DNA of 41,512 nucleotides, taken from the IMG/VR virus record IMGVR_UViG_3300007510_000017, positions 1-41,512 of that record. One strand, given 5' to 3'. Under the pieces are notes generated by a model that saw only the letters and a list, made by a program, of their open reading frames with translations, had not been told where the DNA came from and ran no database searches. Below are positions 1 to 41,512 of this stretch, one piece after another. Position numbers and translations under genes: made by a program. The first letter of the stretch is position 1. The number at the start of each line of letters is the position of its first letter. This DNA is from a virus.

Positions 1-1830
1 ATGGACATAGCCCGGTTCAAGAATGCCGAGAAGGATTCTGAGGTGATGAAAGAGTTTCTTGCATCCCAGAAGGAAACAGCCGAGAAGTTCGGCCTTGTGA
101 AAGAGATTGACGGCAAGATATACAAAGCCACGGTGGATGCCGACGGGAATGTGATCAAGCAGAAGGACGCTATTGAGAACATGGAGGAATATATCGCTAC
201 GCAGGGTGATGCCCTCATGGAAGCCTCTAAGAGGTCAGATGTCAGTGAAATGACGAAGTTAACCCGAAATGTGTCTACAGCTACGATCACTATGGCAGAT
301 CGTTTGGAGCATGGCATTCAGATGATCCTTGAGAAGATCTGGGTCCAAATTTCACGCATTGTAGGTTGGATTACTGGGGACAAATTTTCAGACGATGTCA
401 AAGCAGACATCCCTATAGCCATGTCCAACATATCGAAAAGAATACTAGATGCGCAGAAAAAAGTAACAGAGCAAGAAGGAGCGATTCCGGGTTTAAAAAC
501 CAAGTTGGCAGGTGCCAAAGACCCTGAAGAACGAAAAGCAATCGAAGCGGAAATCAAGAACCGAGTAGAAAATGCGAAGGCGTTCCGAGTACATATCCAA
601 AAGTTAAATAAGGCTTCCGATATTCTACTGAATCTCACAGATGAGGAGGGACTCAAGAAATTGTTGAAGGTTACAGGGGACTACAAAGCGGGAGCAGGTT
701 CTCTTGAGGCGTCTGCGATGGACGCTGTCGCGGAAGAAAAGAGGAAGAAGGTGGATAGGGCAGTTAAAGAAAGGATGGGAAAAGAGTGGGGGGAGGAGAC
801 TATAGGCACCAGTCAGGAAAAAGTCGCCGTAGCAAGAGCACAAGAGGAACTGAAAAAAGAATCAGCAGCGTACAAAAAAAAGAAAGCTTGGGAGAGGGGT
901 AGAGGGATCTCTAAACAAGATGTAGCGACTCAGGTTGCGATTGGGGTGTCAGGCACCGGGTTTGGTGCGTATGGTGGCCCCGAGGAGGAGGCTCGTAAAA
1001 AGAGAAAGCCCGCTGTAGCAAAAGCATGGGGAACGGAGTTGTCTGAGTTAGAGAAAAGTGTGGGTAAGAAAAAAGATAAAGTAGCGGAAGCTGTCGAGAT
1101 TCTTGCGAAAAAAACAGAAAAACAGACTCTTCAGGCAGAAAGAAAAGCAGCCCTAGAGCAGAAAATCAGAGAGGAGGAAAGTGCGAAGTTACTGACAGCC
1201 GGGGAGGGTCAGTCTGCAATACTAGACGATATTAGCGAGGCCGAAAAGAGGGGGCAGAGACTACAAAAAGACAAAAACGCCAAGACGAACAAGTTCGAAG
1301 ATTTCATGCAGAAGTCAGCACCTGAAGAGTGGGCAGAAGCAAATGTAGAAGCACAGAAAAGATTAGTGGCAGAAAACGTTGTCGCAGCCGCTGGGATTAA
1401 GGGGGAGGCCGCTGGGGGGATGGTAGAGGCTTTGTTGGCTGGAAAAGTCCCCAGACAACTTAAAGAAGGGTTACGCAAGAAACGGGGAGAGAAGACGGTT
1501 TGGCAGATGTTGGAGGAACAAGGAGTCGGCGTTGCCGGAGGAGCCGTTGGGGGTACTTTAAGTAGGCACATGGGGGTTGCGCAGGACTTCCTCGTTCGAT
1601 TCGGTTCCAAGGGGGCAGAGCTTGTCACCAAATTCTCCAAGGCCGACGATCTCAGCCTCATGGGTTCTCGCACCGGGGGTGCCATTGATACGATGACCCG
1701 AGGAGCCGGGGCTGCAGCCCCAACGGGTGGTGGAGGCCAAGTTGCTGTCCATATCCATGGTGGCAATCAAGATGAAGTTTATCGCACCGTCAAACGTGCC
1801 CTTGAAGCGACAGGAGTTGTGCCCGCGTGA
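1..1830 (+). CDS. Tail tape measure protein, C-terminal part (probably 5'-truncated by window edge)
   Basis: The reading frame is open from the first base to TGA at 1828-1830 (609 residues). The ATG at position 1 may be internal, because tape measure genes of large contractile tails are usually much longer. Seen: helical, highly charged Lys/Glu/Ala-rich sequence (residues about 135-440, coiled-coil-like); then a Gly/Ala-rich stretch with amphipathic helices (about 465-580); then a short end, VAVHIHGGNQDEVYRTVKRA, which resembles the beta-strand plus helix that closes many tape measure proteins. Known role of the family: it sets tail length and is ejected through the tube ahead of DNA. Context supports it: baseplate hub and spike genes follow directly. 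The stop overlaps the GTG of the next gene by 4 nt. A Lys-rich run at 874-882 contains a slippery-type heptamer (see findings). The alternative is another long coiled-coil tail protein. Confidence 0.72.
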   Translation: MDIARFKNAEKDSEVMKEFLASQKETAEKFGLVKEIDGKIYKATVDADGNVIKQKDAIENMEEYIATQGDALMEASKRSDVSEMTKLTRNVSTATITMADRLEHGIQMILEKIWVQISRIVGWITGDKFSDDVKADIPIAMSNISKRILDAQKKVTEQEGAIPGLKTKLAGAKDPEERKAIEAEIKNRVENAKAFRVHIQKLNKASDILLNLTDEEGLKKLLKVTGDYKAGAGSLEASAMDAVAEEKRKKVDRAVKERMGKEWGEETIGTSQEKVAVARAQEELKKESAAYKKKKAWERGRGISKQDVATQVAIGVSGTGFGAYGGPEEEARKKRKPAVAKAWGTELSELEKSVGKKKDKVAEAVEILAKKTEKQTLQAERKAALEQKIREEESAKLLTAGEGQSAILDDISEAEKRGQRLQKDKNAKTNKFEDFMQKSAPEEWAEANVEAQKRLVAENVVAAAGIKGEAAGGMVEALLAGKVPRQLKEGLRKKRGEKTVWQMLEEQGVGVAGGAVGGTLSRHMGVAQDFLVRFGSKGAELVTKFSKADDLSLMGSRTGGAIDTMTRGAGAAAPTGGGGQVAVHIHGGNQDEVYRTVKRALEATGVVPA

Positions 1831-2726
1831 GTCAGCAACCTAGACATATCTTTGAAAGTGCCTTCCAATCTCCTGACGACGGCCATCTGGGTCTGGGTAT
1901 TCGCCCTGTCGTGTTTGATGTCTTGGCAACTGATCTCGAAACCAGCCTGCTCCCGGGCAATCTCAAGATGGTTCTTCATGTGAACCCCACCACCATGAAA
2001 TTCTCCTACACGAAACAAATTGAACGTATCCAGACCAAGGGAGGTTTTGTCGAACAGCATTGGGGTGAAGGTCCAGGTACGATGTCCCTCGAAATGGCCA
2101 CAGGGGGCTTCATGCGCCTTTATAGCGGCCTCTCCAACATCACCGGTGGCCCGTTTGCTAAAGACCTTGGAGGTACCCGCCGAGAAACAATCGCCTACGA
2201 CAAGTACCTCGATATGCTGGCCTTGTTCCATAGCAATGGGTCAGTTTACGACGGAGAGGGGAACATCGTTTTTCAGGGAATCATCAAGGTGACATTCGAT
2301 GAGGGTGTTCATTTGGGGTGGTTCAATTCATTCAGTGTGCAGGAAGCAGCGGCGAAACCATATCAGTTCGATTTGTCCGCAGAGTTTCAGATCCACAAAG
2401 AACTGATGTCCTTCAAAACGACTATGATGCCACAAGAATTCCCGTCTCGATTTGATAACCCCGATCCCTCTGAGATGCCAGGAGCAACTTTGCGGGACGT
2501 AGGAAGCATTATTGTTCCTGAGGGGGAGATTAGTGGACAGAAGGTGTCGGAGCGGAAGGGGTCAAAGAAAACGCCTTCGGGCACTAGAAAACGGGCGAAG
2601 AAAACAGATGCGGCGAAGTCCTACGGGGCACAGGCCAAGACTGCGATCCAGAAATCGGGGGTCTTCGGGCAATTGGCGGTAGGGATCTGGGATGCGGCAG
2701 CGAAGAAGCTAAAGGATAACGAATAA
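1827..2726 (+). CDS. Baseplate/tail-tube-associated protein, paralogue A
   Basis: 299 residues. It starts with GTG at 1827 inside GTGA, overlapping the tape measure stop, with AGGAG at 1812-1816; this is translational coupling. Seen: a core at about residues 45-195 containing a VNP strand motif, the segment IERIQTKGGF, a Trp-Gly pair (EQHWGE), then a tyrosine-rich helix and VYDGEGNIVFQG followed by beta strands ending in FDLSAEF. The C-terminal 80 residues are basic and low in complexity (GSKKTPSGTRKRAKK). I recognise the core from proteins that lie between tape measure and hub in many phages and are usually called virion or baseplate proteins; they are thought to help join the tube to the hub. 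That role is inferred from position. The next gene has the same core in a diverged form. No enzymatic motif is visible. Confidence 0.68.
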   Translation: MSQQPRHIFESAFQSPDDGHLGLGIRPVVFDVLATDLETSLLPGNLKMVLHVNPTTMKFSYTKQIERIQTKGGFVEQHWGEGPGTMSLEMATGGFMRLYSGLSNITGGPFAKDLGGTRRETIAYDKYLDMLALFHSNGSVYDGEGNIVFQGIIKVTFDEGVHLGWFNSFSVQEAAAKPYQFDLSAEFQIHKELMSFKTTMMPQEFPSRFDNPDPSEMPGATLRDVGSIIVPEGEISGQKVSERKGSKKTPSGTRKRAKKTDAAKSYGAQAKTAIQKSGVFGQLAVGIWDAAAKKLKDNE

Positions 2727-4075
2727 TGGCGGGAGACGAACAAAACCTGTGGGACAAAGTAGCTGGTGCGCTGGATGATTTCGGCACCGGGGATTTGGAT
2801 ACCGTAGGAATCCCTGTAGCCGGGGATTACAAAGTCGGGACTGGCTCCGAAACCGCAATTCAGTTTGAGCAGCAATACTCGACGCCCATGGAAGGCACCA
2901 ACACTCTCCTGCGGTTGCTTTCCCCCTTCACCCTCCAGATTATGCCCCCACTCCTTTACATGGAACGTCCTGCCCTATTGCGCGGAGACGAAAAGGGGAC
3001 GAAAGGAAAGCCCATTCAACTGGGCCTGGTTGGAGACATCGCCTCGGGCAATAATCAGAACTTCATGCTCTCAAAAGAGCAACTCTCCACCCAGAATGCT
3101 GATGCTGTAGACGGCAACAAAACTTCTGTCATGGAGCAGTACACTGTCGGGGGCAGACCCAATACTTCAGGGTCGCCCGCAGCAGCCAAAGGTAACGTCG
3201 AACTGAAAAACAAGAATGCCCCCACCATTACCGATATGAAGACGGCTCAGAATATCGGGATGCAGTTGGAGCGGGTTTTGAACATGCCCCCGCTTACTTT
3301 GTTCATCAACCCGGAGAGCTTTCAGATCCAGTACCAGAAGATTCAACAGTACAACGAGAGAACCCGCACGGGTCTTGTGTTCCAGGCATATGGGGAAGAA
3401 CAAGCCAGGATGACCTTCTCAGGGCGCATCGGAGCCTTCTATGCAGGACAGGGGAGCTTTGATCCGAAGGCGTGGCACACGAACGTCCCCACGGGTGTAC
3501 AGTTTGCTTCGAAGCGGGATTCAGCCTCGTTCCAGCAGTTGATGAGTCTCCTGGCTTTCTTCAAGAACAATGGGTACATCTACGATATTCTGGGGCAGTC
3601 ACAGGCACACCCTTTGATCGGGGTTGTGAGCATCGACTATGACCAGTTCACTTATGTGGGGAACTTCAACTCATTCAATTGGGGGTATGAAGAAGCCCAA
3701 CCTGGTGGTGGCATCACCTTCGATCTGGATTTCACAGTTGTCCAGAAATACGACCGGCATCAGCCGCCTGTCGGATTGATCAAACCGATCAACTCCCCAA
3801 ATATGGCTGAAAACGATCCCCGCCTCACCACGGATACGACAGGGAATGCTGAGAACCCTCTCCCGGTACCCTCTCCCGCAGAATCCTCCGATCAAGTGAA
3901 TGGCCCTGCGGTACTGATCGCCTCGGACACAACTGAAACCACGGCTTCACAAGGTAATCTGGCCACGTCATTATCAGTCTCTTCGCAGGGGATTGTAGCC
4001 CCCAGCGTTATATCGACGGAAGCCGTGCAGCCGGTACCGAGACAACCTTATTTCAATCCAAGGGGGAATAGCTAG
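2726..4075 (+). CDS. Baseplate/tail-tube-associated protein, paralogue B (longer)
   Basis: 449 residues. ATG at 2726 overlaps the previous stop by one base (TAATG), with AAAGGA at 2711-2716. Seen: an N-terminal extension (residues 1-185, Gly/Asn-rich, no recognised domain) that includes the hydrophobic segment LRLLSPFTLQIMPPLLYM at about 61-78. A core follows at about 187-348 with the same landmarks in the same order as the previous protein: an INPESFQIQY strand, the QQYNERTRTGLVF segment, a helix, NNGYIYD, then VGNFNSFNWGYEE and FDLDFTVVQ. The last 100 residues are Ser/Thr/Pro-rich and look like a linker. The two proteins are most simply an old duplication. In a baseplate they could form successive rings between tube and hub; that is inference from order and shared core. 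Confidence 0.65.
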   Translation: MAGDEQNLWDKVAGALDDFGTGDLDTVGIPVAGDYKVGTGSETAIQFEQQYSTPMEGTNTLLRLLSPFTLQIMPPLLYMERPALLRGDEKGTKGKPIQLGLVGDIASGNNQNFMLSKEQLSTQNADAVDGNKTSVMEQYTVGGRPNTSGSPAAAKGNVELKNKNAPTITDMKTAQNIGMQLERVLNMPPLTLFINPESFQIQYQKIQQYNERTRTGLVFQAYGEEQARMTFSGRIGAFYAGQGSFDPKAWHTNVPTGVQFASKRDSASFQQLMSLLAFFKNNGYIYDILGQSQAHPLIGVVSIDYDQFTYVGNFNSFNWGYEEAQPGGGITFDLDFTVVQKYDRHQPPVGLIKPINSPNMAENDPRLTTDTTGNAENPLPVPSPAESSDQVNGPAVLIASDTTETTASQGNLATSLSVSSQGIVAPSVISTEAVQPVPRQPYFNPRGNS

Positions 4076-7000
4076 TGGGTATTGAGAACCGCCCCTATGT
4101 AGGCTCCTGGAAGCTGAACCAGAAGAAAGTAGTTCAGTATACTCCGGATTGTCTCGTGTACGTCAATGGTGATTTGACAATCCCTGGGGATTTGGCTCAA
4201 GGGAAAAGGCGGCGTGTCAACATTCAACCGTACATTACTGCCGTGAGTGTGGATGCGGGGACAGATCCGGGTGGGGCCTCCGCAAATATCAGTCTTTCGA
4301 TCCCCGTCCATAGTGCCGACCCCTTCATTCGGGACGCCCAGTTTATTCTGCGCCCCGGATTAGAGATCCACGTTTATATGCGGGGCTACTTCCCCGTGAG
4401 GGGGTTGTTCCGCTATGTCAGCGACTATGTGGATCAGGAGTCGGGGATCTACAATGAGACGGCCCAGAAAGCGAAAGTAGTATCCGATGATGCGGCTGGT
4501 GATGAAGAACTTGCGGAGATGGCTGATAAAGCTGTGAATCCTTCCTTTGATAATACGACAGCAGCATCAATGGAAGAGGGGAAAGAAGCACGGGACGGGG
4601 ATTATAAAGACCTGTCGGGCTACATTGAGGACAACGACCAGTTCGACGAATACATAAATCAAGCCGCAATGGATTACAATGTTCCTCCTGACATTGTGAA
4701 AGCTACCATGGCAATCGAGTCTAACTTCAAGTATTGCCCACCGAATAGTGTGGGGGCCACCGGCCTCATGCAGTTGAAAGCGGGGACTGCGAAAGACCGG
4801 GCAAGAGAAGCCGGATACAACCCTGATGAAGTAGATGAGGCGTTCCTTCTCCAGAACAATGAAGCCAATATCCGGATGGGTACCGCTCACTTGCACTGGT
4901 TGGTTGTGAATTATTACACAGATGAAGCGACAGGTGAGACCGATTGGTACAAAGTGTTAGCCGCATACAACCAAGGGCACGGGCCGGTGAATCAGGCATA
5001 TGGCCCCGGTGGTAGTGGGATGACTGCCAAGGCGCATCATTACCCGCTTTCGGTGCTTTCTACGGTAGAGAAGAACCGGGACGATAGTGCCCAAGAGCTT
5101 ATCGATGCTATAGATTCCGATCTGATCCCACCCCAGACCAGACCCCCTGTGGTTCATCGAAAGAAGCCTTCTGATGACCTGATGGCGTACCCCTACTATC
5201 ATGTGTTCCACGGGGTTGTTACTCAGGCTGACCATGCGTATAGCGGGGGGTTTCAAACGGCTTCCTTGAATTGCGGTTCCATGTTGTACTTCTGGAGCTA
5301 CCACGCAATGAGCACCAGTGCTTCGCATTTTGGTGCCCGCGCCCCCGGCTCCAAGAATAGAACTACCTTCATTGGGCACAATTTCACCGGTTGGCACCCC
5401 TACGAAATCATCTACAAGTTGTACCGAGATGTGGGGGGTGCAGCACAAGGGGTTGGTTGGGCATTAAGCCAGAAGACCAATCAAGCAGCAAAGATTGGCA
5501 ATAATGAACACGCAGAGGCACTCTTTTCGTTGAATCTCAAGTATTGGCAGCAACGGTTCAATACGACGATGATGAAGTTGCGTATGCATGGTGCGACGGG
5601 ACATCTCTTCAATGCTTCGCAGGCTGCTTTCCTCGGGCGGCTTTCCACCTCTGCGGTCAATGCCCTGTTCAAGAAACGTTATCCTAAAGGGGATCAGAAA
5701 GACGATGCCTATCGGATATTCAGCACGGCTATGACTCTGGGCCTTGTAAAACCCAAAAAGAAGAAAGCGATTGAGAAGGCCGGTATCGACATTGCAGGAT
5801 TCGGCGCACAATCTCATGAAGGGGCGAATGAAATCAACCTCTTTGAGATGATTGCGTTCGTGAAAGACATCGGGCAGATGGGTGAGGTGAATTTGTTCGA
5901 GTCCACCTATGAAACCAAGATGGACATCGCCCAGAAGGTTTGTGAGATCACCGGGTTCGAATTCTACCAGGATGTGGATGGAGATCTGGTTTTCAAGCCT
6001 CCTTTTTACAACCTCGATACGAGCACCTCACGGATCTACCGCATCGAAGACATTGATATCGTTAGTCTCAACTTCTCGGAGAAGGAACCTGAAGTTACGT
6101 ACATGACCGTCAAGGGGCCGCACTTCAAGAATATGTTAGGCACCGGGATGGAAAATGAGTGGGGGGTGCAGGGTCAGTACATCGATTTCAGGCTCGTGGC
6201 TCAGTTTGGGTGGCGTGGGCAGAGTTTTGAAACCTCGTATTTCAATAGTGCGAGGGCAATGTTTTACGCCGCCGTCAACCGGTTGGACGTGCTCAATGCG
6301 GGAACAAACTATGCTTCCCTGACGATCCCTCTGCGACCTGAGCTACGGCCAGGGTACCCGGTTTACATTCCCTATCTGGACGCTTTTTACTATTGCAACT
6401 CTTTCAGTCACAGTTTCCAGTATGGGGGCCAGTGTACGACGAGCCTGCAGTTGTTGGCGAAAAGAGCCAAGTTCTATGCTCCCGGGAAAATGCAGGGCAA
6501 TGGAATTGACGATATTCATTTGGATAAGGCGTACATGGCACCACGCCCATTAGGGATCATAGACACTAAGGGGGGGGTCAAAAAGAAGTTGCTCAAGGGT
6601 TTCCCCAATGTCGTAATGGCACTTGACCCGAATGAAATCAACCCGCTTTACTCGTTGGCCCCTGATGGTGGAGTTGCCGATCTCTCGAAGCCCGAGGTAT
6701 TGAAGAATCTTCTCGAATTGGCAGCGAATGAAGGCAACATCATCACTCGGGTCTATGACGAATACAATGAGCATACCGGGGCTTACACATACAAGAAAGA
6801 CAGATCAGACGATGTGGTCACAATTCTCGTGGGGCAAGATCCCCCCGATGCCTCCTCCCAGACCATCAACCTCTCGAAGGTCGCAGATGCCTTCAGTCAG
6901 TTGTCTGCGAAGACCACAGAGGCTATCACGACAGCGACAGGAAAACTCAACAGCCTTTTGGCCGAGTTGAACAAACTGGAGGCAGATTACGAGAACTATC

Positions 7001-8880
7001 TGAACAGCGACGACACAGCAGTTCAGGCCAAGGCGAAAGAGGTGGCCGCAAAGATTGCGAAGAAGAAAACCGAGGTTGCGAATGCCGAAGCTAACAAAGC
7101 GTCATTGGCAGAAAAGGCCGGGGTTGACCAGGATGCAATCGAGTATATCGAGATTCTGAAAGCGATTACTGGGCTTGTTGGGATCGAACTGAAAGGGCAG
7201 AATCCTGACTTCGATGATTTCGAGAATTCCCGCACCCTGTTGGATTTGTTGAGGGATAAGAAATGTGTTTTCTCGGACAAGAGTGCCCCGGGGACATATC
7301 GCTATTATTCATGCGCGCACCCGACACCGAATCAACAAGGAGATGAGGATCTTCAGGGAGGGCCTCAAGTCGGACTTGGATTCTTGCCCGACATCACGAG
7401 CATCGAAGACCCGAAACCTGAAGCTCTCTACAAATATGGGGTCAGCGTAAAGAAAGGGCTGGCGGTCGAGACGGGCGGCACGAGAACGATTTTACCAACG
7501 TCTGAGATCCAGAACATCGCATTTGGGTACTTCGATGTGAAAGCGGAAGGCAAAAAGAGTACCCGCACAAAGAAGAAAACGAGACTTCCTCCTATTATGG
7601 TTGCTATCAGGGATGTGGCAATCAGAGAGTTCAAGCTGATTGTTGTCAAGAAAGCCTCAGAAAGTGATGTATTGAATGACATTCTTGAGATTGCATGGAA
7701 TATCATGCCGGAATCAATTACGGAGAATCAGACTGATGTGACCCCAGGCCCATATCCGGATCTCACGGATGAGAATTTCCTCGGGACAATTGAAGAGATC
7801 CTTGCGAGACCTGCAATCAGGGAACAGGGGATCAAGAACAAGATGATTTTGACTAACTCGATTTCAGAAGCGATGGGGAGGAAATTCGCACAAAGGCTCA
7901 TGAAGTCCTACGAAGAACGTAAAGCATTTGCCGAGGCTGAGGGCGATAAAGTATTTGAGAGCACAAAAGACCCCAACAAAAAGTGGAAGAAAGTCAAAAC
8001 TCTCATGTACGATGCCAACACAGCCATGGAAGCGTTCACCGGTTTGAGTATGACCAAGGGGGGGCTGGACTCAAAGGAGGCAGCGACAGTAAAGACAATC
8101 GAAAGCCCCATCTTCCCGGTCTCGGATGCCCAAGGCTATCAAGTAATCGGTTCATATCGTTACGGTCGAGGAGTCGGGGTCTCCAAGGACAATGTGCTCA
8201 ATCAGTTGATGAATGCAGATCCCATGGCTGCAATCGACCAAACTGTCCTCGAACAGTACCTCGATAACTTGCACAAGAGCGGCAAGGAACAAGGCTCACA
8301 AGACTACAAGGACTACCAGATTGCGAAAGCCGCATTGGTGTCTTCTTTGGAAGAGACATACTCGGAGCAAGAGCTTCTTGACATCGGGATTCTCAGGGTA
8401 GATGGGGATGAGCTTCGGTACCGCCCTGAGAACTTCTTTGCGGATCAGAGGGATGCTGTACAAAAACTCTCGGCTGGGAATGCTGCATACTCTCTGGCCG
8501 ATCTCAATTTCCATCAGAGTCGTCTGGATGTCTCCGACCTGCGCCCCATGGAAGCCGGGGTTTTGATGGAGGCCATGTCTACCGACTTCGCTACGATTCT
8601 GGAATCGCAGGACATCGGGGTTATCGAGACGTTCACAGAGATCGACGGAGTCGAAGAGTTGAGTGAAATAGATCGGGCACAAGCTTTGGCCATCGCCAGG
8701 AAGCGGGCAGATTGGGAGGATTTCCAGAGGAATATCCGGGGACGCCCCACTGAGAACCCTCGCCAGAGCACTCTGGAGGCCATAAACGAGTCCATCAAAA
8801 CGATGAAAACCGGAAGTTTGGTGACCTCTGCGCAAGCAGAATCCATCGCTCAGTCTGCCAGCACTTTAGGAGAGGAGTAA
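4075..8880 (+). CDS. Tail hub protein (gpD/late-control type) with inserted lytic transglycosylase domain
   Basis: 1,601 residues. GTG at 4075 overlaps the previous TAG by one base, with AGGGGG at 4061-4066. Domain order as read: residues 1-130, beta-rich hub start (ISLSIPVHSADPF, then GLEIHVYMRGY and RGLFRYVSDY); about 186-320, soluble lytic transglycosylase fold with catalytic Glu215 (AIESNF), GATGLMQL at 227-234 and AAYNQG at 296-301; about 369-420, the hub fold resumes (VFHGVVTQADHAYSGGFQT); about 600-800, second hub part with LRPGYPVYIPYLDAFYY; about 935-1025, an Ala/Lys/Glu coiled coil; then a long tail with no recognised domain but two Cys in KKCVFSDK and YYSCAHP. Hub proteins of this class trimerise at the tip of the tube and hold the spike; the enzyme would cut peptidoglycan during DNA entry. 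The spike gene next door has no lysozyme domain, so the cell-wall activity seems to sit here. Confidence 0.85.
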   Translation: MGIENRPYVGSWKLNQKKVVQYTPDCLVYVNGDLTIPGDLAQGKRRRVNIQPYITAVSVDAGTDPGGASANISLSIPVHSADPFIRDAQFILRPGLEIHVYMRGYFPVRGLFRYVSDYVDQESGIYNETAQKAKVVSDDAAGDEELAEMADKAVNPSFDNTTAASMEEGKEARDGDYKDLSGYIEDNDQFDEYINQAAMDYNVPPDIVKATMAIESNFKYCPPNSVGATGLMQLKAGTAKDRAREAGYNPDEVDEAFLLQNNEANIRMGTAHLHWLVVNYYTDEATGETDWYKVLAAYNQGHGPVNQAYGPGGSGMTAKAHHYPLSVLSTVEKNRDDSAQELIDAIDSDLIPPQTRPPVVHRKKPSDDLMAYPYYHVFHGVVTQADHAYSGGFQTASLNCGSMLYFWSYHAMSTSASHFGARAPGSKNRTTFIGHNFTGWHPYEIIYKLYRDVGGAAQGVGWALSQKTNQAAKIGNNEHAEALFSLNLKYWQQRFNTTMMKLRMHGATGHLFNASQAAFLGRLSTSAVNALFKKRYPKGDQKDDAYRIFSTAMTLGLVKPKKKKAIEKAGIDIAGFGAQSHEGANEINLFEMIAFVKDIGQMGEVNLFESTYETKMDIAQKVCEITGFEFYQDVDGDLVFKPPFYNLDTSTSRIYRIEDIDIVSLNFSEKEPEVTYMTVKGPHFKNMLGTGMENEWGVQGQYIDFRLVAQFGWRGQSFETSYFNSARAMFYAAVNRLDVLNAGTNYASLTIPLRPELRPGYPVYIPYLDAFYYCNSFSHSFQYGGQCTTSLQLLAKRAKFYAPGKMQGNGIDDIHLDKAYMAPRPLGIIDTKGGVKKKLLKGFPNVVMALDPNEINPLYSLAPDGGVADLSKPEVLKNLLELAANEGNIITRVYDEYNEHTGAYTYKKDRSDDVVTILVGQDPPDASSQTINLSKVADAFSQLSAKTTEAITTATGKLNSLLAELNKLEADYENYLNSDDTAVQAKAKEVAAKIAKKKTEVANAEANKASLAEKAGVDQDAIEYIEILKAITGLVGIELKGQNPDFDDFENSRTLLDLLRDKKCVFSDKSAPGTYRYYSCAHPTPNQQGDEDLQGGPQVGLGFLPDITSIEDPKPEALYKYGVSVKKGLAVETGGTRTILPTSEIQNIAFGYFDVKAEGKKSTRTKKKTRLPPIMVAIRDVAIREFKLIVVKKASESDVLNDILEIAWNIMPESITENQTDVTPGPYPDLTDENFLGTIEEILARPAIREQGIKNKMILTNSISEAMGRKFAQRLMKSYEERKAFAEAEGDKVFESTKDPNKKWKKVKTLMYDANTAMEAFTGLSMTKGGLDSKEAATVKTIESPIFPVSDAQGYQVIGSYRYGRGVGVSKDNVLNQLMNADPMAAIDQTVLEQYLDNLHKSGKEQGSQDYKDYQIAKAALVSSLEETYSEQELLDIGILRVDGDELRYRPENFFADQRDAVQKLSAGNAAYSLADLNFHQSRLDVSDLRPMEAGVLMEAMSTDFATILESQDIGVIETFTEIDGVEELSEIDRAQALAIARKRADWEDFQRNIRGRPTENPRQSTLEAINESIKTMKTGSLVTSAQAESIAQSASTLGEE
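4630..5034 (+). other. Lytic transglycosylase (SLT) domain inside the hub gene
   Basis: Coding segment for hub residues about 186-320. It carries the three signatures of the family: the catalytic Glu in AIESNF (E215), the GATGLMQL motif and the AAYNQG motif, at the usual spacing (12 and about 80 residues). Known chemistry of the family: non-hydrolytic cleavage of the MurNAc-GlcNAc bond, giving 1,6-anhydro-MurNAc ends. All key residues are present, so the domain should be active. Acidic, low-complexity linkers flank it on both sides, as expected for a domain inserted in a loop of the hub fold. Confidence 0.88.
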
Positions 8881-8884
8881 CAAT

Positions 8885-11338
8885 ATGCTGACACCTCCCC
8901 CTACAAAATCCATTGAGAGAGCAAAGCTCGAACGAGATATTGGAGTCAAAACAAAGCTCCGCAAAGGTTCCCCCAGTGCGGGTCAGTCGGCATTTGCGTT
9001 GGGTGTCTGTGTAGTGACTCAGGTGATCTACGAAGATTACTATGTGAAACTGCGAACCGTCATCGGGGAAGACGAAGAGTATGAGCGAATCCCCGTCCCC
9101 CTCTCATTCCCCGGTGCCGGGGCAAGACACTTCCTTGGTTCAATGCCCGAGGTCGGAGACCATTGTGTAGTTGGGTTCCTCCCCCAAGAGAGTTCTGGGA
9201 CAGGGAGCGGCGTAGGGGCGAAGATTCCGGTTGTGCTCGCCTGGATTCCACAGGGAGTTTGGCACGGCTTTGATTGGATGATCACACAGCCGTATTCCGT
9301 GGATGAATACGATTTCACCTCTCGGCAGAATGCCATGGTCGATGGCATCTTCCAGAGAGTTCGACATAAAATGGCGCACATGCAGCCGGGCGACGTGCTC
9401 GCCAGTTCTTCCAAAGGTGCTGATCTAATTCTCGACGAATCGGTCACGCTGATGAATCGGCGTTGCAATGAACTACGACTCCGTGACCAAGATCAAGCAT
9501 TCATTCTGCGCTCCCTTCAGCAATTTCATGCCATGTCGGGGACTCGTATCTATGGGGGTATGGTTCAGCGTGACGGCACCCTCCTGCAAACCCAGATGAT
9601 TAGTGACGGGTTGTATTGGGAGTCCGGTGATCAAAGAGCCGAAGGCGACGATGGCATACAGCCCGTCTATGGTGCAGGGATCGAGGAAGCTCCTTCAGGC
9701 ACCCCTTTTCTCCAAGAGTGGACAACGCATCCTGAAGGGCGATTGGCACCGGCCAGAACTTTGCGGAAACGAATTGACATCGACGGCAGTGAACTTGACC
9801 CTGAGTTCCCTCTCCCACCTGCCATTGATCCTTTCTCCATTCTGAAGGATGGCCTTTTCATTGATGAGAATGGGAATGCGGTTGAACCTCCTTTAGGTGT
9901 TCCGGGTACCACCTCGGATGCCGTGTATGGTGGCAAGCCTATGTATCGGGTGTCGGCATTGACAACCCCGGCTGATATCCCCGAGAATACCGCTGCGAAC
10001 GAATCCGCAGAGACTTTGACAGAATACCGTATGGAGATATGCCATACAGCAGACGGAACTCTCCCGGTGACCGAGCAGACGGATGGCCTGGACGCTGATC
10101 GTATTCCTGCGGGCGGGATCAATACCCCTTTCGTCGAGATGGTGTTTGGCGGAAGCATTGTTGGTAACGATCCCCATACAGAACAGGGCAGATCACAATA
10201 TGGGTTGCCTCTTCAGCTTTCTGTGTTTGAGGGCACAACCCCGGTAGGGGATTTGGTTTCGGCTTTGGGTAAGCCGGTGGGTGACCATGGGGCAACCTTG
10301 TTCAAACTCAACCCCATAGATGGCTCACACCCTACTGCCTGGTCTGTGAACAAGAAGGGGCAACTCAAAGCTTTTGTCGGTGGTCCCGAGCAGGAGAATT
10401 CGATAGAAGCAGCCCTGCAAGGTGGTTTGAAGTTCCGTTGCAAAACCCTCGATTTGGATTTCGATGCTCTGGTTTTGCGCTCACAAACTGCTGATCCCAG
10501 TACGGGAAACATCGGTTTGGGGCTTCAGAGTGAATCCGGGGCAGTACATATCTACGGTGGTGGTCAGATTAGCACGGGGGATGCGGCACAAGATTCAGCC
10601 GGGATTGAAGGGTCTGACGATTCCCGTCCTAGCGTTTTGATTGAGGGTGCCAGTGCTGCCGTCATGCAGAGTAGCAAGTACACTCGGATCGCATCCACAG
10701 CCCAGACCCTTGTAGATGGTGCCACCACAGCGGTATCGGGATCAACTGAAGTGCAGGTCACAGCCGGTGATCGGTTGACCCTCTCGGCCAAAGAGGTTGT
10801 CAAGAACTCGAATGGGAAAGAGGTCAACAACTACAGCGGGCCAAAAGACTTTCTGCCCACGAATGGCCCCTACCGAGAAACGGTCTTCTCTGGAATGATC
10901 CCGGGTGGCACCGTAGACAAATCCACATACAAGATCGGGGATCGGGAAGAAGAGTTCAAACTTGGGAACCACACCACCTCTATGACGATTGGGGATATGA
11001 CGTATCAGACCACTTCTGGCAAGATCCTCAACAAGGCGGCATTGAACACTTCGGAACTGGATGCTTCTTCGGGACTCTCAACCTCCGTCAAGGTTGGTAC
11101 AGTGTCAATAGAGGCGAAGGCCGGTTCCTCTACATTGGTGGGGCAGGTTTCTGTTACAGCAAAAAGCACTGGAAAAGCCTCATTAAGTGGAAGTGCAGGT
11201 GCTTTCCTTGGAGGCCCGGGGAAGATTGGAAACATTGTGAGTAGTGCGGACATTGATCCATTGACAGGGTTGCCGTTGGGTTCCCCCCTCTTAGGTGCGA
11301 TGGGAAGCCCCGGCCACAAAATAGGGTTGCCGGTTTAG
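8885..11338 (+). CDS. Baseplate central spike/needle protein (OB-fold, gp5/gpV-like)
   Basis: 817 residues. ATG at 8885 has a very strong ribosome site (AGGAGAGGAG at 8868-8877). Seen: residues about 37-105 read as an OB-like beta barrel (YYVKLRTVIG, then RIPVPLSFPG, LGSMPEVGDHCVVGFLPQ), as in T4 gp5 and P2 gpV N-terminal domains. The middle is beta-rich with short Gly turns (IYGGGQIS, VLIEG). The end, from about 690 to 790, repeats short strands around Gly (LGNHTTSMTIGDMTYQTTSG; KSTGKASLSGSAGAFLGGPG), the pattern of triple-stranded beta-helix needles. The tail has a Pro/Gly-rich cap (LTGLPLGSPLLGAMGSP). Family role: trimer at the tip of the tube that pierces the outer layer. No lysozyme domain is present, unlike T4 gp5. 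No separate PAAR tip gene is evident, although the C-terminal cap could serve. Confidence 0.77.
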   Translation: MLTPPPTKSIERAKLERDIGVKTKLRKGSPSAGQSAFALGVCVVTQVIYEDYYVKLRTVIGEDEEYERIPVPLSFPGAGARHFLGSMPEVGDHCVVGFLPQESSGTGSGVGAKIPVVLAWIPQGVWHGFDWMITQPYSVDEYDFTSRQNAMVDGIFQRVRHKMAHMQPGDVLASSSKGADLILDESVTLMNRRCNELRLRDQDQAFILRSLQQFHAMSGTRIYGGMVQRDGTLLQTQMISDGLYWESGDQRAEGDDGIQPVYGAGIEEAPSGTPFLQEWTTHPEGRLAPARTLRKRIDIDGSELDPEFPLPPAIDPFSILKDGLFIDENGNAVEPPLGVPGTTSDAVYGGKPMYRVSALTTPADIPENTAANESAETLTEYRMEICHTADGTLPVTEQTDGLDADRIPAGGINTPFVEMVFGGSIVGNDPHTEQGRSQYGLPLQLSVFEGTTPVGDLVSALGKPVGDHGATLFKLNPIDGSHPTAWSVNKKGQLKAFVGGPEQENSIEAALQGGLKFRCKTLDLDFDALVLRSQTADPSTGNIGLGLQSESGAVHIYGGGQISTGDAAQDSAGIEGSDDSRPSVLIEGASAAVMQSSKYTRIASTAQTLVDGATTAVSGSTEVQVTAGDRLTLSAKEVVKNSNGKEVNNYSGPKDFLPTNGPYRETVFSGMIPGGTVDKSTYKIGDREEEFKLGNHTTSMTIGDMTYQTTSGKILNKAALNTSELDASSGLSTSVKVGTVSIEAKAGSSTLVGQVSVTAKSTGKASLSGSAGAFLGGPGKIGNIVSSADIDPLTGLPLGSPLLGAMGSPGHKIGLPV

Positions 11339-11340
11339 AG

Positions 11341-11916
11341 ATGCCATTATCAGCAGCAAATATAACGGCTGGCATAATGTCAGCGGGAGCAGGGCAATCC
11401 ATAAGTGGCCCCTCCTTCCCTAAGCTGGCAACTGCGATTGGGAATGGGGTCTATGCGTGGGCGATTGTGCCTGCTAACCTGGTAATCTCCGGAGTAACGA
11501 CAGGGACAGCAGGGACCGGTCAGACGAATGGAAATCTAACTGTGGTGCCCCCCAATGTGGCTACCGTTGTGACAGCCCTGGCGGGGGCAAATATCAAGGG
11601 GGTGGTTGCTCCTCGATTGGCTACTGCGGTGGCGACCGGGATTTCAACGGCGTTCATCGGGGCTACCTACAAAGGAGTCTCGGTGGGAGTCGGGGTCGGG
11701 GCTGACCTTGGGGCGATTTCGTTCACGAATGGCCCAACTTTGGCCGCAGCAATTTACGCAGCGATGACAGACAAAGGGCCAGCAGCGGCTTCTGTTGCAC
11801 AGGGATTGGGCATTGGAATTGCCACTCAACTTTTGGGGGCGACAGCAGTAGGCACCGTGACCGGGCCTCCTAGCCCCACAGCAGCTTCGGGAACAAGTAC
11901 AAGCGGGTTGGTATAA
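11341..11916 (+). CDS. Ala/Gly-rich small baseplate-region protein with three internal repeats
   Basis: 191 residues, unusually rich in Ala, Gly, Thr and Val, with almost no charged residues. The start at 11341 is 2 nt after the spike stop; there is no good ribosome site (TAGGG at 11322-11326 is 14 nt away), so it probably depends on read-on from the spike gene. Seen: three imperfect units of about 60 residues, each with a G-x-P/V...LA-A-x-x-x-G-I/V core: GPSFPKLATAIGNGVYAW, GVVAPRLATAVATGISTAF and GPAAASVAQGLGIGIATQL, each followed by a short Gly-rich beta-like segment. I recognise this style of protein from other large phage baseplate clusters, always unnamed. It could be a hydrophobic plug or coat around the spike; that is speculation. 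The alternatives are a membrane-interacting protein or a minor structural protein. Confidence 0.72.
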   Translation: MPLSAANITAGIMSAGAGQSISGPSFPKLATAIGNGVYAWAIVPANLVISGVTTGTAGTGQTNGNLTVVPPNVATVVTALAGANIKGVVAPRLATAVATGISTAFIGATYKGVSVGVGVGADLGAISFTNGPTLAAAIYAAMTDKGPAAASVAQGLGIGIATQLLGATAVGTVTGPPSPTAASGTSTSGLV

Positions 11917-11919
11917 CAA

Positions 11920-14900
11920 ATGGGATTCAGCTTTTCAGGACACGTAATCAACGGAGCGAGGGCGGCTTCCTCAAATGCCTCTTCAACTGCCCTTCCGGTG
12001 AGTGGGGTTGTAAGAGACATCAAGCCCTTGACCGGGAGCCTCCCCGTTGTCGAGGGGAATAACCCGGCTTTAGTTGACCTTCACGGGGATCAGTATCGAG
12101 CAGCCATTCTGAACTCTCCTGTCAGCGGAACTTCTGAATACTTGATCTGGGCGGCGAACTCCAGCCACCTCTCGATTGTTGCGCCCACGGTCTTTGATCC
12201 CTCTGACCCATGGGTCATTGTCGGAGGAAGCAACTCAATCCCTATCGGGACAACACAGACCATAGACACGTTGGCAACCTCGGGTTATCAGCAAGATGGC
12301 ACGAACCGAGTTGTGGTTCGAGATGCCAATGGTCGGAGCATCTCGAATATCTATTCGGTGAAAATTCATCGTGGGGATACGGATACAGATCATACACTTG
12401 TGGCTGCGGATTTCTACGCTGTAGACCCTGACGCCAACCTGGTAACAATCAAAAGTTCAGTCCTAACGGCCACCTTCGGGGGTGCCCTTTCGGTTGGGCG
12501 TGGGGATTATGTAGTTGAAGCGAGTTACTTCATATCGCCACCCCGGTTCTGGTGGACTCGCAATGATCCTTACGAAACTCGTTTCGGATGGGATAGCAGC
12601 ACCCAAAGTTGGAAACCATACAAAGGTGGCGCAGTAGATACCTTGGGAGCTTTGTCTACCAGTGAGTACACCCTGACACCGAGACCCTCAGGGGTCACCG
12701 TGGGAGACTATCTCCCGGGGAGTGATGCCGGGGACGCCTACTGCATGATCCGAGTAGGGATGACCCCCAATAGCTCCAGTGTTCCAGTAGCCTACAAAGC
12801 TGTTGTACCGGCGGGACAGTTCTCAGGAATCCTCGTGGTTACTGATGAAGAAGCCACTACGGATTACGATTTCACTGGAAGCGATATCGCCGGAATCGTG
12901 GCAGTTTCGGAAGGAACACTCATCTTTAACCCGAGTTTTGTCAATACCTACGCCGGGATGAACGTCTGGTACTCGACCAGAAGCTTCAAGAAAGAGAATT
13001 CAGGTATCGTTGGGTACTTGTTGGGTGCCGATACGACTCCTTTGTTCATTGCCCCAATTCCCGAACCAGGACAGTATCCTTTCCTTCGAGTAGGTTCACG
13101 GCGTCCTTTGTCTGCAACAGTTGTGGATACTGAGGCAGATCTGGCGGCACTCACTTTGCTGGAAAATGAGGTGGGGGTCGCCCTTTCTACCGGGATGCTG
13201 CTGTTCAACAGCGATTTCGTGAAGAAAGCAGATCCGGTCGAGTCTGGATTCGATATCGAGTATTTGGGAGCAAGAATCCAGTATGACGGTGTTTCTTTCA
13301 CCCAACAGTCTCAACCTCCAAGGGCACCCGTAGCTTTGACCAACGTAACGGCTGTCCCCACTCTGGTCTCATCCTTGACGCCGCTATATGTGCCCGATGC
13401 TGACGTGAGAGGCTTGGATGGCCTGGGCACTTCAGGCATTCTGCATGAGCCTGATGACACGGGGGCGACCCCTAATGCCACCAATGTCCCTAGCGCGAGA
13501 CCTGGTGGAGACAGTTTGACAGAGGCAACCACGGGCTTGGTGCGGCGAGTAGAACCCAGCAGGCCCAGCGGAGAGACTCTAGGAGATGTATTTGCGTTTG
13601 GTGCAGCCCGAGCTTTGGATAGCCTGACAGTGAATGAAAGAGCTTCAGATCTCCCGAATATGTCCTTTAAGGTTAAAGGAGGCACCATTCATGTTGCGGA
13701 GGTTCCCTCTTCAACAACGCCGAATGTCTCCCTCACGGCTTTGAGTTCGACAGATAGGGCGAGATTTGATGACGAGTACATGTACTTTGCTCAGTCAATT
13801 CTGACCCCTGCCACGTACACAGATATCCCTCGTGTGGTGAGTCGGATCAGGGATACTTTCACATTGGTCGGGACAGAGCATCTCTATTTTGAGATCAACG
13901 GAACCTTCTACGATTGGGATGCCAGTGTTGATTTCCCGGCCGGGGGCACCGTTACCACGACTCAGGTGGCAACGAGTCTGGCCACTCTGATTGCCGGAGA
14001 CCCGAATGCAGCGGCGGCTGATCTAAATGGATTCCTGACCCTGGCGAGCACCTCCGTCGGTGGAACGATTGAGATTGCCTTTGGTCAGAATGGTGAGCGG
14101 GACATTTCCGGTTGTACGGCTCTGGGGATTCTTCCCGGCTGGAAAGCTATTGGGGGAGAGGATTGGTGGCTCGTGGATTCAGGGTTGAGCTTCGGTCTAT
14201 TCAGAACTCCCCTCAATTTGGATCGAACCGAGACAGAAGCAGATTACTATGCCCGGTACAGTGTTTCGGACATCACCATCTCCGAGTCCGTTTCACAGAT
14301 CCCGGTGGTGACATTCAACCAACCGCCTCTGCAAGACGTGGCGGGGTATGACGAGGGGGTCTTCTTTCAGATCACCACGACCATTCAAAAGGGAGTCTCT
14401 GAGACCATCTACCAGAAGCCTCTGAGAAACTTGGAGGATGTTCTCTACCGCTTTGAGGAGAACCACTTCAAGTGGTTGGAGAGCAACTCGGGAGTAGACC
14501 CCATCTATCGCCCGACTCAAACTCTTCCGCTGGGAGAGAACAATGTCGTTCTGGACACTCTGTATGGTGTCGCCCCCAATGCAACCGGGGGCGTCTTCCT
14601 GGCTGAGGACGGCGGCAGTTACACTTTTGGTGTCCCCAATGTGGACTATCTCCTTGATGCGGGCACAGGAAATATCACTCTCGTAGAATCTGTTGGGACT
14701 CTGGTGGGGCGTGGTTATGGGGGATCGTGGTCTGCCTCAGGGACAACCCTGACCAATGTGTTCCCTACTGGAGCCGACGACTTTATTGCCCTTGAGGTGG
14801 CTGCAGGCTATCGGATTAAGGTTCTGTCCGGGGATTCTGCGGGGTCTTATGAGATCCAATCTGTCACAGATGGGGATCATATCGTGGTTTCCCCTTCGTT

Positions 14901-17900
14901 CCCTGCGGATTCCGGGATCGCTCCGATTGCGTGGGAAGTTTACGAGGGCATCCCGACGGGGACATACAACCCGGCTATTGTTGCCGATGTCATCAGTGAG
15001 AACTTCAACCATTTGCCCGAGGAACCATTCAAGATTCGAGTTTTGTCGCCGTTGGGGACGGTTCCCGAAGATGCGGCAGCGCAGTCGGCCTCCAGATTGA
15101 CTGCGGATATGGCGGGTGCTTTGGAGAGCGGAAGAGAGATCAATTTCCGATATGGTTTGAGCCATGGGGCAACAGCAGCGGCTTCAGCAACCTTGATTGC
15201 CACGAATACCGCTACTCTAGTAGAGCTACCGGTTCAAGAACTTGGGACATTGGCGAACGGCTCTTTGTTTGTGCCCGGGGCTGCAGCAAGCCATGCCCAG
15301 CATACACGTTTCGACGATGAAGCCTTTACTGTTCGAGTTGGAACCACTTTGTATTCACATGGAAGTGGGCTGGTTCCAGTTTCCTCTTTCAGCAGCAATC
15401 CAACCGCTGTTGAGTACCTGACAACTACCGGGGAGTTGAAGTTCAATTCGAGTCTCTTGACCAACTATGAGTCCTCGGTGGTGCGTTGGGAAGCCTCGTT
15501 TTTGACCCCGAGCCTTTTGGCTTCTCGCACGGTGGAGTACGATAAATGGGGCAATCTCAATATCTGCGCTACCGACATGACAGCCTTTGGGGGAACAACG
15601 ACAGCATATTTCGTTGAGCGGATGATCACTGAGAGTGGGTTGGATGTGGTGGTGAACCCCATCAATGGGGGCATCTCTTTCACGAAACCGTTGGGCGAAT
15701 ACAAGATAGTCGAGGCTGAATACTATCAAGCTGGCCCCGATGGGAACAAGAAACTGGACGACGATGGGAACGAGATCTTCCGATTGGACTTCCTGCCCTT
15801 GTATGTGAGAGGCGAAGTTTGCACAAGGGTAAATGACCGAAGATACTCCTTTAACCCTGCGGACTCTGCGGGATTCACCAGAACATTGTTTACGGCTCTG
15901 GAGCCGACAACGTACCGTGACACGATTCTGGCAAACTTCGGGGTTTCGGATACGACTTACGACATGGCCAACGACTTCATGGAGTTCAGGGATGCGGTGG
16001 CGACGACCGTCGTGGTCAAGACCAGCTACGCCGTATTGGAGTCCTTTGGTGGGGAGCAAGCATACACGACGCCGGTAATTCCAATCTACCGCCCCCCCTT
16101 CTTCATCGAGTCGGGTGCCGATGATTTCGCTTTGATTGGGGATCGCACTGGGGATGTGTTGCCCGGAATGCTTCTGCGGTTGGGACCGGCCCCCTTCTAC
16201 ATTAAAACATGCGTGTACGATGGGAACACGGATACAACGACCGTAGGTTTTTATCCTGCCACAACCGCAGAAGCGGGATCACGGGCACCCGGGAAAGATG
16301 TGTTGACGGTGCTGACTGATCGCCCGATCACAAGCACGGTAGATGCTGAACATCCCGTGACGGTCACTGGCGCAGACGATGGGTTCATGCTCACGGTTAC
16401 ACAGGATTGGGAACCTGCAGATCGAGGGCAGTCCAACATCGTTATTGAAGGCAACCTTCTTCAATGGGCAGTACCAGGGCACATTATTGAGGTAGGGGGC
16501 TGTCCCCACGTCATTGCTGCTGCCGACATGAACGAGGAAGTTACCAAGACGATCATCAATGTTACGACACCCTTCTTGCGTGGGTACCGAGACTATCGGA
16601 ATACAGTTAGAATCTCTGTGCGACCAGTTTATCCACCGACCCCCAGAGACTTCCTCGGGATAGCCCCGGTGTATCAAGATCGTCCCGTGGAACTTGTCAT
16701 TTGGGGTGAGCAAGATTCGGCTGGCAATACGCTTCCGGGGCGCACTTTGATACAAGGTGTGGGCTATGACCTCGACTATGCGACCGGGGCAGTCTCCCTG
16801 ATTGATCCCGTTGAGTTACCCATGTTGTCGGGGCAGACGTTGACGCTGCGGTACACGAAAGAGAAGATTCTGGCTCCGATCAAAGCAGACGGGATGGTCA
16901 CATTACCTCGGGTCCGTTACCAGTATCGGTTTGCGACTCCACCATCTGAGGAGAATGGGTTCCTCGGAGCTTTCTTGCAAGGCTCATACACGTTCAGCAA
17001 TCCCGACTCCTTTTACTGTCGGGTCATCCCCTTTGCCTCTTATACCGGGCAGGCGGCTCGTGAGATTTTGGAAGCCAGCAAATCTGAACAAGGAACAACT
17101 GGTGGGCCGGTGGTACCGTTCTTTGGTAGTCCCGAGAACTACGATGCCGGGGCAGCCGGGATAGATACAAAGCGAACTGATCTAACTGACAAAGATCGGG
17201 CAGCTAGAGGGTTCCTCGACTTCTATTGCCAAACTGTAGGTGCCCTGGAGCAGATCAAAGAAACAATCACCGGCGAAGTTGTCGGTGATCGTGACGGCAA
17301 GATTCGATTCTTTGTGGGGAGAGATAAAGAGTATGCGCCTCCCGGCTATGAGGATCAGTTCACGGGCATCTTGAATCCTCGAAGTGTCTTCTCCGAAGTC
17401 TTTCAGGAGGAGGCGTCCAATTGGGATGTTCCAGTTCTGTTTGATGACAACATTGTGAACCCGAACTCGGCGCAATTGGTTGATGGTGCCGTATTGGGGC
17501 GGTTCATGAGCGGATATTCCTTGGACTCATTGATTGTTCGTCAGCGGGGGGCTATCGAAAACGATGTCGATGATATCGTGATGACCTCGTTGGGGAAAAC
17601 CTCGGTTACCTGGAACCCGTTCCCATTCATCAGATTCTCGGCCAAGGGTAACTATGAGCCGCTCTATGATCCTAATGAGTTTTCTCGGATCTTCCCTGAG
17701 CTTTCTCGTGGGTACCTGACGGCCTCTCCAGGGATCGAATCGGATTTGGAGGGAGGAGACTACGGATCATTCTCTTTCCTGCGCCTAGTCGATTGGGATT
17801 GGCAGCGAACTTGGAAGACTCCGATTGGACAGATCGGCAACCCCGTCATTCCTGCGATCACTGATATTCGAGATGTTGTAGTGGCCAAAAGAATGCCACG

Positions 17901-20900
17901 AGCACGCATCTGGGGGTATTTCCCGAGAGGTATTCCGGCGGATGCACTGGGGACAGGGTACCCGCCCAACCCGATCCTTGTACCTTGTCTTATTGCGACT
18001 CCCTTGCATCTCCCCGACTTCCCCGTCAACCCGGAAACAGGTTGGCCGGATGCGGCTCAATTGCAAGCTCAGAATACGACGCCCCCTGGCACGGGTCTCT
18101 TGGATTTGACCACGGGTGATCCAGAACTCCATCTACCCCCTCTGTCTCATCCTTTGTTTGGGGCGTTCTCCCCACGGGCGCAGGTTGCTTTTGGGCGTCC
18201 CGATGGAACTTTGTTCGCAGTCGGCTCTCCGCAACAGATCCTTGGTGGTTTGTTGGCACAGATGTCGGGAGTCTTTGTACATCAGGTGCTTTACGGATGT
18301 GTCATCACCTTCAAGACTTTGACTCCAGTCGGGGGTGCGACCCCGATTACCAATGCGGCCATGCTCCAACAGCTTGAAACCCCGTCCAGCGGTACCATCT
18401 TGGAATTGGAGAAGGGAGACACGTTCTACATTATTCCTCCGGGTGGGAGTGCAGAGGAGACAGAAGACCCGCCGACCGAAGAGGATTTCACGAAGTTCAT
18501 GCAGTCGATGCCTGCCTACAGGGAAGGCTTTGATGTTGGCCTCAAGAAGAAATCCGGGATTCTGATTGACAAGTCTCTCCCCGGTGGAGATGACCCGATT
18601 CCATTGTTGGGGTTCAACCTTCAGAATTGGTTTGGGCAGAGTCCCCCTAGTCCCGGCGAAGCACTCCAGGTGGACGTAGAGTTCTCCAACAGTATGACAA
18701 AGCCGTTGTTGATCCCGGCCCTGGAGGGGCTTCCTACGGATGACACGGGTGACTATTCGATTCCCTATTTGGGTGGCAACGACACGGAATTGATGGCTTT
18801 GGGCGACGCTCAGGTGCTTGCGGGCGAGATTATCACGACGGTTTCATTTGCGTCACCGTTCCCCACGCCCCCACCTCCCGCATGGGATTTCGTCTATCCT
18901 GATGAGATTCTGGCTAATGATGGGGCGATCCGTACTTCTCTTGCAGGGGACATTTCACCGGCGGCTCTGTTGACAACTCAGCTTTACGACCCGGTGACGA
19001 ATCCTCTTGGGAGTGCTGTAGCAGTCGGAGTCGAAGATGCCCGTGCTTACGATCTCCTATTTATGGAGATTGATACGGGGACGCCTGAGATTCCTGAGGG
19101 GTCACAGGGCATCCTGTCTATTGGGCGTGTGCAGCGCAATGGCCTCAACACGTACAGTATGATCGAGCCACCCCGTTTCGTCACACAAACTCCGGTGGGC
19201 AGTGTCATCAAATACGAGTTGGAAAACTTCGTTGGCTACATGCACGATGAGACTCCATATGTCTGGGTTGTCGGAGACCCACCACCTCCGTTGCCCCCGA
19301 CAACTTCTGGAGTCTTGATCATAAACGATTCAACACCTGGTGCTGAGGTGTTGACCTTTGATTTCACCACTACCCCGCAACTTGCGTTGGACGACGGGAC
19401 AGGTGGGCCACCAGGAACCGGAGGGTTGAATACAATTCTGGCCGCAAATCCGAACAATGTCCTGAAGATCAGACTCTTTGTGCGAGAAGCACTGGGCGGG
19501 TTCTGGCCGGGAGACTATGCGACGTTTACAGTTTCATTGGGAGAGATTCTGATTGCGGGTCAGGCGGCAGGTGTTCATACAGTGACGGGGGATGCGGCGA
19601 TACCCGGTCTCACGGTGACGATTTCGGCTAAACAAATCGTGATAACAGGCATCGGGGCTTCCGCAGTTCTCAATCTACCGGGAGGGCACCCTGAACTTCC
19701 TAATGACGGAGGAGTCCCTGTTTGTACGACCAACTATGAGTTTGATTACACATTGTCTTTGGACACCGTGTCTGGGGAATCCGCCACGGCTTTTGTGGAG
19801 AATGACAGGCTCTCTTTCAAAGAGGTCTTGGATACTCGGTATGCTCGTGATCGAACAGCTATCCATGCCTACGGCAAACAGCATATGGGTTGTAGTCTGC
19901 TTGTTGACCAGAATGTTGTGGAAGGGGATGTTACCAGTAATATCAATCGGGACATTAACTTTGGCCCGAACTATCCTTTGACCTTCCTTGAAAGAGATGA
20001 CACTGCCCTTGATCCCAATACCGGTGTGACACGAGGAGTCGGGGTCTGGAATGCTGCCTCTGCCCCTGGTGCCGGGGATGAGTTGGGAATTGTTCGAGCC
20101 ATGGGCTTTGAGGGCTTCAATGCTGGTGGCCCTGGTGCTTTGGCAAGTGCTACTGCGACCCAACTTGTCGGTCAGATCGACAACGTAACTGTGACCGGGC
20201 CTGGATCGGGCTATTTAGGTGGCTATGTAGATGTAACAATTGGGGATGCTGGTCCTGGCTATGGGTATGTGGGATTGGCCGTTGTAGATGCTGCGGGTTT
20301 GGTTACAGGCGTGACCACATTGAACCCAGGACATGGGTATGCAGCCCCCCTTGCTCCGGTTTTCACTCATATGTGTGGCAACATGGCCATCGAGGTGACA
20401 CAGGCTGCGACCTTCTCTATGGTTCCTTCAATGGCTTACGACCAAACTGAGCTTGTGGCTGGAGATTTGGGGATTATCTGCGATGGTACAGGAGATATCC
20501 AGAACGCCACACAGAGTATCATCACAAATGTCGATGTGGCGGCTGGTTTGGGAGGGGGTCTGGGGAAGGTACAACACGGAGATGTTGTTGTCGTTGAGGA
20601 GGGGGCGACGGTTGCAGGAACGATAAAAGCCGGGACGTATCTCACACGCCATGCAGTTGAGGCAAACTCCATCACCGGTGTTGGCACTCTCACAAATGAT
20701 GCTGTGAGAGCCGTGACCCTGGAAGCTGTGGCTGGGGGCGGTGGTTGGGCAGAGATCCAATTCCCCAAGATCGATACCAGAGCCGTCGTCAAGGTCAACA
20801 TTGTTTCCTCTTCGGTGGCCCCTGATGCAGTGTTCTCTACGGCGACAAACCATGGTCTGAGCATTGGCGGCACAGTTTTGATCGCCAACCATACTGAAAA

Positions 20901-23736
20901 TTCCTTGAACGGAAGTTTCACGGTGGGTGCTGCCAGCTTTACGCCGACCACCTTTACGATTGGGCAGGCAGGCACGGGCGGTACCGGCGGAACTGCGGGA
21001 CACACTTCTCCTGCAATCGACATGGCAAACCGAAGGGTGCGGGTGGATAACCTTTTCAGTGTTGGTGCGGGACATGCTTTTGAAGCAACAGGGAGAGTGT
21101 ACTTCATCACGAGTCTCAACGGGGTCAACTCTGAGTCGGTCAGTGCAGAGTATACTTCCGTGAATGGAACGGTGGGTGCCGCAGAATATGGCAGATTCCA
21201 GTTGGCAGTGAACACGGGTGCAGGTGAATTTCGGGATAAAGACGGCACCCCGATCACGGTTTTGAACGAACAAACACAGTTCTGGGATCTCCTCTCTGCT
21301 GGGATGACGGCTTCAGGGATGTCCTACTTCACTATTGACATGGGCGATGCCGAAACTGGTTTCCCTGCAAATAACGTTGTGGGTTTTGTTGATGATACCG
21401 GAGGCACTCAGAGAGCAGTTTACGGTTTTGCGGGGATCACCATCACAACCGGGACAACCCCTCAAGAGTTCATGTACGATACCTATGGGGCAGCGGGAAC
21501 CTACCTGGACATCAAGGCTGTAGTCGGCACAGCAGAGTCCATTGTCATCGGCACGACAGCAGCAACTGCGAGCACGACATTCGTAACGCCGACAGATACT
21601 CCTGTTTTCAGTGACATCCCAACATTGATGGACATCTCCGAGTTCAAGAAAGGCATCAGTGTTGTTGGAGATGCGTGGTTCCAGATCCGGGTGAACAAGG
21701 GTGTAACCTGTTTCCTCCCCGGTGATGTCCTTTCGACAGAGGCGACTTTCACAGCGATTGCACCGACTCCTGTCCAACCGAATGTAGGGACAAATGGGTT
21801 CTGGGCCAAGAGTGGCATCTTCACGGAACCCTCATGGCCCATCCCGACCCAGAACTTGGCAGCGGACAGTCTCGGGGATCAAAGAGTTGTTGCTGCAACA
21901 ACTCCCGCAGTAGGGGCGGGAGAGATCGGGTTCCGTATGGGCGGTTACGATGAGACCGTGAAACTCCAAGTGCGGAGAATCCGACGGTTCCACGACCTCC
22001 AGACAGATTTGAACGATGCTTTGAGTCCGCTCCGATACGCTTATGAGATTCGTCGGGGTCGAATGACAGCATACCAAACGGGTGCCACTGCCAAGCAGGT
22101 TGGAATTGTTACAGCCCAGAATTTCCAATTCCCTTCGGATTCGCCCTACTTCAGGGGAGGTTTACTTTACAATGGAACTCAATTGGGGGGCTTCGATGAC
22201 CCGAGCGTGAACATCTGGGGAGGTGACATCTTCAGACTCTTGCGGGTGGATATGACCGCAGATCACCCCCGTCCTGTCGAACTTGTCGAGGAGGCGAGGG
22301 TACTCCGCAAATTAGATCAGCACACCCTGCATCTGGCAGCCCCAGGGCTAACGGACCCGACTTTCCTCGCTGATGTGGCTTTGGGCCAGTATCAAGATTA
22401 CTGGTTTGAAATTTACCTGAGAAGACCCATTGTCCCTCAGGAGCAATCGGCAGAACAACTGCTTGATCTCCTAACTGACCAGGTAGTCACAGAAACTCTG
22501 GCCAACTACGATTCCCAGACCGGTGGCTATGTAGATAGCATTGTCGGGAGCACTTATGTAGCCAGAATGAATAAGCTCAAGGATGATACCCCGGCTGCCG
22601 GAACTTTTGCAGCCAGAGGGGTACAAGTCGATGACATTGTGCTTGTTGATCCTGCGGGACAGGCTGCAGGCCCGGGTGGGGTCACGACGATTCCCGAATG
22701 GGGGTCCAGGCCATATGGGGACTTAGCAGTTGCTCCGAGAGCAGGGCAAGACCCTGCCTTCTACGATACCAGTACGCCCTCACCGTTGGATGACAACCGG
22801 GGCTTCTATCGAGTGACCTTGGTAGACGATGCCAACTCTCAGTTGGAGTTGGATGGCACTTGTGAGTTCGGGGGAATCAAGGCGAATGATGTAATTTTCC
22901 CCGAGAATGTAACCGCACAGGAAGAACACGGGTATGCCATTTATCCCACCATCCACGGCTCCTTGTTGAATCTCGTGGACGATGAGGAAGGGCAGGTTGA
23001 TCTTCGTCCGACGATGTTGGCCGGTTTGGACGATGCGGGCGCACCTGCAGTTGATCCCGATTCCTTTGCCGAAAGCAATCACTCCATCCGACCTTTCTCT
23101 TACAAAGTGATTCGACCCTCTTCACTGTTCTCTACCGAAGCGGCGAACTTCATTTTGGCGAACCGGGAACGGACTCTCTCTTTGATTGAGCAATTTAGAG
23201 CCGCAATTTCCGGGGATAAGGGCGGCAACTATTTCGTATTCCAGCGGGACGACCATATTTTCGATCTGGGAGTTCTGGGAGTTCCCGATACCGGGAAAGG
23301 AATCTTCCCCAATTCACTTCTCACAGACATCATTGGGCAAACTACCATCGTGCCCTTTGGGAGCGACTACGATTGTCTCTCGATTCTGGATCGGCGTTTC
23401 TGGGATTTGGATGAGCGGCTGGATCAGTTGACCAGTGATGGGACTGGGTTTGGAGTCAAAACAGTGGGGCCGGGTGAAACTCCGTACACGGGGTACGAAG
23501 ATGTTACCTCTTCGCCCCCTCCATCTGCGGTTCGACCGGTGCTCCCAGATCGAGTCGATGTCTTACTCAATACCAGTGATCGGATTCGAGCTTTGCGGAA
23601 TTCATGGCTGACTTTGAGAACAAATCGTAAGAATGGGACTCTGGTGGCGATTTCTCGTTTTGACGAGGAGATCCCTGAGTTGAAAGAACAAGAGTTTGAA
23701 TACCTGATGCAGAAGAAGGGGTTGGATGACAGCTAA
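11920..23736 (+). CDS. Giant modular baseplate/tail structural protein (3,938 residues)
   Basis: One open frame of 11.8 kb, 3 nt after the previous stop, with a weak ribosome site. Almost entirely beta-predicted sequence. Seen in order: residues 1-1650, at least seven copies of a beta unit of the type 'xxxTGxLxFNxxF...GxxVxxxY' (see repeat entry); about 645-741, a module resembling the flagellar hook IN motif, ending ALGILPGW; about 934-1008, a module with AGSYEIQSV; about 1783-1802, ITGEVVGDRDGKIRFFVGRD after a helical stretch; about 2751-2811, paired GSGYLGG and GHGYAAP strands; about 2958-3027, a unit like the small beta barrel called E1-FCCH in fibre proteins (ATNHGLSIGGTVLIA). The last 250 residues (SYKVIRPSSLF, YFVFQRDDHIFDLG, RRFWDLDERLD) turn helical and resemble ends of other very large phage virion proteins. 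No enzyme motif is visible. Its location between spike and wedge genes suggests a baseplate scaffold or long radial fibre; function unknown. Confidence 0.88.
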   Translation: MGFSFSGHVINGARAASSNASSTALPVSGVVRDIKPLTGSLPVVEGNNPALVDLHGDQYRAAILNSPVSGTSEYLIWAANSSHLSIVAPTVFDPSDPWVIVGGSNSIPIGTTQTIDTLATSGYQQDGTNRVVVRDANGRSISNIYSVKIHRGDTDTDHTLVAADFYAVDPDANLVTIKSSVLTATFGGALSVGRGDYVVEASYFISPPRFWWTRNDPYETRFGWDSSTQSWKPYKGGAVDTLGALSTSEYTLTPRPSGVTVGDYLPGSDAGDAYCMIRVGMTPNSSSVPVAYKAVVPAGQFSGILVVTDEEATTDYDFTGSDIAGIVAVSEGTLIFNPSFVNTYAGMNVWYSTRSFKKENSGIVGYLLGADTTPLFIAPIPEPGQYPFLRVGSRRPLSATVVDTEADLAALTLLENEVGVALSTGMLLFNSDFVKKADPVESGFDIEYLGARIQYDGVSFTQQSQPPRAPVALTNVTAVPTLVSSLTPLYVPDADVRGLDGLGTSGILHEPDDTGATPNATNVPSARPGGDSLTEATTGLVRRVEPSRPSGETLGDVFAFGAARALDSLTVNERASDLPNMSFKVKGGTIHVAEVPSSTTPNVSLTALSSTDRARFDDEYMYFAQSILTPATYTDIPRVVSRIRDTFTLVGTEHLYFEINGTFYDWDASVDFPAGGTVTTTQVATSLATLIAGDPNAAAADLNGFLTLASTSVGGTIEIAFGQNGERDISGCTALGILPGWKAIGGEDWWLVDSGLSFGLFRTPLNLDRTETEADYYARYSVSDITISESVSQIPVVTFNQPPLQDVAGYDEGVFFQITTTIQKGVSETIYQKPLRNLEDVLYRFEENHFKWLESNSGVDPIYRPTQTLPLGENNVVLDTLYGVAPNATGGVFLAEDGGSYTFGVPNVDYLLDAGTGNITLVESVGTLVGRGYGGSWSASGTTLTNVFPTGADDFIALEVAAGYRIKVLSGDSAGSYEIQSVTDGDHIVVSPSFPADSGIAPIAWEVYEGIPTGTYNPAIVADVISENFNHLPEEPFKIRVLSPLGTVPEDAAAQSASRLTADMAGALESGREINFRYGLSHGATAAASATLIATNTATLVELPVQELGTLANGSLFVPGAAASHAQHTRFDDEAFTVRVGTTLYSHGSGLVPVSSFSSNPTAVEYLTTTGELKFNSSLLTNYESSVVRWEASFLTPSLLASRTVEYDKWGNLNICATDMTAFGGTTTAYFVERMITESGLDVVVNPINGGISFTKPLGEYKIVEAEYYQAGPDGNKKLDDDGNEIFRLDFLPLYVRGEVCTRVNDRRYSFNPADSAGFTRTLFTALEPTTYRDTILANFGVSDTTYDMANDFMEFRDAVATTVVVKTSYAVLESFGGEQAYTTPVIPIYRPPFFIESGADDFALIGDRTGDVLPGMLLRLGPAPFYIKTCVYDGNTDTTTVGFYPATTAEAGSRAPGKDVLTVLTDRPITSTVDAEHPVTVTGADDGFMLTVTQDWEPADRGQSNIVIEGNLLQWAVPGHIIEVGGCPHVIAAADMNEEVTKTIINVTTPFLRGYRDYRNTVRISVRPVYPPTPRDFLGIAPVYQDRPVELVIWGEQDSAGNTLPGRTLIQGVGYDLDYATGAVSLIDPVELPMLSGQTLTLRYTKEKILAPIKADGMVTLPRVRYQYRFATPPSEENGFLGAFLQGSYTFSNPDSFYCRVIPFASYTGQAAREILEASKSEQGTTGGPVVPFFGSPENYDAGAAGIDTKRTDLTDKDRAARGFLDFYCQTVGALEQIKETITGEVVGDRDGKIRFFVGRDKEYAPPGYEDQFTGILNPRSVFSEVFQEEASNWDVPVLFDDNIVNPNSAQLVDGAVLGRFMSGYSLDSLIVRQRGAIENDVDDIVMTSLGKTSVTWNPFPFIRFSAKGNYEPLYDPNEFSRIFPELSRGYLTASPGIESDLEGGDYGSFSFLRLVDWDWQRTWKTPIGQIGNPVIPAITDIRDVVVAKRMPRARIWGYFPRGIPADALGTGYPPNPILVPCLIATPLHLPDFPVNPETGWPDAAQLQAQNTTPPGTGLLDLTTGDPELHLPPLSHPLFGAFSPRAQVAFGRPDGTLFAVGSPQQILGGLLAQMSGVFVHQVLYGCVITFKTLTPVGGATPITNAAMLQQLETPSSGTILELEKGDTFYIIPPGGSAEETEDPPTEEDFTKFMQSMPAYREGFDVGLKKKSGILIDKSLPGGDDPIPLLGFNLQNWFGQSPPSPGEALQVDVEFSNSMTKPLLIPALEGLPTDDTGDYSIPYLGGNDTELMALGDAQVLAGEIITTVSFASPFPTPPPPAWDFVYPDEILANDGAIRTSLAGDISPAALLTTQLYDPVTNPLGSAVAVGVEDARAYDLLFMEIDTGTPEIPEGSQGILSIGRVQRNGLNTYSMIEPPRFVTQTPVGSVIKYELENFVGYMHDETPYVWVVGDPPPPLPPTTSGVLIINDSTPGAEVLTFDFTTTPQLALDDGTGGPPGTGGLNTILAANPNNVLKIRLFVREALGGFWPGDYATFTVSLGEILIAGQAAGVHTVTGDAAIPGLTVTISAKQIVITGIGASAVLNLPGGHPELPNDGGVPVCTTNYEFDYTLSLDTVSGESATAFVENDRLSFKEVLDTRYARDRTAIHAYGKQHMGCSLLVDQNVVEGDVTSNINRDINFGPNYPLTFLERDDTALDPNTGVTRGVGVWNAASAPGAGDELGIVRAMGFEGFNAGGPGALASATATQLVGQIDNVTVTGPGSGYLGGYVDVTIGDAGPGYGYVGLAVVDAAGLVTGVTTLNPGHGYAAPLAPVFTHMCGNMAIEVTQAATFSMVPSMAYDQTELVAGDLGIICDGTGDIQNATQSIITNVDVAAGLGGGLGKVQHGDVVVVEEGATVAGTIKAGTYLTRHAVEANSITGVGTLTNDAVRAVTLEAVAGGGGWAEIQFPKIDTRAVVKVNIVSSSVAPDAVFSTATNHGLSIGGTVLIANHTENSLNGSFTVGAASFTPTTFTIGQAGTGGTGGTAGHTSPAIDMANRRVRVDNLFSVGAGHAFEATGRVYFITSLNGVNSESVSAEYTSVNGTVGAAEYGRFQLAVNTGAGEFRDKDGTPITVLNEQTQFWDLLSAGMTASGMSYFTIDMGDAETGFPANNVVGFVDDTGGTQRAVYGFAGITITTGTTPQEFMYDTYGAAGTYLDIKAVVGTAESIVIGTTAATASTTFVTPTDTPVFSDIPTLMDISEFKKGISVVGDAWFQIRVNKGVTCFLPGDVLSTEATFTAIAPTPVQPNVGTNGFWAKSGIFTEPSWPIPTQNLAADSLGDQRVVAATTPAVGAGEIGFRMGGYDETVKLQVRRIRRFHDLQTDLNDALSPLRYAYEIRRGRMTAYQTGATAKQVGIVTAQNFQFPSDSPYFRGGLLYNGTQLGGFDDPSVNIWGGDIFRLLRVDMTADHPRPVELVEEARVLRKLDQHTLHLAAPGLTDPTFLADVALGQYQDYWFEIYLRRPIVPQEQSAEQLLDLLTDQVVTETLANYDSQTGGYVDSIVGSTYVARMNKLKDDTPAAGTFAARGVQVDDIVLVDPAGQAAGPGGVTTIPEWGSRPYGDLAVAPRAGQDPAFYDTSTPSPLDDNRGFYRVTLVDDANSQLELDGTCEFGGIKANDVIFPENVTAQEEHGYAIYPTIHGSLLNLVDDEEGQVDLRPTMLAGLDDAGAPAVDPDSFAESNHSIRPFSYKVIRPSSLFSTEAANFILANRERTLSLIEQFRAAISGDKGGNYFVFQRDDHIFDLGVLGVPDTGKGIFPNSLLTDIIGQTTIVPFGSDYDCLSILDRRFWDLDERLDQLTSDGTGFGVKTVGPGETPYTGYEDVTSSPPPSAVRPVLPDRVDVLLNTSDRIRALRNSWLTLRTNRKNGTLVAISRFDEEIPELKEQEFEYLMQKKGLDDS
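12421..16870 (+). repeat. Recurrent beta unit in the N-terminal 1,650 residues of the giant protein
   Basis: At least seven diverged copies at protein level: residues about 168-204, 323-357 (EGTLIFNPSFVNTYAGMNVW), 419-457 (TGMLLFNSDFVKK), 908-934 (DYLLDAGTGNITLV), 1164-1195 (TTTGELKFNSSLLTNY), 1243-1275 (NGGISFTKPLGEYKIVEAEY) and 1613-1651 (YDLDYATGAVSLIDPVE). Each has a turn with Gly, an aliphatic-aromatic strand, a short loop and a strand that ends in an aromatic residue. Spacing is irregular and other modules lie between copies, so this is repeated domain use and not a simple tandem array. DNA identity between copies is low, which implies old duplication. Confidence 0.6.
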
Positions 23737-23959
23737 AACACACGAAGAACTCTTTGCCGAGTTGGAGAAGAAGGGCGTCAAGCTGGGGCAATGGGGTAAA
23801 TTGAAGGGCGGCAAAAGACAAACCCCGAAAATGAAAGGGCAGGAACAGATCCTTCTGAAACTGCGAGGGCTTCTGCAGACTCAGTTGGATGCAGATATGG
23901 TTTCTTTGGAACAAGCCAAAGAGAAACTAGCCCGTTTGGAACACGGGGGCGGGATGTAA
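23726..23959 (+). CDS. Small charged protein overlapping the end of the giant gene
   Basis: 77 residues, rich in Lys, Glu, Gln and Leu. ATG at 23726 lies 11 nt inside the previous gene (whose TAA is 23734-23736), with AAGGGG at 23716-23721, and its TAA at 23957-23959 is one base before the next start, so it is coupled on both sides. Seen: a first helix (HEELFAELEKKG), a basic glycine-containing middle (KLKGGKRQTPK), and a long amphipathic helix (about residues 38-72). No signal peptide or membrane segment. I do not recognise it. Its coupling suggests a small partner or assembly factor for either the giant protein or the 906-residue protein. It is unlikely to be a chance frame, because it fills the only gap between two genes and has its own ribosome site. 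Confidence 0.75.
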   Translation: MTAKTHEELFAELEKKGVKLGQWGKLKGGKRQTPKMKGQEQILLKLRGLLQTQLDADMVSLEQAKEKLARLEHGGGM

Positions 23960-23960
23960 G

Positions 23961-26681
23961 ATGGCCGAAATTGGAAAATGGACGGGCGGTAAACCTTGGG
24001 AGTGGCCCGACGATTGGGATGATTGGAAAGACGACGTAAATACCGTTGCGACCTTTTTGATTGACCTATTGGATATTGCAGTTCAAGCGTTGGAACTGGC
24101 CAAAGCCTTTATTCCGTCTTACATAGACCCGATCTCGGCAATCGTGGCCGCAATCGTTGAAGAGATCAAATCCTACGTGAAAGACCTTCAACAGTCCGGG
24201 GCATACGCTGTAGGCGATTGGTCGGAGGTGTATTTCAGTTACCCATTTGAGAATCTGAAGGGAGGTTTCACAGAATACGAAAAGAGAATGGTTGGCAGGC
24301 TCACAGATTGGAAAGACCCCAACCGCCCCAATGTTTCCCCCAGAACGAAAACGCTTGCTTTGTTTTTCTATGCCACCGTGGATGTCTCTGAGGTACAGAA
24401 ACTCAAGCGGATTATCAGGGCGTTCATGAAGATGTTTGATTTTAAATCGAACATGAACCCGTTGCCACAACCGATCAATCTAGCTGCGGAATATGGTACC
24501 GATGGGATGAGCATTTTCAGTTTTGGCCCCCTCTTTTCCAGTGGAATGGGGAAGAAGCCCCCAGCGGTAGCGAACCTGACATGGGAAGTTCCGAAGCCCA
24601 TTCAGCCTGAGCTTACCAGTATTGGTACCGGGGTTGTTCCTCCTGTGGATGGTTTCATTGTTGAGGTCTCCACGGTGCCTGAGGGCATCAAGCTCATGTA
24701 TGATCGCCCAAAGGAAAGCTCGAAGCAGACCAAAGAGGATGCAGAGGGGAACCAGAAGAAAGAGAGAGAAACAGGATTCGTTCAGAAATACGACGGAACC
24801 CCGGTAGTGCTTTGGGGTGGCGGCGATCAATTAAAGGTCAACGAAGATATTTGGTTGGACAATTCCATTGGGGCTGACGGTACCGTGAAGGAGGGAGCGG
24901 TCAGAGTCTTTGGTCAGGTCTCAGACTCTGATCCAGGCAAGGCATTGATTCCTCTTGAGAATCTCAAACTTGAGAACCCAGACGGCAGCTACGACTATTA
25001 CCTACAACGGACATTCATGGTCGGGCAGCTTGCTTCCGCATTCTCCCCTGGTTCTTCCTACACGATCTCTCTGGCTTTGAAAGATCTCCCCAAAGACGCC
25101 GATTTCGTGTTGGAAGACGGTGAGTTCATTATTGAAGACAACGGACATCCAACAACCTTTTATGCCCGGGTCAGGGCTTGCAGTGACCTGATTGAGAATA
25201 GCGTGGGGTTGTTGGGTTCCCCTTCTGATGAGTCTTTTGCGTACAAGTTCGATTTGAGTCTCGATACGATCCCGTCTGAAGGTCCGGTTTCTGTTCAGTT
25301 TGTGCCCGATGCGGATGGGGATGCCCCCTATTTCGATGATGTTGGCAACCCCTCAGTCCCATTAGTTCTCACGTTCCCCAATGAGATCACCTATCAATTC
25401 TTGCAGGCAGTTGAGGCTGCGGTGATTGTTTTGGCGTTGAGTCGCCCAGATTACACGCCTCTTGATGATATGACTGAGTTTGATGCCGACGACCTGACAG
25501 CAATCAGGGCTGGAACTTCTCAGAAGATTTTGCCCTATTCTGCGGTGGCCGATTCCACTACAGGGTTAGAGGGGTTCTCGGAATTGCTGGTCAAGATCAT
25601 GGGGGACAATTATTGGGATCGGTACTCCGACAGCAAACGGTCGGTCACCTCATTCAGAACATACTTGATCCGGAAAGCCCGTGCGGTTGCTTTGGAACTG
25701 TACGAGTTGATGGGTAGGCCAATGCCTGCACTCGAAGAAAGAATGGTTAATGAGACCAAGAAGCTGAGGGAAACGGAACTCGGATTCGTGGCTGGGGATA
25801 AAACAGAACAAACTATCCTCGAAGCGGCCTATTCCAGGGAAGATGAATACGGGCTTGCGGCGAACCCTTATCAAGTTTTTGGGGAAAATCTTCCTAGCAC
25901 GGTGTTCATTTCGGAAGAAGAGTCCTATACCAGCACAATGGTCAAATACGACTACAAAGCGGAACCCGCCCGTCAAGACAAAGACTTTTGGATTCCGATG
26001 TCTGACCTGAGTCCTGAGGTTAAAGACGAACTCGATGCCATCACGATTTTTTCTTATAAGGAAGAGACAATCGATGATGTCAATTACTATGTCCCCTACA
26101 CGAACCCCCTGGCACCTGCAGAATCGAGGTACCCTGCCGCTGCCCATACACCTGTCTTTTTCGACGAGGCGAGTCAGCAAGTGGCATTTGTTCGGACCAT
26201 GATCACTACCGATATGTATGACGAAGCCAAGATGGTCTTGAACCTGGTGGCCGCAGGGTTCCGGAAAAGAGGCTCGGGTGAGTGGGAAGCTTTCCGCTTC
26301 TTCCCCCAATTGCCAAAGTTCATGGATTTCATGAAAGCTATCGAGAACTGGCTCAAGGCAATTGCTGAAAGCATCAAAGCGGTGGGGGATGCCCTGTTGT
26401 CGTACATCAACTTCATACAGGCACGGGTGCTCGAACTCCAAATGTTCATTCGCAAGATCAACCAGCTTATTCAGTCCCTTCAGCTTTTGGAGATCCCATC
26501 AGGTTATGTTCTTTTGACCTTCTCGGACGGAACTGATGGTGTCCTTTCTGATTTTCAGTCTGCAGAGGACAAACCTGCGGATAGTGCCGCTGCTTATGGT
26601 GCTGGGGCGTTGTTGGTACTTCCACTGGCACCCATTCCGGCGACGGAGTTGATTACTGACCTGCTCGCATCGGAGGATTAA
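23961..26681 (+). CDS. Large structural protein with hydrophobic helical ends, function unknown
   Basis: 906 residues. ATG at 23961, one base after the previous stop. Seen: a Trp/Asp-rich start (KPWEWPDDWDDWKDD), then strongly hydrophobic helices at about 28-75 (ATFLIDLLDIAVQALEL, ISAIVAAIVEEI); a mixed alpha/beta middle, with a possible beta-sandwich section about 215-440; then helical sequence and a second amphipathic helical bundle at about 787-844 (ENWLKAIAESIKAVGDALL, MFIRKINQLIQSLQLL); and an end that contains YVLLTFSDGTDGVLSDFQSA. The hydrophobic ends could pack inside the baseplate or touch a membrane. No transmembrane segment is clear enough to call. I have an impression of similar proteins beside wedge genes in other big phages, but no function is known to me. 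Confidence 0.72.
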   Translation: MAEIGKWTGGKPWEWPDDWDDWKDDVNTVATFLIDLLDIAVQALELAKAFIPSYIDPISAIVAAIVEEIKSYVKDLQQSGAYAVGDWSEVYFSYPFENLKGGFTEYEKRMVGRLTDWKDPNRPNVSPRTKTLALFFYATVDVSEVQKLKRIIRAFMKMFDFKSNMNPLPQPINLAAEYGTDGMSIFSFGPLFSSGMGKKPPAVANLTWEVPKPIQPELTSIGTGVVPPVDGFIVEVSTVPEGIKLMYDRPKESSKQTKEDAEGNQKKERETGFVQKYDGTPVVLWGGGDQLKVNEDIWLDNSIGADGTVKEGAVRVFGQVSDSDPGKALIPLENLKLENPDGSYDYYLQRTFMVGQLASAFSPGSSYTISLALKDLPKDADFVLEDGEFIIEDNGHPTTFYARVRACSDLIENSVGLLGSPSDESFAYKFDLSLDTIPSEGPVSVQFVPDADGDAPYFDDVGNPSVPLVLTFPNEITYQFLQAVEAAVIVLALSRPDYTPLDDMTEFDADDLTAIRAGTSQKILPYSAVADSTTGLEGFSELLVKIMGDNYWDRYSDSKRSVTSFRTYLIRKARAVALELYELMGRPMPALEERMVNETKKLRETELGFVAGDKTEQTILEAAYSREDEYGLAANPYQVFGENLPSTVFISEEESYTSTMVKYDYKAEPARQDKDFWIPMSDLSPEVKDELDAITIFSYKEETIDDVNYYVPYTNPLAPAESRYPAAAHTPVFFDEASQQVAFVRTMITTDMYDEAKMVLNLVAAGFRKRGSGEWEAFRFFPQLPKFMDFMKAIENWLKAIAESIKAVGDALLSYINFIQARVLELQMFIRKINQLIQSLQLLEIPSGYVLLTFSDGTDGVLSDFQSAEDKPADSAAAYGAGALLVLPLAPIPATELITDLLASED

Positions 26682-26683
26682 GA

Positions 26684-27589
26684 ATGTCGTTTGGAGCAAT
26701 GGCACGATTCAGAGTTGGGTATTGGCGAGGAGTTCGTAACTATGTCCTCAGGGAACGGCGGGATGTGGCAAAACGAATCCGAGTCATTGACGCCGAGATC
26801 AGCAGAATAGGCAAGATTGAGATCGAATACGAAAGTGTTGCCGATCCCGTGTCGGGGCGAGTAGATAGAACTGAGAATAGGATTTCGATCAGCGTTACTC
26901 CGGGGTCTTCCTTGGAAAAGATGCTCAAAGCTTACATTGCACAGGGGGGAAACCCCCTCGACATCTCTCAGTTCTTCTACCCGAGTCAGTCGGAGATTGT
27001 GGGGACGGATGCTAATGGTGCCCCTGTCTATAACCACAAGTACCCGTATGGGGGCGTAGCAGCCCCCGAGAGCAGAGATTACGATACGACTAATGAGATG
27101 GATGGCTCACCCGAAGACATGCCCAGCAGCGGCTTCGGGCCGAGTCCCGGGGGATACTTGAATCTGGTGCGCTATGCCCCCAGAAGGGTTGGCGGGCGCA
27201 AAGACTTAAATGATGACCATGCGGTGATCGCAAGAATCTTTGAGCAGGTCAGGTCTTGGTGCAACCAGGAGATCAAAGAGAAGCTCCAGCGCATGGAGTT
27301 CAAGATCCTCAAGCTCTGTGACCTGAGGGAACAGTTGGAGAACGAAAAGAATGAGGTCTTGCAGCAAGCGTTCGGCGGTGTCCTCGAAGGGCTGGACTCA
27401 TTCGATAAAGAACGATTTGCAGAATCCCACAGGGTGCAGAATCTGATTGCAGATGTCGATGAGACCTTGTTTCTCAATACCAGTAGCGGAGTTCCTATTT
27501 TGATGGCTCCTGATGAAGCCGGGATCTCAGCGTTGGAGTGGGCTTATGAGGATGATGTAACCGAGCAGTTTTTGGATCTCATGGCATAA
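26684..27589 (+). CDS. Structural protein with two coiled-coil regions, function unknown
   Basis: 301 residues. ATG at 26684, 2 nt after the previous stop, with GGAGG at 26672-26676. Seen: a basic helical start (residues 5-45, RNYVLRERRDVAKRIRVIDA), a beta-like segment with PVSGRV, a Gly/Pro/Tyr-rich central loop (about 105-165) and a long acidic/basic helix (about 185-245, EIKEKLQRMEFKILKLCDLR) that reads as a coiled coil. Cys are few (WCNQ, LKLCDL). No enzyme motif. It is the last gene before the first of the two larger gaps and so may end a translationally coupled block. A bundle or connector role in the wedge is a guess from position. Confidence 0.68.
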   Translation: MSFGAMARFRVGYWRGVRNYVLRERRDVAKRIRVIDAEISRIGKIEIEYESVADPVSGRVDRTENRISISVTPGSSLEKMLKAYIAQGGNPLDISQFFYPSQSEIVGTDANGAPVYNHKYPYGGVAAPESRDYDTTNEMDGSPEDMPSSGFGPSPGGYLNLVRYAPRRVGGRKDLNDDHAVIARIFEQVRSWCNQEIKEKLQRMEFKILKLCDLREQLENEKNEVLQQAFGGVLEGLDSFDKERFAESHRVQNLIADVDETLFLNTSSGVPILMAPDEAGISALEWAYEDDVTEQFLDLMA

Positions 27590-27601
27590 GGGTTCTATAG
27601 G
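27572..27601 (+). promoter_or_regulatory. Candidate internal late promoter (shared 10-mer), copy 1
   Basis: Part of the 43-nt gap 27590-27632, one of only two gaps over 10 nt in the window. The 10-mer GTTCTATAGG is at 27592-27601. Read as a sigma-70-type site, TATAGG (27596-27601) is a 4/6 match to the -10 box, and TTGGAT (27572-27577) a weak -35 at an 18-nt spacing, placed inside the end of the upstream gene. Transcription would begin near 27608, ahead of the ribosome site GAGAGG at 27621-27626. The same 10-mer stands before the tailspike gene. A phage-specific promoter or RNA-processing signal is equally possible. Confidence 0.4.
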
Positions 27602-27632
27602 ATGTGAATAGTAGACGAGTGAGAGGTAGCAG

Positions 27633-28712
27633 ATGTCGGTAGACATCAGAATTGCATATCGTTGCCCCCATTTGACGGTTGAAGAACCAGTGACCCTGGA
27701 CTCTATCGATCTAAAGACCGTTATGAGCACTCAACCTGTGGCTGGTGGCTACGTGCGTCTGACAGCGAATGACTACGTGATCCCCAGTGCGGGGGCATAT
27801 TCCTCTGCTAAACTCACCGCTTCTGTGGCCGGTCCCTACAGGATTATTTCAGGAGAGACGAGCTTCACTTTGTTGTCTTCTCAGGATTCGGTTTCTACGA
27901 CGATCCCAGTAACTTCGGGAACTCGAACAACCCCGGCCGAGATGGTTGAGTTTTTCAAACCTCTTTTGACAACGGTTTCAGTGGCCGAAGAGAATGGTTG
28001 TCTGGTGTTCACAGATACCGCGGCTCAAGGAACAAGCTCCTATGTGCAGATCGGAGGGGATGCGGCCTCTGCTTTAGGCTTCACGAGGCAACTAGGGGCT
28101 AGAGGACGCCAAGTTTATCCTGGCTGGCAACTGGTTGACAGAGGGCCAGGGGCGACAACGAGGAGGTGGGTTCGTTTCAACGAGAAGTTCAAAACGAATC
28201 CGTCATTGAAGTTGTCTTATACGGTTCTTCAGAATCTGTGTCTGCGCTGTCGGGGAACCGGGGTAGAGAATGATCTTCGCTTCGATGAGCAGGGTGCGAT
28301 TGTTCTGCTTCAGAATGAGAACCTGTTGTATCAGGCCAGCCTCAAAATTCTGTTGACGGAGCGCGGTTCCAACCCATACCACACCTATTACGGGACGAAG
28401 ATCAAGGAGCGGATTGGAGCTAAGGCGATTGGTGCGGTTTCGGCAGCGATCAAACAGGAAGTAATTCGAGCACTCGGATTCTTGCAACGGTTCCAGCAGG
28501 AACAGGGCAAGTATCAAGCCGTGACTCTCAAAGAAATGTTGTACGAGGTTGCCTCGGTACAAGTGACCCCGGCGACCAATGATCCCACTGTCTACTATGT
28601 GGATGTGGTGGTACGAAATGCATCCAGTGAGCCGGTTTCACTGTCCATTGTTTATACGGTTCCCGGGGCAACAGCCCTAATGGGAACGAACAGTTTGTCG
28701 TTGGGGGGCTAG
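27633..28712 (+). CDS. Baseplate wedge protein, gp25/W-like, with N-terminal beta module
   Basis: 359 residues. ATG at 27633, with GAGAGG at 27621-27626. Seen: a conserved-looking start (RIAYRCPHL); a beta module at about 60-175 that resembles the hook IN motif (PYRIISGETSFTLL, then helix EMVEFFKPLL, strand GCLVFTDTA, and ASALGFTRQ); a Cys pair C203/C206 in NLCLRCRGTG that could bind metal or be structural; then about 229-345 ENLLYQASLKILLTERGSNP, YYGTKIKERIG, a helix and two final strands (VYYVDVVVRN, SLSIVYTVPG), which is the order expected of the gp25/W fold. Family role: gp25 forms the inner part of each wedge and starts sheath assembly in contractile tails. The J-like gene follows after 3 nt, as in many contractile-tail clusters. 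The extra N-terminal module is unusual for this family, which is normally about 110-140 residues. Confidence 0.68.
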   Translation: MSVDIRIAYRCPHLTVEEPVTLDSIDLKTVMSTQPVAGGYVRLTANDYVIPSAGAYSSAKLTASVAGPYRIISGETSFTLLSSQDSVSTTIPVTSGTRTTPAEMVEFFKPLLTTVSVAEENGCLVFTDTAAQGTSSYVQIGGDAASALGFTRQLGARGRQVYPGWQLVDRGPGATTRRWVRFNEKFKTNPSLKLSYTVLQNLCLRCRGTGVENDLRFDEQGAIVLLQNENLLYQASLKILLTERGSNPYHTYYGTKIKERIGAKAIGAVSAAIKQEVIRALGFLQRFQQEQGKYQAVTLKEMLYEVASVQVTPATNDPTVYYVDVVVRNASSEPVSLSIVYTVPGATALMGTNSLSLGG

Positions 28713-28715
28713 TAA

Positions 28716-31700
28716 ATGGCACAAACTCCACAGTTTCTAGGCCCTGATGGGACATATCGGGAGCAGTTCACCTATTCCACGACCTTGCCCAACAGGTTTT
28801 TCACCGGGTCTATCGATGCAGATACCGTCTATATGGAGATTTCAGTTCACGGAACCCCCTTCCAGGACGACCCCGATTACATCACCTTTGAAGGCTCCAC
28901 ATTCATGATCCCCAATCCGTCTGCGTATCCCGACGGGCTGCAACTGGTACCGGGCCTCAATGAGATCAAAATCCGCTCCATCACCACCACTGGATCAGTC
29001 TCCAAAGAAGCGGTTCTACGAGCACGTCTTATTCAGGACGATCTGACCAGTAACGCCGGGATTTACATTGAGCCTCCCACGGGCATTACGGTTGAGCGGT
29101 TCGACGGCTATGTGAAGATCGGGACAACGGCCATCGACAGCGACTACGTGACCGGCTACAACTTCTATGCCGCTACCGAGGAGGGCGGTGGTGTCTACGG
29201 GTACACCAGGATCAATGTCGATACGATTCAGACGCTCGAATCTGAGACCGAAGAGGTGGTTACGGCTCTGGGGACATTGGACGTAAACGCAGATGTGGCT
29301 GCGGATGCGAACGGTACCCACCTGGCTGATCCACAGTATCTGAGGTTGCAAGGAACACAGGAAAACAGCATTGGGACAGTTTTGCAGACGGATTTCAATG
29401 AGCGCATGGAGATCCCCGAGACGACTGATGTTGTGCGGGTGGCCACGACGATCAGTAAAGTCGAAACTGTCACGAAGTATTCCTTCATACATGACCGTAA
29501 CGCTGACGAAACCTCTACGTATCCGGCAGTCCCGGTGTCAGCGTTCAATGCGATTCCCGATGAAGACCTCCTTTACTACACCGTAACGGCTCTTTTCTAT
29601 GACCCGGACGCCGGGATCGAGTATGAGTCTTCGATGTCAATGGAGCTTCCAGGCTCCCCGTTCCGCATTACCTCGGGTACGGGGAACTTCCCCATGATCA
29701 CCCGTCAACAGATTGTGCGAGATTATGTGGAAGCTGTGTACCGCTCTAATCCCGAAGTGGCCGTGCAACCCGGTTCGACTTTGCGGGACACGATGATTGA
29801 TCCATTCTCCAGTGAGTCGGAGAGGATGCGTTTCATTCTGGATTTCGTACATCGGGCACAGTCACCGTCAACTCTTCTGGCCATTGATGATCCCAACTTT
29901 GCCAATATCTCCATCCCCGTGGAAAGGTCGGAGTACAAGCTGGCGTTGGCTCATGCGTTCAGGCTCACGGACATGCGAGATGTCCAAATCATCATCGACC
30001 AGGCATTCGAGAAATGGGCATCCAACTATGGTGCCGAACGTTTGGGAGGCACCAAGGCCCGTGGCGAGGTTGTCCTTTTCACCACCAAGCAGCCCACAGC
30101 GAGTAAACCAATCCCCTTGGGATCAGTCGTTCAAGCGGGTTCATACAACTTCTTGACCACTTCGGCGGCAGAAATCACCCTCTCCAACATTGCTTCCTTT
30201 TATGATGCGTCGACGGGACGTTACTCAGTTCGAGCTTATGTCCAAGGGCAGAACCCGGGCACCGGTTACAATCTCCCGGCCGGTCAAATCAATAAGGTTC
30301 GAGATATCAAAGGGCTTTTTGTCACCAATCCCGCAGCCACCTACGGCGGGAAAGGGTTGGAGACCAATCGGGAACTGGTAATCAGAGTTCAACGAATGAT
30401 TGCTGGCTCCGAGATCGGGAATCGGGTTGGGTACAAGAAACTCCTTGCCGGGATTCCCAAAGTGACTGAAGCCATCATAGTTGGCCCTGGCGATGCTCTT
30501 ATGAAAAGAGATTACGACTCAACTCGTCAGGAACATATGGGAGGGAAGCTCGATATTTGGATCAAAGGGGAGAATGAGGCGACCGTCTCCGACACCTTTG
30601 CGTTCACCTTCGAGGAAGCTCACGATGTACAATTTGAGATCATGGGTAATCCGCAAGACCTCAAATTCAGGGCTGTGCCGCAATCCCCATACGCCGCTTT
30701 GACTCCTTCCAATCCTCTTATCGAGATGCTGGATTTCCCCACGCATTTGCCCCGTTATGGCCTTTACAACGCCACACAGGGGTTCTGGATGACACTCACG
30801 GATGTCTCTTACGTTTCCTTTGATACGATTCAGCTTTCCAGTTCGCACAATGACCCGGCGGAGATTACCCTCACGGATGTTTTCATTGGCGACTATCGGT
30901 ACCGAACCAGTGACAAACATGAGATGACCCGCCAGCCGGTAACCTCCATTACATCTTTCTCGGGTCAGGTTGGGCAGACGGGAACGGTGCTTTCGGCTTA
31001 CTATGACCTGTACAAGCCTAACTCCCCGCTTTTGTTGGGACGTTCCACACGGGCGGGCGACTACATTCAGATTGATGACTCTTCGGTTCCTACGGGGATT
31101 GGGCAGGTTCAAACGGTCACCGGAGAAGTTCATGTCATTCTGGGGGAATACGTCGAGTACCTGAACTTCTTAGGGGCGAACAAACTCACCCTTGAGGTTT
31201 GGAACGAAGACCGGACGACTCAGTACAAACCTGTTGCAACCGGGGAACTGGCACCTGATTATCGGATCATTGATCCCACAGATGCTTCCATTACCCCCTT
31301 GGGTATCCAGAGAACTGAGAATAGCACGATCACCTCAGGGGAAACGTTGCTGATTGACTACGAGCACGATGAGAACTTCACCGTCACCTACAAATCCAAC
31401 GCCCTTATCAACATCACGCAGACCGAGATAGACGCTAAACGCAGATTACTCGGGGATGTGATCACCAAACATGCTGTGGATACTGAAGTAGACATCAGCG
31501 GTACCGTTGTTTTGGAAGTGGGCGCAAGCCCGGTGACAGCAGATAAGGCGATTCGCACAGCTTTGTTGAATCTCTTTGCCAGCCTCAAAACCGGTGCCCC
31601 TTTGAGGCAGTCGACCGCCATTGACACGATCAATGGCACCACGGGAGTCTCTTATCTGGTAGTCCCCCTGACAAAAATGTGTCGGGCAGAAGGCTCGATC

Positions 31701-32237
31701 ATTGTGCGGGAGACACTGGACACAAGTGATGCCGCCGATTTGTTTGAGGTAACAACGTGGTCTACGGAGACCGTGAAGATTTACCTCATCAAGGACGAAC
31801 TCAGTTCCCCGACTACGGATGGGGGTGGTCCGGTAACTGAATTCCGGGGAGTCTTCTTGAATGAAGATGCTCAAACTCTGTGGGACTCTGCCCCGAACCA
31901 GTTGGGGGCACCCTTGAATTCTGTTGCGGGGGGAGCTTTCATCATCGGGGATGGTGGTTTGGAGATCCCCGGATACAATGACGACGCCACTCTTCAGACT
32001 GAATACCCGCTGGTCACAGACCCGCAGGAGCGATATACCCTTCGCACTACGCTTTCACAGAACCGGGTTTTGCTGGCGTTGGCTCCGAATGTTGCACCAA
32101 CGACCTCCAGTTATGCGTTCTCAGTGACTTTCATTGTGGGGGAATCAACCGGGGTGGGGAACATTACGCCTCATGATGTGGAATATCTGACGGCGGGGAT
32201 CTTTTCATTCACGTATGACGAGGATGTGGACGAATGA
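28716..32237 (+). CDS. Baseplate J-like wedge protein (gp6/gpJ family), long form
   Basis: 1,173 residues. ATG at 28716, 3 nt after the previous stop. Seen: residues 1-130, an Ig-like start; about 125-310, a fibronectin-III-like section (PPTGITVERFDGYVKIG, VTGYNFYAATEEGG); about 319-392, ITRQQIVRDYVEAVYRSNPE and PGSTLRDTMIDPFSSE, typical of the J N-terminal region; about 439-598, the core (GGTKARGEVVLFTT, IPLGSVVQAGSYNFLTT, GQNPGTGYNLPAGQI, TNPAATYGGKGLETNRELVIR); about 887-990, the last domain (DISGTVVLEVGAS, LLNLFASLKTGAPLRQS). J/gp6 proteins dimerise to make the ring that holds the wedges together. Typical J is 300-700 residues, so this one carries about 300 extra N-terminal residues and a beta insertion around 650-880. 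It overlaps the next gene by 4 nt (ATGA). Confidence 0.85.
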   Translation: MAQTPQFLGPDGTYREQFTYSTTLPNRFFTGSIDADTVYMEISVHGTPFQDDPDYITFEGSTFMIPNPSAYPDGLQLVPGLNEIKIRSITTTGSVSKEAVLRARLIQDDLTSNAGIYIEPPTGITVERFDGYVKIGTTAIDSDYVTGYNFYAATEEGGGVYGYTRINVDTIQTLESETEEVVTALGTLDVNADVAADANGTHLADPQYLRLQGTQENSIGTVLQTDFNERMEIPETTDVVRVATTISKVETVTKYSFIHDRNADETSTYPAVPVSAFNAIPDEDLLYYTVTALFYDPDAGIEYESSMSMELPGSPFRITSGTGNFPMITRQQIVRDYVEAVYRSNPEVAVQPGSTLRDTMIDPFSSESERMRFILDFVHRAQSPSTLLAIDDPNFANISIPVERSEYKLALAHAFRLTDMRDVQIIIDQAFEKWASNYGAERLGGTKARGEVVLFTTKQPTASKPIPLGSVVQAGSYNFLTTSAAEITLSNIASFYDASTGRYSVRAYVQGQNPGTGYNLPAGQINKVRDIKGLFVTNPAATYGGKGLETNRELVIRVQRMIAGSEIGNRVGYKKLLAGIPKVTEAIIVGPGDALMKRDYDSTRQEHMGGKLDIWIKGENEATVSDTFAFTFEEAHDVQFEIMGNPQDLKFRAVPQSPYAALTPSNPLIEMLDFPTHLPRYGLYNATQGFWMTLTDVSYVSFDTIQLSSSHNDPAEITLTDVFIGDYRYRTSDKHEMTRQPVTSITSFSGQVGQTGTVLSAYYDLYKPNSPLLLGRSTRAGDYIQIDDSSVPTGIGQVQTVTGEVHVILGEYVEYLNFLGANKLTLEVWNEDRTTQYKPVATGELAPDYRIIDPTDASITPLGIQRTENSTITSGETLLIDYEHDENFTVTYKSNALINITQTEIDAKRRLLGDVITKHAVDTEVDISGTVVLEVGASPVTADKAIRTALLNLFASLKTGAPLRQSTAIDTINGTTGVSYLVVPLTKMCRAEGSIIVRETLDTSDAADLFEVTTWSTETVKIYLIKDELSSPTTDGGGPVTEFRGVFLNEDAQTLWDSAPNQLGAPLNSVAGGAFIIGDGGLEIPGYNDDATLQTEYPLVTDPQERYTLRTTLSQNRVLLALAPNVAPTTSSYAFSVTFIVGESTGVGNITPHDVEYLTAGIFSFTYDEDVDE

Positions 32238-33727
32238 CGGACGATCCGACCAAATACCTGCCCGACTCCCTTCAGTTCACCTCACCGGTGAAATTGTCGG
32301 GGCAGGAATACATTGATGCTGTGCGCTCTTTGACGGGCGAGATCATGGATGCGTTTATCAATGTACTTCCGTCAAATTATGTGTCTCAGGTGAATGGCCC
32401 CTTCTACACGATGCAGTTTCAAGCCGTTGCGGAACAATTGGCCAAAACCCAGATCTCGGCGCAGGAAGTTTTGGGTGATGCCGATTTCGATTTTACCCGC
32501 CCCGAGTTCTTGTATCAGATTTTGGGTTACCTGGTCTTCCCCGACCGAGGCGGCAAAGAGATCCCTGAGATAGATGGTACCGCCACGTATCGTTCTTTCC
32601 TTAAAGGCATGGTGGCTCTCCTTTTGGCTGGAGCCACTCCCTTAACCATTGAAGAAGGGATTGAACTTCTTACCGACGATTTGTTGAACATTGTCGAGAA
32701 AGGGATCTCGGAACGGGATGTGGAGAACTCGGCTTATGACCTCAGTAATGTGTTTGAGTATGAGGTCAACATCTCGGCTGGAAGTGGGCAGGAGTTTCCA
32801 ACTGATCCAATTACCTTGCAAAAGAATCTGGCAATGGTTCTGGAGGCACTAGCTCCCGCAGAAGGTTTGTACCAGTATCGCCATGTTTTCACCGAAGTCT
32901 TCGGGCAAATCTTCACGGACGCTCTGACTCTCACGTTCACAGACCACCATTACGAAGATTTTCGCAAGTTCTGTTTGGGGGCGAAAGAGATTACCGGAAC
33001 AGCGGGGATCTCATGGACTGACCGTGCTTTGTTTCAAGACCTGAATAGAGATTTCTCTTCGGTATCTCCCGGGGCAACCCTGACGGTCACTGGAACAAAT
33101 GCAGGCACCTACCGGGTCACGGAAGTTTTGAGATTCCCGGTAGGGGCGGATTCAACTTCTGTTGCTTTCACGACTGCCTCAGGAGTTTCAGGTAATCTTG
33201 TGGTCGGAAACTACGGCGAAGTTTTGTCCGACACTTTGTTCCCGGCGGATCTCCCTGAAGGTGAGGTTTTGACCATTTCGACCGGGAGCAATGCCGGTTC
33301 ATATCGAATGGAAGAATTCTTGGGGACAGCGATTGGACCCGTGGGCGACCCCCTCGGGAAAGAAATTGTCTCATCGGATACCAGCAACCCCGTGATCGTG
33401 ACGACTGCGAACCCTCATGGGTTATCCACAGGCCAAACTGTGTACATCATGGGGAACACTGACCCCGCTTTAAATGCAGAATGGGTGGTTCTGGGCGTCC
33501 CCTCGACGACAACATTCACGGTCAATAAGCTGGGGATTGGTGGGATCGATGGCAAAGTGGCGGTTGGGGCTTATCAGGCAAGAATGGCAGCGAGTCTGTT
33601 GCGTTTGGGAACAAGGATGAGCACTGCTACAACGGGTCTGTCCTATACGGTTGGGGTGGATCGGTTGGGAGTGCGAACTCCACAGGAGGTTACAGGAGAG
33701 GACGCGTCGGTGTATTTTTACATTTGA
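32234..33727 (+). CDS. Baseplate wedge/tail protein following J (gpI-like), with C-terminal beta modules
   Basis: 497 residues. ATG at 32234 within ATGA shared with the J stop; GAGGAT at 32220-32225. Seen: a helical N-terminal half (residues 1-250) beginning YLPDSLQFTSPVKLSGQEYI, with VLPSNYVSQVNGPFY and EFLYQILGYLVFPDRGG, a style found in proteins encoded directly after J (gpI and relatives). The C-terminal half is different: two copies of a short beta unit containing SPGATLTVTGTNAGTYRVTE (about 275-300) and GEVLTISTGSNAGSYRMEEF (about 339-362), then a unit with TTANPHGLSTGQTVYIMG (about 381-440) like the E1-FCCH-type beta barrel. These extra modules also occur in the giant protein and the last gene. 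It likely joins the wedge to the spike or fibre that follows. Confidence 0.7.
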   Translation: MTDDPTKYLPDSLQFTSPVKLSGQEYIDAVRSLTGEIMDAFINVLPSNYVSQVNGPFYTMQFQAVAEQLAKTQISAQEVLGDADFDFTRPEFLYQILGYLVFPDRGGKEIPEIDGTATYRSFLKGMVALLLAGATPLTIEEGIELLTDDLLNIVEKGISERDVENSAYDLSNVFEYEVNISAGSGQEFPTDPITLQKNLAMVLEALAPAEGLYQYRHVFTEVFGQIFTDALTLTFTDHHYEDFRKFCLGAKEITGTAGISWTDRALFQDLNRDFSSVSPGATLTVTGTNAGTYRVTEVLRFPVGADSTSVAFTTASGVSGNLVVGNYGEVLSDTLFPADLPEGEVLTISTGSNAGSYRMEEFLGTAIGPVGDPLGKEIVSSDTSNPVIVTTANPHGLSTGQTVYIMGNTDPALNAEWVVLGVPSTTTFTVNKLGIGGIDGKVAVGAYQARMAASLLRLGTRMSTATTGLSYTVGVDRLGVRTPQEVTGEDASVYFYI

Positions 33728-33751
33728 TGCGACCTCTATCTGTTCTATAGG
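33724..33751 (+). promoter_or_regulatory. Candidate internal late promoter (shared 10-mer), copy 2
   Basis: In the 67-nt gap 33728-33794, the larger of the two gaps over 10 nt. GTTCTATAGG occupies 33742-33751. TATAGG (33746-33751) matches the -10 box at 4/6 and TTGATG (33724-33729) matches the -35 box at 4/6, at a 16-nt spacing; the -35 overlaps the stop codon of the gene upstream. Transcription would begin near 33758. A strong ribosome site (GAGAGGG at 33781-33787) follows. I saw no hairpin long enough for a terminator in the gap. The host-contact genes begin here, so separate expression would make sense. Confidence 0.42.
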
Positions 33752-33794
33752 CGCACCCTTGTTGAACGCTTTGAAGTAAAGAGAGGGATAGCAA

Positions 33795-36700
33795 ATGTCA
33801 GCAACATTCAACACGATCATCAATGCCGTCACATTGGTCGATACCAGCCGGGATGACGGTTACAAGAGTGCTGTGGTTTCGGCCAATGCGCTTGATGCCG
33901 GGCACACGACGTACAACTGGACGATCTATTTCGGCCCAGAAGCCGCCGATGGAACAGCCTCGACTGCCGCCTGTGTCCCCGCCACTGGCATGGCTACGTC
34001 CTTCACCATTGATTACGAAGGCGCATATCTCATTCGCCTTGTGGTGGACGCCGGATTGCCGACTGAGGACACTCAGTACATTCGTGTGCGCTATCCCTCG
34101 AAATTTGGGGATTTGGGACTCGTCGCTGGTGGTGAAAAGAACGACGGCACGGCACAGATCCCGGTGGACATCGATACCGCGGGTTGGTCGAATGACCAGA
34201 ACCTCAACCTTCAGAGGCTCGCATTGTACACTCGGCGGGCGTCCACGAGCGGGCGTGTCCTTTATGTGGATCACAATAGAGGACGCAAGTCCTACGATGC
34301 GACACAGGCTGCGGATGATGTGACCAATACTCTTTACATCCCTGGCTCCGATTCTTCGGATCTCGTCAAGACAGGAGCTTTGATCCCGGCTCAGTCCTTT
34401 GCGGATTTCAGTACGATCAACGAAGCCATCACCTATGCCGAGAATGCGGCGGCTCGTGGAGAGCCTGCCTTGAGTGTGGGGTACCCTTACATCATCTTCA
34501 TTCAGCCGGGAATCTATGTCGAGGATGTGGTCTTGAAGGCCAATGTTCATCTGGTGGGTATTGGGGCAGAGAACAGGTATCCGGCTGTGACCCCCGTCAA
34601 AGATGTGGTGATCCGCACTGCAACTGCGGGACATACCTTTTACACGGCTGCGGCTGCGGATACCGTGTTACTCAAAAATGTCCAGTTGGAGAACACGGCT
34701 TCAGACACGTTCGATGTCATTTCTCCAGATGTAGCTTCCATCGCTGTAGGCGGTGTCCTGATTCTCGATAATAGCCATGTAGTGCAGCAGAATGTCGCTG
34801 TCGGGGCGGTGGGTAACGCCATTGTGTTGGGAGATGGTACCGTCTCCACTTCTCTTTACCTTTTGAATTCCATCGTCCGTGACCTTTCGGGCGAAGGTGC
34901 TGCACACTTTGCGGTGGAGATCGACGGTAGGTCTGGGTCATTGACGATTGTCGAGAGTGAAATCTCAGCATCTCTCTCTAGCGTCCTGTCAGTAAACCCC
35001 TCAGCAGCCGCGACAACATATACGGCGAGTTTGGATCAGTCTCATCTTCTGGCTGAGGCCGCCGCAGGAATCGGCATTCAAACATTGGCCTCCACAACTG
35101 ACATCACCAGGAGCTTCGTCGAGGTGGTGACAGCGGCCGGGGCCGTTCGGGTAGCCGGTGGCCCCAAAGCCGGGGATGCAAATCTGGCGATTCATCATTC
35201 CCGTATCGAAGGGAACATTCATTTTGATACCGCCGCATGTGCCGGGAACACAGTGCTTCAGTTGGGTTCCACTACCTATGATGCTGTGGTTCTTCCCACA
35301 GCCAACCCCACGACCAGCGACTTTGATGTTCAAGGGAAAACCATTGAGTACGTTCCTGCTCTCGTAGATCCCTGGCGGGCAAATGCGGGGCTGAATGATG
35401 TCCCAGTGGCGCAGAGATTGAGTGGGGCAACTTGTGTGCAGGACGGTATGGATCAGTTGGTCATAATGACCACAGTGCCCTCTACAGGGCCGTCGGGCAC
35501 CGTCTATCATGGTCTGGACGCCTCTTACGACGGTTTTTCAGCCATCAACCCTGAACCCACGGCGGCAGCAGGTTTTGGACGCCGAATTATCGCAGATGCA
35601 GATGCGGTGCAAATTGTGGGGGCAACCCCTCCAGTAGCCACTCTTGATCCCAGCCTGACATACACGACCCTCAACGGATTTCTTGAGGTGGAGCGGGGCG
35701 TAAAGATCGGTATCCTGGATACCCCTGAAATTGACCTTGACCCTAATCTGGCCAACTTCGGCCCCCTAATTGGGATGGGGAACCTTATCTGGAATGCTGA
35801 GTTGGCCCCGCAGGGGGGGATACCAAGGTCACTCCCGTCAGCCATTCTGCAAGGTAACTCAGACCTCGCTTTGTCCCACAACTATGGGATTCGGCTTCAG
35901 ACCCAGAGTACAAACGCTTCGAGTTGGGGCAATGTCGGCTGGGCAAGTGTTCGAGGTGGTGATTCCTCCTTCGTAGCAGCGGTGGCAGGCCCGACGCCGG
36001 GTGATGTCCATCTTCAGAGTGGGAGCTACTTTGCGGCTTTGACGGTAGGGGGATCAGTCAGCCACATTTACATGACTCCTGGTATCGACGAGGACGTTAC
36101 TCTGCCGATTATGACCCCGGCGAACCTTAAAATTGGGACTGTAGAGGGGACAACAAGGATTGTTCACCCGCAGGATAGCACCCCTACGACATTGGTAGGT
36201 GCGGGAGCCTGTTCGAACCCGACCACTGTTGCAGGCACAATCTGGTTTGGAACTCCCATGGGGCCGGTTTCAGTAGCTATTGCGCTTGGTCTGACCCCGG
36301 CGCAAGTTGTCGCTCTGATCAACGCCGCAACGAGAGGTTTGATTTGGGCTTCGCAAGCAGGCGGGATCATCACGATTACAACTTATGATCGTGGCCCTCT
36401 CTCAGACGTGTACTACATTCAGGATTCCACGAGCGGGACACTCAACACCGATCTTGGGGACTTCACTCTAGGGGGTGGGGCAACACTGACGCAAGGAACC
36501 GCACCTTCCTATGTGGAGATGTATTGCCCAGACGCTGATGTTCTTGCAATTGGGAATGCAGCTTCAAGTCAATTGCTCTACAACACCAGCACCGGCAAGT
36601 TGACGATTCCTGGTGTCATTGATCCCATTGCGATGCTGTATCAGGAAGTTGATGAAACCGGGCCGACCTTCCCGGCGGTTCCCGCAGGATATGGCGCGGT

Positions 36701-37190
36701 TTTTGTGGCTAGCGGGGCGGGAGCACTCACTCAGAATAAACTCTACTACAAGAACTCTTCGGGAAGTTACGAAGACCTGAGTGCGGGGGCTGCAGCCTCA
36801 CAGACTCCTGTGATCATTAATTTGACCAGTGACCAGACCACAACTCAGGGTGGGGGTCAGATTCAAACCGGTCAGTTCCAGTTCGGGGCTTTGGATTTCA
36901 CAGGAGCGTATAGCACCTTCGAGTTTTTCTGCACGATCCAGATCACCAATGTGGCGACTACGGGTAGGGTCAGGCTTTACAACCTGACGAACACTGAATA
37001 TGTGACCGGTGCCGATCTAACGACCAGTGCCACGGCATGGGGTGCTCAGTCTGCGGCCATGACAGTAGGGGTGGGGGCAGGCGAGTTGCGGGCGGCAGAT
37101 ACGATTTATGAGATTCATATTGAAGTCACGGGTGGTGCTGGTGGTGATGTCGTAAATGCTGGGAACGTGTGGATGCGGATTTCTCCCTAA
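33795..37190 (+). CDS. Tailspike-like protein with right-handed beta-helix
   Basis: 1,131 residues. ATG at 33795, with GAGAGGG at 33781-33787. Seen: residues 1-100, an Ig/PKD-like sandwich (TYNWTIYFGPE, EGAYLIRLVVDAG); about 201-262, the entry to a pectin-lyase-type beta-helix (DFSTINEAITYAENAAARG, YPYIIFIQPGIYVEDVVLK, VHLVGIGAENRYP); short strand repeats to about 500 (LLKNVQLENTASD, LLNSIVRDLSG, AIHHSRIEGNIHF); about 812-900, a hook-IN-like unit (PVSVAIALGLTPAQVVALIN); about 961-1003, a strand pair with LTQNKLYYKNSSGSYEDL seen in many phage fibre proteins; about 1006-1131, a final beta-sandwich. Beta-helix proteins of this kind often bind or cut surface polysaccharide. I cannot place catalytic acids, so enzyme activity is unproven. 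It could also be a non-enzymatic fibre. Confidence 0.78.
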   Translation: MSATFNTIINAVTLVDTSRDDGYKSAVVSANALDAGHTTYNWTIYFGPEAADGTASTAACVPATGMATSFTIDYEGAYLIRLVVDAGLPTEDTQYIRVRYPSKFGDLGLVAGGEKNDGTAQIPVDIDTAGWSNDQNLNLQRLALYTRRASTSGRVLYVDHNRGRKSYDATQAADDVTNTLYIPGSDSSDLVKTGALIPAQSFADFSTINEAITYAENAAARGEPALSVGYPYIIFIQPGIYVEDVVLKANVHLVGIGAENRYPAVTPVKDVVIRTATAGHTFYTAAAADTVLLKNVQLENTASDTFDVISPDVASIAVGGVLILDNSHVVQQNVAVGAVGNAIVLGDGTVSTSLYLLNSIVRDLSGEGAAHFAVEIDGRSGSLTIVESEISASLSSVLSVNPSAAATTYTASLDQSHLLAEAAAGIGIQTLASTTDITRSFVEVVTAAGAVRVAGGPKAGDANLAIHHSRIEGNIHFDTAACAGNTVLQLGSTTYDAVVLPTANPTTSDFDVQGKTIEYVPALVDPWRANAGLNDVPVAQRLSGATCVQDGMDQLVIMTTVPSTGPSGTVYHGLDASYDGFSAINPEPTAAAGFGRRIIADADAVQIVGATPPVATLDPSLTYTTLNGFLEVERGVKIGILDTPEIDLDPNLANFGPLIGMGNLIWNAELAPQGGIPRSLPSAILQGNSDLALSHNYGIRLQTQSTNASSWGNVGWASVRGGDSSFVAAVAGPTPGDVHLQSGSYFAALTVGGSVSHIYMTPGIDEDVTLPIMTPANLKIGTVEGTTRIVHPQDSTPTTLVGAGACSNPTTVAGTIWFGTPMGPVSVAIALGLTPAQVVALINAATRGLIWASQAGGIITITTYDRGPLSDVYYIQDSTSGTLNTDLGDFTLGGGATLTQGTAPSYVEMYCPDADVLAIGNAASSQLLYNTSTGKLTIPGVIDPIAMLYQEVDETGPTFPAVPAGYGAVFVASGAGALTQNKLYYKNSSGSYEDLSAGAAASQTPVIINLTSDQTTTQGGGQIQTGQFQFGALDFTGAYSTFEFFCTIQITNVATTGRVRLYNLTNTEYVTGADLTTSATAWGAQSAAMTVGVGAGELRAADTIYEIHIEVTGGAGGDVVNAGNVWMRISP

Positions 37191-37199
37191 CGGAGTGAA

Positions 37200-40100
37200 A
37201 TGAGCTTTGGGTATTCACCATATGGAGTAGGGAGCGTTTTCGGGAGTGGTCTCGGTCCGGGTGGCCCCTACAATGCTGAAGACGGCTATGGCGAAGAAGC
37301 CTATGGTGAAAGCGTCTATGGATCAACCGAGGCGACTCCTCCGGAAATAAGCTCGGCCATTAGTCGTAGCGGCTACACGATCGAAGTTTTCTTCTCGAAG
37401 CCGATGAAAACTACGGCGGCGAGTTTGCTGGACCCCTCCTCTTATGTCGTTGAGGTCATCTTTGGGGCGGCTCCTTGTACGGTGAGTTCGGTTGCAATCA
37501 GCACCTACAGCAGTGTGGATGTCCTCACTGGACAAACGGTCAAGGGAGTTCTTTCAGTTCTCCTCACTCACACGGGGACAACTCTCGGCGGCATTTATCG
37601 GGTAAGGGCAATTGTAGGATTGCTCGATGTGATTGGCAATCCCATGATCATCCCGGTCAATATCCCGGAAGATCCTCTTGATCCTTTCAATCCTGACTAC
37701 ATTCAGTCGAATGAAGCGGTCATTCTGGCTAGGGGTGAACCGGCAGCCTTCAGCGTCTCCGCCGCGTCCGGGAGCACCCTGCTGATCCAATTCGCAGAGA
37801 ATATGCTCCCTGAGACAGAAGTGACGCCAGGGATCGAACAACTTGCGGCTTACGAGTTTACACCGACTCCATCATATCCGGTTACTTTAGCCCCCACAGC
37901 CGTCACACATCCGTACACGGGGGATGCATCGCAAGCCTTGTTGACCGTCCAAGGGATGACTTCGATCCCCTACACATTGAAGCTGGCCCCGGCTGAAGCG
38001 TTTGATTACGACGGCACCTATCTGCCCGATGTGGCAACCACGTTCACGGGTACGGAACTCGGCACTGGGACTTCCGTGGCGTACTCTTCGCTCTCGATGG
38101 CGAAGTTGATGCACGATACTTATGGGTGGCAGTTTACAGACACTTCGGGCAAAGTTTCGACAACTTGCTCCTATGCCATGGGAATCACCATTGATGTGTC
38201 TGCGATGACCGTGTTTCCCGCCCTGGCAGATGGAGTCCCTCTCGCAGACATAATCTTTGATGACGGCTCCAATCAGATCCAAGTGCAATTGAGCAGGACA
38301 GCGGGAGCCGATGTCATTAATGTGGTGGGTCTTGGTTCCTACTCAGTGGCATGGAGTACCGGTGGTTCTTTCACTCTCTGGGTCTATCGAAACCGGCGAG
38401 CAGATACCTACACGTTTGTGCGTGATGATACTCCCTTTGTGACAACAGCTATTGCCACTTTTGCCGGGGGCGGTTCCTTTGCCGGGACTTCATTGACCCT
38501 GACTACGGATTATGAGCTTTCGGGCTTCCGTATTGGTGGTGTGGATGTCACAGCTTCCGAGACTGTCTTCTCGGGTTCCTGGAACTTCCTGCATGAGCAG
38601 ACAGCAACATTCACAGGCTCGGGGGCGTTGACTCGACGAACTTTCCTGACCCAACGAGGGCCAGTTGTCAAAGGTTGGGGAGATGCGACCCCAGCATCGA
38701 AAGAAGATGTGACGGTTGAGGTAAACGGTACCGCTGTCGAAGTGGCAGAGGTGAACCCCTACATTGGTCTGATCCAAACCCTGATCCCGATCCCTTTGAT
38801 GCCTATCGGTACGATCACCGTCGAGGTGGATTACAAGTGGTTCTACAATCCCATCATGGAGATGGAGGGGTTGAACACCAACGGGCTTGTTCTCAACAAG
38901 TGGAACCGACCGTTAGGGTACCATTATCCTCCTGCGCACGGGGAGCAAGTTCAAACCCTCCCGACCTACCCCAAGGGAACGCCTGACATAATGCGTTTCC
39001 CCATGAGCGTGGTTCTGGGGCCAACCGAAAGACCTGAACCTCTTCTCATCGGGCATCGGTTCCATGCCCTTGAACGAGATTATTCAGCTACTTTGAATGA
39101 TCCGACTCTTTTGCTTACAAACCAGAACCCCCATGCGATTGCGGTACCAGGTCTTGAAGATATCCCAGAGGGAGAGGCGGTTTCATATGAGGCTCTGGTA
39201 GCTCCCACGGCAGATGATCCTGTTTGGACACTAAATGGGGTAGACAGTGGGGCAGTAGATGTCGGGGCAGGAACGTATACCCTGATTGATGCCGTTTCCT
39301 CGGACATGACCAAAGACCAACCTGCGAAGGTTACCTCGACCCTGACGGGGCCTTTTGATCTGACCACGCTCCCGTTCCCATCGGGACAAACTCTGAATGT
39401 GGTAGTAAACGGAACACAAACTGCTGTTACATTTACCGGGATTTCTGCCTCAGTTCCGTCGCAGAATGAAACTTGGGATTTCTCGGGTGGCAAAACCCTG
39501 ACGTTCAAGGTGGACCGGGGGGCGACTCAGACAATCACCTTTGTAGACGGAGATTTTGCTAATCCCGCAGCGGCAACTGCCGTTGAAGTGGCCAATGTTA
39601 TCAATGCGGGCATCTCAGGGGGTCGTGCAGAGGTAAACGCTTCTTTCCCTGTACTCAATATCCTCCTTTACTCCGACACGTTGGGGTCAGGGTCGTATAT
39701 TGAGGTAACGGGGGGGACTGCAAATGCTGCGGGATTGTTGGCCTTCTCGACTGTAGAACGACAAGGGACAGGAAATGTTGCTGACCTTTCGGTCGTTACT
39801 GAGGACGAGATAAAAGCGGTCATTGAAGCTGCTGTCTCAGGTTGCTCAGTCAATGACACAGCACCTTTTGCCATTTACACAGATACCATTGGTAGCTCAT
39901 CCACTCTACAGATCGCAAGTAGCTTTAGTGCGGACACAACTTTAGGTCTGGATAATCTTGTCCACACCGGAACAGACGGCTCCGACACAACAGCCTTTTA
40001 TTCTCGGGACATCGATCTGTCTTTTCCCTCCTCCGTCGTCTGTGCGGGGAGATTTAAACTAAACAGTACGACGACAGCCCACGGAGTTTTCTCAGGGGTT

Positions 40101-41512
40101 GGCTTCGGAGTACACAACAATCATCGAATGTGGATTGTGGGTTGCCTGGAGATCAATGCGGTCAAACACGTTGGGTTCTTGAAGGACGCTGCAAACCCAC
40201 AACTTCAGGTGTCATGGGACATTGGCCCCGTCGTAGATGGGACGGTTACAAGCACCACAACATTGACAGTCACAACCGCCGACCTCCCCGTCGGAACCGA
40301 AGCAGGGGATCGGTTCCAACTCTTTACTGGGGGACAGGCTGGGATTTACACTCTGGCCTCAGTGGTGCATCAGACGGACGGCACTTCCACGCTCACAATT
40401 ACAGGGACATTTCCGGCCAATTACAAGTTGTGGGGGAATCGGGACATCGATATGGTGTTCGAGATTCTCTACAACAATACTTTGTCTTACCAGTTGACGA
40501 CCAGCCCCGAAGACGGAACCGCAGCCCTTTATGTTTCAGGAGCACTCTCTGGTTCATTCTTGACCACCACGAGTGCTTCTACCTTCCCTGATCCCGCAGA
40601 AACCGGCCTGATGCTCAACGCCGATGGGGAAGGGCAGGTCTTTTGGGGGTCGCTCTCCAGGGAGGCTGTAAACTCTTCAACTTGGAATTTCTTCCGTTAT
40701 GGGATTCAGCCTGACCAAAGAATGATTTCCGGGCGTGGCCTCGTCGTTGCATCCATGATGAGCGAGATCCCCAAAGCAGACCCCAACTCTGTTTGGTTCC
40801 GTACTCAAGGCTTTGGTTATGATGAGGTAGAAGGTCCAGTAAATCGGCTACTCCTGAAAAGCGGGAGTGCCTCCTCAACCTTAGATTACACGTATGGGTA
40901 TGGGCGCATAGAGCCATTCCTGAAACCGGGCATCAACATCGATGTAGACGCCACCTTCCAGATGGACTCAAATACATTGGGGGCAGGTGATCTCCAGATC
41001 GAGATCCAGAATACGAAGAAGAGAGTTCTGTTTTCTCCCCTAATGTACCTTGAACCTTCGGGAAGTTTAGCTCGAAGATTGTTCACAACTCCGGAAATTT
41101 CTGCCTCTTGTCTCTTTTTACCTCCAGAAGAGTCTTCAATCTGGACTGCGTTTGGAAGCCCCACAGCAGAAATCGACATCAAGACTCTCACCATCACGGG
41201 ATCGGGTGGTTACGGGGCTGACATCGATCTGACCGGGATTGCCTTCACAGACCATGGGGGCAGAATCCTCGAAACAAAGATGGCGGTCACTTCGTATACG
41301 GCGGCAACTCCCACGTATGCAGTTCTGGCAGCGAATGTTGGGACAGCGGCCAGCCCTCGTGAACTGATTGTCACCTGGCAAGAATCTGCAGGGGTAGCTG
41401 TTGTTACCCTGTGTAGCGATCTCTCAACTCCGATCTACAACTACCAGTTCAATTGGCAGGACGGAGCGTTCCATACTTATCGGGTGCTGATTGATGCCGC
41501 AGCAGACTCAGT
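37200..41512 (+). CDS. Multi-domain receptor-binding/fibre-like protein, open at right edge
   Basis: ATG at 37200, 9 nt after the previous stop, with GGAG at 37192-37195. The frame stays open to the last base, so at least 1,437 residues are encoded and the C-terminus is missing. Seen: residues 1-45, Gly/Tyr-rich (FGYSPYGVGS, GYGEEAYGESVYG), a style found at the particle-bound end of some fibres; about 47-120, an Ig-like domain (PPEISSAISRSGYTIEVFFS); more beta domains to about 700; about 717-918, a hook-IN-like module with a second copy inside it; about 930-1169, a lectin-like (LamG/concanavalin-type) domain that is itself split by an inserted unit (1016-1079, GGQAGIYTLASV); about 1354 onward, the start of a second lectin-like domain (ELIVTWQESAGVAVVTLC, FNWQDGAFHTYRVLIDA). 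Such domains bind sugars, so host recognition is the likely role. It starts after the tailspike gene and probably shares its message. Confidence 0.8.
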   Translation, partial: MSFGYSPYGVGSVFGSGLGPGGPYNAEDGYGEEAYGESVYGSTEATPPEISSAISRSGYTIEVFFSKPMKTTAASLLDPSSYVVEVIFGAAPCTVSSVAISTYSSVDVLTGQTVKGVLSVLLTHTGTTLGGIYRVRAIVGLLDVIGNPMIIPVNIPEDPLDPFNPDYIQSNEAVILARGEPAAFSVSAASGSTLLIQFAENMLPETEVTPGIEQLAAYEFTPTPSYPVTLAPTAVTHPYTGDASQALLTVQGMTSIPYTLKLAPAEAFDYDGTYLPDVATTFTGTELGTGTSVAYSSLSMAKLMHDTYGWQFTDTSGKVSTTCSYAMGITIDVSAMTVFPALADGVPLADIIFDDGSNQIQVQLSRTAGADVINVVGLGSYSVAWSTGGSFTLWVYRNRRADTYTFVRDDTPFVTTAIATFAGGGSFAGTSLTLTTDYELSGFRIGGVDVTASETVFSGSWNFLHEQTATFTGSGALTRRTFLTQRGPVVKGWGDATPASKEDVTVEVNGTAVEVAEVNPYIGLIQTLIPIPLMPIGTITVEVDYKWFYNPIMEMEGLNTNGLVLNKWNRPLGYHYPPAHGEQVQTLPTYPKGTPDIMRFPMSVVLGPTERPEPLLIGHRFHALERDYSATLNDPTLLLTNQNPHAIAVPGLEDIPEGEAVSYEALVAPTADDPVWTLNGVDSGAVDVGAGTYTLIDAVSSDMTKDQPAKVTSTLTGPFDLTTLPFPSGQTLNVVVNGTQTAVTFTGISASVPSQNETWDFSGGKTLTFKVDRGATQTITFVDGDFANPAAATAVEVANVINAGISGGRAEVNASFPVLNILLYSDTLGSGSYIEVTGGTANAAGLLAFSTVERQGTGNVADLSVVTEDEIKAVIEAAVSGCSVNDTAPFAIYTDTIGSSSTLQIASSFSADTTLGLDNLVHTGTDGSDTTAFYSRDIDLSFPSSVVCAGRFKLNSTTTAHGVFSGVGFGVHNNHRMWIVGCLEINAVKHVGFLKDAANPQLQVSWDIGPVVDGTVTSTTTLTVTTADLPVGTEAGDRFQLFTGGQAGIYTLASVVHQTDGTSTLTITGTFPANYKLWGNRDIDMVFEILYNNTLSYQLTTSPEDGTAALYVSGALSGSFLTTTSASTFPDPAETGLMLNADGEGQVFWGSLSREAVNSSTWNFFRYGIQPDQRMISGRGLVVASMMSEIPKADPNSVWFRTQGFGYDEVEGPVNRLLLKSGSASSTLDYTYGYGRIEPFLKPGINIDVDATFQMDSNTLGAGDLQIEIQNTKKRVLFSPLMYLEPSGSLARRLFTTPEISASCLFLPPEESSIWTAFGSPTAEIDIKTLTITGSGGYGADIDLTGIAFTDHGGRILETKMAVTSYTAATPTYAVLAANVGTAASPRELIVTWQESAGVAVVTLCSDLSTPIYNYQFNWQDGAFHTYRVLIDAAADS
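39348..39956 (+). repeat. Nested copy of a beta module inside another copy of itself
   Basis: Outer copy: residues about 717-755 (strands SGQTLNVVVNGT, QTAVTFTGIS) plus about 857-918 (helix TEDEIKAVIEAAVSG, strand FAIYTDTIGSSSTLQIA, then TTLGLDN). Inner copy: about 757-852 (GKTLTFKVDRGATQTITFVD, helix ATAVEVANVINAGISGG, strand NILLYSDTLGSGSYIEV, then ANAAGLLAFS). The order of elements (strand pair, helix, strand with TDTxGS or SDTxGS, short Leu-Gly/Gly-Leu end) is the same in both. The inner copy sits exactly between the strand pair and the helix of the outer copy. Confidence 0.6.

Follow-up and report, generated by a model that had tools for sequence, protein, structure and literature searches.

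A family of giant predicted structural proteins encoded between the spike and wedge genes of a contractile-tail baseplate cluster

The DNA analyzed here, called the window throughout, is a 41,512-nt virus fragment from IMG/VR (record IMGVR_UViG_3300007510_000017) in which every large gene lies on the + strand. The genes around its largest frame, W7, follow the order SLT lysozyme, spike, a 191-aa protein, the giant W7 product, a 77-aa protein, proteins of 906 and 301 aa, gp25 and gp6. The features are as follows.

1-1830, + strand: 3' part of a gene for a 1,217-aa protein
1827-4075, + strand: W2 and W3, homologues of Tunturi_5 gp255/gp256 and of phage G gp184
4075-8880, + strand: W4, 1,601 aa, tail lysozyme with an SLT transglycosylase domain (Pfam SLT, E 6e-18)
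8885-11338, + strand: W5, 817 aa, weakly matching Phage_base_V OB (E 0.029) and probably the central spike/hub
11341-11916, + strand: W6, 191 aa, between the spike gene W5 and W7, a position kept in G002-G005, G011 and G018
11920-23736, + strand: W7, 3,938 aa, β-domain string with a helical C-terminus, proposed outer-baseplate scaffold
23726-23959, + strand: small helical ORF, 77 aa, overlapping the W7 stop by 11 nt, a conserved partner of W7
23961-26681, + strand: W8, 906 aa, no database family, third member of a cassette with the two preceding genes, found after W7 in relatives
26684-27589, + strand: W9, 301 aa, baseplate-cluster gene, syntenic in relatives
27633-28712, + strand: W10, 359 aa, gp25-like sheath initiator/wedge (Pfam Sheath_initiator, E 6e-6; PHROG baseplate wedge)
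28716-32237, + strand: W11, 1,173 aa, gp6/J-like baseplate wedge (Pfam Baseplate_J, E 2e-16; PHROG 6, E 2e-25)
downstream of W11, + strand: W12, then W13 and W14, the last a putative fibre
33795-37190, + strand: W13, 1,131 aa, probable tailspike (weak pectinesterase-like β-helix match, E 2e-4)

Together these genes encode the section of a contractile tail that runs from the tail tip to the wedge. An earlier note on this DNA had placed W7 between the spike-side and wedge-side genes of a baseplate, and that placing holds, with the SLT lysozyme and the weak spike OB match upstream and the gp25-like W10 and gp6/J-like W11 nearby downstream, the setting of a contractile-tail baseplate cluster.

W7 is a real and conserved gene. 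Its frame (11920-23736, + strand) begins with ATG, ends with TAA and contains 3,938 codons with zero internal stops, a run that at the base composition of W7 would be expected by chance with a probability of ~10^-75. The other two + frames across W7 contain 160 and 171 stops, and no frame there other than that of W7 stays open for more than 307 codons; these stop statistics rule out a chance or antisense frame. The identical gene is present in a second IMG/VR record (47 kb) that reaches ~10.5 kb further upstream than the window, and its homologues are open and unbroken in the relatives examined. Thus, W7 is not an assembly oddity, and the single unbroken frame of 11,817 nt, 28% of the window, that had been read from the letters is confirmed. 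The predicted product has a mass of 420 kDa and a pI of 4.4, with only 2% lysine and 0.4% cysteine.

Relatives of the locus were gathered via an alignment of the conserved gp6/J neighbor, which provided 39 loci and later 183 matching stretches, of which 80 were kept. In checked relatives with enough upstream DNA a W7 homologue lies directly before W8-W11, and W7 itself shares both the core homology and the position before W8-W11 by which we define the family here. All of 33 further records carry a W7 homologue, none with an internal stop. Homologues in relatives are 1,733-3,897 aa long with open frames, the 3,938-aa protein of the window being the longest form found in the family. In a gp6 tree, forms of 3.6-3.9 kaa fall, together with the window, in one clade with a support of 1.0, with the exception of one 2,486-aa member that is probably clipped by a contig end. 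The sister group has forms of 1.7-2.7 kaa, mostly 1.75-2.1 kaa, and the tree does not reveal which of the two forms, long or short, came first. The huge size stressed in the earlier note is therefore real, but it marks the upper end of a family in which proteins of 1.7-2.1 kaa are commoner. Homology to the short form covers W7 residues 1-100, 200-500, 700-1000, 1200-2300 and the C-terminus, and W7 is this core with insertions, chiefly at residues 2300-3450.

Pfam and PHROGs contain no W7 family, the best PHROG being a head-closure family matched at E 0.007 over 70 residues only, and the PDB offered no credible solved chain for profiles of three W7 parts or of a 58-member alignment. Among 50,697 phage records the sole W7 match is LR745208.1, a 485-kb uncultured phage, and peptide-pattern scans for further relatives returned near-identical copies only. 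The W7 family is new, in the sense that it is unrecognized by the public libraries searched (Pfam, PHROGs, PDB). The same Pfam and PHROG searches detected no enzyme domain in W7, and an enzyme was rejected as a candidate; the earlier reading that the protein has no enzyme motif and no characterized function agrees with these results, as no characterized homologue came from the Pfam, PHROGs or PDB profile searches.

Structure models cover part of the chain, namely W7 residues 1-1100 and the core plus C-terminus of the short homologue L038. The AlphaFold model of the latter (1,200 aa, 58 sequences) has a mean pLDDT of 89 and shows β domains that follow one another, one helical pair and, at the C-terminal extremity, four helices, and that of W7 residues 1-1100 has a pLDDT of 63, with well-predicted β domains within 140-460 and 640-1000. 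Profile-profile self-comparison revealed internal repeats at ~241-352, 363-456 and 1102-1195, a second repeat pair at ~1395-1440 and 1499-1544, and a third repeat, a G-x-N-x-G-x-Y β module, at ~934-993 and 3543-3647. This module of ~80 aa also occurs in W12 (twice) and W14, and in at most five copies in W7 homologues. The two models and the internal repeats bear out the modular, β-rich layout with a helical C-terminal end that the first reading had described, and the Pfam and PDB profile searches gave no credible match to a known baseplate or fibre protein.

Foldseek returned no significant whole-chain match to a solved baseplate protein, the query-normalized TM being at most 0.1. The JBD30 baseplate was matched at E 3e-5 with a TM of 0.07-0.12 and an rmsd of 33, values obtained with partial models that indicate a β-chain likeness only. 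Local β-chain likeness extends to phage baseplate, tail-tip, tailspike and cyanophage virion proteins and to one non-phage glycoprotein. Profiles of W7 compared by hhalign with known wedge and hub proteins (T4 gp5-gp12 and gp53; A511 gp97-gp108) reached a best probability of ~1%, and no protein of T4, A511, Tunturi_5, S-TIM5, 121Q or phage G is a chain-wide homologue by hmmsearch or hhalign. The short β module alone gives weak matches, such as one to the S-TIM5 sheath (E 2.5e-4). The S-TIM5 protein AEZ65696, which we equate by length with the top BFVD match H6WFX1, is encoded away from the gp6-like gene of that phage and has no profile homology to W7, and was set aside as a case of shared β-chain architecture only. 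A tape measure was likewise rejected, as W7 is β-rich and sits after the spike gene.

Comparison with known phages places the W7 cassette against a more widely shared core. Phage G of Bacillus encodes, in the same order, homologues of W2/W3, W4, W10 and W11 (gp184, E 3e-18; gp185, E 9e-13; gp187, E 1e-22; gp188, E 9e-54), and its gp186 weakly matches W5 (E 0.004). However, gp186 and gp187 are 12 nt apart with W6-W9 missing between them, and searches for W7 and W8 elsewhere in phage G found nothing. Tunturiibacter phage Tunturi_5 carries in gp240-gp256 homologues of W2/W3, W4 (gp254), W5 (gp253, E 4e-30), W10, W11 and possibly W9, but its W6-W8 interval is occupied by unrelated genes that include gp252 (1,003 aa) and the RCC1-annotated gp245/gp246. 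Consequently, the interval between spike and gp25 looks like a site for adding baseplate elaborations, and the earlier statement that this position is filled by proteins of a few hundred residues is not always correct, given that it is empty in one of these phages and holds other large genes in the other.

The genes that follow W7 appear to belong with it. In 51 of 63 distinct loci W7 is directly followed by a helical, charged ORF of 30-107 aa, which in many cases overlaps the W7 stop codon by a few bases, and the profile of this small ORF matches 0 of 122 control ORFs. LR745208.1 (INPHARED, unannotated) encodes a 3,642-aa W7 homologue with ~34% identity, after which come the same small ORF and W8. 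It differs from the window in that this block is far from, and opposite to, W9-W12, and since the three genes remain grouped there, W7, the small ORF and W8 seem to constitute one unit. Matches of W8 to 121Q gp582 (E 9e-4 over ~80 residues in a tiny database) and to Tunturi_5 gp252 (E 0.05) were judged too weak to be retained. The tail module of LR745208.1 as a whole (L003:5287-45462) is rearranged, with W7, the small ORF and W8 on the + strand and W9-W12 on the - strand, ~14 kb or more away.

Escherichia phage 121Q (Asteriusvirus) encodes a giant protein of 3,323 aa, gp582, beside a gp6-like wedge gene. It differs from W7 in lying downstream of gp6, whereas W7 lies upstream of gp25, and W7 profiles show no homology to it by hmmsearch or hhalign. 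By size and neighbors, gp582 is the apparent counterpart of gp245 from phAPEC6, a phage of the same species. Mass spectrometry of phAPEC6 virions detected this 382-kDa protein through 17 unique peptides (PMC7247149). These non-homologous proteins are the best precedent for W7. The earlier view of W7 as an unusual baseplate giant is upheld as far as characterized homologues are concerned, but a giant gp6-adjacent virion protein is not without precedent. Additionally, huge phages are known to encode very large predicted proteins of up to 7,694 aa, some tentatively structural (Al-Shayeb et al. 2020; PMC7162821); unlike the present description of W7, the passages of that paper that mention them give no position, family or structure. 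New in this analysis are the family with its size classes, the cassette of three genes and the comparison with phage G; what was already known is that huge phages have very large predicted structural proteins.

The first reading had left two roles for W7, a scaffold that wraps the baseplate or a radial fibre, and conservation bears on the choice. When the window is compared with five long-form relatives, 88-100% of W7 can be aligned, with 30-44% identity per residue, much as for W5 and W8-W11. The last 450 residues of W7 belong to the best-conserved stretches of the long forms (29-49% identity). In contrast, W13 is strongly divergent and aligns over just 27-51% between the same phages, where a homologue was found. 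Short variable inserts, at ~2751-2800 and 2951-3050, are all that is peculiar to W7. The protein is conserved over its full length with some variable inserts and lacks the variable distal receptor-binding region of a tail fibre. Nor did known fibre or tailspike families in Pfam or PHROGs match W7. This full-length and C-terminal conservation indicates that W7 evolves like a baseplate part and not like a receptor-binding tip, which favors the scaffold and disfavors a radial receptor fibre. That W7 is nonetheless a radial tail fibre or receptor-binding protein, with one end on the baseplate and β domains that bind the cell surface, is unlikely. Such a role would suit the β-string folds common in phage fibres, the local Foldseek likeness to CBA120 TSP4, endosialidases and a cyanophage virion protein, and the ~80-aa module common to W7, W12 and the putative fibre W14; that β-domain strings occur in fibres and adhesins too also counts against the scaffold. 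It is opposed by the missing hypervariable distal tip, by a C-terminus that stays well conserved while W13 diverges, and by the lack of any enzymatic or known fibre domain (Pfam, PHROGs) in a phage whose adhesin candidates, W13 and W14, are encoded elsewhere.

TSP4 of CBA120 and gp528 of RaK2 are organizers of branching fibres, and W7 could similarly be an adaptor platform, a baseplate-anchored arm that holds and spaces the adhesins W13/W14. We regard this as quite improbable, as W12-W14-type genes are variable or missing beside a normal W7 in relatives and the match to the N-terminal domains of TSP4, although reaching a best probability of 0.96, spans only ~220 columns with poor superposition; the module shared by W7, W12 and W14 and the difference in insert size between clades would both fit an adaptor. 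W7 might instead have a role outside the particle: it could assist assembly as a chaperone, be a scaffold that is shed on maturation, act at the cell surface or be injected. This would be compatible with the fact that virion proteomics is known for none of the phages carrying W7. However, 420 kDa of β domains in a baseplate operon would be costly for a non-structural role and another jumbo phage, phAPEC6, has such a giant protein in its virions (PMC7247149), making this very hard to credit.

We therefore consider it reasonably probable that, in this lineage of huge contractile-tailed phages, the baseplate is enlarged and W7 is one of its structural subunits, docked onto it as part of a cassette added to a phage-G-like core. 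Points that weigh against this are the missing whole-chain fold match to solved baseplate proteins, the variable W7 inserts and the weakness of the match between W5 and phage G gp186. We infer its presence in virions, its location, its docking by the C-terminus and its role, and it would probably be present in 6 or 12 copies. In this structural-subunit model the helical C-terminal bundle would dock onto the baseplate near the wedge, probably joined there by the small helical protein and W8, and the β string would span or girdle the wedge ring, where it may provide the downstream-encoded adhesins with sites of attachment. The cassette would be an elaboration of a spike-gp25-gp6 core that in phage G functions in its absence. 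More tentatively, and with real doubt on our part, W7, the small ORF and W8 might constitute an undescribed additional layer of the baseplate, an outer ring or skirt of several megadaltons. Such a layer would define a widespread lineage of huge phages and be an addition to the phage-G-like core, with W7 differing about twofold in length between the two clades.

Contractile tails are viewed as a conserved minimal machine with optional decorations, to which the W7 lineage of uncultured huge phages adds a conserved cassette. W7 is among the largest phage proteins of structural type and occupies a site that is vacant in the cultured relative phage G. If it builds an outer baseplate layer, this would show how huge phages scale up their injection machine, and would do so with a named, testable unit of three proteins (W7, the small ORF and W8).

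Several minor observations concern the surrounding genes. W2 and W3 look like paralogues, both profiles matching Tunturi_5 gp255/gp256 and phage G gp184. The tail-tip module order common to phage G gp184-gp188 (L162:25819-33766) and window positions 1827-32237 may help to place both. Upstream of the window, within the tail gene region, L064:14279-15640 (- strand) encodes a 453-aa protein that carries two ROS/MucR zinc-finger stretches, matches HNH endonucleases weakly and is perhaps a homing nuclease.
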